A stretch of DNA of 64,000 nucleotides from contig CANKBS010000002.1 of assembly GCA_947480015.1 (NCBI GenBank), positions 62,001 to 126,000 on the forward strand. The letters run 5' to 3'. The notes beneath the pieces were generated by a model. That model was not told where the DNA came from. It ran no database searches and worked only from the letters and a program-made list of their open reading frames with translations. How positions within the stretch are numbered: the stretch's first letter is position 1; every line of letters starts with the position of its first letter. Made by a program: the position numbers and the translations under genes. Positions 1 through 64,000 of this stretch are shown here, one piece after another. The DNA comes from Sphingobacteriaceae bacterium. Lineage in GTDB: Bacteria > Bacteroidota > Bacteroidia > B-17B0 > Aurantibacillaceae.

Positions 1-656
1 TGATGCAGTTTGTGATAACGGCTTTAGCCGATGCCGATTTATTTTTATACATCACCGATGTGTTTGAAGACATCCAATTGGAGGAAGTGTATTTGGCCAA
101 ACTTCAAAAAACACAAACCCCTATTCTACTCCTAATAAATAAAATTGATATTGCCTCACAACAACAACTGGAAGATTCGATTGTAAAATGGCGCGAACGT
201 TTGCCAATGGCCGAAATCATGGCCATATCGGCTCTCGAAAAATTTAATATTGATAAGATCATGGGACGCATCATTGAATTGCTCCCTGCCGGAAATGCCT
301 TTTACGATAAGGAAGAATTCACCGATAAATCGGAACGTTTTTTTGTGAGTGAAATTGTGCGCGAAAAAATATTACTCAACTATAAAAAAGAAATTCCCTA
401 CAGTGTAGAAGTGATCGTTAATTCATTCAAAGAAGAAGAAAAGATCATTAAAATGCAGGTAGATATTTTAGTGGAACGCGACAGTCAGAAAGGTATTATT
501 ATTGGCGATAAAGGCACCGCCCTTAAACGCGTGGGGACACAGGCCCGTAAAGACATGGAAGTGTTTTTTAAAAAACAGGTCTACCTCGAATTATTTGTAA
601 AAGTGGATAAAGACTGGCGTAGTAACGAGAATAGATTAAAAAATTTCGGCTATTAA
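1..656 (+). CDS. era: GTPase Era, C-terminal part (5' end outside window)
   Basis: NKID G4 motif (LLLINKIDIA), SALEKFN, C-terminal KH domain with GIIIGDKGTALKRVGTQAR; the listed Met at nt 3 is internal to a typical Era protein. Confidence 0.93.
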   Translation, partial: MQFVITALADADLFLYITDVFEDIQLEEVYLAKLQKTQTPILLLINKIDIASQQQLEDSIVKWRERLPMAEIMAISALEKFNIDKIMGRIIELLPAGNAFYDKEEFTDKSERFFVSEIVREKILLNYKKEIPYSVEVIVNSFKEEEKIIKMQVDILVERDSQKGIIIGDKGTALKRVGTQARKDMEVFFKKQVYLELFVKVDKDWRSNENRLKNFGY

Positions 657-728
657 TTCCCGACTTCGCTTAGCTTCTTCCAAGATCAGACACGAATTTC
701 ACCAATTACACAGAATTAGTATCAAATT

Positions 729-1997
729 CTAATCAAACTTAAGCGTTTTGATTGGCGTTAATTTGGTAATGATAAGTGTGGGCAATAACAACATAAGGCC
801 ACAAACCACAAAAGTTCCGGCATTGAGGGCTAAAAAGTACCACCAGTTTATGAGTACCGCTACGTGATCCACATAATAGGTATCGCTGTCTAATTTGGCA
901 AGTTCAAAATAATATTGAATCAAACACAAACCAATTCCGAGGATATTGCCCCACAGCATGCCTCGACCAATTAACTTGAGGGCAATAAATAAAAATATTT
1001 TCCTTACACTCACATTACTCATGCCCAGTGCTTTTACAAGACCCACCATGTTGGTGCGCTCTAAAATTAAAATGAGCAGGGCCGTAATCATATTCATAGT
1101 GGCCACCAAAATCATCAGGACCACAATAATAATTCCGTTAATATCCAATTTATCTAACCAGATAAAAATATTACTGTAAATCTGCCGCACATTGTTTACG
1201 TTATAGTTATAACCCAATAAATCTTCCACCTGCTCTTGTGCAGTTTCTAGTTCGACATAATCTTTTAAACGAATTTCGTAATTGCCTACCTGACTGCTGT
1301 CCCAATACGAAATCCGTTGAATCTGGCGTATATCAACAATACTAAGACGTTCATCAAAGTCGGCAAAATTGGTTTTAAATACCCCGCAAATGTTTAGTTT
1401 CCTCGACCGCTGTTCGCTTTTTACGATATTTTCACCAATCAACGAATCGTATACTTCATGCTGACTGATAAAGTAGATGATTATTTTACTATTGAGTTTT
1501 AAATTCATTTTCCGGGATAATACTTCCGAAATGAGTATGTCCTTACTGGCCTCATCTGACTTAAACTCCGGTAAGCGACCTTCGATCAAATGTTTTTGAA
1601 TAAAATTAAAATCGTAATCAGCCGTCACCCCTTTCAACAAAATACCTTCATTATCGGTTTCAGTTTTAAGCAAACCGTTTTTAAAAGCGGTGGATTGAAT
1701 GTGTTCAACAAAGGGTAAAGCCTTTAAAAGAGACAGGGTGTCGGTGGCAATGTGAATGGGTTCGGGTTCGTTGCTGGCATTTACATTAATGTTACTTACC
1801 ACAATGTGCGTGGTGAGTCCCGTTATTTTATTTACGATTTCATTTTTAAAACCCAGAACAATGCTTACGGTTAGGAGCATAACACTTATACCTACAGTTA
1901 TGCCAATAATTCCTATTTTTACAATAGGCTTAGAGATGTTACCTTTGTTGTTGCCCGAATCGGAGATGCGGTCGGCTATAAATTTTTCTACGCTCAA
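729..1997 (-). CDS. ABC transporter permease, FtsX/LolC-E/MacB-like
   Basis: N-terminal TM, large periplasmic loop, three C-terminal TM helices with LGMSNVSVRKIF, typical of lipoprotein-releasing/MacB permeases. Confidence 0.85.
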   Translation of the reverse strand: MSVEKFIADRISDSGNNKGNISKPIVKIGIIGITVGISVMLLTVSIVLGFKNEIVNKITGLTTHIVVSNINVNASNEPEPIHIATDTLSLLKALPFVEHIQSTAFKNGLLKTETDNEGILLKGVTADYDFNFIQKHLIEGRLPEFKSDEASKDILISEVLSRKMNLKLNSKIIIYFISQHEVYDSLIGENIVKSEQRSRKLNICGVFKTNFADFDERLSIVDIRQIQRISYWDSSQVGNYEIRLKDYVELETAQEQVEDLLGYNYNVNNVRQIYSNIFIWLDKLDINGIIIVVLMILVATMNMITALLILILERTNMVGLVKALGMSNVSVRKIFLFIALKLIGRGMLWGNILGIGLCLIQYYFELAKLDSDTYYVDHVAVLINWWYFLALNAGTFVVCGLMLLLPTLIITKLTPIKTLKFD

Positions 1998-2012
1998 ACT
2001 ATATTATACCTG

Positions 2013-3227
2013 ATGCACAAAAATAATAAATTGCACGGCTTTAAAGCCTTTTTAATTTTATCGGTTTCATTATTTTTTATTAGCCAAACGAAAGGGCAAG
2101 CTCTGCTCAGTATAAGGGCTTATAGCACAGTAAGCATTGGAGCCGCGCAATTTGAGAGCTATTTGCCCAAACTCAAAAACAAACGTGTAGGCATTGTTAC
2201 CAACATAACAGGCGTTATTGGTAAAACCAGTATCGTTGACACACTCATTAAATTAAAAGTAAATGTCAAGAGAATTTTCGGACCCGAACATGGCTTTAGA
2301 AGCAATACCGAGGCGGGTGAGCATGTAAAAAGTAACCGCGATCATAAAACCGGCTTGCCAGTTATATCCTTGTATGGCGCCAATAAAAAACCAAGCAAGG
2401 AGCAATTAAAAGATATAGATGTGTTGATTTACGACATTCAGGATATTGGGGTGCGTTATTACACGTATATCTCTACCCTCACTTACGCCATGGAAGCCTG
2501 TGCCGAAAATGGTAAAGAGTTGTTTGTGCTCGACCGTCCAAACCCTAACGGTTTTTATATTGACGGGCCAATCTTAACCGACGAGTACCAGAGTTTTTTG
2601 GGTTTACATCATGTGCCCATTGTTTATGGCATGACTTGCGGCGAATATGCCAAAATGGTGAATGGTGAAGGTTGGTTAAAGAATAAGGTTACCTGTAAAC
2701 TTACCGTTATACCCTTAAAAAATTACGACCGTAAGGTTTTTTATGCGCTTGAAGTTAAACCTTCACCCAATATCCCGAATGTTCAGGCCGTGCTGCTTTA
2801 CCCTAGTTTAGGCTTATTTGAAGGCACCATTATAAGTTTGGGAAGAGGCACTGACTTCCCATTTCAGGTACTTGGAAATCCACTTTACAGTGATACTAAT
2901 TTTTGTTTCATCCCCAAAGCCTCAGCCATATCGCAGGAGCCACGTTACGTAAATAGGCGTTGTTATGGACTCGATTTGCGAAAAAGTGATTATACGGTTC
3001 ATCATCCACGAAAAATTGAACTCAGCTGGCTTATTAAAATGTATTCGAACTTAAGCAAACAAGAATTTTTTGAAGCCAATTTTAACTACCACAGCGGTAA
3101 TAAATTATTGAGAGAACAAATACAAAATAATTTTCCGGAAGAAGAGATCCGCAGCTCCTGGGCTGAGGGACTCCAGAACTTTAAAAAAATAAGGGAAAGG
3201 TATTTGATCTATCCTGATTTTAATTGA
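2013..3227 (+). CDS. DUF1343 family protein (NamZ-type exo-beta-N-acetylmuramidase)
   Basis: Signal peptide, then RVGIVTNITGV, FGPEHGFR, DIQDIGVRYYTYISTL, LDRPNPNG, EGTIISLGRGTDFPFQ; these are DUF1343 hallmarks. Confidence 0.88.
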   Translation: MHKNNKLHGFKAFLILSVSLFFISQTKGQALLSIRAYSTVSIGAAQFESYLPKLKNKRVGIVTNITGVIGKTSIVDTLIKLKVNVKRIFGPEHGFRSNTEAGEHVKSNRDHKTGLPVISLYGANKKPSKEQLKDIDVLIYDIQDIGVRYYTYISTLTYAMEACAENGKELFVLDRPNPNGFYIDGPILTDEYQSFLGLHHVPIVYGMTCGEYAKMVNGEGWLKNKVTCKLTVIPLKNYDRKVFYALEVKPSPNIPNVQAVLLYPSLGLFEGTIISLGRGTDFPFQVLGNPLYSDTNFCFIPKASAISQEPRYVNRRCYGLDLRKSDYTVHHPRKIELSWLIKMYSNLSKQEFFEANFNYHSGNKLLREQIQNNFPEEEIRSSWAEGLQNFKKIRERYLIYPDFN

Positions 3228-3339
3228 GAAAAAACGAAAACCTTTTTATTGATACTCCTGCATAGGCCTTAATTTTAAAGTAATTTTCAATTTTTAAAAT
3301 AAACAGAAAATTGGAGGAACACAATTTATTCTAAGCGCC

Positions 3340-3595
3340 ATGGGATGTAGGGCATTATGCCTGTGGCATGATGAGCCAGCTTGTGCAGCAGCTTTAGTTC
3401 TTTTTTGCCGCCTGCCTCTTCGGCGGTAGGACATCAAGGCTGTGCCTTGATGGGCCAGATAGAGCGTTGAACCGCAGCAGGGCATTATGCCTGTGGCTTG
3501 ATGAGCCAGCCTGTGCCTTGAGCCCGGAGCAGCCCGGTCCCAATCAAGCTTCCCGAATTATCGAAGAGCCTGATTGGGTGGCGCCCAAAACATGA
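3340..3595 (-). repeat. GC-rich intergenic repeat element, copy A
   Basis: Shares about 150 bp of near-identical sequence with the reverse complement of 20941-21130 (ttagttcttttttgccgcctg..cttcggcgg.aggacatcaaggctgtgccttgatgggccag...gttgaaccgcagcagggc...gatgagccagcctgtgccttgag); contains internal hairpins. Confidence 0.85.
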
Positions 3596-3763
3596 ATTAA
3601 GCCAGAATGACCGTTAAAAGGGCCCCCAGAAGCACCAAACCCTATAAATGCATTCATAACTCTTAATATCCACCAGTGATCCTATTGATTCCAATTAATA
3701 AAATCCATGTTTTTGAGTCTTAAGAATCGAGAATAATGGTAGAAAAAATAATAAAACAAAAAA

Positions 3764-3794
3764 TTGGCATTTCCTTTCAAGAACCCTATTTTTG
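3764..3794 (+). promoter_or_regulatory. Candidate Bacteroidota-type promoter for the E2 gene (TTG-N20-TATTTTTG)
   Basis: -33 TTG at 3764-3766 and -7 TATTTTTG at 3787-3794 match the TTG / TAnnTTTG consensus; ATG at 3815. Confidence 0.6.
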
Positions 3795-3814
3795 TAGCTC
3801 TTTAAACGAATAAT

Positions 3815-5152
3815 ATGGCAAATTTTGATTTGATTATGCCCAAAATGGGTGAAAGTGTGGCTGAGGCTACCATTATTAAATGGTCCAAAAAAGAAGGTGA
3901 TAAAATTAAAATTGATGAAACAGTTTTAGAAATTGCTACCGATAAGGTTGACAGTGAAATTCCATCTCCTTTTGAAGGAACCCTTGTAAAATGCCTGTTT
4001 AAAGAAGGTGATGTGGTACAAGTTGGCGCCGTAATTGGCGTGATTAGTTCCGATACCTCGGCAGCACCTGCCACCGAAGCTCCTAAAGCCGCAGCGCCTG
4101 AAGCAAAAAAAACTGAACCGGCTGCCAGCCCGGCTCCTGCTGCTGCAACAGCCGCTCCGGTAAATTTTGGTGACTCCGATAAATTTTATTCGCCACTTGT
4201 AAAAAGTATTGCTAAAGAAGAAGGTATTAGTCTGGCTGAATTAGACGCTATTAAAGGCAGCGGACAAGATGGTCGTGTTACCAAGGCCGATATTTTAGCT
4301 TACCTACCTAACCGTAATATACAAGCTGCAACAGCTCCTGTCGCCCAAAGCACAGCGGCTCCGGCCAAAGCTGGCCCAATGATTGCTGCCGGTGATAATA
4401 CGGTTATTGTCAATCGTCCCGCTGTTTCAGTGGGTGCCGGTGATGAAATAATTGAAATGGACCGCATGCGTAAAATGATTGCCGATAACATGGTGATGAG
4501 TAAACATGTGGCGCCGCACGTTACCTCTTATGTAGAAGCTGATGTGACGAATTTGGTAATGTGGAGAGACAAAGCCAAAAAAGAATTTGAAAAACGCGAT
4601 GGTGAAAAATTAACCTTTACCCCTTTATTCATTGAGGCTGTAGCCAAGGCTATTAAAGACTTCCCGATGATCAATGTATCGGTAGATCAAACCGGAACAA
4701 AAATAATTAAGCGAAAAAATATTAATATTGGGATGGCAGCCGCTTTACCAACAGGAAATTTAATTGTGCCGGTTATTAAAAATGCTGACGAAAAAAATCT
4801 ATTAGGCATTACCAAAGCCGTTAACGATTTGGCTAACCGTGCCAGAGCCAATAAACTGGTACCTGACGAAATTCAAGGCGGAACATTTACATTAACCAAC
4901 GTTGGTAGTTTTGGTAATTTAATGGGCACTCCTATTATCTTACAACCACAAGTGGCTATTTTAGCTGTTGGCAGCATTAAGAAAAAACCGGCCGTGATTG
5001 AAACCCCTCAAGGTGATATGATTGGTGTGCGTCAGTTTATGTTTTTATCTTTAAGCTACGATCACCGTGTGGTGGATGGTTCATTGGGAGGAAGCTTCCT
5101 ACGCCGTGTGGCCGATTATCTAGAAAACTGGGATCTTAACCGAACCGTTTAA
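3815..5152 (+). CDS. Dihydrolipoamide acyltransferase (E2) of a 2-oxoacid dehydrogenase complex
   Basis: N-terminal lipoyl domain (EIATDKVDSEIPSP), Ala/Pro linker, peripheral-subunit-binding domain, catalytic SYDHRVVDG. Confidence 0.95.
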   Translation: MANFDLIMPKMGESVAEATIIKWSKKEGDKIKIDETVLEIATDKVDSEIPSPFEGTLVKCLFKEGDVVQVGAVIGVISSDTSAAPATEAPKAAAPEAKKTEPAASPAPAAATAAPVNFGDSDKFYSPLVKSIAKEEGISLAELDAIKGSGQDGRVTKADILAYLPNRNIQAATAPVAQSTAAPAKAGPMIAAGDNTVIVNRPAVSVGAGDEIIEMDRMRKMIADNMVMSKHVAPHVTSYVEADVTNLVMWRDKAKKEFEKRDGEKLTFTPLFIEAVAKAIKDFPMINVSVDQTGTKIIKRKNINIGMAAALPTGNLIVPVIKNADEKNLLGITKAVNDLANRARANKLVPDEIQGGTFTLTNVGSFGNLMGTPIILQPQVAILAVGSIKKKPAVIETPQGDMIGVRQFMFLSLSYDHRVVDGSLGGSFLRRVADYLENWDLNRTV

Positions 5153-5160
5153 TAAACCAA

Positions 5161-5193
5161 AAAAACCGATCTCTATTCGATCGGTTTTTTTTT
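5161..5193 (+). terminator. Rho-independent terminator
   Basis: aaaaaccgatc-tctattc-gatcggttttt stem-loop followed by T tract, 9 bp after the E2 stop codon. Confidence 0.85.
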
Positions 5194-5195
5194 GA

Positions 5196-5262
5196 TTAGT
5201 GGTTAGTACTTAACTATCAATTTTTAGAATTTCCAATTGCCTCTTGAATCTGCAATCTGCTA
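5196..5262. repeat. Low-complexity intergenic module (ttagtg-like plus aatctgc x2)
   Basis: attagtggttagtacttaactatcaatttttag followed by aatctgcaatctgc; resembles the reverse complement of 56723-56840. Confidence 0.5.
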
Positions 5263-5382
5263 ACAGTAACCTGTTGCTTCTCACATATTGTTATGTCATA
5301 CCACAATTTCAAAAATCCTTATATTTAGCCATGATTAATTGCGGACCCATGTTTTACCCAGCCATAAAAACCAATTTCTGAT

Positions 5383-5820
5383 ATGAGCCTGCTTATACTT
5401 AGTCTTATTCTACTTCTACTCATTCTGGTTTATTTATACCGTTTTAAAAAAGGTAACCGTGAAACTATTGAAGAAACAGATCAACAAGAAACCTATTTGA
5501 GACGTGCCCAAAAACTAAGTGAAGAGGGCGATTTTAGTTTGGCTCTAAATCAAATTGAAAAAGCGCTGCAACTTGCTCCAAAGGACACACAACTTAAAAA
5601 TTATAAACTCAAACTCGAATCCATCTTACATAACACCAATTTTAATGGCGACCCCGGCGTAGATAAAGCCATTAGCATGCAAGAAATTGAACATGCGCTT
5701 AAAAAGAATTACTACCATAGCGCCATCGAAAAACTAAACGCATTGTGTGAGAAATATCCCAACGATAAACGTCTGCAAAACCTGCTCAGTGAAACCAAAG
5801 AGATTTTTAATAATAAGTAA
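5383..5820 (+). CDS. Small membrane-anchored TPR-like protein
   Basis: N-terminal TM, then ARAQKLSEEGDFSLALNQIEKALQLAPKD TPR-like helix pair. Confidence 0.55.
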   Translation: MSLLILSLILLLLILVYLYRFKKGNRETIEETDQQETYLRRAQKLSEEGDFSLALNQIEKALQLAPKDTQLKNYKLKLESILHNTNFNGDPGVDKAISMQEIEHALKKNYYHSAIEKLNALCEKYPNDKRLQNLLSETKEIFNNK

Positions 5821-5822
5821 CT

Positions 5823-5864
5823 GAGGTTGAGGTTGAGGTTGAGGTTGAGGTTGAGGTTGAGGTT
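5823..5864. repeat. Perfect hexamer tandem repeat (GAGGTT)x7
   Basis: Seven uninterrupted copies directly downstream of the 5383-5820 stop codon. Confidence 0.95.
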
Positions 5865-5911
5865 TATTAAACGTGATCACTTAGTTCACATGCAAGATTC
5901 TAAATGAGTTC

Positions 5912-5944
5912 AAAAAAAAACGGTCAGCATGTGCCAACCGTTTT
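5912..5944 (-). terminator. Rho-independent terminator for the 5964-10148 gene
   Basis: On the minus strand: aaaacggt...accgtttt stem followed by a run of T. Confidence 0.75.
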
Positions 5945-5963
5945 AATTTAAGCGAGTTTTTAA

Positions 5964-8900
5964 TTATTGTTTAATCAGCGAAGTAGAGTGGATCATTTGT
6001 TGACCATGCATAATGCTTACATGATACAAGCCCTGGTTAAATGAGCTTAAATCAACAGTAATCACACCACTACCATTTTGCGTCATAATTATCTGTCCTA
6101 ATGCATTCAGAATGTTAACCGAGTAGTTCCCATTTTCAGGTAGTTCTATTTTTATAACACCATTACTTGGGTTAGGATAAATACGAATTCCCATGTTTTG
6201 ACTAGTGGTTTGTAAACCTGTACAATCATTTACTGTAATTTGTATTGAACCTGTTTTACTACAATTTGCATTGCTGGTTCCGGTTACGGTATAAAGTGTG
6301 GTTACGGTAGGACTCACACTGATACTATATCCTGTGACATTATTGGTCCATCCATAAGTACTGGCTCCAACGGCGTTTAACACCACATTTTCACCTTTAC
6401 AAATGGCATTCGATACTGCCGATATAGTTAATACCGGTAATGGATTTACAACCAATAAGGCTGTTGTATTATTATTACATCCACCGGTTACAACACCAAC
6501 AACATTATAATTCATAGAAATAGTAGGATTCACCACAATGAATGTACTGGTTGATCCATTATTCCAGGTATACGTAATTGCTCCACCTGCAGTAAGTGTT
6601 CTGCTATCACCCACACACATGGCGTTATTGCCGCTAATGACAACTGTTGGTATAGCTACCACTGTTACCGAGTTAAGTGCAATTCCAATACAACCGTCGG
6701 TGCTGGTGCCTACTACCGAATAGGTCGTGTTTACAAGCGGACTTACGGTTATACTTAATGCTTGTGACGCATTACTCCATGTATACGAGGTTGCTCCCGA
6801 TGCATTTAACACCATCGAACTACCCGAACATAAATAACTACCACCGGCAATGACCACACTTGGTTTAGGATTGATTAATAACGAATCGATTCTGCTGTTT
6901 AAACAACCATCACTGCTTGTAGCTGATACGGTAAAGAAATAATTACCTGTACTTAAAGTCGGACTTAACACCACTAAGTTACCGGTGGCTCCGTTAGTCC
7001 AGCTATAGGTATTAGCGCCACTTACGGTTAAGGTTTTACTATCACCGTCACAAATGGCGCTGTTACCATAAATGGCAATGATTGGTAATGGATTTACGAT
7101 AAGCGTTTGTACCGCGGTATTTACGCAACCGTTCGTATTTGTTCCGGTTGCAGAATACGTTGTCGTTGTATTTGGATTCACATTAATTGCAGAAGTGATT
7201 GCATTATTACTCCAACTATAGGTTGTAGCACCCGATGCGGTAAGGGTAGTTGCATCACCAATACAAATAACAGCATTACCACTAATGGCAACCGTTGGTA
7301 AACTAAACACGTTAATGTTTACCAATTGTGTGTTATTACATCCAGTTGCAAAAGCACCGTAAATGGTGTAAACCGAGTTACTAGAAGGACTCAACACTGC
7401 CGATGCACCGGTATTACCGCTACTCCAGCTATATGTGCTTGCACCCGATGCGGTTAAACTTGTTGATTCACCGGCACAAATATCCAAGGTTCCACTTACA
7501 CTAATAACCGGATTAGGATTTACTGTTACGGCTCTTACCGCAAGATTACCAGTACAGCCCAGGGCATTGGTGCCAGTTAAACTATACGTGGTGTTATCGG
7601 TAGGTGAAACAGTAAGCGTATTGGCAGTGCCACCCGTATTTGTCCATGTATAGGTATTGGCGCCATTTGCACTCAACACAACCGATCCACCTGCACATAA
7701 GGTATTGTTACCGGTAATACTAATACTTGGTGAAGCATTTACAGTGACATTACTCACTGCTATTGAAGAAACGCAACCAGACAGATCGGTTCCTACAACT
7801 GTATAGCTAGTAGTAGTGGTTGGACTTACTGCAGCACTCCCACCTTGATAGGTATATGTTGTAGCCCCAGAAGGGACGATGGTATAAATTTGACCCGTAC
7901 AAATAGAACCACTGCTAACGGCAATAGTAGGATTTGAATTGACCGTTACAAGCACCGTTGCGGTATTACCCAAACAACCGGCTGCACTTTTTCCGCTTAA
8001 GCTGTAAGTTGTGTTAACCAATGGATTAACCGCAATACTTGAAGCGTTTGAATTGGTGTTCCAAGTATATGTTGTTGCTCCAAGAGCGGTTAAGGTTACC
8101 GTAGCACCTGTACACAGGGCAGCGTTTCCTGAGATACTCACTACCGGTAAGGTATTTACAGTAACTGCAAAAATGTCGGTATTACCGGTACATCCAAATG
8201 AATTGGTACCTGTTAAACTATAACTTGTACTTACAACAGGCGATACATTTAAAGTACTTGTATTGCCTGAGGTATTAAGCCATGTATAAGTACTAGCGCC
8301 ATTAGCTGTAAGATTAACCGAAGCACCTAAGCACAGAGCGTTGGTTCCGGTTATGCTTACACTAGGTAATGGATTAACTGTTACATCACTGGTAGCCACT
8401 AATTGCGACACACAACCATATACATTTGTTCCCATTACCGTATAACTTGAGTTTGTTGTAGGGGTTACGATAGCATTACCACCTTGAAAAGTATAGGTGT
8501 TAGCGCCTAAAGGAATCATGGTAAAGGCTTGTCCCAAACAAACAGCGCCATCACTAACAGTAATCGTTGGATTTGGATTTACCGTTACAGCAATTTCTGC
8601 CGAGGAGGTACAAACACCCACTGTTCCAACTACCGTATACGAGCCGCTGGCTGCCGGTGTATGCGCTACACCATCACTGGCTCCGCCCGACCAAACATAT
8701 GAACCCGCGCCGCCACCGGTGAATATCACCGTGTTACCGGCACAAACCGTTGCATTATTTACCGAAGCTGTTACTGCAAAGGATGAAGGTTGTGTGATAT
8801 TTAAGGATGTTGACGTTGTACAATTATTTGCGTCTGTAATATTTATTAAAAAATTTCCTGCTGCTAAACCTGTTGCCACGGCAGCATTACCACCAACAGG

Positions 8901-10148
8901 TGACCAGGTATACGAATAAGGTGATGTAGCACCACTAACTGCAATGTTTGCAATAGCGTTAGTAAGTCCGTAACAAGACACATTAGTTTGTGTTGAAGAA
9001 ACTGAAAAAATACTAGGCTGTGTAATGGTGAAAATTGATTCGGTATACACATCATTCACGTCTTTAACTGTTAAGGTATATGCACCTGCACCCAAACCAC
9101 TTAAGGTTGTTGCATTACTGCCACCCGGCATCCATGTATAGGTGAATGGAGGTGTGCCTCCATTTACTGTTGATGACAAAGCTGCTGTTGTTAAACCATT
9201 ACATAAAATACCACTTGTTTGTGATATACTTACTCCATACAATAATGTGATGGTTACTTCTCCATCACCGGAATTAACACCTGAGTTATTTGTTTGATTG
9301 CTACCGCTGTTATATGATCCACCACCACCGGCAATCGCAACAGGACTCGAATTCCAAGTTCCACCTTGACCACCTGAATAACCGCCACCGCCACCAGATC
9401 TGTTCCAAATATTATTCCAACCTGATCCTCCACCACCAAATCCACCATGGCCACCAAAATAACTACCATTATATCCACTTTGACCACCCGCTGAACCATT
9501 TAAAAAAGATTTACCTCCTTCGCAAGGCAATTGATTGTTGTTGGCTGAATTCCCTCCATCAGTTAAAAAACCACCTCCACCGGCAGCTTCACCATTCGAA
9601 ATTCCATTCTGTCCACCATTCCCTCCGGTACCTCCACCATTGTTGTATACTGAACCACCACTTGTTCCATTCAATCCATTTCCACCTTGCGTGCTACCTA
9701 CTAATCCACCTCCACCACCACCGGCAGCAATTAACAACGAATTCGTTCCTGACACAACGTAAGAACCGCCGCCGCCGCCACCGCCACAATATCCAAATGG
9801 TCCGCCTGTTCCGTTAATCCCCTTTTGACCTACAACTATTTTTAAAACCTGACCAGCGCTTAAGTTAAAATCACCAAGCATAGAAGCACCTGCTCCCCCA
9901 TTTCCTCCACCTGCTGCTCCATATGTTTGAATGCGATAGGCACCCGAATACGGCACCGTCCATGATTGAACACCCGTTAAGGATTGCACTAAACCATTTA
10001 AGTTTGTAGCTGCATAAGCAGTATTCAGTTCTGTTTGTGATGGGCCATTATACCCTGTTGCACCAGCTGTTGTGAACGTGTAAGTAATTTGCCCTATCAG
10101 GGCGTTACTGACTATCATCCAAATGAGTACTAATTTTATTTTTTTCAT
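5964..10148 (-). CDS. Giant secreted protein: glycine-rich N-terminal domain, Ig-like repeats, T9SS type A sorting domain
   Basis: Signal peptide; Gly-rich segment (GGGGGGGSYVV, GGAGG); about 12 or more repeats of CxGxxxTLTASGATTYTW...SPxxTTTYSVTGTxxxGC; C-term IRIYPNPSNGVIKIELPENG...GLYHVSIMHG. Confidence 0.88.
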   Translation of the reverse strand: MKKIKLVLIWMIVSNALIGQITYTFTTAGATGYNGPSQTELNTAYAATNLNGLVQSLTGVQSWTVPYSGAYRIQTYGAAGGGNGGAGASMLGDFNLSAGQVLKIVVGQKGINGTGGPFGYCGGGGGGGSYVVSGTNSLLIAAGGGGGGLVGSTQGGNGLNGTSGGSVYNNGGGTGGNGGQNGISNGEAAGGGGFLTDGGNSANNNQLPCEGGKSFLNGSAGGQSGYNGSYFGGHGGFGGGGSGWNNIWNRSGGGGGYSGGQGGTWNSSPVAIAGGGGSYNSGSNQTNNSGVNSGDGEVTITLLYGVSISQTSGILCNGLTTAALSSTVNGGTPPFTYTWMPGGSNATTLSGLGAGAYTLTVKDVNDVYTESIFTITQPSIFSVSSTQTNVSCYGLTNAIANIAVSGATSPYSYTWSPVGGNAAVATGLAAGNFLINITDANNCTTSTSLNITQPSSFAVTASVNNATVCAGNTVIFTGGGAGSYVWSGGASDGVAHTPAASGSYTVVGTVGVCTSSAEIAVTVNPNPTITVSDGAVCLGQAFTMIPLGANTYTFQGGNAIVTPTTNSSYTVMGTNVYGCVSQLVATSDVTVNPLPSVSITGTNALCLGASVNLTANGASTYTWLNTSGNTSTLNVSPVVSTSYSLTGTNSFGCTGNTDIFAVTVNTLPVVSISGNAALCTGATVTLTALGATTYTWNTNSNASSIAVNPLVNTTYSLSGKSAAGCLGNTATVLVTVNSNPTIAVSSGSICTGQIYTIVPSGATTYTYQGGSAAVSPTTTTSYTVVGTDLSGCVSSIAVSNVTVNASPSISITGNNTLCAGGSVVLSANGANTYTWTNTGGTANTLTVSPTDNTTYSLTGTNALGCTGNLAVRAVTVNPNPVISVSGTLDICAGESTSLTASGASTYSWSSGNTGASAVLSPSSNSVYTIYGAFATGCNNTQLVNINVFSLPTVAISGNAVICIGDATTLTASGATTYSWSNNAITSAINVNPNTTTTYSATGTNTNGCVNTAVQTLIVNPLPIIAIYGNSAICDGDSKTLTVSGANTYSWTNGATGNLVVLSPTLSTGNYFFTVSATSSDGCLNSRIDSLLINPKPSVVIAGGSYLCSGSSMVLNASGATSYTWSNASQALSITVSPLVNTTYSVVGTSTDGCIGIALNSVTVVAIPTVVISGNNAMCVGDSRTLTAGGAITYTWNNGSTSTFIVVNPTISMNYNVVGVVTGGCNNNTTALLVVNPLPVLTISAVSNAICKGENVVLNAVGASTYGWTNNVTGYSISVSPTVTTLYTVTGTSNANCSKTGSIQITVNDCTGLQTTSQNMGIRIYPNPSNGVIKIELPENGNYSVNILNALGQIIMTQNGSGVITVDLSSFNQGLYHVSIMHGQQMIHSTSLIKQ

Positions 10149-10625
10149 ATCTTGAGTTTTGATGACACAAAGTTCTATACAATACGAGCGAAGTGTTTTA
10201 CATTAAAAGATTAAACCTTACACAGGAGTCTTAAATACGGATGATTAACATCATCTATCTTTTATTTGGAAAAAATCCATACCTGCATTATATTTGGAAA
10301 ATAATTCATTCTAAATAACGATATTGCCCAAAGCCTTGATATCATTTAGCTACAGAGTATTTTAAAAAAAATGAAGCGCGCGCAATTCAAGGTTTTGCGG
10401 CAATTCTAACTATAATTAAATGGAATGATTACAAACAGACAGTATTCGTACAGTGTTTTTACAAATGCATTTTTTGAATAAAAATAAAAGGAACTCGCGT
10501 TCTTTCAGGGCAGTTTTGCTGAAAAAACCTTGGAATCGCCTAACGAAAATGACACAATTGGAGCTCATTTAATCGTCTAATCAAAAAAATACCATACTGC
10601 ATGGCCATATTCCTTTAGAACGTTA

Positions 10626-12362
10626 TTACCGTAATATTTTGCGTACAAATGCCACCGTAAAATAACTCATTAAAAAAATGCCGCTGAAACCTTCAAAAGC
10701 AGCTATGAGCTTTACCCAGCCCAAGGCAAAGTAATCGCCATAACCCACCGTACAAAAGGTAATGGCACTATAATAAACCGAATTCCAAAAATGTCCCGAA
10801 TTGTTTAATTCGGCCGGTAAGGTAGAAGCTACTGATCCAATGTGTGGGAAAAAGTTATCCAAAAAATAATAAATGAGGGCGTAAACAAACACCGCTAAAC
10901 CTGCATTAGTCAATACGCGCATGGGTGCTGTTGCATATCGTCCCACATAATCAAAAACATATTTTTGAAAATAATACTCCGGATATGCCAATAATGCATG
11001 TTGTCCCTTGCGTTCTAAGGCACGAACCAAGCGGGCTTTTGCTTCACAGCGTTTAAATTCCAAATAGGCATCATCCTCGTCATCATACTGACCGTTATTT
11101 CTAAAATTCTCTTTTAAAATCCGAAACTGCTCAGCTTTTTGAAAACGTGATGTTTTTTGTTGGTTGTATATTAAATCAAACACATTGTTTTCACGCCAAT
11201 TAATAAAAAGTCGACCAAGTATACGCATGTCGGTAAGAATCATTTCTTTGATGACCACTTTTTCGCCTTCGGGTTTCACATTCAAAATGTCGCGTAGAAC
11301 AGTGTTACTCAAGTCTACCGACTGGCAATTGGCGAATCGTAAATCGGTGTAACAATCCAAATGACAGCCTTTAAATGAAATTTGCATCACCGAAGCCTGA
11401 TTAAAACTAATACTTCCGGTTCCAAAATCAACCAAGTCAAACTGCGCTTCGCCTTTTTCAAAATCGGCTAACTCAAAGGTTTTTTTTCCTTTACCAAAAA
11501 CCGAAGCTCTAAAATTTACTTTGCCATCGCCAAACTCAACACCTTCAAAACAAACATCACCATCATTAAAATCAATGCGTTTAAAATCAATTTTACCGCC
11601 GCCAAATTCAACATTCTTAAAATCTTTCCTTCCTTCACCAAACACACTGCGCTCAAAACTTATATCGCCACTGGCAAACTTGGCGAATTTAAAATCTACT
11701 GTTCCTTTCCCAAAATAACTGTTCTTAAAATCAACATTACCATTTCCAAAATCGGTATCAATAAAACTCACATTGCCATTCCCAAAACTGGTATTATTAA
11801 AACTAATGTTACCATCGCCAAAGCGTACCGATTGAAAACTGATACTGCCCGAACCAAATTTCACCTTTTTAAAACTCACCGGTCCTTGACTAAAATGGGC
11901 CGAAAAAAAGTTACAAAAACCATTCGCAAAAACAGAAGCTTCGAAACTGGTTTTTTCGGCCATAAATTGCGCGTGACTAAAATCAGTCTCCATCTCACAA
12001 TCAAAAAATGTTTTTTTTGCCGAGAAGCCATAAAGCTCCACAGGGGCTTCCGTATCGAGGTTGCGCAGTTTACGGTATTCGTTTAAAGAAAAATCTTTGA
12101 TATAAGCGCCACCTAATTGAAGGGCCTGTTTGTCATCAATGAGTTGATAAATATCTTCCTTAGTAATAACCGGTAATTTAAAAATAGAAACCCGTTTATC
12201 ATTGTCATCAAAAAAACTTACGATGGCAGTCTTACTTGCGTTGAGCAATGGTTTATCAACAATCTCAACAGTAACCTGCAGCAGATTATGTTCGTGCAAT
12301 GGACTCTCTAACATCGTTTTTACTTGAAAAGTGAAAATAACAGTTTGTATTGTATAAAGCAA
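10626..12362 (-). CDS. Two-TM potassium channel with N-terminal domain of 12-residue F-G-x-G-x-[IV]-x-F-x4 repeats
   Basis: C-terminal pore: TM - FWNSVYYSAITFCTVGYGDYF (K+ filter TVGYGD, nt 10734-10751) - TM; repeat domain at residues about 133-324. Confidence 0.85.
   Translation of the reverse strand: MLYTIQTVIFTFQVKTMLESPLHEHNLLQVTVEIVDKPLLNASKTAIVSFFDDNDKRVSIFKLPVITKEDIYQLIDDKQALQLGGAYIKDFSLNEYRKLRNLDTEAPVELYGFSAKKTFFDCEMETDFSHAQFMAEKTSFEASVFANGFCNFFSAHFSQGPVSFKKVKFGSGSISFQSVRFGDGNISFNNTSFGNGNVSFIDTDFGNGNVDFKNSYFGKGTVDFKFAKFASGDISFERSVFGEGRKDFKNVEFGGGKIDFKRIDFNDGDVCFEGVEFGDGKVNFRASVFGKGKKTFELADFEKGEAQFDLVDFGTGSISFNQASVMQISFKGCHLDCYTDLRFANCQSVDLSNTVLRDILNVKPEGEKVVIKEMILTDMRILGRLFINWRENNVFDLIYNQQKTSRFQKAEQFRILKENFRNNGQYDDEDDAYLEFKRCEAKARLVRALERKGQHALLAYPEYYFQKYVFDYVGRYATAPMRVLTNAGLAVFVYALIYYFLDNFFPHIGSVASTLPAELNNSGHFWNSVYYSAITFCTVGYGDYFALGWVKLIAAFEGFSGIFLMSYFTVAFVRKILR
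11391..11966 (-). repeat. Coding tandem repeat, 36-bp/12-aa period, about 16 units
   Basis: Phe at 12-residue spacing (residues 133,145,157,...,313), consensus FGxGxVxFxxxx, e.g. FGSGSISFQSVR/FGDGNISFNNTS/FGNGNVSFIDTD/FGNGNVDFKNSY. Confidence 0.92.
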
Positions 12363-12444
12363 AAATGATCCTTATCATTTCAAAAGGAATTACGAAATTA
12401 AATCCAAATGCTTAGTAATTTTTTGTACCTTAAGACTTTGCATC

Positions 12445-13707
12445 ATGCGTTTTATCCCCTATTTCCTCATGTTTTTCGTTAGTCACCAAGCTTTGGCGAC
12501 CAACGATACCACCCGTGTACTTTTTATTGGCAATAGTTTTACCTACTATAACAACATGCCCGATTTGTTTAAAGCCATGGCCGATGCCGGTGGCAAGCTC
12601 TGTTCGGTTAGTATGTATGCTCCGGGTGGAGTATCTGTAGGCGATATTTCTCAAGGAAGCATGGCTCATAGCGCCAATCCGGCTGTATACAGTTTAATCC
12701 GTTCTAAAAAATGGGACTATTTGGTGTTGCAGGATAATCAGGGACGTTTTGTGTTGGATTCGGCTACTTTTCCATCTTCCAGTTTGGTTAAAGCAGGTCA
12801 TATTAAAATTATGGACTCTTTACATTTTTATAATTCATGTGCCAAGATGATTTTATTTGCCGGCTGGGGCGTTCAAAACGGACAGCCGCCATACGGGAAC
12901 ACCGGCATTGAAATGATTAAACGCATTTTAGTGAATTACCGCGTTTTGAATGACAGCATGCATGAAGTGATTGCACCCATTGGTGAAGCTTGGATGAAGG
13001 CGATAAATCAAATGCCGAGCACAAATTTATGGGATGCCGATCAAACCCATCCTTCCTTAGCCGGAAGCTATCTAACTTCAGCGGTTCTTTATGCGAGTAT
13101 TTTTAATGCAGCCGTTTCTTCCAACAGTTTTCAAAGCACCTTAAGTGGAGGCATAGCCTTACCTATGCGCCATTATGCCGATTCAGTTGTATTTAGTTCA
13201 TTTAATCACACGCGTTATAATTTAGTGGGAAATCAATTCCCAAGCATTAGTTATGTTGCCGGCAATTTAACCGTGCTCGGTAATTACTCACAAGTAAACT
13301 GGTATTTAAATGGAACCTATATCATCACGGGACCAAGCATACCGACCGCGCTCTTGGGCCAATACACCGCAGTGGTAAAAGATGTCAGCGGCTGCAAAAT
13401 TAAAACCTGTGCGTTTACCCTTTCACCAACAAGTTTATCAGAACAAAAAAGTGATTTGGCGTTTTTAATGTATCCCAATCCCGCTAAAGAGCATTTACAC
13501 CTAAGTATTAACACAAGCCAGCAAGCTTCAGGTAAGGAAATTTTTAACTGTGAAATTTATAATCCTTTAGGAGAATTAATCATAAAAGAAGACGTGAACA
13601 CCAGCACCTTTGACATTAATCTGTCAAACCTTCCTACGGGACTTTATTTCCTCAAACTGAAACAAGGTTCAAGTATACTCATAAAAAGGTTTTTAAAGGG
13701 AAATTAA
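12445..13707 (+). CDS. Secreted SGNH/GDSL-like hydrolase with T9SS type A sorting domain
   Basis: VLFIGNSFTYYNNMP (block I), DQTHPSLAGSYL (block V), C-terminal FLMYPNPAKEHL...GLYFLKLKQGSSILIKRFLKG. Confidence 0.82.
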   Translation: MRFIPYFLMFFVSHQALATNDTTRVLFIGNSFTYYNNMPDLFKAMADAGGKLCSVSMYAPGGVSVGDISQGSMAHSANPAVYSLIRSKKWDYLVLQDNQGRFVLDSATFPSSSLVKAGHIKIMDSLHFYNSCAKMILFAGWGVQNGQPPYGNTGIEMIKRILVNYRVLNDSMHEVIAPIGEAWMKAINQMPSTNLWDADQTHPSLAGSYLTSAVLYASIFNAAVSSNSFQSTLSGGIALPMRHYADSVVFSSFNHTRYNLVGNQFPSISYVAGNLTVLGNYSQVNWYLNGTYIITGPSIPTALLGQYTAVVKDVSGCKIKTCAFTLSPTSLSEQKSDLAFLMYPNPAKEHLHLSINTSQQASGKEIFNCEIYNPLGELIIKEDVNTSTFDINLSNLPTGLYFLKLKQGSSILIKRFLKGN

Positions 13708-13952
13708 ACGCAAAACAAATTACTTTTCACGGCAACTAAAACCAAAGCGGCACAGGTTTCATCAGCGAATACGTTCATGCGTTTACCGTTGCTAATTATG
13801 ACATTGGATTTATATACCTATCATCCGGCATCCTGTCACCATGCCTAAAAACAGAAAAGGTGCCTTGGGAACAATCCGGTAATACCCCTACAGAAGCTTC
13901 AATAATTTTCCGGTATGTTTATGGAAAATAGAAGTCCTTGCATCTCTAGTAT

Positions 13953-15194
13953 ATGAGATCGTTCCTGTTTATCCTCTTTTTGCTTGCTTGCAAGGTTTTA
14001 AGTGCCCAACGTTTATTGCATTTACAACAAAATGCGACTGGTTCGCTTAATGTTAACATTCATCCAAAAACTAACATCAATCCTTGTAATCCCATTTTCA
14101 GCAGCTATTACGGCTATTACAGCTCGCCTGCTCCCTGCGGCGATAGTCTTTACTACAAACTACAATTTCATTCGCCTCGTTTTGGAAATCAAGAAGAAGT
14201 AAAACATGAACCGAATTGTTTTGAACTCATCGACTTTAGTTATGCGTATTTAATTGACAATGCCGATTGGGTAAATAACCGTGATCTTTATCCTTTGTTA
14301 CGCGTGGTTTCTGATTTTATGATGTGGCAAGACAAAGGAAATGGCAAATGGGAATTCACGAGTTCGGATCACCGCTATGTTTGTGGTAACGATAAAACCG
14401 GACATACAGTAAGCGATCATCAAATCTGGCAATTGAATGATCAACATCAGGTTAAAACCGTTTACCAGCTTAACTCAAGCACCAAAACCGAGCATCGTTA
14501 CGATTTTACTTATACTGCATTTGGAAAAATTCAAAGCGCTTCAGAACGAGATTATGATCATTACGATTCAACCAAGTATACCGATTACCAGCGCGAGTGG
14601 TTTTATGATACGAAACAGCGCGATGCCATGATGATCAGCTATGCAGGCCGTCGCAAAAAATTTAGTGATAAAAAGGTCTCACAATTTAAACAACTACTGA
14701 AAGAAGAACTTCAAGAAGGGGAAACGGAACTCAGAGATTTACTCGATTCCAATGAAGTTAAGGAACTGCTTGTATATAATTACGGGAAATTTGGTCTTGA
14801 GCAAGTAAACTGTTATTACAATCCCGAAGACTACTCAAATGAGATAGAGTTTTACTCTGACAGTTTGTTTTATAATAAGTCCGGAAAAATTGTCCGCTAT
14901 GTAAGCGGAAACAGCTTGAAGGGAAAGACCTGCGAACTCCGTTACACTTATGATCTTGAAAGTGGCAAATTAAGTCAAGTAAATGGACGAAACTACTCCG
15001 AATGTGCCAACCGGGGATGCAATGAGGACAAGGTAGAACAATGGTTTACTTACAAGGATAATAAAGTAGACACTTTAAAAGAAAAAATTTATGAGATCCG
15101 CTACCATTACAAAGACGGAAAGTATGCCAATCCAACTGATGAACTGCAAGAAGAAAGGATTTATGCGTATAAGTATAAATTAGGAAAAAAATAA
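13953..15194 (+). CDS. Hypothetical exported protein
   Basis: Long ORF with signal peptide; repeated antiparallel Y/K-rich strands (LSQVNGRNYSE, YEIRYHYKDGKY) but no family recognised. Confidence 0.65.
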   Translation: MRSFLFILFLLACKVLSAQRLLHLQQNATGSLNVNIHPKTNINPCNPIFSSYYGYYSSPAPCGDSLYYKLQFHSPRFGNQEEVKHEPNCFELIDFSYAYLIDNADWVNNRDLYPLLRVVSDFMMWQDKGNGKWEFTSSDHRYVCGNDKTGHTVSDHQIWQLNDQHQVKTVYQLNSSTKTEHRYDFTYTAFGKIQSASERDYDHYDSTKYTDYQREWFYDTKQRDAMMISYAGRRKKFSDKKVSQFKQLLKEELQEGETELRDLLDSNEVKELLVYNYGKFGLEQVNCYYNPEDYSNEIEFYSDSLFYNKSGKIVRYVSGNSLKGKTCELRYTYDLESGKLSQVNGRNYSECANRGCNEDKVEQWFTYKDNKVDTLKEKIYEIRYHYKDGKYANPTDELQEERIYAYKYKLGKK

Positions 15195-15217
15195 ATGGAG
15201 AAATAAATGACCCAAAG

Positions 15218-15259
15218 AATCTGTAATCTGTAATCTGTAATTTGCAATCTGTAATCTGT
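15218..15259. repeat. Heptamer tandem repeat (AATCTGT)x6
   Basis: aatctgt x3, aatttgc, aatctgt x2 between convergent genes. Confidence 0.9.
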
Positions 15260-15269
15260 GAAGCGCTAT

Positions 15270-15668
15270 CTATCCCAGTAACTTTTTACGGTGTTTAATC
15301 CCCCAGTTCTTTAACTCTTCAATCACTTTTCTTAAAGACTTTCCATGGTCTGTGATGGAATACTCGACGGTTGGTGGAAAGGTATCATAAACCGTTCTTT
15401 TAATTAATTGGTTGGCTTCTAATTCTTTGAGTTCTTTAGACAAAACTTTATCGGTGATGCCATTTAGTTCTTTTGAGATTTGTCCAAAACGTTTGTTACC
15501 AAAGCTTAAGGAGCCAATAATCTGGAGTTTCCATTTTCCGTTCAGCACTTCCAGCGAATCTTTAACCGGACGGAGTAATTGCGAGCAGGCAGCCGGAGTA
15601 TGCTGTGTTTCGGGAGTTTTAGTTTTGCATTTTTCCACTTTACTATCCTTTTGGAAAGTGCTATCCAT
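15270..15668 (-). CDS. HxlR-family winged-helix transcriptional regulator
   Basis: CSQLLRPVKDSLEVLNGKWKLQIIGSLSFGNKRFGQISKELNGITDKVLSKELKELEANQLIKRTVY. Confidence 0.92.
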   Translation of the reverse strand: MDSTFQKDSKVEKCKTKTPETQHTPAACSQLLRPVKDSLEVLNGKWKLQIIGSLSFGNKRFGQISKELNGITDKVLSKELKELEANQLIKRTVYDTFPPTVEYSITDHGKSLRKVIEELKNWGIKHRKKLLG

Positions 15669-15709
15669 TGGGATAGTACTATGTATTAGATAGTAAATAT
15701 ATGTACTAT
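15657..15709. promoter_or_regulatory. Candidate HxlR operator cluster (overlapping inverted repeats)
   Basis: agtgctatcc-attg-ggatagtact (one mismatch in 10-bp arms), self-palindrome atagtactat (15673-15682), and atagta-N8-tactat (15690-15709), around the hxlR start codon and divergent promoter. Confidence 0.6.
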
Positions 15710-15747
15710 TGCATCATAAAACTAAATTCATTAAAAAAATAATTAAA

Positions 15748-16152
15748 ATGGAAACTAAAATCAATTTCAAACAATCAATGCAAGCCGGACTTTTGGCCGC
15801 TCTAAGCGCCGTAGTCATCAATGTTATTTTATTTTATCTGTTTCATGCGGCAGGTGTTATTACTGACCAAATTTTTATTGCGCCCAACATGCCATTAACA
15901 GTCATTCCGGTTATCATTTCGAGTGTAATTCCTACCCTCTTAGCCAGTATGGTCTTTTTTCTGTTTGAAAAATTCAGCAAACAAGGATTTAAAATATTTG
16001 CCATTAGTTCTCTGGTGCTTTTGGCCTTATCATTTCTGAATCCGTTTTTAAAAATACCCAATGTCACCACAGCTTATGCCATTGTATTGAATGTGATGCA
16101 TGTGGTGGTAGTGCTTGCCCTATTTTATTTTATAAAAAGAGCAAAGAAATAA
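15748..16152 (+). CDS. Four-TM membrane protein (DUF6069-like), divergent from the HxlR regulator
   Basis: METKINFKQSMQAGLLAALSAVVINVILFYLF...; likely ATG at 15748 rather than 15709. Confidence 0.6.
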   Translation: METKINFKQSMQAGLLAALSAVVINVILFYLFHAAGVITDQIFIAPNMPLTVIPVIISSVIPTLLASMVFFLFEKFSKQGFKIFAISSLVLLALSFLNPFLKIPNVTTAYAIVLNVMHVVVVLALFYFIKRAKK

Positions 16153-16204
16153 ACACAGAAAACAAAAACGCAGGTTCCTTTAATATAAAAGGTATAGTCT
16201 TAGT

Positions 16205-16237
16205 CCGCAGGATTTTTTAATTCTGCGGTTTTTTTAT
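16205..16237 (+). terminator. Rho-independent terminator
   Basis: ccgcag-N12-ctgcgg followed by a long T tract. Confidence 0.7.
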
Positions 16238-16444
16238 CCTTGCAGTACATTCACCATTTGTTTTCCTCATGCAAAAGCTTAAATTAATTCCCATTCGTAC
16301 CCAAAGTATCGTTCAATGAAAACAGTAAATTATGTGAGTCAAGTTAGACCATCATTGGATATTGTAAACCTTTAATTCAATATAGCCTGCTATACCAGAA
16401 ATTGTTAGACAATAATCTAAAATTATATTCCTTACATTTGAATA

Positions 16445-17026
16445 ATGGAAGATAACACGCATTGGACGCCATCACCAGACGACAACAAACTTGCGCTAAC
16501 TGATAAAAACCTTATCAACGAATATGAAGCAAAAGGAATTGCTACCGCTGAACTATTTGTGTTTAGTTTGGACTCTGAAACTGAACTATCAACACAATTA
16601 ATTTTAGAAATTCATTCGCTAGCATTTTCAGAACTTTATGACTGGGCCGGTTGTTGGCGAACAAACACTGTAATGGTCGGACAACTTATTCCTCCCGAAC
16701 CTTCAAAAATATTACAGCTTATGTATCAATTCATTGATGATTTAAACTTCAAAATTCATAACGCTATAACTGAAGATGAGCATACGAGTTGTTTAACTTT
16801 TGCTCACTATGAGTTTGTTCGTATTCATCCATTTAACAATGGAAACGGCAGAACAGGTAGAATTTTAATGAACCTTGTTGCACTTAAATTTGGTTACAAA
16901 CCCTTGGAACTTTATCACCGTGAGGGTGACAGCAGAAAAAACTATATTGCAGCCATGAAACAAGCTGACAATGGTAACTTTGAAGCCTTAACTAATTTGA
17001 TTAAAAAAGAATTGACCACCTTTTAA
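16445..17026 (+). CDS. Fic domain protein (putative AMP-transferase)
   Basis: Active-site motif HPFNNGNGRTGR matches HxFx(D/N)GNGRxxR; LYDWAGCWRT typical of Fic/Doc proteins. Confidence 0.92.
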   Translation: MEDNTHWTPSPDDNKLALTDKNLINEYEAKGIATAELFVFSLDSETELSTQLILEIHSLAFSELYDWAGCWRTNTVMVGQLIPPEPSKILQLMYQFIDDLNFKIHNAITEDEHTSCLTFAHYEFVRIHPFNNGNGRTGRILMNLVALKFGYKPLELYHREGDSRKNYIAAMKQADNGNFEALTNLIKKELTTF

Positions 17027-17182
17027 CTCTTGTTCCTTTAACAAGCTTAACACAATTTCTTCGACTTTAGACATGGCCACTTGCTGATTCTCCAATAACA
17101 TGGTTGAATACACCGTATTTGAAAGCATTTGAGCCAGAAAACCTTTCTGCTTAAGTTGTGGATATTTATCGTAAAATTTCAT
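16988..17182 (-). CDS. Small protein, candidate Fic antitoxin (class I-like)
   Basis: 64-aa ORF from ATG 17182: MKFYDKYPQLKQKGFLAQMLSNTVYSTMLLENQQVAMSKVEEIVLSLLKEQELK...; TMLLEN (17087-17104) fits the Fic inhibitory motif (S/T)xxxE(G/N); overlaps the 3' end of fic. Confidence 0.6.
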   Translation of the reverse strand: MKFYDKYPQLKQKGFLAQMLSNTVYSTMLLENQQVAMSKVEEIVLSLLKEQELKGGQFFFNQIS

Positions 17183-17235
17183 TCTTAAAACAAAGATACA
17201 AAATAAAAAATAGGTTGCAAGCACTTAACAAAGCA

Positions 17236-17994
17236 CTAATACACCCACTTCAACTCCTTTACATCCGCCTCGTAGTGTTTACCCTTATTGTCTTCCAGTA
17301 AAATCAAACCGCTATTTGTTAATCCTTTCACCATTAAATTTTTGAACTCGCCTCTGAGTTCAAAATTTAAAAATTCATTTAAACCAAAAAAATGCTTGAG
17401 GTAGTTTTGATTGATTTCTTCATAATTAGAATTAATCAATGCTAGGTAGTATTTTTCAACATAACGACAGAGTGTCTTCAAAACATCCGTTGGCAAAAAC
17501 TCTTTATGACTGAGTAGTTTCAGTGAAGTAGCCTTTTGTAAGTCGCCAAAGTGAGTTTGATTGACATTGATGCCAAAGCCTGCAACGCAGCAATTAAGTA
17601 GGTTGTTTTGAATGGTGGTTTCGATAAGGATACCCGCAATTTTTCGGCGATTTACTAAAATGTCATTCGGCCATTTAATTTTAATGTCAAATTGGCTACT
17701 ATCGAGTATTTCCGCCATTGCGTCATAACAAGCCAAGGCAGCAATTTGATACAAATAAAACTGATTTTTAAGATCTAAAAAGACCGGTTTTAAAATAACC
17801 GAAGCTGTTACATTCATGCCTGCTTCACTGTTCCAGTGGCTGCCCCGCTGTCCTTTACCCTTAAGTTGATTAGCAGTATGCACCACTGTTCCTTCGGGCA
17901 GCTTAACGTTCTTTAACAAGTTTATGGCATAAGAATTGGTGCTATCAATCGCAGGTAAAAAAATAAGGTTTTTGCCAATAAATAATGTCTCCAT
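17236..17994 (-). CDS. birA: Biotin--[acetyl-CoA-carboxylase] ligase
   Basis: STNSYAINLL, GKGQRGSHWNSEAGMNVTASVIL, KIKWPNDILVNRRKIAGILIE; probable ATG at 17994. Confidence 0.93.
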   Translation of the reverse strand: METLFIGKNLIFLPAIDSTNSYAINLLKNVKLPEGTVVHTANQLKGKGQRGSHWNSEAGMNVTASVILKPVFLDLKNQFYLYQIAALACYDAMAEILDSSQFDIKIKWPNDILVNRRKIAGILIETTIQNNLLNCCVAGFGINVNQTHFGDLQKATSLKLLSHKEFLPTDVLKTLCRYVEKYYLALINSNYEEINQNYLKHFFGLNEFLNFELRGEFKNLMVKGLTNSGLILLEDNKGKHYEADVKELKWVY

Positions 17995-18071
17995 TACACC
18001 AAATAAGTTAAATTTGTTGTTTGATGTAAACCTAGTAAAATTAATTAAAAGCAAAGCAATAAATATATTTC

Positions 18072-18656
18072 ATGGCCAAAACTCCGGTGAAAAAAGCAGC
18101 AGCAAAAAAAACAGTAAAAGCAGCTGCAAAAAAAGTAGTCAAATCAAAATCTGTCTCAGCAAAAAAAACGATTAAAAAGGTTCCGGTTAAAAAAGCCCTT
18201 ACCGATAAAGAACGTGCCTTTCGCGAAGCCAATGTTATTGCTAATCTTGAAAACAAGAAAAAAACAACAACGACTACTAAACGTCCTAAAAAAACCTCAA
18301 CGCCCAAACAAACTTCCAGCTTGCTGGATGCGGTGGTAGAAGGCATGCAGGAAAAAAAGGGCAAACACATTACCATTCTTAACTTACAGGGCATCGAAAA
18401 CCGGGTAACCGATTACTTTGTGATTTGTGACGCCGATAGTAATACCCACGTTAATTCCATTGCCGACAGCGTGGAAGAGATCGTTGAAAAACTAACCTCC
18501 GAAAAAATGTATCATTCGGAAGGTCACCAAAACGGTGAGTGGATCTTAATTGATTACATTAACGTGGTGGTGCATGTGTTTTTACGCGAGGTGCGTGAAC
18601 ACTACAACATTGAAGGCCTTTGGGGCGACGCAGAGATTACCAACATTAACGATTAA
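18072..18656 (+). CDS. rsfS: Ribosomal silencing factor RsfS with Lys/Ala-rich N-terminal extension
   Basis: Core SLLDAVVEGMQEKKGKHITILNLQGIENRVTDYFVICDADSNTHVNSIADSVEE...GEWILIDYINVVVHVFLREVREHYNIEGLWGDA; about 80-aa H1-like extension (KKAAAKKTVKAAAKKVVK). Confidence 0.92.
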   Translation: MAKTPVKKAAAKKTVKAAAKKVVKSKSVSAKKTIKKVPVKKALTDKERAFREANVIANLENKKKTTTTTKRPKKTSTPKQTSSLLDAVVEGMQEKKGKHITILNLQGIENRVTDYFVICDADSNTHVNSIADSVEEIVEKLTSEKMYHSEGHQNGEWILIDYINVVVHVFLREVREHYNIEGLWGDAEITNIND

Positions 18657-18679
18657 TTAAATAAAGATCTTATAGACCA

Positions 18680-20809
18680 ATGAGCGAAGAACAAAATCAG
18701 GAACCAACGCCAACACCGCCAAAGAACGAACCCTCTTCCAACAGTAATTCGGAAGAAGAACGTAAGAAACAGTTTGAGCGTATGAAGGAAAAATTCGGAC
18801 GCCAGAATTCACAATTTGGAGGCAACAAAACACCGGGCGCCGGTGGGAATAACTTCTACTGGATCTATGGTCTGGTTGTTGTCGTTTTACTGTTTGTGGT
18901 ATTTTATGGCAATGATTTTAATTCCAAATTAGTGGAAGTCAGTCAGAGTAAATTTTATCAGGAAATGTTGGTAAAAGGCGATGTGGTAGATGTGGTAATC
19001 GTGAACAAAACCATTGCCCGCATTACCGTTAACCCTGATAGCGCTGCTACCTTGAACCGTTACAAGGATCCTAAAACCGGTCGTGCTTTTTTCCCGGATA
19101 AAAATTACAAACGTCCACAATTTTTTGTGACGATCCCTTCCATCGATTACTTTTTAGCCAGTATGGAAAAAGTGCAGAACGAAGCGGGCATTCCTAAGGA
19201 CAAACAAATTTCGGCACGCAGCATTGAAGAAACCAATTGGATGAGTGATCAATTACCTTGGTTATTACCTATCGTCATCATGCTTGTACTTTGGATTTTT
19301 ATGATGCGTCGTATGGGCGGTGGCGGCAGTGGCGGTCCCGGTCAGATCTTCAACATCGGAAAATCAAAAGCTACTTTGTTTGATAAAGATACCCACGTAA
19401 ACATCACCTTTAATGACGTGGCCGGTTTAGACGGCGCTAAAATGGAGGTAATGGAGATTGTTGACTTTTTAAAGAATCCGAAAAAATATACCGACTTAGG
19501 AGCAAAAATTCCGAAAGGCGCTTTACTGGTAGGACCTCCGGGTACCGGAAAAACCTTATTGGCCAAGGCTGTGGCAGGTGAAGCCAAAGTACCTTTCTTC
19601 TCTTTAAGCGGATCGGATTTTGTGGAAATGTTTGTAGGTGTAGGTGCCTCACGTGTGCGTGACTTATTCAGACAAGCCAAAGAAAAAGCCCCTTGTATTA
19701 TTTTTATTGATGAGATTGATGCCATTGGTAGAGCCCGCGGAAAGAACGCCTCAGCCGGTGCTAACGATGAGCGCGAGAATACCTTAAATCAATTACTCAC
19801 CGAAATGGATGGTTTTGGTACCAACAGTGGTGTAATTATTTTAGCAGCTACGAATCGTGCCGATATCTTAGACAGAGCCTTAATGCGTGCCGGTCGTTTC
19901 GACAGACAAATCTATGTAGATATGCCTGACCTCAACGAACGTAAAGAAATTTTTGCGGTGCATTTAAAGAAAATTAAAATTGACGAAACTGTTGAGATTG
20001 ATTTTCTTTCCAAACAAACACCGGGCTTTAGCGGTGCCGACATTGCCAACATTTGTAACGAAGCCGCGTTAATTGCAGCCCGTTCAAATAAAAAAATGGT
20101 TCAGAAACAGGATTTTTTAGATGCTGTTGACCGAATCATTGCCGGCTTAGAAAAGAAAAACAAAATTATCACCCCACAAGAAAAACGAGTGATTGCTTTT
20201 CACGAAGCCGGTCACGCTACCGTTAGCTGGATGCTGGAACATGCATCACCGCTGGTAAAAGTAACCATTGTGCCCCGTGGTAAATCCTTAGGTGCAGCTT
20301 GGTATTTACCGGAAGAAAGACAAATCACAACGCTCAATCAGATTATGGATGAAATGTGTGCTGCCCTGGGTGGACGTGCCGCAGAAGAGATCATATTTGG
20401 TAAAGTAAGTACAGGTGCTTTAAGTGATCTTGAAAAAATAACCAAACAAGCTTTTGCCTGTATTGTGTACTATGGTTTAAATGATAAAATCGGTAACATC
20501 AGTTATTACGATAGTTCAGGACAAAGTGAATACGCTTTCAGCAAACCGTATAGCGAGAGCACCGCCCGCACCATTGATGAGGAAGTGAAAAAGATGACGG
20601 ATATTGCGTATGCAAAAACCAAACAAATATTAATGAGCAATAAAGATAAATTAACTTTACTGGCTGAAAAATTGCTTGAGAAGGAAGTTATTTTTAAAGA
20701 AGATTTAGAAGATATTTTTGGGAAACGTCCTTTTGATAAACCGGAGGAAGAGTTGAAGCCGAAGATGGAGATGCCAACGATTGGCGCGCCGGATAATAGT
20801 GCGCTTTAG
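18680..20809 (+). CDS. ftsH: ATP-dependent zinc metalloprotease FtsH
   Basis: Walker A GPPGTGKT, Walker [15 protein letters not shown], zinc site HEAGHA. Confidence 0.97.
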
Positions 20810-20830
20810 TATTTTTAAAATAAATTTAAG

Positions 20831-20861
20831 AACGCAGACTGTAAGGTTTGCGTTTTTTTTT
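20831..20861 (+). terminator. Probable Rho-independent terminator of ftsH
   Basis: aacgca...tgcgtt stem followed by a T run. Confidence 0.6.
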
Positions 20862-20940
20862 GTGCTGTTGATTTTGTTTTATTTATTGAAAATGGCAAGA
20901 AATCCATTTTATAGTAGAATCGTTACTAACTCTGGCTTTT

Positions 20941-21135
20941 TTTGGGCGCCCGGGCGGGCTGCTCCGGTCCGATAGCTATCGGACTCAAGGCACAGGCTGG
21001 CTCATCAAGCCACAGGCTTGCTGCCCTGCTGCGGTTCAACACACTAACTGGCCCATCAAGGCACAGCCTTGATGTCCTGCCGCCGAAGAGACAGGCGGCA
21101 AAAAAGAACTAAACCCTTCACATCCCTGGCGCAAA
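20941..21135 (+). repeat. GC-rich intergenic repeat element, copy B (inverted relative to copy A)
   Basis: gggcgcccgggcgggctgctccggtccgatagctatcggac...gccgccgaagagacaggcggcaaaaaagaact...catccctggcgc; reverse complement aligns to 3340-3595. Confidence 0.88.
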
Positions 21136-21324
21136 ATCCGTAGTTTAAGAACTATTTATTTTTGCAATTTTGAATTCTTCAGCAGCAGAACAGTTCCAAC
21201 TATAATTTCTCGTATTCGTGCTTTTGTCTTCGCTTCTGCACACTGTTCTGCGAAATTTAGGTCAAAGACAGGTGATAATTTTTTTTTCACTGTGCAATTT
21301 GTAAAGAGATTGATGAAGTGTATT

Positions 21325-23973
21325 TTATTCTTTCACGAACGTTTTAACGATGTCATTCTGTGAAGAATGGATCCGAAGCAGGTAGAGTCCGGGGTTTAGG
21401 CTTTGTATGTTTAAGCCTTGATCAGATTCTTTTTGAGTAAAATATAATACCTCTTTACCGCTCAGGTCATATATCTTAATAATGGCTTGAGAAAAATCAA
21501 ACTCTGTTGACTGAATATAAATATAATCATTGGCAGGAGAAGGATAAATGAGAAGGTCTGAATAAAACTCAACTTCAGATAAACCATTGATACATTTTTT
21601 GGTGGTGATAAAAACCGTGTCGGTATAGGCCTGACAGCCATAGCCATCTTTTACTAAAGCAGACATGGAATAACTTGTTTGCGATGTGGTGGTTGTTATT
21701 ACTAAAGGATTCACTGTTGAGGCATTGGTCCATAAATAAGTAGAATAACCCGTACTGGCCAGAACCGTTAGTGTGCCGGCGCAAAGTGTGGGGTGACCGG
21801 CCGGACTTAATTTAGGTTCGGGGGTGATACAAAATTTAGCTAGGAACAAATCCCCTGCTCCAGCGGCGGTGGTCATAAACGCCCCGCTGGTTGCTATGTT
21901 AACGGTACTGCTAGTTTCGCCGCCCATGTATAGCTTTCCGGTGTTATCTAAACAAATGCCTTTGCCGGTATCGTTAGCAGGACCACCAAAATAGGAAGCC
22001 AGTTTCCGTTTTCCATCGGACGTAAATTTCGCAAAATAGGCGTCGTAATTATTCAGTCCATTTATTGTTGTTTGAAAAGCACCTGTAGTGGCAATGGAAT
22101 CGGTACTTTCGGTAGCGCCACAAAAAACAAGGTTATTGTTAGGATCTAAGGTCAATGCATGGATATAATCCACATCATTTCCTCCAAAATAAGTGGCCCA
22201 CAACCGTTGTCCGTTGTCATTCATGCTCATGATAAAGGCATCGTCGGCACTGGCTAAACCGTTATGATAGGCCCCGGCACTTGCAATGTTATTACTGCTG
22301 GTGGTAGTGCCACACATAAAAAGCGTACCTGTTCTACTGACCTCCAAAGCTGTTCCAAAATCATTACCTCCCCCACCATAATAAGTTCCCCATAACAAAG
22401 CTGTTCCACTGGCATTAAACTTAGCAACAAAGGCATCTTCAGCCCCACCACAATTTAACTGTTGTGCAAAAATGGTACTAATGCCTGCGGTACTTTGTGT
22501 GCCACCTGTAACATAAACCGCTCCAGTGGTATCGCAGCCAATGCCATAAGCTTCATCCACACCCGAGTCGCCATAATACGTGCCCCACAAACGCACACCC
22601 GTTGAATCAAACTTGGTAATAAACACGTCGTAATTTAAAACATATGCGGTTCGGTATGCCCCCACTGTAGCAATGGCATTAGGACTTTCGGTATGACCGG
22701 TAATAAAAATATTTCCAATTTTATCGAGACATAAAGCTTGTGCAATATCGTGTTGGGTGCCGCCCATGTAAGTGGCCCAAAGGCGTTGGCCGGCTGAATT
22801 AAATTTTACCAATATGGCATCATCAATACCACCTCCATATACCGTTTGATGTGCACCCGGCGTAGCTATGTTGGATGTACTGAACGAATCGCCCGACAAA
22901 TAAATAATGCCGTTAGGTGCTGTTTTAATGGCGTAAAAAACATCAACCCCGGTTCCACCAAAATAGGTTCCCCACACACGTTGACCTGCTGCATTAAATT
23001 TTTCGAGGTAGGCATCAAAACTACCGGTGAGCGTAAATTGAAAAGCACCGCTGGTAGCCATATTGGATGTGCTGAGACAATAACCGGCCACATACACATT
23101 ATTTAAATTATCAGAAGCGGTGCCATTACAAAAATCAAGTTGAGCCCCTCCACAATAGGTACTCCAAATTAAATTTGAACTCGGATCGATGATGAGTGTT
23201 TTAGAATCATCGTAAGTCATATCGAAGAACAAGAGCTTATTTTGTAACTTAAAACCAACCGGTTCATTTACTGAAGGGGAAGACGTATAATAACTAAATG
23301 GGATGCTTTCATGGAGTTGTCCGAATTGTGTGCTGATGAGTAAATCGCCGGCTATGTTTTTACTAATTTGATCCGCGCCTTTAATTAAAAACTTAATCTG
23401 TTTCGGATCGGCACCCGGATGAAGGATGACATTGTATTTTAAAGGCTTGTTGGCATTATCGCTGAGTATAAATTCGATATCGGTATTTTTAAAAACATTT
23501 AAGTAGGTCACTTTTTTAAAGCCTCTCACAAAACCTATTTCTAAACCATCCACCACATAATTTAAATAGTCGGCCGATGCCTGTTCTTTTATAATGCCAT
23601 GCTCTTGGGCAGCGCCGTAAAAATCAAAATCCACGCGGTGTGTAAAGAGTTTTGCTTCATTGAGCCCCTGAAGATTCTGTTTAAAGGTAGTGGGCGAAAT
23701 ACAGGCTTCAGGAATTTCCGCATTAAAAACCTCATATGAAAAACCTCCACGGCGTAATTGTATGTTTAAGCCGCTGCCAGAATAAAGGAATAAAACATCG
23801 GTATTTGGTTGATGGTTTTGATCAAGCACTTGACCTTTATTTTCAATAAATAAGTGTTTTGCACTCAGCGCTTCCGAAGAAAATAACGACATGCTCATGA
23901 GGAAGAAAAAAAGAAGGAGGCTATAAGGACTATTTTTCATTTCCGATTTTTTTTGCAGAGGCGCTTTAACCAA
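21325..23973 (-). CDS. Secreted SBBP/beta-propeller repeat protein with T9SS type A sorting domain
   Basis: Repeats such as GQRLWGTYYGGxGxDxAxAI...GNIYxxGxTxSTxNIATxGAxQTxxxGxxDAFLxKFNxxG; C-term LLIYPSPANDYIYIQST...GLYLLRIHSSQND. Confidence 0.9.
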   Translation of the reverse strand: MVKAPLQKKSEMKNSPYSLLLFFFLMSMSLFSSEALSAKHLFIENKGQVLDQNHQPNTDVLFLYSGSGLNIQLRRGGFSYEVFNAEIPEACISPTTFKQNLQGLNEAKLFTHRVDFDFYGAAQEHGIIKEQASADYLNYVVDGLEIGFVRGFKKVTYLNVFKNTDIEFILSDNANKPLKYNVILHPGADPKQIKFLIKGADQISKNIAGDLLISTQFGQLHESIPFSYYTSSPSVNEPVGFKLQNKLLFFDMTYDDSKTLIIDPSSNLIWSTYCGGAQLDFCNGTASDNLNNVYVAGYCLSTSNMATSGAFQFTLTGSFDAYLEKFNAAGQRVWGTYFGGTGVDVFYAIKTAPNGIIYLSGDSFSTSNIATPGAHQTVYGGGIDDAILVKFNSAGQRLWATYMGGTQHDIAQALCLDKIGNIFITGHTESPNAIATVGAYRTAYVLNYDVFITKFDSTGVRLWGTYYGDSGVDEAYGIGCDTTGAVYVTGGTQSTAGISTIFAQQLNCGGAEDAFVAKFNASGTALLWGTYYGGGGNDFGTALEVSRTGTLFMCGTTTSSNNIASAGAYHNGLASADDAFIMSMNDNGQRLWATYFGGNDVDYIHALTLDPNNNLVFCGATESTDSIATTGAFQTTINGLNNYDAYFAKFTSDGKRKLASYFGGPANDTGKGICLDNTGKLYMGGETSSTVNIATSGAFMTTAAGAGDLFLAKFCITPEPKLSPAGHPTLCAGTLTVLASTGYSTYLWTNASTVNPLVITTTTSQTSYSMSALVKDGYGCQAYTDTVFITTKKCINGLSEVEFYSDLLIYPSPANDYIYIQSTEFDFSQAIIKIYDLSGKEVLYFTQKESDQGLNIQSLNPGLYLLRIHSSQNDIVKTFVKE

Positions 23974-24178
23974 ATGTAATTATTTTTTTAAAGGTGCGCC
24001 CTTTTGAGCGCAATATTATGAAGTATTTTGATTGTTCCTGAGTAAGACTTACCTCTTAATGAGTAAACAATCTCTTTGAGTGTTTAAAGAATAAAGCCAA
24101 GCACTTAAAAAATCATATATTGATGTGTTATTACAAGGGCAGTATTTCATTTTAAGCATAAAAGTCAAAAAACAAAGC

Positions 24179-27100
24179 ATGAATCTTTTCAAAAATAAGG
24201 TACTCCGGTTTTTGCTTGTTCTGTTTACATGCTTGCCATATGCTTATCAGGCCTGTTCGCCTTTAAACGTGCCTACTGTGGTTACACAAAGCATGGTGGG
24301 CAGCAATTTTATTTTATCTATAAGTAACACCTCAAGCTGGCTTAATTGTCCGAATGTTATTGATGTCGAATATGCCTGTAACGGAAATGCTTTTTCAGGT
24401 TTAGCTTCACAAACCTTTACCTCCCCTCCTCAATCCTTTGTTTCTTCCCCTTACACTTACAATTCCTTTACCATCAATGTGTCTTCCTTATGTGCAGGCA
24501 CAGCCTACAAATTCAGAATCAGAGAGCGTAATAACAATATCACCACTTCCAGTTTATGGTCTTCTAACTACACTTTCACAACTTCCGGTGTATTTACCCA
24601 ACCCACACTGTCGCTTACAGCCAGTCCAAATCTTATTTGTCCACCTCAAGTTGTTCAGTTAAACGCCACCATTATCAATGGATGTGGCTTTCCTCCGGCT
24701 TCTTACTCATGGACCCCCAGTGCCGGATTAACCAACGCCAACATTGCTAATCCCATTGCTTCGGCTGCAGCGGCAACTACGTTTACATGTATGGTTACCG
24801 GCGGTCCAACCGGCTGCTGGACAGCTTCAGCGACCATCTTTTTAAATGTTGGATTGGGTCCACCTGTACCCGGTGTTGCCGTAGCCACGCCATCTACTAT
24901 TTGTGTATATCAGGGATCTACGTTAACACTCAGTACCTTTACGGGTTTTGTGCAATGGCAATCGGGACCAAGCACAACGGGACCATGGACAAATATTCCA
25001 GGGGCCAACTCACCCTCTTATGCCACACCCGGTTTGTTTGGGGGAAGTTGTTATCAGGCTTTAGTGACTTCGTGTGGGGGTACAACCGCTATTTCAAATC
25101 AGGTTTGTGTCACCACTCATCCCATTCCCGTGCTCACGCCAACGGTTGGCTGCACGAGTAGTTTAACCTTATTATCCTTTAGTGTGGCCGGTGTTTCAGG
25201 TCCACCTAGCTCTGTTATCTGGTCGCCGGCACCCGTCACCACTGGCGGCGGAAGCACCTCGGCCACTTACTCCAACTCAGGTTCGGTATTTGCCATTGCC
25301 TTTTTTCCGGATGGCTGTATTTCATCTACCAGCTTTTCGGTGAGTGCCCCTTCTATTTCTATAACCTCAGGTACATTTAACTGCAGTAGTTTAAGTTCAG
25401 CAACGGTAACGCCCTATAACATGTTTGGACCTTTTTCTTATTCATGGACACCCACAGCACAAACCAGCTCCATAGCAACAGGTTTATTTCCGGGTAACTA
25501 TACAGTAAGTGTGCATTACAATGGCGGCAGTTGTGTGAATACAGCCACAGCCGGGTTTGTTAGTGTTGTTCCCATAACGGGAACCATCGTAAACACCGGG
25601 ACACTCGATTGTTATGGACTGAATACCGGAACAGCGAGTGTTTTATTAACGGGGGGAACCGGATCTCAAAACTTTGTGTGGACCGATGCTTTTGGTAGTC
25701 AAACCACAGCAACTGCAACAGGTTTGGCAGCCGGTGTGAACACCTTAACAGTAACCGATGCCATTACGTTTTGTAGTTTTAGCCAAACCTTTCAAATTAA
25801 TTCGCCTAGCGCCACGTCATTAATGATTACTGCCAGTTCACCATCGGCTTGTGCCGGCAAAGGACTCACCTTAACGGCCACTAATTCAGGAGGCACGCCT
25901 GGTGCTGGTTACACCTATACGTGGTTGCCAGGCCCACAAACCGCGACTGAAGTGGTCTCCCAGTTTTTTCCCGGCAACTATGGTTATTCGGTAAGCAGTA
26001 TGGATTCACGCAATTGTTTGAGCAATGCTTTAATAACGGTTTCATTCGTTCCTAACCCAATCATTACTGTAGCATCCACTTCCATATGCCCAAATGCACC
26101 CGGCACATTAACTGCCAGCGGCGCATCCTCTTACACGTGGACTGGCGGGGCTAACGGCAACGCGTTTACCGCAAGTCCTGCTGTTTATACCATATATGGT
26201 GTAGTAGGTTCAGCACAAGGTTGCACTTCCACCGCTAACGGGTACATCGGTTTATTGCCCATTCCGGTTCCTGTATACAATAGCAACAGTCCTATTTGTA
26301 ACGGTCAAAACATTCAGTTAACTGCATTGGGAGGTATTAATTATTTCTGGACCGGCCCACTTGGTTTTAATGCAAATAGCCAAAACGCACAGGTCACAGG
26401 CGCGAGTCCCGCCTACACCGGAACCTATCAAGTTTTGGTAAGTGCCGCCAACAATTGCACGGCAGCGGCCAGTTTTAGTGTATTGGTTAATCCAACGCCT
26501 GTACTTTCTGTTGTTGGCAGCACTGTTTGTCAAGGTTCGGTCTTAACGCTCAGTGCCTATTCATTGCCGGGCTCCACCTATGCTTGGACCGGGCCCTATA
26601 ATTATGCAACGGCTTTGCAAAACCCATCCTTTCCCAGCGCCTTCGTTTCACACACCGGTAATTATCAGGTCATGGCAACCAGTCCACAAGGTTGTACCAA
26701 CTCAGCGGTTGCCAATGTAACGGTTACGGCCATGCCGAATCCAATTTTCACTAATAACGGTCCGCGTTGTGACGGTGAATCCTTAACTTTATTAGGTTCA
26801 GGAGGCGCATCTTACGTTTGGTATGGTCCGGGTGGCTTTATGAGTGCTGCACAAAATCCTATTATTAATCCGGTAAATATGAGTGCCGACGGTATTTACA
26901 CCCTGGTGGTTACTACAGGACCCTGCCAAGCGCAAATTGCCCACTCCATTACCATTTATCCATTACCTAATCCAATTGCTTCAAATAATGGCCCACTTTG
27001 TGAAACCCAAACCTTACAATTAAATGTAAATTCAGGCTACGCCAATTACACCTGGGTTGGTCCTAATGCCTATTTGTCTTTTATGCCGAGTCCGAACCCT

Positions 27101-28456
27101 ATTTTACCGGTACGATTAGCCCATGCCGGCATATACAGTGTCACGGTGCAGGATATTCATGGTTGTACATCGGCCACTACCACAACCGTTAGTATCCTTA
27201 CCAATCCTAATTTAACTGCCGTGGGTGCTACCGTTTGTATAACAGCGCCGGCCATCTTAACCTCAAGTGGTTCGGTAACTTATACGTGGAACGGACCAGG
27301 GATCACAAACTTGCATCAGTCGAGTGTTTATATTCCAAGCGCTACATTTAGTAACACCTCTATTTATACGGTATTTGGTTCTGCGGCCAACGGTTGTACA
27401 GCGGCAGTGCAAGTCAGTTTGGTAACCACACCATTACCATTTCCGGCTGTTTCCAGTTCTAAAAATAAAGTCTGCCTTAACTCCGAAGTCAGTTTAACCG
27501 GATATGGTGGCTTATATTATTCTTGGTATCGACCGGATGGTACTTTTTTATTTTCCGGTAATCCACTTACGTTTACCGCTTCCACGTCAAGTTATGGTGG
27601 CACTTATACCTTAACAGTTGGCGATTTACGAGGCTGCAACGCCAGTACGCTTATAAGTTTGGACGTTATTAAGTTGCCGGTTGGCAGTTTGGTTGGCACT
27701 AAAATGCAAGCTTGCGTGCCATTCACTTCTGATTTTAACTATGCGTCGTCCCTACCCACCGCCACAGCTGTGAGTACCCGTTGGGAAATTGAAACAACGA
27801 GTATGAGTAAAAAATCATTTAGTTATCTTTTCACTAAACCAGGTACTTATCTTATAAAAGGATTTTTTACCGACACCATCAATGGTTGTAAAAACGTAAC
27901 TACTTTTACCGTAAACGCTTATCCCGTTCCGGTAGCCGACTTCAGCTTCAGTCCCGAAAAACCGATCGAGAGCATTGATGAAGTTAGTTTCATTAGTAAG
28001 TCAAGCGGAGAACAGTTAAAAAAGTTTAGTTGGTATTTTCAAGATTCAGAGCAAACCATTGGCAGTGGAAGTACTTATAACTATTTCTTTAAAGATGCCG
28101 GTTTATTTCCAATTGTATTAGTTGTAGAAAATAGTTGGACCTGCGCTGATACCATGATCAAAAGCATTTTAGTAGCTCCCGATTTTCACGTGTATGTTCC
28201 CAATGTATTCACCCCAAATGACGATAATAAAAACGACTTGTTCCTTCCGGTAGGACGTGGGTTAAAACAATATCACATCATGGTATTTAACCGCTGGGGC
28301 ACTTTATTATTTGAAAGCAGTGACATACAGCAAGGTTGGGACGGTAACTTTAATGGTAAAAGTTGTGAGAACGATGTGTATACTTGGAAAATCAATGCCT
28401 CCGGCATTGACGGAGAACCCAAGGAGTATACCGGTCATGTGAATTTATACCGTTAG
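24179..28456 (+). CDS. Giant Ig-like protein with gliding-motility-associated (T9SS type B) C-terminal domain
   Basis: Tandem Ig-like repeats (CQGSVLTLSAYSLPGSTYAWTGPYNY...), PKD-like domains, C-term VYVPNVFTPNDDNKNDLFLPVG...FNRWGTLLFESSDIQQGWDGNFNGKSCENDVYTWKI; likely ATG at 24179. Confidence 0.9.
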   Translation: MNLFKNKVLRFLLVLFTCLPYAYQACSPLNVPTVVTQSMVGSNFILSISNTSSWLNCPNVIDVEYACNGNAFSGLASQTFTSPPQSFVSSPYTYNSFTINVSSLCAGTAYKFRIRERNNNITTSSLWSSNYTFTTSGVFTQPTLSLTASPNLICPPQVVQLNATIINGCGFPPASYSWTPSAGLTNANIANPIASAAAATTFTCMVTGGPTGCWTASATIFLNVGLGPPVPGVAVATPSTICVYQGSTLTLSTFTGFVQWQSGPSTTGPWTNIPGANSPSYATPGLFGGSCYQALVTSCGGTTAISNQVCVTTHPIPVLTPTVGCTSSLTLLSFSVAGVSGPPSSVIWSPAPVTTGGGSTSATYSNSGSVFAIAFFPDGCISSTSFSVSAPSISITSGTFNCSSLSSATVTPYNMFGPFSYSWTPTAQTSSIATGLFPGNYTVSVHYNGGSCVNTATAGFVSVVPITGTIVNTGTLDCYGLNTGTASVLLTGGTGSQNFVWTDAFGSQTTATATGLAAGVNTLTVTDAITFCSFSQTFQINSPSATSLMITASSPSACAGKGLTLTATNSGGTPGAGYTYTWLPGPQTATEVVSQFFPGNYGYSVSSMDSRNCLSNALITVSFVPNPIITVASTSICPNAPGTLTASGASSYTWTGGANGNAFTASPAVYTIYGVVGSAQGCTSTANGYIGLLPIPVPVYNSNSPICNGQNIQLTALGGINYFWTGPLGFNANSQNAQVTGASPAYTGTYQVLVSAANNCTAAASFSVLVNPTPVLSVVGSTVCQGSVLTLSAYSLPGSTYAWTGPYNYATALQNPSFPSAFVSHTGNYQVMATSPQGCTNSAVANVTVTAMPNPIFTNNGPRCDGESLTLLGSGGASYVWYGPGGFMSAAQNPIINPVNMSADGIYTLVVTTGPCQAQIAHSITIYPLPNPIASNNGPLCETQTLQLNVNSGYANYTWVGPNAYLSFMPSPNPILPVRLAHAGIYSVTVQDIHGCTSATTTTVSILTNPNLTAVGATVCITAPAILTSSGSVTYTWNGPGITNLHQSSVYIPSATFSNTSIYTVFGSAANGCTAAVQVSLVTTPLPFPAVSSSKNKVCLNSEVSLTGYGGLYYSWYRPDGTFLFSGNPLTFTASTSSYGGTYTLTVGDLRGCNASTLISLDVIKLPVGSLVGTKMQACVPFTSDFNYASSLPTATAVSTRWEIETTSMSKKSFSYLFTKPGTYLIKGFFTDTINGCKNVTTFTVNAYPVPVADFSFSPEKPIESIDEVSFISKSSGEQLKKFSWYFQDSEQTIGSGSTYNYFFKDAGLFPIVLVVENSWTCADTMIKSILVAPDFHVYVPNVFTPNDDNKNDLFLPVGRGLKQYHIMVFNRWGTLLFESSDIQQGWDGNFNGKSCENDVYTWKINASGIDGEPKEYTGHVNLYR

Positions 28457-29541
28457 TATTTTTTCTCTTCTTGCATGGTTTTAACGCTATAACTTAAGCT
28501 AGATTTATTTTTGACCAAGGTATCTGTACTCGTTATTAAAGTCGTTGCAATTGGACTAATCGCAGTTGGTTTAGTAATTTCGGGTAACACATCCTCTGCC
28601 AGATAAGAGTAATCGGTTTTTGAATTTTTGGGAATCAGAAACACATAGGGCTTTTTATCCACATTAGTTAGTGTGTTTTTCAAAAGCCAGGGATTAAACA
28701 GTTTTAGTGTTTTTACATCGGTACCTAAATATATCGCTAAGTGGCTGATATTGCTTACCGTTGAATCGACCTTCACCAAACTAACCGGGATCTTAGAAAA
28801 ATAATTCCATTTTTTATTTTTAATGCCGAAGTGTTCGGGGCTTGCAAACAAAGTTTTGTAGGCTAAAATGCGGTAAATAAAACTTCCGGTTTCTGAATTT
28901 AACATTAAATCGTAATAATTGTCGGAGCCTTGTTTACGCATGGCGTTTTGAATACCGCCAATGCCGAGGTTATATGCTGCAGCTGAAAGCGTCCAATTTT
29001 TAAACATACGGTAGGCGTCCTTAACATGCGAGCAAGCCGCGTGGGTAGATTTTTCTATGTGGTAACGTTCATCAACTTCGTCGCTGACTTCCAAGCCATA
29101 ATTACGGGCGGAGTTTGGAACGAGTTGCCAAAAGCCCGCAGCTCCGGCAGGAGATGACGCATTGCTTAAATGACTTTCGATAACACAAAGGTATTTAAAA
29201 TCGTCGGGAACACCCTCTGCTTTTAAGATGGGTTCAATGTAGGGGAACCAGCGGCGGGCCTTGTTAAATAAAACGAGTGAATTGTTTTTCCAATAATTAT
29301 TGGTAAAAAATTCCTTCTCAAGATCTTCTTTGATGTTAAAATTATTAGAAGGGATTTTTTCACCACAAAACTCTAAATTATGTGGAATGTTTAAACCAAA
29401 TACATTAGAATTCTTGTCCTTATAGGCCACATCGTTTGGCGAAGGTTTAACAATAAATACTGCAGCCACAAGGTATATGACAACCATAAAAAAGAACAAC
29501 AGGGCTGTTTTAAAAGTTGTTGTATGCGTGTTTATTTTCAT
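28453..29541 (-). CDS. Lytic transglycosylase (SLT/MltD-like)
   Basis: LCVIESHLSNASSPAGAAGFWQLVPNSARNYGL and SAAAYNLGIGGI. Confidence 0.9.
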   Translation of the reverse strand: MKINTHTTTFKTALLFFFMVVIYLVAAVFIVKPSPNDVAYKDKNSNVFGLNIPHNLEFCGEKIPSNNFNIKEDLEKEFFTNNYWKNNSLVLFNKARRWFPYIEPILKAEGVPDDFKYLCVIESHLSNASSPAGAAGFWQLVPNSARNYGLEVSDEVDERYHIEKSTHAACSHVKDAYRMFKNWTLSAAAYNLGIGGIQNAMRKQGSDNYYDLMLNSETGSFIYRILAYKTLFASPEHFGIKNKKWNYFSKIPVSLVKVDSTVSNISHLAIYLGTDVKTLKLFNPWLLKNTLTNVDKKPYVFLIPKNSKTDYSYLAEDVLPEITKPTAISPIATTLITSTDTLVKNKSSLSYSVKTMQEEKKY

Positions 29542-29612
29542 TCTTAGTGGTCTGCTGCAAGGAGACTGTTATGTATATCTCGGTATTAATTAAGGACCTA
29601 TTGAAAAAAAAC

Positions 29613-30671
29613 CTAGTTCTTTTTGTTGATAATGGTATTCAGAAACAAAAGTGTGAAAATGAGAATGACATAAAATACACCAAAGTAAAATAAGCCAAAT
29701 GAAAATTTCATCACCAGCATATAAGCCAATAGAATACCAATAATGCCAATCGCAAAAAAAAGAAGAGCTATTTTTTTTTCGTTTAAACCTTTAAAAAACA
29801 AATGATGCGTCGTATGATCTTTACCGCCAATAAAGGGGGAGTTACCTTTACGCAGTCGGTTTACCACTACAGTAATGGTATCGCTAAGTGGCAACAAAAA
29901 AACCAAAGCCACTATTACAATATTGGCAATTGGAAAACCATGTACCATGAGTGAAGTAGGATTATTCCAGCAATTATCAATTCCCATTACACCTAAAAAT
30001 AAACCTAAGAATTGGCTGCCTGTATCACCCATAAACATTTTGGAAGGATGGAAATTATAAACCAAAAAGCCACATAAGGCTCCCAAAATACCCAAATTAA
30101 GTGTTGTTGCATAACTATTAATATTGAACAGCGATACATTTACTGCCACCATAAAAAAACAAGCAATGATAGAAACTATGGTGCTAATACCATCCATGTT
30201 ATCGAGCATATTTACCGAATTCATTAAACCAACCACCCAAAAAAAAGTTACCAAATAATTCACAAATTGATTCTCAAAAATCATGATGCAATGACCGGAA
30301 AAAATAACAATGAGGGCACAAAAAATTTGAGTAAGGAATTTAAGTAAAGGTTGTGTGTTAAAAGCATCGTCGGCTAAACCCATTAAGAAGGCTAAAGTAG
30401 CAGCCATTAAAATGCCAATGATGTGCGAATTAAATCCTGCACTTTTATGAGGAAGAATAATAGTGAAAATAAAAGCAAATAAAAATACCACATAAAACGA
30501 AATGCCTCCTAATGAAGGTTTAGAATCGGAATTCCAACGAATTTGATGCTGATCGTGATTACGCATTCCTAGGGTTTGGGCAAAGCGCAGTAGGATATAG
30601 TTGATAAGCATTGAAAAGACAAAGCACACAATAAAAATGGTGGTAAGTATGAAATGGAAACTGAGATTCAT
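29613..30671 (-). CDS. Undecaprenyl-phosphate sugar-1-phosphate transferase (WecA/TagO/MraY family)
   Basis: Multi-TM; KPSLGGISFY, GLADDAFN, NMLDNMDGIS, FMGDTGSQFLG, KDHTTHHLF. Confidence 0.92.
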   Translation of the reverse strand: MNLSFHFILTTIFIVCFVFSMLINYILLRFAQTLGMRNHDQHQIRWNSDSKPSLGGISFYVVFLFAFIFTIILPHKSAGFNSHIIGILMAATLAFLMGLADDAFNTQPLLKFLTQIFCALIVIFSGHCIMIFENQFVNYLVTFFWVVGLMNSVNMLDNMDGISTIVSIIACFFMVAVNVSLFNINSYATTLNLGILGALCGFLVYNFHPSKMFMGDTGSQFLGLFLGVMGIDNCWNNPTSLMVHGFPIANIVIVALVFLLPLSDTITVVVNRLRKGNSPFIGGKDHTTHHLFFKGLNEKKIALLFFAIGIIGILLAYMLVMKFSFGLFYFGVFYVILIFTLLFLNTIINKKN

Positions 30672-30721
30672 TTTATCGTTTGTTTATCTAAACATAGTGT
30701 AATAGCATGACGGTATTTGAA

Positions 30722-31264
30722 CTAAAATAAACTTACAAAGTCTTTAATTTTTTTGCCTTGCAGATCCTTTTCGGATAATAAAGGGTTGTCGAGATTCCAA
30801 TTAATGCCAATATCGAGATCGTTCCATAACAAACAATCTTCAGAAGCCTTATTGTAAAATTTGGTGCACTTGTATGAAAATATGGTATTGTTCTCAAGCG
30901 TTGCAAAGCCGTGCGCAAAACCTTCAGGAATGTACATCATCCACTTGTTCTTTTCGGTGAGTTCTAAACCAAACCATTGGCCAAAGGTTGCAGAATTTTT
31001 GCGGATATCCACAGCAACATCGAACACAGCGCCAGTTATTACACGAACCAGTTTACCCTGAGCATGCGGATTATTTTGAAAATGTAAACCACGCAGTACA
31101 CCTTTTTGAGACAAGGATTGATTATCCTGAACAAAATTTAAATTTAAACCAGCCTGCAAAAAAAGATTCTGATTATAACTTTCAAAAAAATAGCCCCTTG
31201 CATCCTCAAACACTTTTGGCTTTAACACCAGAACTCCTTCTAATTTAGTTTTGATTACTTCCAT
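30722..31264 (-). CDS. rfbC: dTDP-4-dehydrorhamnose 3,5-epimerase
   Basis: RGYFFESYN, VQDNQSLSQKGVLRGLHFQ, GAVFDVAVDIRKNSATFGQWFG, YIPEGFAHGFATLE. Confidence 0.95.
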   Translation of the reverse strand: MEVIKTKLEGVLVLKPKVFEDARGYFFESYNQNLFLQAGLNLNFVQDNQSLSQKGVLRGLHFQNNPHAQGKLVRVITGAVFDVAVDIRKNSATFGQWFGLELTEKNKWMMYIPEGFAHGFATLENNTIFSYKCTKFYNKASEDCLLWNDLDIGINWNLDNPLLSEKDLQGKKIKDFVSLF

Positions 31265-31267
31265 GAA

Positions 31268-33697
31268 TTATTTCTTTTTTGTTTTATTATTAAATTTCTC
31301 ATCATCGCTGTAATAGCCGCTTCCATAACCGTAGCCATAACCGTAGCCATAACCGTAGCCATAACCGTAATTATAGCTGTAAATTTTACGGCTCACGTCC
31401 ACATCGTTTAAAACCACCGATAAATTTTTAACATGCGATTCGTTTTTCAAACGATCTAATATTTGGGTAAATTGTTTACGCGAATAACCGGCTCTGAATA
31501 CATAAATAGGATAATCGGCTTTTTGTATGGTAGCAATACCGTCGGTTACCAAACCTACCGGCGCATTATCAATTACTACATAATCAAACTGTGTTTTTAA
31601 ATAGGTCAATACCTCGTCGAGCTTGGCACTCAAAATTAACTCCGAAGGATTAGGAGGTGATGGGCCGGCCGTAATAAATTTGAGGTTATCCATCGGACTG
31701 TTCATAAAACAATCTTCGATGGGCGTGGTACCTGTTAAAATGGTACTCATCCCAATATTATTGGAAACACCAAAACCTTTGTGAATTTTAGGTTTACGCA
31801 TGTCCAAATCAATAATCACCACACGCTTTCCGGTAAAGGCCAATACACCTGCAATGTTAATCGCTACAAATGTCTTTCCTTCACCACTAATGGTAGAAGT
31901 AACGGAAACGATTTTTGTACCCGGAGTCGAATCGATAAAACCTAAATTGGTACGCACCGTTCTGAATGCTTCGGAAATTAAGGCTTTTGGGTTTTTATCC
32001 ACGATGAGTTGTGAAACCGGAATATCGTTGGGGTATTTTGGAATAACGCCAAGTAAGGAAACATTACCACTGGAGTATTTGATAATATCACCCAGGGTGT
32101 AAATTTTATCATGAAATAGATAACGAACAAATACCAGTCCGATGAAAAAATTAAACGAAACCAAAAAGGCAATTAGTAGCGCGTTACGCTGACTCGGTGA
32201 TACCTGAACACCATTGCCTTGTGCTTGTTCTAAAATAATATTTTTCGAAACATAACCGGCTCTAGAAATGGAGAATTCGGTTTTTTTTTCGAGCAACATG
32301 GTATAGTATTTTTCGCTGATAGAATATAAACGTGTTAAGCGCGAAAACTCCACTTCGTCTTCGGGTTTTTGGTTTAAACGTGATTTAAAATCAGTTGAAC
32401 GTTCAAGTAAACTTTTGTATTTGGTGCGGTATTTTAAACGAATGCCATCTAAACTTTCGATAAGTAGTTTTTTTTGAGTCTCAATTTGGTAGTTTATTTT
32501 TTTTATATTTTCCGAGTTAGGCGTTACCGCATAAAGCATGTTTTCCTTGTCGGTGAGCAGGCGTTGAATGTTTTGTGTAATATCTTTGATGATGTTCTCG
32601 TATTCGGTGCCCGACATTAATGAGATGAGCGAGTAGATGTCGAGTTTTTTATCTTTAGCGACACGATCCTGAATTTCTGAAATCATGCGCTCTTCCATTT
32701 CGGCCTTTAGCATCTGATCTTCCACAGTAGAATACTTCATCAATTCAGAATTGATGAGTTTATCGCGATCGTTGATTTTTTTGGTTTTTTTAAATTCCTG
32801 TAAATCGCCTTCAGTTTTTTTTAATTCGTTGTATACGATGCCTAATTGCGAATCGATAAAGGATAAAATATTGGTTGAACTTTCGCTTTTTCGTTCTACA
32901 TCGTAGGTTAAATACTCTTCCGTTATGGCATTTACAATATCGGTCGACTTGGCTGAATTCACATCCTTTACCTTTATCTGAATTGTTTTTGCCTGATCGT
33001 TAAGTAATTTTAATTCAACTTTACTTTGTAAAATGGCAGTAACCGCATCAACATCTGAAACAATAAAATAAAAAGCATTGTTTTCTTTAATCACTTCTTT
33101 AATCACGGGCAAGGCTATTTTCTCGTTGAGATAAACGTTCACATCAAAATCTTTTGTATTAAGCCAGGTGTTAAGTTCGAAGGGGTAACCTACTTTCCCT
33201 ATCCGTAAAACACCACCTGTTATAAACCCATTAAATTCAACATAAATTTTCTGACCAAAAACCGTACCGTCTTTTGAGTTTATTTTAACATGGTAAGGGG
33301 ACGAGTGGTATAACTCACTGTTTTTAAAAGTTCCCTCAGAAAAGTAATTCACGCTGATGTCTAACTTTTCGACCACCCTTTTTAAAAACACTTTCGAACG
33401 GATTTGCTCAATAGCTTCGGCAAGGATATTACCGTTATTACCCATATTACTGAGCTTTAAAATATCATCGGCTTTATTAGCGTCATTAATTTGCACAATG
33501 GCCCTTGATTCGTAAATAGGTTGCGAATAACGTAAATAAATGAAGGCAAAAGAAAATGAAATAATAAAGGCAAGAGCAATCCAGATGCGGCTTTTATTGA
33601 ATAAAAAAGCAATCACACCTATGTCAAATCCTGAACTAAACTTTTCAGTTATATCCTTGAGTTGATGGTTGGTTGACTCTACCTGGGGGTTAAACAT
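31268..33697 (-). CDS. Wzc-like polysaccharide chain-length/tyrosine autokinase
   Basis: Wzz domain; SVTSTISGEGKTFVAINIAGVLAFTGKRVVIIDLDMRKPKIHKGFG; Tyr-rich C-terminal tail YSYNYGYGYGYGYGYGYGYGSGYYSDD. Confidence 0.93.
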   Translation of the reverse strand: MFNPQVESTNHQLKDITEKFSSGFDIGVIAFLFNKSRIWIALAFIISFSFAFIYLRYSQPIYESRAIVQINDANKADDILKLSNMGNNGNILAEAIEQIRSKVFLKRVVEKLDISVNYFSEGTFKNSELYHSSPYHVKINSKDGTVFGQKIYVEFNGFITGGVLRIGKVGYPFELNTWLNTKDFDVNVYLNEKIALPVIKEVIKENNAFYFIVSDVDAVTAILQSKVELKLLNDQAKTIQIKVKDVNSAKSTDIVNAITEEYLTYDVERKSESSTNILSFIDSQLGIVYNELKKTEGDLQEFKKTKKINDRDKLINSELMKYSTVEDQMLKAEMEERMISEIQDRVAKDKKLDIYSLISLMSGTEYENIIKDITQNIQRLLTDKENMLYAVTPNSENIKKINYQIETQKKLLIESLDGIRLKYRTKYKSLLERSTDFKSRLNQKPEDEVEFSRLTRLYSISEKYYTMLLEKKTEFSISRAGYVSKNIILEQAQGNGVQVSPSQRNALLIAFLVSFNFFIGLVFVRYLFHDKIYTLGDIIKYSSGNVSLLGVIPKYPNDIPVSQLIVDKNPKALISEAFRTVRTNLGFIDSTPGTKIVSVTSTISGEGKTFVAINIAGVLAFTGKRVVIIDLDMRKPKIHKGFGVSNNIGMSTILTGTTPIEDCFMNSPMDNLKFITAGPSPPNPSELILSAKLDEVLTYLKTQFDYVVIDNAPVGLVTDGIATIQKADYPIYVFRAGYSRKQFTQILDRLKNESHVKNLSVVLNDVDVSRKIYSYNYGYGYGYGYGYGYGYGSGYYSDDEKFNNKTKKK
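31323..31370 (-). repeat. 12-bp coding microsatellite (ccataaccgtag x4) encoding (GY)n of the kinase tail
   Basis: Four consecutive in-frame 12-bp units. Confidence 0.9.
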
Positions 33698-33702
33698 GTT
33701 TA

Positions 33703-34452
33703 TTATTTAATGAGTTGTGACAGGATAAACACCGTTGTTAGTAGCGTTAAAATCGGAGCCACTTCCTTTGCAAAGGTTGCTACAGGTTTGTAACGAGGCT
33801 CCACATAAATGATATCCCCGGCCTGAACAATGCTTTTTCCTGCCGCTATCCCATCGATGCGCGAAAGATCCATCAAATACACAAATGGTTTTTTTGTGGC
33901 ATCGGGATTGTTACGAATGAGTTTAACCTTGTAGGCTTTTCCATCTTCTAAAATACCACCTGCACTGGCTATGGCCTCCAACACATTGGTATTGTTGTTA
34001 AACATAGACATTACCTTAGCAGCTCCACCATTTCCCGGAAAAACAATGATGCGTTTATTAGACACACGTAGCGTGAGATAAGGCTCAACATATAAGGAGT
34101 CGTATTTATCTTCAAGGTATTTTTCGGCTTCTTTTAACGTGAGACCTGCTAATTTTATTCTTCCAATTAATGGCATTTTTACATAGCCATCACTTTCAAC
34201 AATCACATCCAAATCGGTTCTGAACGTTCCGGTATTTTCGGTAGCCAAATCAATGAGCTTTAAGCCCTTATTGGTAAACAAACGGTATACAACCGCATCG
34301 TTTACCGCAATTTTATAGTCTAATCGGCCCAAGGAATCAACCAATTTATCGTAGGTAAAATCGTTGGGGGCTTTTAACATGATGTTAGACCTGAATATTT
34401 TACAGGACGTAAACATAACTAAAGTGCTGAAAAGTAGGATGATGTAGCGCAT
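33703..34452 (-). CDS. Wza-like polysaccharide export protein
   Basis: Lipoprotein signal; VESDGYVKMPLIGRIKLAGLTLKEAEKYLEDKY; SLBB-like GGILEDGKAYKVKLIR; AGDIIYVEP. Confidence 0.9.
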   Translation of the reverse strand: MRYIILLFSTLVMFTSCKIFRSNIMLKAPNDFTYDKLVDSLGRLDYKIAVNDAVVYRLFTNKGLKLIDLATENTGTFRTDLDVIVESDGYVKMPLIGRIKLAGLTLKEAEKYLEDKYDSLYVEPYLTLRVSNKRIIVFPGNGGAAKVMSMFNNNTNVLEAIASAGGILEDGKAYKVKLIRNNPDATKKPFVYLMDLSRIDGIAAGKSIVQAGDIIYVEPRYKPVATFAKEVAPILTLLTTVFILSQLIK

Positions 34453-34512
34453 AACGTATATACAAATATATTGTTTTTAGGTCTATCTTAAAAATAGGTT
34501 ATCCACAGCCTT

Positions 34513-36501
34513 TTACGAAGGGTATTCGATGCGGGCGTGATAAATATTCATTAACCGTTTTTTAAATATTTTTTTAATGGTTGTAATGTCCTTAAAGGTA
34601 ATGTCGGAGTTGATAAACTGATTATTGACGATTTTATAATCGATGATGTTATCAACCAAATCGTTAATACTTAAAGCATCGTGCACTTTTAAACTTCGCG
34701 AAGCGGCCTCTACCCCATCGGCTATCATTAAAACGGCAGTTTCTTTGCTAAACGGAATTGGACCGGGATATTTAAACTGACTTTCGGCAATCTTAGAATC
34801 GTTTCCCGATTGTTTAAATAAATGCAAGAAGTAACGCACCGAAGTGGTACCATGATGGGTACGAATAAAATCAATGATTGGTTCCGGTAACTTGTGTTTT
34901 TTAGCCAATTCAACGCCAATAATAACGTGATTAATGATGATACGAGCACTTTCGATTGGTTCAATTTCTTGATGCGGACTAAAACCATTGGCCTGATTTT
35001 CAGTGAAAAAATATGGGTTTTCGATTTTACCAATATCGTGATACATAGCGCCAGCTCTTACCAGCAAAGAGTTTCCTCCTATATAATAAATAGCTTCTTC
35101 CGCCAAATTAGCAACCTGCAAACTGTGTTGAAAAGTTCCGGGGACATCTTTAGAAAGGCGACGCAATAAAGGGTGATTAAGATCACATAATTCCAGTAAT
35201 TTAAAATCGGAAATAAAACCAAAGAATCTTTCGGTTAGGTAAATGAGTGGATAAGCCAGCAATACCAACATAGAACTAATAGCAAAGGGAATGTAAGATG
35301 TTAATTTTTTTACTGCCAAAGGAGTACCAAATCCTAATTGATAGGTAATGTAAACAAAAACATAAAAAAGAAATACCAGAGCGGCTGCGTTTAAAATTTG
35401 CTGCCGTTTGCGCATTTCAGCCACCGCAAACAAGGTGCCAATGCCGGGCACCAACTGTAATAAAATAAATTCCAGTTTATCGGGCATGAAAAAACTACAC
35501 TGCAAAATAATCATCAAAAACGTAAACAAAGCTGTTCTACCATCAAAGAAAACCCTTACCAGAATGGGCACCAGAGCAAATGGCAGGGCCATAATCATCA
35601 GCCCGTATTTATGAAAAACAAAAGAAAAAAACACGGCCACTAACATGAGCAAAAACAAAAAGGCCACTTGTTTATTCTGTCCGAAAATAGGCTTGCGGAA
35701 AAAAGCCAGAAAAAATAAAAGCACCATCGAGAGGATAAAGGTGAGTCCCCACTTAGCAAAAAACTTAATAAATGAGAACGAAATGTTTTGATTACGGAAA
35801 TAAAAATAGCGGTTAATGAGGCTGCGTTTACTGTTGGTAAGGGCTTCCCCTTGTTTTACAATAATCTGATCGGCTTTGATGGCACTTTTGTAAATGGAAA
35901 TTTGTTCGAGTTTGGCATTGAGATAAAGATTGGTTTTTTCCTTATTTACAAAATAATTAATAGCAAGATATTTTAAAAAATCGGGTTTAGGATTAACTTG
36001 TTTTAATTGTTCATTTATAAATTCAACCGCAGTTTGTACGGTATAATAATCGTAATACTGGGCCGACTCGGCGTAATTTTCGGTGGTAATAAAAATGGGT
36101 TTATTACGAAACTCGTCGTCCACTTTTTCAATCACTCCCTTGCTGTAAATACTGTCGAACAATGGTTTTAAAACAGTATAGGTTTTTGGATCGGAATAAC
36201 GACAGCGTTCGAGGTCCTTTATTTTGCTGTCTTTTTCGACATTATTATTTTCAAAAAATAAAGGCGCAAAACGTTTGAGTTGTTCTTTTTCGGAAGCAAT
36301 CTCTTCATCGCTTTTATTGATATAAAAATCCTGATCAGTAATCAGATCGGAATAAGGCCAGATGGCTGTAAAGGAATCCACCTTATGGCCTTTTATTTCT
36401 TTGTCAGGAAGCATTAATGACAGTAAAAAAGAGCAAAGTGCCACAATGATCATTTTAAAGATCAAATTATGCTTGGCTTGTATGTAGGATAAGAGATTCA
36501 C
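34513..36501 (-). CDS. 7TM-HD domain protein (PgpH-like HDIG phosphodiesterase)
   Basis: Extracellular 7TMR-HDED region, several TM helices, cytosolic PGTFQHSLQVANLAEEA...AGAMYHDIGKIENPYFFTENQ...IRTHHGTT. Confidence 0.9.
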   Translation of the reverse strand: MNLLSYIQAKHNLIFKMIIVALCSFLLSLMLPDKEIKGHKVDSFTAIWPYSDLITDQDFYINKSDEEIASEKEQLKRFAPLFFENNNVEKDSKIKDLERCRYSDPKTYTVLKPLFDSIYSKGVIEKVDDEFRNKPIFITTENYAESAQYYDYYTVQTAVEFINEQLKQVNPKPDFLKYLAINYFVNKEKTNLYLNAKLEQISIYKSAIKADQIIVKQGEALTNSKRSLINRYFYFRNQNISFSFIKFFAKWGLTFILSMVLLFFLAFFRKPIFGQNKQVAFLFLLMLVAVFFSFVFHKYGLMIMALPFALVPILVRVFFDGRTALFTFLMIILQCSFFMPDKLEFILLQLVPGIGTLFAVAEMRKRQQILNAAALVFLFYVFVYITYQLGFGTPLAVKKLTSYIPFAISSMLVLLAYPLIYLTERFFGFISDFKLLELCDLNHPLLRRLSKDVPGTFQHSLQVANLAEEAIYYIGGNSLLVRAGAMYHDIGKIENPYFFTENQANGFSPHQEIEPIESARIIINHVIIGVELAKKHKLPEPIIDFIRTHHGTTSVRYFLHLFKQSGNDSKIAESQFKYPGPIPFSKETAVLMIADGVEAASRSLKVHDALSINDLVDNIIDYKIVNNQFINSDITFKDITTIKKIFKKRLMNIYHARIEYPS

Positions 36502-36612
36502 ATTACAAAGAAAAGATTATTACTAAGCTAAATCGGTATATAAAGATAGGGTTTTAAACAGTAAGTTTTTAATAGTAATGGCCGCTCTTTAACTTGAATA
36601 AAAACTTTTCAA

Positions 36613-37326
36613 TCATTCCTTGTAAATTCCAAAAACCACCGGAATTTTATGCATGGCCGGTTTTATTCCCGTTTTCCACTGCGCAACGGTTTTAGCAAGC
36701 AGACTTTGGTTTGGGGAACAAATATCTTTGCCAATAAACAATTTACTTTGGGGAGATAATTGTTCAAGTAATAGTTCAAATAGTTGTTCGTTACGGTAAG
36801 GGGTTTCAATAAAAAACTGAGCCTGATCGTGTTTAAGGGCAAGTTGTTCGAGTTCTTTAATGCGTTTGGCTTTTGGACCTTTTTCAATTGGCAAGTAACC
36901 TATAAAGGCAAAGTTTTGTCCGTTAAACCCACTGGCCATAATGCTCAGTACGATTGAACTAGGTCCAACCAAGGGCACAACTTCAATCCCGGCCTGATGG
37001 GCCAGTTTTACAACCTCGGCGCCAGGGTCGGCAATACCCGGACATCCGGCATCGCTCATTAAACCCATATCCAAACCTTGTTTTAAAAAAGAAAGGAAAC
37101 CGGGAATCTCATTTTTTTCGGTGTGTTGGTTGAGGAGTGAAATTTCAGCCTCATCCAAGGTTTTGTATCCAAAGCGTTTTAAAAAACGCCGCGCAATTTT
37201 AGCATCTTCGGCAATAAATTTTTTTAAACCCTGCACTACCCTAATGTTATATTCAGGAAGGTAATTCTGTTCTTGCTCGTCACTAATAGGAACCGGCAAC
37301 AGATATAATTTACCAAAATGGCTCAT
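36613..37326 (-). CDS. RsmI-like SAM-dependent methyltransferase (tetrapyrrole methylase fold)
   Basis: LMSDAGCPGIADPGAEVVKLAHQAGIEVVPLVGPSSIVLSIMASGFNGQNFAFIGYLP. Confidence 0.88.
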   Translation of the reverse strand: MSHFGKLYLLPVPISDEQEQNYLPEYNIRVVQGLKKFIAEDAKIARRFLKRFGYKTLDEAEISLLNQHTEKNEIPGFLSFLKQGLDMGLMSDAGCPGIADPGAEVVKLAHQAGIEVVPLVGPSSIVLSIMASGFNGQNFAFIGYLPIEKGPKAKRIKELEQLALKHDQAQFFIETPYRNEQLFELLLEQLSPQSKLFIGKDICSPNQSLLAKTVAQWKTGIKPAMHKIPVVFGIYKE

Positions 37327-37384
37327 GATGTAATATTAAATAAAAAAAATTGTTGTTACTTTGTATTCGCTAAAATTAATAAAC

Positions 37385-37969
37385 ATGTTGGGTTTAAAAC
37401 TGGAAACTGATCCGCACTGGGTAAATATTGCCGAGCAAAACATTGAAGAAATATTAACCGATCATGCTTGGTGCGAGCAAAAAGCTGCCACCAATGCCAT
37501 TTCCATCGTTATTGGCTTTCCTTACCACAGCGATTTAGTAGATGAATTGCTGTGTCTGGCCAAAGAAGAACTGTCTCATTTTGAAATGGTACATCAGAAA
37601 ATTAAAGCCCGTGGCTTAAGCTTAGGTTTTGAACGCAAGGATGAGTATGTGAATGAATTGTACAAATTCATGCGCAAGGGACATAAAAAAGAAATTGTTT
37701 TAATCGATCGTTTGTTGTTTTCGGCCATGATTGAAGCCAGAAGTTGCGAACGTTTTAAGTTATTATCGCAACATGTTAAGGACGACGAGTTGCGTGAATT
37801 TTATCACGAATTAATGGTGAGTGAAGCCAATCATTATACCACTTTTATAGCCTTTGCGCGTAAATACGGTTCGGAAGTGGAAGATGTAAATGCCCGCTGG
37901 CAACAGTGGCTCGATTACGAAGCGGAAGTGGTAAAAAGTTATGGTAAACACGAAACCATTCACGGGTGA
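37385..37969 (+). CDS. miaE: tRNA-(ms2io6A)-hydroxylase
   Basis: DHAWCEQKAATNAISIVIGFP, CLAKEELSHFEMVH, MIEARSCERFKLLS, MVSEANHYTTFIAFAR; probable ATG at 37385. Confidence 0.9.
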   Translation: MLGLKLETDPHWVNIAEQNIEEILTDHAWCEQKAATNAISIVIGFPYHSDLVDELLCLAKEELSHFEMVHQKIKARGLSLGFERKDEYVNELYKFMRKGHKKEIVLIDRLLFSAMIEARSCERFKLLSQHVKDDELREFYHELMVSEANHYTTFIAFARKYGSEVEDVNARWQQWLDYEAEVVKSYGKHETIHG

Positions 37970-38062
37970 TTCAACACAGAGGAATAGAGTAACGGAGGAC
38001 ACAGAGCCTAAAGGGTACTTATTATTACAATTAAAAGTCTACCATATTTATATCAAAAAAGA

Positions 38063-39040
38063 TTGCCTGAATTTAAGAACATACTTGTTATTCAAACAGC
38101 TTTTATTGGCGATGCCATTTTAGCTTCGTGTTTACTTGAGAAATTACACCATCAGTTTCCAACTGCCGCTATTAGCCTGTTAGTGCGTAAAGGCAACGAA
38201 TCCATTTATAATCATCATCCCTTTTTAAAAGATGTTTTGGTTTGGAATAAACAGGAACATAAATTCAGAAACCTGTTTAGCTTATTAGTTCAGATTAGAA
38301 AAAACAAGTACGATTGTGTGATTAATTGTCACCGATTTGCCAGTTCAGGATTCTTAACCGGTTTTTCGGGAGCCCGTCACATGGCTGGTTACAAACAAAA
38401 CCCCTTTTCTTTTTTATTTAATTACTGCGTTAAACATACCGTAGGTAACGGTTCGCATGAAACCGAAAGATACACGCAACTGATTGCGGATTTTTCGGAT
38501 AAGGAGGTTTTTAAACCGAAACTTTATCCTTCAGTTAATGATTTTAAGTTGGTTGAAGAGTACCAACAAGTTAATTATGTGTGTATGGCTCCGGCATCTG
38601 TATGGTTTACCAAACAATTACCCGTCGAAAAATGGGTCGCACTTTGTAATGCGTGTCCTTCTTCTACTACCATCTATTTGCTGGGGGCACCGGGAGATCA
38701 AACGCTTTGTGATAAAATAAAAGCCGGCAGCAAACATGTGAACCTTCATATTCTGGCAGGAAAATTATCCTTATTGCAATCCTGCGCCTTAATGCAAAAA
38801 GCCGAACGCAATTATGTGAACGACAGTGCGCCTCTGCATCTTGCATCAGCAGTGAATGCTCCTGTAACAGCTTTCTTTTGCTCTACTGTTCCGGAATTCG
38901 GATTTGGTCCGCTTTCGGATGACTGTAAAATTCTGGAAGTAAAAAATTTAGACTGCCGCCCTTGTGGTTTACATGGCTTTAAAGTTTGTCCGAAAACACA
39001 TTTTAAATGTGGCCATTTAATGGACCTGAGCAAGGCGTAA
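38063..39040 (+). CDS. Glycosyltransferase family 9 (heptosyltransferase-like)
   Basis: ILVIQTAFIGDAILASCLLEKL, APASVWFTKQLPVEKWVAL, NDSAPLHLASAVNAPVTAFFCSTVPEFGFGP; TTG start as listed. Confidence 0.9.
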   Translation: MPEFKNILVIQTAFIGDAILASCLLEKLHHQFPTAAISLLVRKGNESIYNHHPFLKDVLVWNKQEHKFRNLFSLLVQIRKNKYDCVINCHRFASSGFLTGFSGARHMAGYKQNPFSFLFNYCVKHTVGNGSHETERYTQLIADFSDKEVFKPKLYPSVNDFKLVEEYQQVNYVCMAPASVWFTKQLPVEKWVALCNACPSSTTIYLLGAPGDQTLCDKIKAGSKHVNLHILAGKLSLLQSCALMQKAERNYVNDSAPLHLASAVNAPVTAFFCSTVPEFGFGPLSDDCKILEVKNLDCRPCGLHGFKVCPKTHFKCGHLMDLSKA

Positions 39041-39056
39041 TCGAAACTAGTCGCAC

Positions 39057-41099
39057 CTACTCTTTATCCGCCTCATTATCTATTTCTGCATCCACCACAC
39101 CAATGATTTTAAAATCGGTTCGTCGGTTTTTTGCTCTGCCTGCCGTATTGTCGGAACCATCGGGGTTTTCATTCGGTGCTATAGGCTTGCTCTCACCATA
39201 TCCACCAGCTTTTAAACGATCGGGCGTAATCCCTTTACTAATGAGGTATTCTACAACTGCCTCCGCACGTTTTTGCGATAATTTTAAATTATAAGAATCA
39301 CTGCCTTTACTATCCGTATGCGATTGAATTTCGATAATAAGTTCCGGATTCGCTTCCATCAGGCGAAGGACGGTGGTATCCAAACTTAACTTACTCGATT
39401 CCATCACTTTCGATTTATCAAACTCATAAAGCACATTTGGAATATGAATGGCCTCTTTTGGTTTTTTAAGCATGTGCAGGTCTTGTTTTAATTCCGTAGA
39501 ATTGCTGATTTCACGCGTGCTTAGCTCTTCACTGGTTCCCAGAAAATCCTCTTTTTTTACAACAATAAAATAATCCTGGCCGGCTTCAAGGCTTGTTTTA
39601 TAATTACCCAAACTATCGGTTAGTAAGGTTTTAACCAAATATTTACCCGGCGTTTTTTTATCGTAAATAAAAATTTCAACTGTGGCTTTAGAAATACTCA
39701 CATCCGGATCAAGCAAACTATTTACATTGCCACTCAATAAAATTCGGATGTATTCAGAATATTTGTAATAATAAATATCATCACAACAGGTATTGTTTTT
39801 TAATGTGTTTCCTCCTTTACGGTTACTTACTAAAAACCCTTCTTGGCGATTGGTTGAAATGGTATAATAAATATCGTCGGCACCGGTATTCAAAGGCTGG
39901 CCAATGTTTTCAGAAATCGCCCATTTTTTTCCATCGCCTTTACTTTGGTAAATATCATATCCACCTAATCCGCCCCAACCATTTGAACTAAAATATAAAC
40001 TGCGCGTTTCATTATCAAAATACGGGGTGATTTCGTTTTGTGAGGTATTTATTTTAGTTCCGGCATTACGCGGTACTTTGTACGTTTTGGTTTTTTTATC
40101 GTAAACGGTATACCAAATATCCAATCCGCCTTTACCCGATTTGTGATTACTTACATAAAAAAGAATATCATTTCCTTTTATGGGATCGCGGGTAACGGTT
40201 GGCATGGTGGAGCTGTACTTTGGATGATTCACCGGCTTGGGCAGTTTAAAGGGTTCCGACCAATTACCATTTTCATCTCGCTCAGTTACATAAATGGCAC
40301 AAATCATTTGCTCCATTAGATTTTGTTTACAACGGGTAAAATAAAGACGTTTGCGATCGGCCGTAAAACAAGCGTTACCGGTATTAAACGCTGCATCGTT
40401 AAGGTTTGTACCAAACTCTCCCTTAAACTGCCACGTTTCTCCGGTCCTCTCGGCGTAATATAATTTCTTCTTAATACCGCTGGCCGTATCATCTTCAATG
40501 ATGTATTCTCTTTTATCGGTTCGCAGTGAAGTAAACACCAAGGTATTATCATCCACATTCACCGGTCCACCTTCAGCATTTACTTTATTAATGGTGGAAT
40601 CGAGATGCATCACCACAATTTTCTTTTCATTGACCATCAGTTTTTGAACCGAATCACAAAACACAATTTCGCGACTTGCTTGGCGTTTTAAGAGTTTATC
40701 ACTGCCCTTATATTCTTTTTTAAATATTTGAAAATTAATTTTGGCACTATCGTACTGCATGTTTGACTTTTGCATGAGTGCATGAAAATACAAGGCTTCC
40801 GGAGCTTTAACGTGATTGCTGCGATAGGCTCTTAAAAACATCCGTTGCGCACGGTCGTAATCTCTAATTTCAAGGTAGGCTTTTGCAAGTTCTGACATGA
40901 TGTGTGCGTCAGCGGTATCGCGTTTTAAATAGGCTTCGAAAAAAATGATGGCCGAACTGGGGTCGTTTTGTTTTAAGGCCGATTTTCCCATGCGTTTCAG
41001 CGTTTTGCTTCTGGCATTTTTAACCAAAGCCGAATCGTTCTGCGCCACTATTCCACCTACCAGGAATACAAAAAAACATATCCATTTAATATCTCTCAC
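39057..41099 (-). CDS. OmpA-family protein with N-terminal TPR and PD40-like propeller
   Basis: TPR-like N-term, LYFSSNGWGGLGGYDIYQS, C-term EFDKSKVMESSKLSLDTTV...IEIQSHTDSKGSDSYNLKLSQKRAEAVVEYLISKGI. Confidence 0.93.
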   Translation of the reverse strand: MRDIKWICFFVFLVGGIVAQNDSALVKNARSKTLKRMGKSALKQNDPSSAIIFFEAYLKRDTADAHIMSELAKAYLEIRDYDRAQRMFLRAYRSNHVKAPEALYFHALMQKSNMQYDSAKINFQIFKKEYKGSDKLLKRQASREIVFCDSVQKLMVNEKKIVVMHLDSTINKVNAEGGPVNVDDNTLVFTSLRTDKREYIIEDDTASGIKKKLYYAERTGETWQFKGEFGTNLNDAAFNTGNACFTADRKRLYFTRCKQNLMEQMICAIYVTERDENGNWSEPFKLPKPVNHPKYSSTMPTVTRDPIKGNDILFYVSNHKSGKGGLDIWYTVYDKKTKTYKVPRNAGTKINTSQNEITPYFDNETRSLYFSSNGWGGLGGYDIYQSKGDGKKWAISENIGQPLNTGADDIYYTISTNRQEGFLVSNRKGGNTLKNNTCCDDIYYYKYSEYIRILLSGNVNSLLDPDVSISKATVEIFIYDKKTPGKYLVKTLLTDSLGNYKTSLEAGQDYFIVVKKEDFLGTSEELSTREISNSTELKQDLHMLKKPKEAIHIPNVLYEFDKSKVMESSKLSLDTTVLRLMEANPELIIEIQSHTDSKGSDSYNLKLSQKRAEAVVEYLISKGITPDRLKAGGYGESKPIAPNENPDGSDNTAGRAKNRRTDFKIIGVVDAEIDNEADKE

Positions 41100-42105
41100 A
41101 AGGCAAAACTTTTTTGGTTAAGCGGGTACTTTTAGCCCGGTAAATAAACGCTAATTCAAAAGCACCGCGACTGTTAACCGAGGTATGTAATTGCGAAAAG
41201 GTAACATCGTAACTAAAACCAATGGTATAATGTGAGTAATTCATCCCTGCGGTAATGATTCCGGCGTCAAAGTTAGTTTTAAATCCATCACGCCACATAA
41301 AACCTGCAAATACCGAATTGGTAAAAAACGCATCTTGTGCTAAAATGTACTCCACGTTTACACCACTCACCCAATCGTTAGCCCGGGTGGTAAACCCATA
41401 CAAACTGTGTGCTTTAAAAATTAGTTTGCTAGAATAGTAATAATTTACTGCCAAATTAAAGGCACTACGTGTAGGAAGTTTATTAGTGGCATTGTCTAAA
41501 AAACTTTCTTTGGGATGATTTAAATGAAACATGGCAAAACCCAATTCGGGTTCTATTTTCCCGAGTCTTCTTGAAGCAGCTACTCCCGCATTTAAATCTA
41601 AATAAGAAAAACGCTGCGACACATTGGTCTCGGTGTTTTGCAGACTGTTGTCAAAATAACCGGTATTCCAATTCAACTGATTTGGAAAGGAGTGTTTGTA
41701 AAAATCGATGGTTTTAATTACCATGCCCGGTTGAATACCGGCGTGTAATTTAAAGCCCGCAAATTTTAGATGAAAGGCAATGGAGGGCAGAATTTTTGTG
41801 ACCGATAAATTTTGGGCCGAACGATCGCTTAAAATAATTATACCCGGACTCACATTGATATTCTTCGGAAAAAAATTCATATCGCCCCCTGCCGAATAGG
41901 TATTGTAGCCCTTATCGAGACTGCGCCACTGACTGCGGTAATTTCCGAATAAGCGGTAATCGCCTTTGTAATTGCCGGTGTTGGCAGGGTTTAAGGATAA
42001 GGGTGAAAAATAATACTGACTAAAATGCAAATCCTGTGCCTTCGAAAAGAAGACACTGAAACTAATCAGAAGAAGTACATATGTTGCCCTGTGTAAAAAG
42101 TTCAC
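41086..42105 (-). CDS. PorP/SprF family type IX secretion membrane protein
   Basis: QDLHFSQYYFSPLSLNPANTGNYKGDYRLFGNYRSQW and NYSHYTIGFSYDVTFSQL; overlaps the OmpA gene by 14 bp. Confidence 0.95.
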   Translation of the reverse strand: MNFLHRATYVLLLISFSVFFSKAQDLHFSQYYFSPLSLNPANTGNYKGDYRLFGNYRSQWRSLDKGYNTYSAGGDMNFFPKNINVSPGIIILSDRSAQNLSVTKILPSIAFHLKFAGFKLHAGIQPGMVIKTIDFYKHSFPNQLNWNTGYFDNSLQNTETNVSQRFSYLDLNAGVAASRRLGKIEPELGFAMFHLNHPKESFLDNATNKLPTRSAFNLAVNYYYSSKLIFKAHSLYGFTTRANDWVSGVNVEYILAQDAFFTNSVFAGFMWRDGFKTNFDAGIITAGMNYSHYTIGFSYDVTFSQLHTSVNSRGAFELAFIYRAKSTRLTKKVLPCERY

Positions 42106-42106
42106 C

Positions 42107-45100
42107 TTATCGTATTAATTTAAAAGTTCCTGATTTAGATAAAACGGGCTGATCGGATAAAAACGTTTCAGCCGATACCTGATACACATATGTTTCCATG
42201 TTTTGTGGCACCCCATTAAACGCCCCATCCCAACCTAGTTTCAAGTCATTGCTATCAAATAACAATTGTCCCCAACGGTTATAAATTCTAAAATAAATGA
42301 GTTTTTTTAAGCCCCAACCTGCGGCATAAATAATATCGTTGGTGCCATCGCCATTGGGGGTGAATGCACTTGGCACATCCAGTGTTATTTTCGGATTGAT
42401 CAACACCGTATAAAAACTTTTTACGATTGAACATTTTAGTTCATCTTCCACCAATACCGTGTAAGTGACATTTACCGTGGTGCTTGATATCGGGTTAGGA
42501 ATATAACATTCGGTACAATTTAAATCAATAATGAGTGGCGACCAGGTGTAGGTAAAGCCGGGTTTTACATAAGCATTTAACGGAGCATGCTCCCCAATCA
42601 CGACCAAGGTATCCCAGTTTATACTTGGTGCCGGCGCCGCAATGTTCATAATATCGGTTGCCGGCTCACTCTCGCAACCGTTAGTGTCGCTTACTTTAAG
42701 TGAATAAGTGGTTGTTACCGAAGCCGAAGTTTGTGTGGTAAAATCATTGTTGGCCGTCATACTAATACTCGCACTTCCAAACAAAGGCATCAGGGTTCCG
42801 CTTACCGGTCCTGATACCCCCCCGCTGCCACTGCCACTAATTTCGAAACTGGCATTGGGACAAGACAGTGTTTGGGTAATAACTAAATTGGCTTTTGGTG
42901 AAGGAAAAACCGTTACTTGTTTGATTGCTGTGCCTATGCACGAATACTGTTCATCTTGGGTGGTAAAACTTACTGAGTATACGCCTGATGTTTTGTAAAC
43001 GTTGCTTGATATCGATCCCGTGGCGTTTGCCGAGCCATCACCAAAAACCCAAGTAAATTTATAATTAAGCTTCAAGGGATTGCCCGTGATATTGATAAAA
43101 GTATCGGTTATGCCCAAACAATGCGCGTATTTATCTCTGATTTGTTTAAAATCGGCATCCACCTTAATAACCTGCAAGGGCTGTGAGGCAATAAGTGTGC
43201 AGGCTCCACCCGGTGAGGTATATAACAAATTTAAGGTTGTGGCTCCGGTGCTGGTTATGGTTGGATAAATGGTATAAGGATAAATTTCAGTGGTTGGACT
43301 GCCAAGGGCATGGGCAGCCTGTGGCACATTATCGCCAAAAAACCATTTCCAACCACCCACATCGCTCAGTATATTAATACTTGCCGAAATACTTTCACCC
43401 AAACAAAACATGGTTGGTGTTACTGCCACCACAGCATTGGTGGTAAATACCGTAGGGTGTATCACTGCTTTACTTTCACAATGTGGACTGCCATCTACAA
43501 TCACAAAAACACTCAGCGAAATGCTTGAGACCCCGCGTGGAAGAAATGGTTTGATGTCGGTGGTGGTGGATGAAGGAATGGTAAGGGTGTTTAAAGGTGT
43601 GGCCACGCCCCATACAAAGGAGTTAATGGGGTCGATATTAAACGTAGAATTACTTTGAATGCTTACCGCATCTTCTCTACAAAACTGATTCACCCCATTG
43701 GGTGGGAAAAATAAGCCTGCCGTAGGTTGTCCAACTGCATGAATGGTGCGCGATTGTGTGGAGCGACATCCCGCATTATCAATAACCGTTAAGGTTGACA
43801 CATAAATACCCGGTGCGTAATAGGAATGCGAGGCGCCAGTAAAATTAGGACTTGTTGCCCAGCTTGGTGGTCCCGGTGGATCGCCATAACTCACGCTATA
43901 CGTGGCATAGCCGGTGTTGGCAGAAAAGCTGACGGTGTTAAATGAATTGGTTGCAATACACGGATAAGGATTGGTACTGTTAAAGTTCGGAAACGGATTA
44001 TTTACTTGCCAGGTTTTGGTGCTTACATCGCTACAACCCAAATTATTAACTGCCGACATGGTGGCTGTAAATACCGTAAAGGGCGGAAAGGCTACCGTGA
44101 GATTATGAACTTGTGATAAAAATGGCGGAGAAATAAGTTGTGAGGCCGAACCATCACCATAGGTTAAGGTATAATTTGTAATCACATCCGGGGCTACCTG
44201 TGTGGCCTCTGTGGTATTAATTAATTGAACCGTTCCCGCCGATAAACAAACCGGGTTAGGATTAAAATTAAAAACAGGTTTGGCTGAACTGATGCGGAAT
44301 AAAACCGTAGTATCATCAATACAATCATTTTCATCTCTAATCCTTAAGGTCATGGTATAAATACCGGCCGTAAGAAATTTATCGTGTGAGATAACATCCG
44401 TAGGAAATGCCGGCGTTGGCGCTGGTGGTGGTGCTGGAGCAGATCCATGAGTTGAAAAACCGGGATAGATATGATCAATGGGATAAAGGGTATAGGTTGG
44501 CGTGCTAAAAAACCAGGTGTAGCCTCTGCCACAGGTTAAAAAAGCTTCGCTTGAGGTGATACTACTAAAACTATAGGGTGTGCCTACACAAGCCAATGCA
44601 TTTGGCAAAGTTGGAATAGCTTGATTATTAAAAGTTATACGTGCTACCGGATTACGGATTTTTACAGTTTGACTAAAATTCGAATTCGGACAACCCGTCC
44701 CAGGATTAATACTTAGCATGTTTGCCGTATAATTTCCTGAATTGGCATACACATGGGTAATTACCGAACTTGTATTCGCATTAGCATTCCCACTAATGAT
44801 GCTAAAACTGGTTGGTCCGCTGCCATCCCCAAAATTAATAGTGGCACTGGTGGCCGATTGTAAATGCACATAAAACACAACCGAATTCCGATTCACATTA
44901 CAATTGGTTTCAAAACGAAAACGCCCCACGGGTCCCATTACGGTAATCGTTTGCGGTAAAACTTGGGAGGAGCTACATCCTGCCTGCACAGCAGATACTG
45001 TGACATTATGAACCCCCACATGCGTAAAAGCAAAAATAGGCACAGAGTCGGTTACACAGCCCGAAAAAAATCCGGCATCCGATTCAAAATGCCAATTACT

Positions 45101-46933
45101 AATGGTGGATGAGGAGGGCACCGCGGTGGTGGTGGCATGCATGGCCACACTAATGGGCTGTCCGGCACAGACGACAGAGGGATAAATGGCACTAACGGTT
45201 GGCGAATTGACGACAGTTATCACATCTTTATACGAAGTGTCGGCACAACCACCAACTGTTTGAATAATTAAATAAGGTTTGTAAGTACCGTTAGCGGTGT
45301 AGGTAAACACCTGATTAGGAATGACCGAACCAGTTGAAGGCGGCAAAGGCACCGGGCCTGATACAAAAACCGGTGGCGTGGCTCCATTACACCAGGTATA
45401 AGAAGTAATGGGATAAGTAAGACTAAAAAAAGAAGAGTCTGTATACGTCACCGTTAATGGTCTGCACCCTTCGTGCTTGTCGGTATAAAACCAAGCCGAG
45501 GGACGAGAAATGGTATCATAGATACTAACCAGGCTGCTGGTCCAGCATTGAGCCGGAGAATTAGACTGTGCGATGAGCGTGATGTTAGGCATAAAATAGG
45601 GATAAATCGTGTATGGATTTAAACTTCCCTGCGTAATGGTGAATGTTGCGGGGCCCATATTATTTATAATGGTAGTAGTTGGTATTGACGACTGCGAGCT
45701 ATTAGGCGGCCAACTCACCACCCAAGTAAAGGTAAGTGTACTTCCATTGTTCACAAAAGAAGTATTGCTGTATGTGATGGCCATAGAAGGACCGCAGGTA
45801 GAACCGGGAGGTGTGCAAGTGAAATTAGGCGATACACATTCTACAAAAACCTGCTTCACTAAATTAACAACCGGACAATTAGGCGATGATTGCACCGATA
45901 CGGTTATTGTATTGGGTCCGCATACACCAAACACACCCACATTCGGAATGATGGTTGAACTACCCGGTATAAGCGTGTAATTAGTTGCTGTGACACTCGT
46001 AGATAACAGAAAATTTACCGAAGCTTGTGATGTTTGAACGGTTGCCTGAATAAATGCATTTAAACAAACGGTTTGTGGTATCGTAGCCGTTAAACTTGGG
46101 TTAGCCACCGTTACCGGTATACTTTGAGTACTACTGCAATTATTATTATCGCTAACCGTTACATTAATGGTACTATTCCCATTTCCAAAACTTACTGCAC
46201 CCGGTGAAGCAGCGCTTGATCCAGCAGGACTGCCACCGGTAAAGATCCAGTTAAAAGTTAGTACGCCACCACTAATTGGTGATCCGCTAATGGAACTGGC
46301 TCCACTGATGTTTGTGACAAATGGTGGCATGCAACCATTGTAACCGTTACTGGAGCTCACAATGATAACAGGTGGCGTTGAAACGTGGATGACGGAATTT
46401 GACGGAGCACTTGCAACAGCAGTACAACCATTTGCGGAAGTTAAAATTAAAACCGGCACAAAATTATTGGCAGAAGTATAATTATGTGTGGTGCTTGCAC
46501 CCGAACCCAGTGCACCAAGATCTCCAAACACCCAAGTATAGGTTCCACCGGCACCAGCACCTGTGCCTGAAAAAGAAACCGGCATCGGTGCACAATGGTT
46601 GGTAGGTTGTACATAGGAATAACTTCCACTTGGAGGAGGCAAAACAGTAATTACAGTAGTGTAGCTCACCGGACTTCCACCTACTGTTGCGGTATAGGTA
46701 ATATTATAAGTGCCAGGACTAGTATATAAAACGCTCGGACTTTGCAGAAGAGATGTTCCCTGCCCTGCCCCTAAGGTCCAAAAAGAATTTACTGCGCCCG
46801 GTGGTCCGGATAGTATGACAGAAAACGGCGGACAGCCACTGCTGGATGGAGAAACGCTAATCTGAGAAAAAATGCTTAAGGTCTGTGTAAACAAAAACAG
46901 AACAAAGAAGAGAAATTGTTTTTGTTTGTACAT
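42107..46933 (-). CDS. Giant PKD-repeat adhesin-like protein 1 with T9SS type B C-terminal domain
   Basis: PKD motifs (YTWVFGDLG.., FTWVFGDGSANATG); C-term LDVPSAFTPNGDGTNDIIYAAGWGLKKLIYFRIYNRWGQLLFDSNDLKLGWDGAFNG; start MYKQKQFLF at 46933 conserved with the paralog. Confidence 0.92.
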   Translation of the reverse strand: MYKQKQFLFFVLFLFTQTLSIFSQISVSPSSSGCPPFSVILSGPPGAVNSFWTLGAGQGTSLLQSPSVLYTSPGTYNITYTATVGGSPVSYTTVITVLPPPSGSYSYVQPTNHCAPMPVSFSGTGAGAGGTYTWVFGDLGALGSGASTTHNYTSANNFVPVLILTSANGCTAVASAPSNSVIHVSTPPVIIVSSSNGYNGCMPPFVTNISGASSISGSPISGGVLTFNWIFTGGSPAGSSAASPGAVSFGNGNSTINVTVSDNNNCSSTQSIPVTVANPSLTATIPQTVCLNAFIQATVQTSQASVNFLLSTSVTATNYTLIPGSSTIIPNVGVFGVCGPNTITVSVQSSPNCPVVNLVKQVFVECVSPNFTCTPPGSTCGPSMAITYSNTSFVNNGSTLTFTWVVSWPPNSSQSSIPTTTIINNMGPATFTITQGSLNPYTIYPYFMPNITLIAQSNSPAQCWTSSLVSIYDTISRPSAWFYTDKHEGCRPLTVTYTDSSFFSLTYPITSYTWCNGATPPVFVSGPVPLPPSTGSVIPNQVFTYTANGTYKPYLIIQTVGGCADTSYKDVITVVNSPTVSAIYPSVVCAGQPISVAMHATTTAVPSSSTISNWHFESDAGFFSGCVTDSVPIFAFTHVGVHNVTVSAVQAGCSSSQVLPQTITVMGPVGRFRFETNCNVNRNSVVFYVHLQSATSATINFGDGSGPTSFSIISGNANANTSSVITHVYANSGNYTANMLSINPGTGCPNSNFSQTVKIRNPVARITFNNQAIPTLPNALACVGTPYSFSSITSSEAFLTCGRGYTWFFSTPTYTLYPIDHIYPGFSTHGSAPAPPPAPTPAFPTDVISHDKFLTAGIYTMTLRIRDENDCIDDTTVLFRISSAKPVFNFNPNPVCLSAGTVQLINTTEATQVAPDVITNYTLTYGDGSASQLISPPFLSQVHNLTVAFPPFTVFTATMSAVNNLGCSDVSTKTWQVNNPFPNFNSTNPYPCIATNSFNTVSFSANTGYATYSVSYGDPPGPPSWATSPNFTGASHSYYAPGIYVSTLTVIDNAGCRSTQSRTIHAVGQPTAGLFFPPNGVNQFCREDAVSIQSNSTFNIDPINSFVWGVATPLNTLTIPSSTTTDIKPFLPRGVSSISLSVFVIVDGSPHCESKAVIHPTVFTTNAVVAVTPTMFCLGESISASINILSDVGGWKWFFGDNVPQAAHALGSPTTEIYPYTIYPTITSTGATTLNLLYTSPGGACTLIASQPLQVIKVDADFKQIRDKYAHCLGITDTFINITGNPLKLNYKFTWVFGDGSANATGSISSNVYKTSGVYSVSFTTQDEQYSCIGTAIKQVTVFPSPKANLVITQTLSCPNASFEISGSGSGGVSGPVSGTLMPLFGSASISMTANNDFTTQTSASVTTTYSLKVSDTNGCESEPATDIMNIAAPAPSINWDTLVVIGEHAPLNAYVKPGFTYTWSPLIIDLNCTECYIPNPISSTTVNVTYTVLVEDELKCSIVKSFYTVLINPKITLDVPSAFTPNGDGTNDIIYAAGWGLKKLIYFRIYNRWGQLLFDSNDLKLGWDGAFNGVPQNMETYVYQVSAETFLSDQPVLSKSGTFKLIR

Positions 46934-46955
46934 GTTAATAAATATAATACATTTG
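46922..46955 (+). promoter_or_regulatory. Candidate promoter of M43-like gene 1 (TTTG-N19-TACATTTG)
   Basis: -7 TACATTTG at 46948-46955; -33 TTTG at 46925-46928 lies inside the first codons of the divergent adhesin gene. Confidence 0.6.
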
Positions 46956-46997
46956 GGTATAGTTAACCAAATATAAAAAAAATTCGAACCAAACCCA

Positions 46998-48020
46998 ATG
47001 ACAACTATAAAATATTTTATTCTGCTAGTTTTTTCACTCAGCACTTTTTTCATTAAAGCTCAAGGTTTACCTGAAAATAAGTCCATTAATTCATCACAAA
47101 ATCAAAGCGGTAAAAAATATTCAACAGGCCAGACACAAAATATGGTGCAAAGCTTAAAACGCGATACCTGCCTCAATAAAAAATTTTCCATAGTCTTTTA
47201 TTTGATTCAGGACAGTGCCTATTCGCTAACAACAAGTCCAACCAATTCAACCTATATCACCTATTCCCTAAGTGCCATCATGAGTACTTTAAATGCGGCC
47301 TTTGCGCCTATTTGTGTGTCTTTCGAACATTGTAAAACGGTAATCATTCCAAACTATGAATTTAATCGGTGGCGTGCCTATTCAAATGGGGCACACGTGA
47401 TTTCTAACTGGTTTACCGAAAACACCATTTGCATTTATATACCCAAAGAAATTTTGGATATTAGACCCGATGATCCTGAATATTCCTACGCCTATGGCCC
47501 TCCCACAAAAACACTTACATTAATGACTACTACTATAGCACCCGGCAATTCAATTGTGATTCAAAGAAATAAATCGATGGATAAAAACAGAATTGATGCA
47601 AGGGGTCCGAATATTTTACATGCCATGGGGCATTTTTTTGGTCTCGAACACACCTTTTTTGAGAAGGCCCCCAACAGCAATATGGCCTCTGCCATTCCTT
47701 TGCCACCAGCGAGTTCAAGTCCAACCATTGCAACTCACGAATTTGCCGAACGGAGTAATTTCCAAAATTGTTATGAGCATGGGGATGGCTTTTGTGACAC
47801 TGAGGCCGACCCTTATCCGTCCACCTCAACCATTAACCCCACTCAAGCTTTTATTGGCGGCTGTTCCGACAATAGCGGCTTAAAAGATGGTAAGGGAGAT
47901 TTTTATGTTCCTCCCATCGATAATATCATGTCGGTTTACGAATGTCGTTGCCGTTTTAGTCAAGAACAACTCAATTACATGGCTTACATGATTCAAACAC
48001 GTCGCCTATATCTTCATTAA
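46998..48020 (+). CDS. Exported M43/pappalysin-like protein 1, predicted catalytically inactive
   Basis: HAMGHFFGLEH (47619-47651), HGDGFCDTEADPYPS, PPIDNIMSVYECRCRFSQEQLNYM; signal peptide, no C-terminal T9SS domain. Confidence 0.85.
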   Translation: MTTIKYFILLVFSLSTFFIKAQGLPENKSINSSQNQSGKKYSTGQTQNMVQSLKRDTCLNKKFSIVFYLIQDSAYSLTTSPTNSTYITYSLSAIMSTLNAAFAPICVSFEHCKTVIIPNYEFNRWRAYSNGAHVISNWFTENTICIYIPKEILDIRPDDPEYSYAYGPPTKTLTLMTTTIAPGNSIVIQRNKSMDKNRIDARGPNILHAMGHFFGLEHTFFEKAPNSNMASAIPLPPASSSPTIATHEFAERSNFQNCYEHGDGFCDTEADPYPSTSTINPTQAFIGGCSDNSGLKDGKGDFYVPPIDNIMSVYECRCRFSQEQLNYMAYMIQTRRLYLH

Positions 48021-48072
48021 TGCCAAAGATTTTTTTTCGAGAGGCTTCAATTTTTATTATAAAAAACAGAAC

Positions 48073-51000
48073 TTAGCGTATTAATTTAAAAGTTCCTGAT
48101 TTAGATAAAACAGGCTGATCGGTTAAAAATGTTTCGGCCGATACCTGATACACATAAGTCTCCATGTTTTGTGGCACCCCGTTAAACACCCCATCCCAGC
48201 CTTGTTTCAAGTCATTGCTATCAAATAACAATTGTCCCCAACGGTTATAAATTCTAAAATAAATTAATTTCTTTAAGCCCCAACCTGCTGCATAAATAAC
48301 ATCGTTGGTGCCATCACCATTCGGGGTGAATGCAGTTGGCACATCCAGCGTTACTTTCGGATTGATCATCACTGTATAAAAACTTTTTACGATCGAACAT
48401 TTTAGTTCGTCTTCTACTAAAACAGTATACGTCACATTTATGGTAGTGCTCGAAATTGGATTAGGTATGTAACACGTGGTACAATTTAAATCAACAATGA
48501 GTGGCGACCAGGTGTAGGTAAAGCCTGGTTTTACATAAGCATTTAACGGCGCGTGTTCCCCAATCACCACCAGGGTGTCCCAGTTTACACTTGGTGCAGG
48601 CGCTACAATGTTCATGATGTCGGTTGCCGGCTCACTCTCACAACCGTTAGTGTCGCTTACCTTTAAGGTATACGTGGTAGTTACTGAAGATGAAGCCGCC
48701 GTTGTAAAATCATTGTTCGCTGACATACTAACCGCTGTTGTTCCGTTTAGTGCCGTCAATGTAGCGCTTACCGGCCCCGATACACCCGCTGTGCCACTGC
48801 CACTTATTTCAAAACTGGCATTTGGACAAGACAGTGTTTGGGTAATTACTAAATTGGCCTTTGGTGAAGGAAACACGGTTACTTCTTTAGTGGCCCTGCC
48901 AATGCAGGAATACTGTTCGTCTTGGGTAGTGAAACTTACCGTGTATACACCCGGTGCCTTATAGTGATTACTGGATAGGGATCCGGTTGCTGATATCGAG
49001 CCATCACCAAAGCTCCAGCTAAATTTATAAGTAAGATCTAATGGGTTTTTAGTGATGTTGATGAAGGTATCGGTTATACCCATACAATGCGCGTACTTAT
49101 CTCTAATCTGTTTAAAGTCCGCATCCACCTTAATGACTTGGATGGCTTGCGCAATAACCGTGGGGCACAATCCGGCGGCGGCCGAGTATAAAAGTTGCAC
49201 AACCGCTGATCCCGTTGTTGAAGAAGTGGGATAAATGGTATAGGGATATACCTGCGTGGTTGGACTACCCAGGGCATTCGCCGGCTGCGGCACATTATCA
49301 CCAAACATCCATTTCCAACCGGCAACATCGTTAATGATTTCAATACTCGCTTCCAGATTTTCACCTAAACACAAAATGGTTGGCGATAGGGCAATATTTG
49401 CACTCGGAGTAAAAACGGTTGTTTGAGCAACGGCTTTACTTCCGCAATAGTTAATGCCATTAAGGGTGACATACACATTTAATGAAACACTCGACACGCC
49501 TCGTGGTAAAAAGGGTTGCACAGCGGTAAGCGTGGAATTAAATGGGGTAAGTGTGGTGCTCGGCGTCGAATAACCCCAGGCGTAGGTAGTAATTGGATTT
49601 ACAAAAAAATTAGAGGTACTTGAAATCGTTCGTGTGTCTTCTGTACAAAAGAAATTATTACCACTTGGTGGAAAGAAAAGTCCTGCCGTTGGTTGGCCAA
49701 TGGCTGTAATACTGAGCACCTGTGTAGCCTTGCAACCAATGTTATCGAGCACAGTCATCGTTGCGGCGTAAACGCCGGGAACAGCATAGGTATGATTAGC
49801 ATTTGAAAAAGTAGAGGTGCTTAACCAAACGGGTGAACCAGGAGGTTCTCCGTAACTCACACTGTAGGTGGCGTAACCTGATGCTGCAGTAAAACCTATG
49901 GTATTAAAGGAGTTTTGAGGGATACATGGAAAGAGATTAGTGGTATTGAAATTAGGATAGGGTTTATTTACCTGCCAATTCACTCTACCGGTATCAATAC
50001 AACCTAACGAATTTTTAGCAATCAAATAAGCATTGAAAATAGAAAATGGCGGGAAGGCATTCACAATTGGATGGATGGTGCTGCTTAACACAGTTGGTGG
50101 ATTTATTAAAATAGGTGGCGACTGATCACCATAGGTTAAGGTGTAATGGGTTATCACATCGGGGAAAACCTGATAGGCCTGGGAATTATTTGTTAATTGT
50201 ACCGTGCCGGCATTAAAACAAACCGGGCTGGGTGTGATGGTGAACACCGGTTCTGCCGAGGAAATCCTGAACAAACGTGTCATAGCATCCTGACATCCAT
50301 TTTCATCTTTTACCATCAGAGTGATGGTATAAATACCGGCCACTCGAAATGTATCCAACATCACAGGATCAACAATGTAAGGACAGGTTGTGCATTGTAC
50401 AGCAGGCAGCGGAGGCGGCGGTGGAGGCAAAATAACAGGGAAAGGATCCGGAATACGCGGATAGGCAGTCATAATGGGAGGAAGCGAATGTACCGGACTT
50501 GCAAAAAACCACGTATATCCACTGCCACAAGCCACCAAATGATCGCTGGAAGTGCTGGCATCAAAATCAAAACGGGTTTTTGTGCAAGCGATGGCAGTAG
50601 GTAAACTCGGCAGCCCTAGTCCGTGATAGGTGATTCTTGCTTTTGGATCTCTGATTTTAAGCCCCTGTGAAAAGGTATAGGTTGGACATCCTGTATTACC
50701 TGCGCTGACTAATGTACCGGTGTAATTACCCGAACCCGGATAAATATGTGTGGTGATAAAATTTGTGTTCGCCGTCGGATTAGCAGGAATAATGACATAA
50801 CTGGCGGGTCCGTCTCCAAAAAAAAGTGTAGCGCTGCTTGCCGATTGTAAGTTCACACTAAAACTAACCGATGCTTTGTTCACATTACAATTGGTTTCAA
50901 AACGAAATTTTCCGGCCGGACCAAGCACCGTAATTGTTTGAGGGAGGACCTGACTTCCTTCACATCCTGCTTGCATGGCGGTTACCGTGACATTATGAAT

Positions 51001-52890
51001 GCCAACATGCGTAAATGGAAATACCGGATTTTTATTGGTGATGCAGCCCGAGAAAAAATGATCGTCGGTATCCACATGCCAGTGATTGATATAGGTTGAT
51101 GAAGGCACCGAAGATGTGGTGGATCCATTGACACTCATCATAACAGCTTGTCCGGCGCAAACAATGGAAGGGAAAGTGGCCGTTACATTTGGCGGAGTAA
51201 CCACCGTAATGGTATCTCGGTAAGAATAATCAATACAACCCCCTAACGTTTGTATGATGAGGTATGGCATATAAGTACCCGCTGTATATGTAAAAGAAAC
51301 GGTATTGGCACCCACCGAAAAAGTGGGTGGACTGGCACCATTGCACCAGGTATAATTGATAGCCGGAATCGGATAGAAGGGGTTATTTGTACTTGTATTT
51401 GTAAAGGTGACAACTAAAGGGGCGCATCCTTGTTTTTTATCGGTTTTATATTTGGCCGTAGGTCGCATCACCAAATAATTAGCATGTATCGATAGATCGG
51501 AGCATTGGGCTGTTGAATTGGAAGTGGCAATGAGTTGAATGCTTGGAATAAATCCGGTATAAACTGTAAATGGATTTGAACTCCCTTGCGACAAGGTAAA
51601 ATTAAAATTAGCGGGTGTCGTAATAACCGTACTTAATGGCACAGAATGAAACGTGGCATTATTCGGAAACCAATTTACCGACCAAGCGTAAGTCATCGTA
51701 TTGCCACTGTTGTTAGTGGTTGTATTAACTGCCGTTCCGGGTAAAATAGAATCGCAGGTATTATATGGTGGCACTAAACTAAAACTGCTGGTGACCTGTT
51801 CAACAAAAACAGTTTTGGTAACTTGCACCGCCGTACAGCCGGGTCCAGGCGCGACATAAGCGGTTACGGTATGAATACCGGGTGTATTGATCGGCGGTAA
51901 GGTATCTACCTGAATTGTATTTGGAGGGTGGATGTAACTGGTTGCTGTAGGTGCTGTAGGCAGAGTAAAGTATACCATGGCTTGTGAAGTATTCACAGTA
52001 GCCGTATAGCGCACATTGATGCAGATGGTTGGTTGTATACTGACCGACAAACTCGGACTCATCACCGTTACCAGAGCAGAGGCCGTATTACTACATTGAT
52101 TATTATCGGTAACCGTAACATTGATACTATTTTGACCCGCTCCAAAACTAATAGGACCGGTATTTACAGCGGAGGCTGATGAAGGTGAGCCGCCACTGAA
52201 GGTCCAGTTAAAGCTTAAGGTTCCACCGGCAATGGGTGAACCGCTTATGGTATTGGAACCACTTATGCTTGATACAAATGGCGGGTTACAGCCTGAAAAT
52301 CCTGCCGAGGAAGTAATTTGTATAACCGGTGGGGAAGAAACACTGATAATGCTTGGGCTTGGAGGTGATGCCACAGCCGTGCAACCATTGGCGGCAGTTA
52401 AAATGAGTGAAGGCAAAAAATTATTTGCACTGGTATAGGTATGGCTAACACTAGCCGTTGCGCCAAAAGGACTCAGATCACCAAACACCCACTTATACGT
52501 TCCGCCTGCACCTGCCCCTGTTCCATTAAATGAAACCGGCATAGGGGCACAATGGGTACTTGGCTGCGAAAAGGTAAAATTACCCGAAGGCGGCTGCAAT
52601 ACCGTAACAGCAGTACTGTAGCTCACAGGATTTCCACCAACCAAAGCGGTAAAAGTAACCACATACACTCCGGTTGCCGTATAAATAACACTGGCTGCGG
52701 GTAAATTGGACGTGCCTTGTGTTGGACCAAGATTCCAGAATGGATTAACGGCCCCGGCGGGCCCTGTAAAAACAACCGAAAACGGTGGGCAGCCTTGATT
52801 GCTAGGAGAAACAGTAATTTGAGAAAACCCTCTATTTAAAAGTCCAAACAAAAGTATCAGAAGGAACAAAAATTGTTTTTGTTTGTACAT
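48073..52890 (-). CDS. Giant PKD-repeat adhesin-like protein 2 with T9SS type B C-terminal domain (paralog of 42107-46933)
   Basis: Same domain layout; near-identical C-terminus (LDVPTAFTPNGDGTNDVIYAAGWGLKKLIYFRIYNRWGQLLFDSNDLKQGWDG). Confidence 0.92.
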   Translation of the reverse strand: MYKQKQFLFLLILLFGLLNRGFSQITVSPSNQGCPPFSVVFTGPAGAVNPFWNLGPTQGTSNLPAASVIYTATGVYVVTFTALVGGNPVSYSTAVTVLQPPSGNFTFSQPSTHCAPMPVSFNGTGAGAGGTYKWVFGDLSPFGATASVSHTYTSANNFLPSLILTAANGCTAVASPPSPSIISVSSPPVIQITSSAGFSGCNPPFVSSISGSNTISGSPIAGGTLSFNWTFSGGSPSSASAVNTGPISFGAGQNSINVTVTDNNQCSNTASALVTVMSPSLSVSIQPTICINVRYTATVNTSQAMVYFTLPTAPTATSYIHPPNTIQVDTLPPINTPGIHTVTAYVAPGPGCTAVQVTKTVFVEQVTSSFSLVPPYNTCDSILPGTAVNTTTNNSGNTMTYAWSVNWFPNNATFHSVPLSTVITTPANFNFTLSQGSSNPFTVYTGFIPSIQLIATSNSTAQCSDLSIHANYLVMRPTAKYKTDKKQGCAPLVVTFTNTSTNNPFYPIPAINYTWCNGASPPTFSVGANTVSFTYTAGTYMPYLIIQTLGGCIDYSYRDTITVVTPPNVTATFPSIVCAGQAVMMSVNGSTTSSVPSSTYINHWHVDTDDHFFSGCITNKNPVFPFTHVGIHNVTVTAMQAGCEGSQVLPQTITVLGPAGKFRFETNCNVNKASVSFSVNLQSASSATLFFGDGPASYVIIPANPTANTNFITTHIYPGSGNYTGTLVSAGNTGCPTYTFSQGLKIRDPKARITYHGLGLPSLPTAIACTKTRFDFDASTSSDHLVACGSGYTWFFASPVHSLPPIMTAYPRIPDPFPVILPPPPPPLPAVQCTTCPYIVDPVMLDTFRVAGIYTITLMVKDENGCQDAMTRLFRISSAEPVFTITPSPVCFNAGTVQLTNNSQAYQVFPDVITHYTLTYGDQSPPILINPPTVLSSTIHPIVNAFPPFSIFNAYLIAKNSLGCIDTGRVNWQVNKPYPNFNTTNLFPCIPQNSFNTIGFTAASGYATYSVSYGEPPGSPVWLSTSTFSNANHTYAVPGVYAATMTVLDNIGCKATQVLSITAIGQPTAGLFFPPSGNNFFCTEDTRTISSTSNFFVNPITTYAWGYSTPSTTLTPFNSTLTAVQPFLPRGVSSVSLNVYVTLNGINYCGSKAVAQTTVFTPSANIALSPTILCLGENLEASIEIINDVAGWKWMFGDNVPQPANALGSPTTQVYPYTIYPTSSTTGSAVVQLLYSAAAGLCPTVIAQAIQVIKVDADFKQIRDKYAHCMGITDTFINITKNPLDLTYKFSWSFGDGSISATGSLSSNHYKAPGVYTVSFTTQDEQYSCIGRATKEVTVFPSPKANLVITQTLSCPNASFEISGSGTAGVSGPVSATLTALNGTTAVSMSANNDFTTAASSSVTTTYTLKVSDTNGCESEPATDIMNIVAPAPSVNWDTLVVIGEHAPLNAYVKPGFTYTWSPLIVDLNCTTCYIPNPISSTTINVTYTVLVEDELKCSIVKSFYTVMINPKVTLDVPTAFTPNGDGTNDVIYAAGWGLKKLIYFRIYNRWGQLLFDSNDLKQGWDGVFNGVPQNMETYVYQVSAETFLTDQPVLSKSGTFKLIR

Positions 52891-52912
52891 ACTTAGAAAT
52901 CATTTAAATTTG
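52882..52912 (+). promoter_or_regulatory. Candidate promoter of M43-like gene 2 (TTTG-N19-TAAATTTG)
   Basis: -7 TAAATTTG at 52905-52912 and -33 TTTG at 52882-52885; same layout and spacing as copy 1. Confidence 0.6.
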
Positions 52913-52956
52913 GGTATTACATTACTAAAATTAAAAATAAATTTTGACTCAACCCA

Positions 52957-53940
52957 ATGAATGTAAAAAAATATTTTGTCGCCTTCCTGTTTTTTATCTG
53001 TAGTAATTTTGTGCATTCACAAAATTCACCGGCTTATAATTCTGCTACAACCACCAAAACCCAAAGTACTAGCAAATACAATCCGGCGCAGGTTCAAAAT
53101 TTAGTGACGAATTTATTGCGCGATACCTGTTTAAACAAAAAGTTTTCGATTGTTTTTTACCTCATTCAAGACAGTATCAACTCCTTACCGGCGAACCTCG
53201 CAAACATGAATTCTTATTCACTTACCTTGATGATAAACAGACTCAACACAGTGTTCAGCAGGATTTGCGTGTCCTTCGAAAATTGCAAAACAGTGATCAT
53301 CCCTAATTATTCTTATAATTTTTGGGATGCGTCCGATAACGGCATGGATGTGTTGCAAAATTGGTTCGAACCGAATACTATCAATGTTTATTTCCCTGAA
53401 CGCTTAATTGGTTTTATACCTGACCCCATTGATGAAGGCTATGCCTTTGCGCCACCCAACAGCAACCCACCTATCAGTTTAACCAGTGGCACCATCAACA
53501 GCGGAAACGCCATTGTGATGGCAAAAGCTCCGAGCCTTGGAGCATTAATGCATGCTTTCGGACATTTTTTTGGTTTGCAACATACCTTTTATGAAATAAA
53601 TCCGACAGCCATACCAAGCCCCCCGCCTCCTGCCAATGCTACACCCAGTATTTCAAGTTTTGAGTATGTTGACCGGATTAATTTAACGAATTGTTATACG
53701 CACGGAGACGGATTTTGTGATACAGAAGCCGATCCCTATCCGTCAATGTTAACAACAGGAATACCAACAAGCACCATAGGCTGCACCAAAACAGGTTTAA
53801 AAGACGGTAAAGGCAACTATTATATTCCGCCGGTTAGTAATTTTATGTCCATGTATCGTGAATGTCGCTGCTATTATAGTCAGCAGCAGTATAATTACAT
53901 GGCTTATGTGATCTGGCAAAGGCGATTATACCTGCATTAA
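52957..53940 (+). CDS. Exported M43/pappalysin-like protein 2, predicted catalytically inactive (paralog)
   Basis: HAFGHFFGLQH (53551-53583), HGDGFCDTEADPYPS, PPVSNFMSMYRECRCYYSQQQYNYM. Confidence 0.85.
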   Translation: MNVKKYFVAFLFFICSNFVHSQNSPAYNSATTTKTQSTSKYNPAQVQNLVTNLLRDTCLNKKFSIVFYLIQDSINSLPANLANMNSYSLTLMINRLNTVFSRICVSFENCKTVIIPNYSYNFWDASDNGMDVLQNWFEPNTINVYFPERLIGFIPDPIDEGYAFAPPNSNPPISLTSGTINSGNAIVMAKAPSLGALMHAFGHFFGLQHTFYEINPTAIPSPPPPANATPSISSFEYVDRINLTNCYTHGDGFCDTEADPYPSMLTTGIPTSTIGCTKTGLKDGKGNYYIPPVSNFMSMYRECRCYYSQQQYNYMAYVIWQRRLYLH

Positions 53941-54024
53941 TTAGGCAGTCATCAGAGCTGTTCCTTTGCCTGAATACTTTTTAAAAGCCCTTAGTCCTTG
54001 TTATACGTTAACTACAAATCAAAA

Positions 54025-54055
54025 TTGACTAATTCAGAGCGAATCTTTACCTTTG
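54025..54055 (+). promoter_or_regulatory. Candidate promoter of rpe (TTG-N20-TACCTTTG)
   Basis: TTG 54025-54027, TACCTTTG 54048-54055, ATG at 54075. Confidence 0.6.
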
Positions 54056-54074
54056 TGAATTAATTGTATTTCGC

Positions 54075-54725
54075 ATGTCACACCTTATAGCCCCTTCCAT
54101 TTTATCCGCCAATTTTGCCAATTTGCAAGCCGACATTGAACTCATCAATAACAGCGAGGCCGATTGGTTTCATGTGGATGTGATGGATGGTGTTTTTGTT
54201 CCGAATATTTCGTTTGGATTCCCGGTTATTAAAGCCATCAGCAAGTTTGCGAAAAAACCATTGGATGTACATTTAATGATTGTTGAGCCGGATCGTTACG
54301 CGCAAGCTTTTAAGGATGCAGGTGCCGGCAGTTTAAGTGTACATATCGAAGCTTGTCCGCATTTACACCGTAGTATTCAAAACATTAAAAACCTTGGCAT
54401 GAAAGCCGGTGTGGCCATTAATCCGCATACGCCGGTGCACATGCTGGAGGATATTATTGCCGATCTTGATTTGGTTTGTATGATGAGTGTGAATCCTGGC
54501 TTTGGTGGACAAAAATTTATTCAGAACACCTTTGAAAAAGTGAGACAATTACATGCTTTGATTTTACGTCAGGGTTCCAAAGCCTTGATCGAAATTGACG
54601 GTGGTGTTGACCTAAACAATTATCAGGAACTTCTTCATTGTGGCGCAAATGTACTGGTAGCGGGCAATACCGTATTTGGCTCGCCTAATCCAAGCGAAAC
54701 CATCAGCCTCCTAAAAAAAGGTTAA
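54075..54725 (+). CDS. rpe: Ribulose-phosphate 3-epimerase
   Basis: IAPSILSANFANL, DWFHVDVMDGVFVPNISFG, LDVHLMI, MMSVNPGFGGQKFI, EIDGGV. Confidence 0.97.
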   Translation: MSHLIAPSILSANFANLQADIELINNSEADWFHVDVMDGVFVPNISFGFPVIKAISKFAKKPLDVHLMIVEPDRYAQAFKDAGAGSLSVHIEACPHLHRSIQNIKNLGMKAGVAINPHTPVHMLEDIIADLDLVCMMSVNPGFGGQKFIQNTFEKVRQLHALILRQGSKALIEIDGGVDLNNYQELLHCGANVLVAGNTVFGSPNPSETISLLKKG

Positions 54726-54848
54726 AGACCTAGCCTTTCTATTTTTATTTATTCTCATTCCATTTAGTATTAAATTATCATTACATTTTTGATGGAAGAA
54801 CTATTTCGTGTCGCTTAAATATTATATTTGTTAAGCAAAATTTTAAAA

Positions 54849-56606
54849 ATGAAAAAGATTCTCCCTTTTCTTAGCCTCTTCCTTTTGGTTGCTTGCCGTA
54901 ATGATAAAAAAAGTACGGATGCGGCCGGCGAAAATAGCCGTTTCGAAAGTTATAAAACAAATTTTGTGGAAGCCCTCTGGAAACTGAATCCCGGTTGGGC
55001 CAGCAGCGTGGGATATCACCGTTACGACAGTGTACTGGTTTTACCTACCGACGAACGTCGCGCCATTGAAGTAGCCTTTAGCAAATCCAATTTAGATTCC
55101 TTAAATAAGTTTGATTTGAATACGCTTAGCGATGCCAATAAAACCGATTACTACATGCTGCGTGATTTTTTTAAAGGCAATATCTGGAGCATTACCAGCA
55201 TGCGTGCACATGAATGGGATCCTTCGTCCTACAACGTTTGCGGCAGTTTTGCTGAAATGCTCAACAACAATTACGATTCGTTGGATGTACGTTTGAACAA
55301 TTTTTATTTACGCATGGCGCGTGTACCGGCGTATTATCAAACCGCCCGGCATTATGTAAAAAATCCAACCCTCGAGCATACCGAACTGGCCATTAGTCAG
55401 AATTTGGGCGGTGCTTCTGTTTTTGAAACTGATTTAATAGAAGCCTTGGGCAAATCAAAATTAAGCGCTAAAGAAAAAGAAGCGATCGTGAAAAGAGGCG
55501 CTGAATGTGCTGCAGCCGTGAAGGATTATGCAGACTGGTTAAAGGAATTTAAAAACCCTAATCCCCGTAGTTTCCGTTTGGGCAAAGAGCTTTACATGAA
55601 AAAGTTTGAATACGATATCCAATCGGGTTACTCGGCCGACCGGATATTTGAAAAAGCCTTGCAACATAAAAAAGAACTGCATTTAAAAATGTATGAACTC
55701 AGCAAAACCTTATGGCCTAAATACCTCAGTCAGGTTGCCCTGCCCGAAGATACCCTGCTGGCCATCAAACAACTCATTGACGTGATTTCATTAAAACATG
55801 TGGCACCCGATTCTTTTCAAACCGCTATCGCACATCAAATTCCAACACTTATCAATTTTATTGCAAAAAAAGATCTGATTTACATCGACCCTTCCAAACC
55901 TCTGGTGGTGCGTAAGGAGCCGGCTTACATGGCAGGATTGGCGGGTGCTTCCATTTCTTCACCCGGGCCCTATGATAAAAACGGCAACACCTATTACAAT
56001 GTGGGAAGTTTAAATGGCTGGGATAAAGAAAGAGCAGAAAGTTATTTGCGTGAATACAATCATTACATTTTACAAATTTTAAATATTCATGAGGCTATAC
56101 CCGGACATTATACGCAGCTTATTTATTCGAATCAATCGCCGAGTTTAATTAAATCTATTTTAGGCAATGGTGCCATGGTAGAAGGCTGGGCGGTATACAC
56201 CGAGCGTATGATGCTCGAAAACGGTTATGGTGCGCCGGCCGGATCAACAGAACCCGAACCTGAAATGTGGCTAATGTATTACAAATGGAATTTACGCAGC
56301 ACCTGTAATACGATTTTAGATTATTCGGTGCATGTAAAAAACATGAGTAAAGAAGATGCTATTAAATTATTAACCCGTGAAGCATTCCAACAAAAAGCCG
56401 AAGCCGAAGGTAAATGGCGCCGGGTGAGTTTAAGCCAAGTGCAGCTCTGTTCCTACTTTACAGGCTATACCGAGATTTATGATTTCAGAGAAGAACTCAA
56501 GAAAAAACAAGGTGATGCGTTTAAGTTAAAACAGTTTCATGAAAAATTTCTTAGCTACGGTTCAGCGCCGGTGAAATATATTAAGGAATTAATGATTAAA
56601 GATTGA
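54849..56606 (+). CDS. DUF885 family lipoprotein (metallopeptidase-like)
   Basis: Lipobox-like LLVACRND; ILNIHEAIPGHYTQLIYSNQ; MVEGWAVYTERMMLENGYG; typical of DUF885. Confidence 0.9.
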   Translation: MKKILPFLSLFLLVACRNDKKSTDAAGENSRFESYKTNFVEALWKLNPGWASSVGYHRYDSVLVLPTDERRAIEVAFSKSNLDSLNKFDLNTLSDANKTDYYMLRDFFKGNIWSITSMRAHEWDPSSYNVCGSFAEMLNNNYDSLDVRLNNFYLRMARVPAYYQTARHYVKNPTLEHTELAISQNLGGASVFETDLIEALGKSKLSAKEKEAIVKRGAECAAAVKDYADWLKEFKNPNPRSFRLGKELYMKKFEYDIQSGYSADRIFEKALQHKKELHLKMYELSKTLWPKYLSQVALPEDTLLAIKQLIDVISLKHVAPDSFQTAIAHQIPTLINFIAKKDLIYIDPSKPLVVRKEPAYMAGLAGASISSPGPYDKNGNTYYNVGSLNGWDKERAESYLREYNHYILQILNIHEAIPGHYTQLIYSNQSPSLIKSILGNGAMVEGWAVYTERMMLENGYGAPAGSTEPEPEMWLMYYKWNLRSTCNTILDYSVHVKNMSKEDAIKLLTREAFQQKAEAEGKWRRVSLSQVQLCSYFTGYTEIYDFREELKKKQGDAFKLKQFHEKFLSYGSAPVKYIKELMIKD

Positions 56607-56617
56607 AGATTTAGGTT

Positions 56618-56762
56618 GAGGTTGAGGTTGAGGTTAAGGTTGAGGCTGAGGTTGAGGTTGAGGTTAAGGTTGAGGCTGAGGTTGAGGTTGAGGTTGAGGT
56701 TGAGGCTGAGGTTGAGGTTGAGGATTGCAGATTAAAGGTTTAGGTTGAGGCTAAGGTTGAGG
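56618..56762. repeat. Higher-order tandem repeat of the GAGGTT hexamer (30-bp superunit)
   Basis: Units 56618-56647, 56648-56677 and 56678-56707 (gaggtt gaggtt gaggtt (a/g)aggtt gaggct) plus a partial unit; same hexamer as 5823-5864. Confidence 0.93.
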
Positions 56763-56836
56763 CAAGAGACAAGAAGCAAAAGTAATACTAAACACTAAGC
56801 ACTAATTATTCATAACTAAAAATTAAGCACTAAAAA

Positions 56837-59101
56837 CTAATCCAGGGTGATTCTAATTCCCACATAAGCTCTGATGCCTTGTATTGGCGCATAATTATAA
56901 CTGGGATCAAAGGTAAAGCCATTTGGATTATTCACTGGATCAGTCACTTTTTTATCAAAAGGATCATGTGGCCGCATAATGGGATCTTTGGGCATAAAGT
57001 TGAGCAGGTTTTTAATCCCAACATAACAATCCACTTTATCCTTAATCGTTTTTGATACCTGTATGTTCAACAAACAAAACCAGGGTGAGTATTGCGGACG
57101 GTAATCGAGCGGCAAAATGGGTAAGCGCTGTGGTCCATACCAATTGCCGGTGACATCCAACTTAATGGCCGGTATAGGAAAGTGATACGAGAGAATAATA
57201 TTCCCGCTCCACATGGGCGATTGCAATTGCCAGCTTGCGGTTTTTTTTCCACTGCTGTCAAGACTAATGTTTTGCACATTCACATAAGTAGCACCCAGAC
57301 TAAATTTAAAATTTCCGGTGCCGGCTAAGGAGGCGTTTAAGGAGAAGCCACGTGAATAGGCATAACCCTTCAAATTCGCGTATATGACCTTATTGGGGTC
57401 GAGGTCGTAATTGGCATAAATTTTATTGCTGAAATAATAATAAAAGACCGTGGCGTCCCAAATGATCAGCGAGCTACGGTTCATCTTCATTTTATATACA
57501 ACATTGAGGGAACCGTTATACGATTTTTCAGGTTTTATTTTATCCATGAAGACCACTTCTCTGGCTCCGGTAAGAGCGGCATGATCTTCGGTAAACACAT
57601 TTACAATACGAAAGCCGGTACCTGCATTTAAACGCATAATAAAGCGGTACTGTGGCGACCATTTATAAGCTATACGAGGCGAAGGAATAAATTTATAAAC
57701 GCTGTTATAATCAAGTCGCGTACCTAACAACAATTTATGTTTATCGGCTGAATCAAGCCGGATCTCGTCCTGTAAAAACATAGCCAGGGTATTCGTGTTT
57801 TCAGGTTTGTTCGATCTGCCATCGGAACTTTGTGTGATGAGGGTATTATCATCAAACCAAAGATTCTTAAATGCCAGCCCGGCTAGCAGATCGTGATTTG
57901 CATTGACTTGTTTGGTCATATAGGTTTGCGCAAAGGCCGTAGACTGTTTAGCCATAAATGGAACTTTTCCATAATAAGAATTCTGATCATGAAAATTATA
58001 CGACAGCTGGGTGTAGATCTTTTCTTTTAGTGGCCATTGGTATTTGGATAGAAATTCGAAACGCCGGGCATAAATACTCTCACCATAAACACTGTCGCCT
58101 CCTCTGAAGCGCTTGTCCCAGTTCATTTCTCCACCCCAACGGTCTTCATACACATAACGACCTGCCAAATCAAAGGCACGATTGTCTTTTCGTTTAAAAG
58201 CAATTTTCTGAAAGAGTGACAATCGTTTTTGCAAGGTTACATCGGTAAAGCCATCTTTGTTTTTATCAAGCGGCTGATCATAAAAATAAATATTCGAGCC
58301 AAAAAGATAATCGGCCTTTTTTCCCAATTTTAATTTCGTGCTGAAATCAAGATTGTTTTCGCGGTAAGAGGTGGAATAATAATCGAGACTTAATTTTGGT
58401 GCCAGTGAAGGACGTTTGGTAATGAGGTTGATGGTGCCTCCCATGGCTTCTGAACCGTATAAAGCAGCGGCAGGACCTTTGGCAATTTCCAAACGTTCGA
58501 TCATACCTGCCGGAATTCCCATTAAACCATAAACGGTTGAGAGTCCGCTTACGATGGGCATGCCATCAATGAGAATAAGTGTATAAGGACCTTCCATGCC
58601 ATTAATATGAATGTCGCCGGTATTACACACATTACAATTAATTTGAGGTTTAACCCCATTAACCAGGGAGGTTGCTTCAAACAAATTGGGCGTGGCTGTT
58701 TTTTGAAAAAGTTTAGGAGTAATGATGTCGATGTTCACCGGACTATCATCTTTCGACATTTCCTTCATAGTACCGGTTACCACCACTTCATTTAAATCAT
58801 TTTCAATAAGCTGCAATCTGATGCTGATCTCTTTTGGATGCGGAAGCTTAATGATCTGTTGTTTAGATCGGTAGGAGAGGGCTTGTATGACAAGTGTATA
58901 AGTAGCTGCAGGCAAATTACTGAACTGAAATGAACCTTCTTCATTGCTTAGCGTTACCAGCGAGGTGTTAAGCAAAGCCACTGAAACAAAAGGAATGGGT
59001 AGTCCCTGCACATTCTCCACCCTGCCCTTTAATTCGGTCACAAGGGTTTGGGCCTTAAGTTGAAAAACAAAAAAAACACTGAAGAGGAAAAATTTGAACA
59101 T
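56837..59101 (-). CDS. TonB-dependent receptor with N-terminal carboxypeptidase-regulatory-like domain
   Basis: LKGRVENVQGLPIPFVSVALLNTS; plug domain EVVVTGTMKEMSKDDSPVNIDIITP, YGSEAMGGTINLITKRP; beta-barrel C-term. Confidence 0.93.
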   Translation of the reverse strand: MFKFFLFSVFFVFQLKAQTLVTELKGRVENVQGLPIPFVSVALLNTSLVTLSNEEGSFQFSNLPAATYTLVIQALSYRSKQQIIKLPHPKEISIRLQLIENDLNEVVVTGTMKEMSKDDSPVNIDIITPKLFQKTATPNLFEATSLVNGVKPQINCNVCNTGDIHINGMEGPYTLILIDGMPIVSGLSTVYGLMGIPAGMIERLEIAKGPAAALYGSEAMGGTINLITKRPSLAPKLSLDYYSTSYRENNLDFSTKLKLGKKADYLFGSNIYFYDQPLDKNKDGFTDVTLQKRLSLFQKIAFKRKDNRAFDLAGRYVYEDRWGGEMNWDKRFRGGDSVYGESIYARRFEFLSKYQWPLKEKIYTQLSYNFHDQNSYYGKVPFMAKQSTAFAQTYMTKQVNANHDLLAGLAFKNLWFDDNTLITQSSDGRSNKPENTNTLAMFLQDEIRLDSADKHKLLLGTRLDYNSVYKFIPSPRIAYKWSPQYRFIMRLNAGTGFRIVNVFTEDHAALTGAREVVFMDKIKPEKSYNGSLNVVYKMKMNRSSLIIWDATVFYYYFSNKIYANYDLDPNKVIYANLKGYAYSRGFSLNASLAGTGNFKFSLGATYVNVQNISLDSSGKKTASWQLQSPMWSGNIILSYHFPIPAIKLDVTGNWYGPQRLPILPLDYRPQYSPWFCLLNIQVSKTIKDKVDCYVGIKNLLNFMPKDPIMRPHDPFDKKVTDPVNNPNGFTFDPSYNYAPIQGIRAYVGIRITLD

Positions 59102-59133
59102 GGTACAAATGTACAATTGACCTAAATGTATTT

Positions 59134-59149
59134 ATTAGGTGAACCTAAT
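59134..59149. promoter_or_regulatory. Candidate DtxR/MntR-family operator
   Basis: Perfect inverted repeat ATTAGGT-GA-ACCTAAT between the divergent TonB receptor and DtxR-family genes. Confidence 0.7.
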
Positions 59150-59166
59150 TTTAGTATATTTGGTTC

Positions 59167-59853
59167 ATGATAAAAACATCCGACGAGAAGTACCTGAGGG
59201 CGATCTATCAGATTAGTCAGGCCGAACAAGGGCAAAAAGCCACCATCAGCGAATTGGCTTATTATCTCGATTTAAAACCACCTACGGTGCTCGAACGTTT
59301 AAAAATTCTTCAGGCAGAAAAACTCATTACTTATAAAAAAACCAGCGGCATACATCTCACTAAGAGCGGGCAAAAGGAAGCTATGAATGTGGTGCGCAAA
59401 CACCGCATTTGGGAAACCTTTTTGCATAAGGTGTGTAAATTCAGCTGGAGCGAGGTGCATGAACTGGCCGAACAATTACAAAACGTGAATTCCGAAAAAC
59501 TCATTGATCGTTTGTATACGTTGAGCGGTGAACCACAATTTGATCCGCATGGTGATCCCATCCCCAGTAAAACTGGTGTTTTACCCAGCAGTCAACGCAG
59601 GCCACTTTTAAACAGTGTAGAAGGTTGCAAGTGTGTTGTATTAGGTGTAAATGAAGACAGTACTGATTTTTTAAACTACCTCACCGAATTAAACATTGGA
59701 TTAAATGAACGTTTAAATGTAGAAAAGCTTTTTAGTTTCGATGGTTCGGTAAAAGTGAAATATAAAAATTCTGTGACTGCAGTTCTCTCGTCAAAAGTTG
59801 CCGAAAAAATTATGGTTACTTGTATCAAAGCAAATTGTTTATGTAAAGTTTAG
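59167..59853 (+). CDS. DtxR/MntR-family metal-dependent transcriptional regulator
   Basis: SDEKYLRAIYQISQ, KATISELAYYLDLKPPTVLERLKILQAEKLITYKKTSGIHLTKSGQKEA; C-terminal FeoA-like region. Confidence 0.93.
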   Translation: MIKTSDEKYLRAIYQISQAEQGQKATISELAYYLDLKPPTVLERLKILQAEKLITYKKTSGIHLTKSGQKEAMNVVRKHRIWETFLHKVCKFSWSEVHELAEQLQNVNSEKLIDRLYTLSGEPQFDPHGDPIPSKTGVLPSSQRRPLLNSVEGCKCVVLGVNEDSTDFLNYLTELNIGLNERLNVEKLFSFDGSVKVKYKNSVTAVLSSKVAEKIMVTCIKANCLCKV

Positions 59854-59952
59854 GTCTTTTTTCGACATTTTTTTGGCAAGAGCAAAAACTGAAATTTGTC
59901 ATAAAAAAACATGACAAATGTTGTATTGACGGTGCTTTTAAGGCTTTTTTCT

Positions 59953-59973
59953 TATTTAGAACAACTCTAAATA
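59953..59973. promoter_or_regulatory. Candidate Fur-family operator
   Basis: Perfect inverted repeat TATTTAGA-ACAAC-TCTAAATA just upstream of the -33 element of the siderophore-receptor promoter. Confidence 0.55.
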
Positions 59974-59987
59974 CCCTTTTTTAGGTA

Positions 59988-60017
59988 TTGTGGTCTTTTT
60001 TAAACCCGGTAACTTTG
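59988..60017 (+). promoter_or_regulatory. Candidate promoter (TTG-N19-TAACTTTG) of the TonB siderophore receptor
   Basis: TTG 59988-59990, TAACTTTG 60010-60017, ATG 60037. Confidence 0.7.
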
Positions 60018-60036
60018 TGTCGTAATTCAAACCGAT

Positions 60037-62400
60037 ATGAAGTCAATTTTTATAACACTTTTTTTACTACTTAGCATAGGATTTAGTTTTGCCCAAAGCG
60101 GAAACATCAGCGGAAAATTAAAAACCGCCGATCAAAAAAACGCAGAGTTTGTCAATTTGGGTTTGAAGGGAACTTCGTTTTTTACACAAAGTGATTTGAA
60201 TGGTAATTTTCAATTGACTGCAATTCCGGCAGGTGACTATACCCTTTGTGTGATGTATATTGGTTTAGAACCTATTGAAGTAAAAGTTAGCGTAAAAGAA
60301 AATGAAACCACACAGTTAGCTACGGTGGTATTAAAAGAAAGCGCCTTACAATTACAAGAAATTGTGGTGACCGGCATTCAGAATGCGAATGAAAAAACAG
60401 TAAGTGTTGGGAAAATTGACATTAAACCCATGGATCTACCGCAGAGTGTGGCTTCTATAGATAAGGACATCCTTGATCAGCAACAAACTCAAAACATGAG
60501 CGATGCGCTTAAAAACTTTAATGGGGTGTATTTAATGGGCACAACAGGTGGAGTTCAGCAGGAAATTGCAGCAAGGGGATTCGCCTTTACAAATAGTAAT
60601 ACCTTTAAAAACGGCGTGCGTTTTAATAATGCCGTGATGCCTGAAATGACCGCCCTTGAGCGTGTTGAAGTGATGAAAGGCAGTTCGGCCATTTTATTTG
60701 GAAATGTATCGGCCGGCGGGGTTATTAATTTAGTGACTAAAAAACCCACTTTTACCCAAGGCGGCGAACTCAGCATGCGCATGGGCAGTTATGGCTTTTA
60801 CAAACCCTCTATTGATGTGTATGGCACCTTTGATCAATCAAAACGTGTGGCCTATCGTTTAAATACCGTTTATGAAAAAGCACAAAGTTTTAGGGATCAA
60901 GTAAACAGTGAGCGAATTTATTTTAACCCATCTGTCATTTTCAAATTAAGTAAAAAAACGGAAGTCCTTGTTGAAGCCGATTATTTAAATGACAAACGTA
61001 CTTGTGATTTTGGTGTGGGCAGTCTTAATTACCAACTCATTTCGGTGCCCCGCGAACGCTTTATGGGAGCGGCCTGGTCGTATTATAATACCGAACAAAA
61101 AAGTATAACAGCTTCTGTGACGCATCGTTTTAATTCTAACTGGCAATTAAAAAGCACCAGCTCGGCTCAATTATTTAATAACGATTTATTTGGTACCACC
61201 CGTCCCAATGCCAACAATCAATTTATTGCCGATGATGGTAAATGGATCAGAGGGGTTCAGCGCATCATGATCAATGAAGAATATTATTTAACCCAAGTCG
61301 ACCTGAGCGGTAAATTCTCGACCGGATTTTTAGCACATCAGTTATTGATAGGATCTGATGCCGATCGCTACAGCACCGTTAATACAGCTTATAACAATTT
61401 AAATACCTACGACTCAATAAATGTATTTGACCTCAACCGTTATAAACAACGCAATGATATGCCTGATCTAACCCGTAAAACCAGTACCTCCAGTCCTATT
61501 AAACGTTTGGGATTTTATGCGCAAGATTTAATAACAGTAAGCGCCAAATTAAAAGTGTTAGCCGGAATGCGTTTATCATATATTGAAACCGGTAGTTCGG
61601 TTTTAACTTATGCAAGCTATTCGACAACAACAACTAAACAAGTTGACTTCGCAAAAACACCGCGCCTGGGTTTGGTATATCAGCCTTCTAAAAAATTATC
61701 GCTGTTTGGCAGTTATGCCAATTCATTCACACCAAACAGCGGTGTAGATATTACTGGTAAAGCCCTTGCTCCTTCTTATTTTACCCAATACGAAGCCGGT
61801 GTTAAAAGTATGTTATTTAAAAATCTCATGTCGGCCAACCTCACGGTATATCAAATTATAAATAGTAACATGGCTCAAACCTCTTTAGTAAATGGCAATA
61901 CCAATACTAATATAAAAGAATTAGCCGGTGAAGTTACAAGTAAAGGTATTGAACTGGATGTGATGAGTAAATCAGTTTGTGGTTTTATTTTAATGGCCGG
62001 TTACAGTTACAACGAAACCAAATACACCAAAAGCAATACCTATATTGAAGGCAGCTTATTGCGCTACAACCCAAAACACACGGCTAACAGCAGTTTGTTT
62101 TATAACATTAACCGCGGTAAATTAAAAGGCTTAAGTGCCGGCATCTCTTACCTTTATTTTGGCGAACGTCAGGCCGGACGATCTACACGCATCACCGTGA
62201 GTAATGATCCATATAAACTCTTTACTTTACCGGCTTATAGTTTGCTGGATGCCAGTGTAGGCTTTGTTAAGAACGGCTTTTCAATTCGTTTCAAAATCTC
62301 GAACATCCTTAACAGTTTGAGTTATAATGTGCACGATGATAACAGTGTGAATCCAATAGCGCCCAGACAATGGTCCACTACTCTTTCTTATAAATTTTAA
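60037..62400 (+). CDS. TonB-dependent siderophore receptor
   Basis: CarboxypepD_reg-like N-term; plug MDLPQSVASIDKDILDQQQTQNMSDALKNFNGVY, AARGFAF; LVYQPSKKLSLFGSYANSFTP; barrel end RQWSTTLSYKF. Confidence 0.94.
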   Translation: MKSIFITLFLLLSIGFSFAQSGNISGKLKTADQKNAEFVNLGLKGTSFFTQSDLNGNFQLTAIPAGDYTLCVMYIGLEPIEVKVSVKENETTQLATVVLKESALQLQEIVVTGIQNANEKTVSVGKIDIKPMDLPQSVASIDKDILDQQQTQNMSDALKNFNGVYLMGTTGGVQQEIAARGFAFTNSNTFKNGVRFNNAVMPEMTALERVEVMKGSSAILFGNVSAGGVINLVTKKPTFTQGGELSMRMGSYGFYKPSIDVYGTFDQSKRVAYRLNTVYEKAQSFRDQVNSERIYFNPSVIFKLSKKTEVLVEADYLNDKRTCDFGVGSLNYQLISVPRERFMGAAWSYYNTEQKSITASVTHRFNSNWQLKSTSSAQLFNNDLFGTTRPNANNQFIADDGKWIRGVQRIMINEEYYLTQVDLSGKFSTGFLAHQLLIGSDADRYSTVNTAYNNLNTYDSINVFDLNRYKQRNDMPDLTRKTSTSSPIKRLGFYAQDLITVSAKLKVLAGMRLSYIETGSSVLTYASYSTTTTKQVDFAKTPRLGLVYQPSKKLSLFGSYANSFTPNSGVDITGKALAPSYFTQYEAGVKSMLFKNLMSANLTVYQIINSNMAQTSLVNGNTNTNIKELAGEVTSKGIELDVMSKSVCGFILMAGYSYNETKYTKSNTYIEGSLLRYNPKHTANSSLFYNINRGKLKGLSAGISYLYFGERQAGRSTRITVSNDPYKLFTLPAYSLLDASVGFVKNGFSIRFKISNILNSLSYNVHDDNSVNPIAPRQWSTTLSYKF

Positions 62401-62407
62401 GAAAATT

Positions 62408-64000
62408 TCATTTCGAGAGGTTTAAGGTGTTCACATAAAAATTCTCATCAGCCGAAATGCTCGTAGCCTTAAATGGAATTTCTTGCCAATTTATTGTAGG
62501 ACGCAATAAGGTGTGATAACGATCGTAGGTGATGTTAATGGGCATATCAAAATCCTTTACACAATTGGCCCAGCGGTAATATAATTTTTCTTTTTTAAAG
62601 CGATACTCCAGTACCGGTATTTTAGTAGTGCGCAGGTACTGATCAAAAATAGGCTGCAGTTGCAATTGCACAGCAAAGGATAAATACTCTTCAATTTGTT
62701 TTGTAGTGACTGTTTTGTGCCAGAAGGTTTTGTTGAGTTCGCGTAAAGCCGAACGCCAAAGCGAATCATTATTTACGAGTTGTCTTATGGTATGTAACAT
62801 GTTGGCTCCCTTGTAGTACAAATCATTAGAGCCACCATTGTTTACGTTATAATCACCAATAATAGTTTTATCATTTAAAATGGCTTTACGAGTACCTATC
62901 ACGTATTCTGCGCCAGCCTTTTTACCAAACAAATACTCGGTATATAAATTTTCCGAATAAGCCGTAAAACTTTCATGGATCCAGTTATCGGCCACATCGC
63001 GGGCGCTGATGTTATTGCCAAACCATTCATGTCCCGATTCGTGCACAATAATAAAATCCCATTTTAATCCCCAACCAGTTTGCGATAAATCGCGACCCCG
63101 GTAACCGTTTTGAAAATCATTGCCATAAGCAATGGCGCTTTGATGCTCCATGCCCAGAAAGGGGGCCTCCACTAATTTATAGCCGTCTTCATAAAAAGGA
63201 TAAGGTCCAAACCAATTTTCAAAACAATGAAGCATGGATTTAGCTTGAAGCAATTGAAGTTTAGCCTTCTCGTAATTAGTTTCCAGCACCCAAAATGAAA
63301 GATCAAGTGCACCATTCTCACCACGAATAGTGTCATTAACACAAACATAGTTTCCGATATATGGAATGATGTTATAATTATTGATGGGATTTACAACAGC
63401 CCAATTATAGGTTGCGGTTTCGTTTGCATTCATTTTAACTGATCGCAATCGGCCGTTGGAAACAGCTACTAATTTTTTTGGACAGGTAATAAAAATGGAA
63501 CTACTATCGGGTTCATCGTACATGTGATCTTTATTCGGGAACCACACCTGCGCCGCCATTCCTTGACAGGCAATAGAAATCCAGGGATTTCCCTTTTTAT
63601 CTTTCGACCAAACAAGTCCACCATCCCAAGGAGGCATTTTGGCGGCATGGGGTTTACCATGAAAATAAATGCGGATCATTCTTTTTTGTGGCGGATGCTG
63701 AATGAGTGCCAAGGAAACAAAATGTGCGTTGCCATCGGAAATCCAATTACAGCTGATGCCATTTTGAATGATGCTGTCAATCATCATTGGCTCCATTAAA
63801 TCGAGCTGCATCACCGACATCGGTTCGAGTACCTTATATGTGATTGTATTGTACCCGATTAGGCTGCTATCTTTCGGGTTAATGCTTACATGCAAATCGT
63901 AATGCAATACGTCCCACCAGATGCGTTGTTTGGTGAGACAGCCTTTTAGGGAATCGGCATGTGTATACGTAGGCTTTTGCGCTGAAAGTGCAGCCGAAAA
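62408..64000 (-). CDS. M1-family metallopeptidase (N-terminus at or beyond window end)
   Basis: HESGHEWFGNN zinc motif, GMEHQSAIAYG; frame stays open upstream of the listed TTG start: ...FSAALSAQKPTYTHADSLKGCLTKQRIWWDVLHYDLHV. Confidence 0.93.
   Translation of the reverse strand, partial: FSAALSAQKPTYTHADSLKGCLTKQRIWWDVLHYDLHVSINPKDSSLIGYNTITYKVLEPMSVMQLDLMEPMMIDSIIQNGISCNWISDGNAHFVSLALIQHPPQKRMIRIYFHGKPHAAKMPPWDGGLVWSKDKKGNPWISIACQGMAAQVWFPNKDHMYDEPDSSSIFITCPKKLVAVSNGRLRSVKMNANETATYNWAVVNPINNYNIIPYIGNYVCVNDTIRGENGALDLSFWVLETNYEKAKLQLLQAKSMLHCFENWFGPYPFYEDGYKLVEAPFLGMEHQSAIAYGNDFQNGYRGRDLSQTGWGLKWDFIIVHESGHEWFGNNISARDVADNWIHESFTAYSENLYTEYLFGKKAGAEYVIGTRKAILNDKTIIGDYNVNNGGSNDLYYKGANMLHTIRQLVNNDSLWRSALRELNKTFWHKTVTTKQIEEYLSFAVQLQLQPIFDQYLRTTKIPVLEYRFKKEKLYYRWANCVKDFDMPINITYDRYHTLLRPTINWQEIPFKATSISADENFYVNTLNLSK

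Follow-up and report, generated by a model that had tools for sequence, protein, structure and literature searches.

Organization of the locus

What does a protein resembling an M43 metallopeptidase do beside a surface adhesin of the T9SS? This question is raised by the window, the whole 64-kb stretch of DNA analyzed here, in which two tandem pairs, each consisting of a type-B adhesin gene on the minus strand and a divergent M43-like gene on the plus strand, adjoin a single PorP/SprF gene and a single PorE-like OmpA gene (Table 1). The initial annotation had described a tandem, back-to-back duplication of the divergent pair, with the proximal copy continuing into PorP/SprF and an OmpA-TPR-PD40 gene. 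Both elements of this description were confirmed: the ORFs were found at the positions and on the strands given, and the PorP/SprF and OmpA genes overlap by 14 bp (41086-41099). The adhesins had also been termed giant, a description that was not retained, as they comprise only 1,605 to 1,608 aa compared with about 6,500 aa for SprB.

Table 1. Features of the adhesin/M43-like locus (positions within the window)
Feature	Position	Strand	Characteristics
PorE-like protein (TPR - PD40 propeller - OmpA peptidoglycan-binding)	39057..41099	-	Pfam OmpA, PD40, TPR
PorP/SprF-family outer-membrane shuttle/carrier	41086..42105	-	PF11751, TIGR03519; C-tail ...KKVLPCERY
Adhesin copy 1, 1,608 aa	42107..46933 (listed ORF 42107-47053)	-	TIGR04131/CHU_C, PKD_4
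Divergent intergenic region 1, 64 bp	46934..46997
M43-like copy 1, 340 aa	46998..48020	+	Sec signal, predicted pappalysin fold, HAMGHFFGLEH
Adhesin copy 2, 1,605 aa	48073..52890	-	TIGR04131
Divergent intergenic region 2, 66 bp	52891..52956
M43-like copy 2, 327 aa	52957..53940	+	HAFGHFFGLQH
rpe (ribulose-phosphate 3-epimerase)	54075..54725	+	Syntenic flank in many relatives; outside the system

Translation of adhesin 1 almost certainly begins at the ATG at 46933 and not at 47053, since this start yields the N terminus MYKQKQ, matching copy 2 and the relatives. With this start, the divergent genes of pair 1 are separated by 64 bp and do not overlap.

The unit duplicated in tandem is the adhesin together with the M43-like gene, while PorP and OmpA remain single. 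The two adhesins are 61% identical and the two M43-like proteins 49% identical, and the window copies are sisters in the adhesin tree as well as in the M43-like tree; they are true duplicates. A shared ancestry of this duplication with the arrays found elsewhere was rejected, given this sister placement and the fact that the two copies of genome G004 sit in separate clades. Third-codon-position identity between the window adhesins is approximately 40% along the greater part of their length; only within the final ~300 codons (42107-43100 versus 48073-49070) does it rise to 78%, an increase that was not seen in three other tandem arrays. This pattern suggests that the CTD ends were homogenized by gene conversion in the window lineage, which is the likely explanation.

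Several irregular copies were observed in other genomes. A decaying extra pair, with an 84-aa M43 remnant and a split adhesin, is present in genome G032 (L083, 8519-13556), and genomes G023 (L078) and G036 (L082) carry extra M43-like genes with an internal stop. An IS200-like Y1 transposase (PF01797) lies between the PorP and OmpA genes in three relatives (L003, 3749-4285; L004, 3739-4206; L009, 3758-4228).

The adhesins and their outer membrane partners

Both adhesins carry a type-B CTD (TIGR04131, 51.1 and 52.5 bits against a cut-off of 35), together with PKD repeats, and each forms an Ig/PKD-like string. The AF2 model of residues 500-1608 of adhesin 1 was all-beta, with no hidden non-Ig domain in these C-terminal 1,109 residues, and a PDB sequence search with adhesin 1 returned no match. 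Two more large T9SS substrates are encoded in the window at 24125-28456 and 5964-10148, one with a CHU_C type-B tail and one with a Por_Secre_tail type-A tail.

The PorP/SprF protein scored over the cut-off with both PF11751 (115.8 bits) and TIGR03519 (142.9 bits). The OmpA/PD40/TPR protein has its TPR, propeller, and OmpA domains in the order of PorE and reached 301 bits with the NCBIfam T9SS_PorE model against a cut-off of 600. We regard it as a PorE-like protein and a predicted cell wall tether, not as PorE itself. Inspection by eye revealed no lipoprotein signal: the residues that follow the signal region (...GGIVAQ, then NDS) do not start with a Cys.

Similar three-part sets have been described. 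In two accounts (PMC12618676 and PMC9143113), sets of a type-B substrate, a shuttle, and PorE in Flavobacterium johnsoniae and Porphyromonas gingivalis are static wall-anchored complexes, or are proposed to be, and docking of the CTD on PorP and anchoring by PorE are known from other bacteria. The F. johnsoniae operons (e.g., Fjoh_3952-3951-3950) resemble the window in joining a type-B CTD protein, an SprF-like shuttle, and a PorE homologue, and the PG1035-PorP-PorE complex of P. gingivalis has the same three parts, its PorE bearing TPR, propeller, and OmpA domains. Unlike the sets so described, the window adds a divergent M43-like gene and duplicates the adhesin/M43-like pair on one PorP/PorE-like pair. 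No mention of a partner of the M43-like type was found in the excerpts of these accounts of the F. johnsoniae and P. gingivalis complexes (PMC12618676 and PMC9143113), or of an M43-like fourth member in the open-access literature (subscription papers and preprints being outside the scope of the search). The adhesin/PorP/PorE set itself has already been published.

The SprB-SprF gliding system is also alike in placing a type-B adhesin on a PorP/SprF carrier with a C-tail Cys, which in SprF forms a CxC motif; this tail cysteine bonds to GldK (PMC12635249). It differs in that the window adhesin is about four times shorter, that the window carrier has a single conserved C-tail Cys with no CxC, and that a PorE-like gene is present in the window operon, none lying beside sprB (PMC12618676). 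Following the pattern of that source, the PorE-like gene in the operon predicts that the window adhesin would be static and wall-anchored; yet the PorP tail has a conserved Cys, such as SprF uses to bond to GldK, so that the adhesin may instead be mobile. The C-tail Cys was present in 35 of 36 module copies of PorP, with only an irregular ORF in L072 lacking it, and the organism's own GldK has two Cys besides the lipobox. The view that this Cys is unique to the module PorP was dropped because this genome encodes 13 further PorP/SprF proteins, and five of them (L097, L099, L102, L103, and L106) likewise end near a Cys, mostly as Cys-Pro. The L097 PorP adjoins a gldJ/gldK-like gene.

The M43-like partner has a predicted pappalysin fold

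The M43-like proteins are single-domain proteins with a Sec-type N terminus, as judged by eye, and a profile search of both found no T9SS CTD of type A or type B. The window copies scored 18.2 and 18.8 bits with PF05572, under the gathering cut-off of 23, and 42 of 54 relatives matched this family at an E value of ≤0.001. Kinship emerged from the fold search, a PDB sequence search having returned no match. The AF2 model of M43-like copy 1, built with 54 relatives, had a pLDDT of 79.2 and a pTM of 0.77, and its best Foldseek matches in the PDB were PAPP-A (7ufg/8d8o), ulilysin (2cki/3lum), and mirolysin (6r7w). This model indicates that the partner has the pappalysin (M43) fold.

Like these pappalysins, the partner retains the HxxxHxxGxxH zinc frame and the Met-turn. 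Zinc ligands H208, H212, and H218 and the Met-turn M311 are kept in both window copies, and metal binding is predicted. Unlike them, it is single-domain, lacks a T9SS tail, and in the window carries Ala at the position of the catalytic Glu (HAxGHFFGL(E/Q)H). The fold matches included the promirolysin E225A structure (PDB 6r7v), in which the same Glu-to-Ala change was made by design.

The M43-like gene is paired exclusively with one adhesin family

A gene neighborhood and co-occurrence check had been set beforehand as the test of the pairing. Among 89 genomes of the same order, the adhesin and M43-like families occurred in the same 39, no genome had the M43-like family only, one had the adhesin only, and 49 had neither. 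Neither of the outcomes named beforehand as refuting the pairing was seen, these being a lack of co-occurrence and a location of the M43-like genes mostly apart from the adhesins. The lone adhesin-only genome (G066) has a locus interrupted by a contig end. The Fisher p value of 1.5e-24 for this co-occurrence overstates the independent evidence because the genomes are related. All 46 assessable M43-like copies in the order are divergent neighbors of this adhesin family; the order held 50 copies or fragments, and for the 4 left out only 6 to 45 bp separate the copy from the start of its contig. When GTDB genomes were scanned, 11 related loci were recovered, with the divergent pair present wherever the adhesin-side context was readable. 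The 39-genome co-occurrence and the 46 of 46 divergent neighbors led us to reject chance adjacency of the two genes.

The same divergent pair was found in five further families of Bacteroidia (f10, f12, f23, f32, and f38), where the placement of PorP/OmpA varies: downstream of the M43-like gene, in convergent orientation to it, or on the far side of the adhesin. These rearranged gene orders are a stronger argument for the pairing than the Fisher p value. Collectively, the four-gene module of adhesin, M43-like protein, PorP, and PorE-like protein is well supported, in agreement with the four-component surface system suggested in the initial annotation from the conserved pairing.

The M43-like protein had also been called an accessory factor, and the wider adhesin family bears this out. 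A search of 198 genomes of the class recovered full-length adhesin relatives with PorP and OmpA and no M43-like gene (f13, f25, f34, f63, and f65), and these loci form a separate clade: a single branch of the adhesin tree (SH-aLRT 100) splits presence of the M43-like gene from its absence. The three-gene set is therefore the wider one, the M43-like gene being characteristic of one side of this branch, on which no loss of it was seen; in the single ambiguous case, genome G119, two contigs (C16 and C220) that end at fitting places jointly carry all four genes. Since related adhesins do without it, the partner is best read as an accessory and not as a general requirement for export. It was likewise absent beside the many other type-B proteins and PorPs of this genome.

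M43 hits lying away from these adhesins (L087-L089, L113-L119, L121, and L145-L147) were rejected as module partners; they are lower scoring and mostly longer, and the ones inspected had an end resembling a T9SS tail or a start resembling a lipobox. Across a phylum-wide sample, M43 proteins elsewhere were only longer or lipoprotein-like, and at the three loci whose surroundings were read the neighboring genes included no adhesin of this family. In family f28 (L113, 8726-10036; L114; L115), a different M43 peptidase is divergent from rpe, the flank gene in the genus of the window, and has a T9SS type-A tail in L113, the one scanned.

Divergent promoter regions

A consensus -7 element, TAnnTTTG, has been described for flavobacteria (PMC9723704). 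The region of pair 1 contains two predicted -7 boxes that lie face-to-face about 12 bp apart, TACATTTG on the plus strand at 46948-46955 and TATATTTG on the minus strand at 46975-46968. The region of pair 2 contains a predicted -7 box, TAAATTTG, directed toward M43-like copy 2 at about 52905-52912. The face-to-face layout is common to most loci of the genus.

Such boxes within 64 bp would make separation of the two genes costly, and the pair might accordingly be mere neighbors held together by an overlapping divergent promoter, with the M43-like protein serving an unrelated periplasmic role. We consider this very improbable. The pair persists in other families in which the intergenic region spans about 100 to 230 bp and the promoter boxes, where seen, lie apart; the tandem copies duplicated as a unit; and the other type-B proteins and PorPs of the genome have no such partner.

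The catalytic Glu has been lost repeatedly under purifying selection

The catalytic Glu is present in 35 and replaced in 28 of the 63 M43-like sequences. The label pseudo-M43 given earlier thus fits the window copies, which read HAxxH, and does not extend to the partner as a whole, as many relatives retain HExxH. The M43-like tree requires at least 6 changes of the Glu, all forced by supported branches. Three independent changes fall in f12, a single one in f32, and a further two in the genus of the window, where the Glu was either lost twice or lost once and regained once.

Comparison of close pairs gave a dN/dS of 0.07 to 0.11 for dead copies versus 0.05 to 0.08 for intact copies, indicating that the dead copies are under strong purifying selection (dN/dS of about 0.1). 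Among the 24 dead members of the genus, former Glu position 209 is variable, with many residues represented, and H208, G211, F214-L216, T219, M311, and the C-terminal YLH show little or no variation. This conservation and the low dN/dS argue that the dead proteins are retained for something besides cutting. Proteolysis may have been the original role, since many relatives retain HExxH.

It is conceivable that the M43-like protein is an adhesin-maturing protease that cuts the adhesin in most lineages, by removing a propeptide or clearing stalled adhesin, and that the dead copies in the genus of the window arose later, are partly redundant, and only cap or bind the old cleavage site. The protein shares its fold with active pappalysins, and the retained Glu looks like the deeper state. 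However, a protease that only cuts should decay once dead, and here the Glu was lost at least 5 to 6 times with the gene kept and selection not relaxed; further, no cleavage site was identified. On balance, this explanation is unlikely.

Divergence of the partner follows the adhesin body

Distances among M43-like proteins track those of the adhesin body beyond what PorP/OmpA account for (partial r of 0.53, permutation p of 0.0005; 0.57 within the genus). Across all loci, CTD distances track PorP (0.48), although not within the genus alone. These correlations fit a division of labor in which the CTD would engage PorP and the body the M43-like protein; they are weak, supporting evidence, as linked genes share history.

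The tracking of the adhesin body, the presence of one M43-like partner per adhesin, and the preserved pappalysin cleft would also suit a subunit that is exported together with the adhesin and stays attached to it, as a surface-exposed binding module. Such co-display appears quite unlikely, because the M43-like protein itself lacks a CTD of either type, A or B, whereas many M43 hits away from adhesins bear a T9SS tail or further domains. To our knowledge, there is no T9SS route for ride-along export.

Proposed model

We therefore return to a reading of the M43-like protein as a periplasmic factor dedicated to the adhesin, whose body it would bind or escort, within the four-gene T9SS surface-adhesin module; we judge this reading to have an even chance of being correct. 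The adhesin would enter the periplasm by Sec and then be exported by the T9SS. By analogy with known systems, it would stay cell-bound, with its type-B CTD held on the PorP/SprF shuttle and PorP tied to peptidoglycan by the PorE-like OmpA protein. The M43-like protein, predicted to be transcribed from the same short divergent promoter region as the adhesin, would be Sec-exported and, being without a CTD, probably remains in the periplasm. There we infer that it most likely binds the adhesin body without cutting, probably through the retained pappalysin cleft, and holds or escorts it before or during T9SS export. Both window adhesins would share one PorP and one PorE-like protein, each keeping its own M43-like partner.

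In evolutionary terms, presence of the M43-like gene represents one change on the adhesin tree. We tentatively propose, with somewhat less than even confidence, that a metzincin fold was recruited once beside a type-B adhesin, lost catalysis at least 5 to 6 times, and kept binding, giving a dedicated periplasmic pseudo-protease that escorts this adhesin in the T9SS. The repeated loss of catalysis among extant lineages amounts to a natural experiment in which binding and cutting are uncoupled, and a comparison of HExxH with HAxxH members would put the proposal to a direct test. Pairing of type-B T9SS substrates with PorP-like shuttles, and in some cases with PorE-like tethers, is established. 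A substrate-specific periplasmic partner, if true, would add an extra step to the type-B T9SS pathway and could account for the lasting export competence of long Ig-string adhesins.
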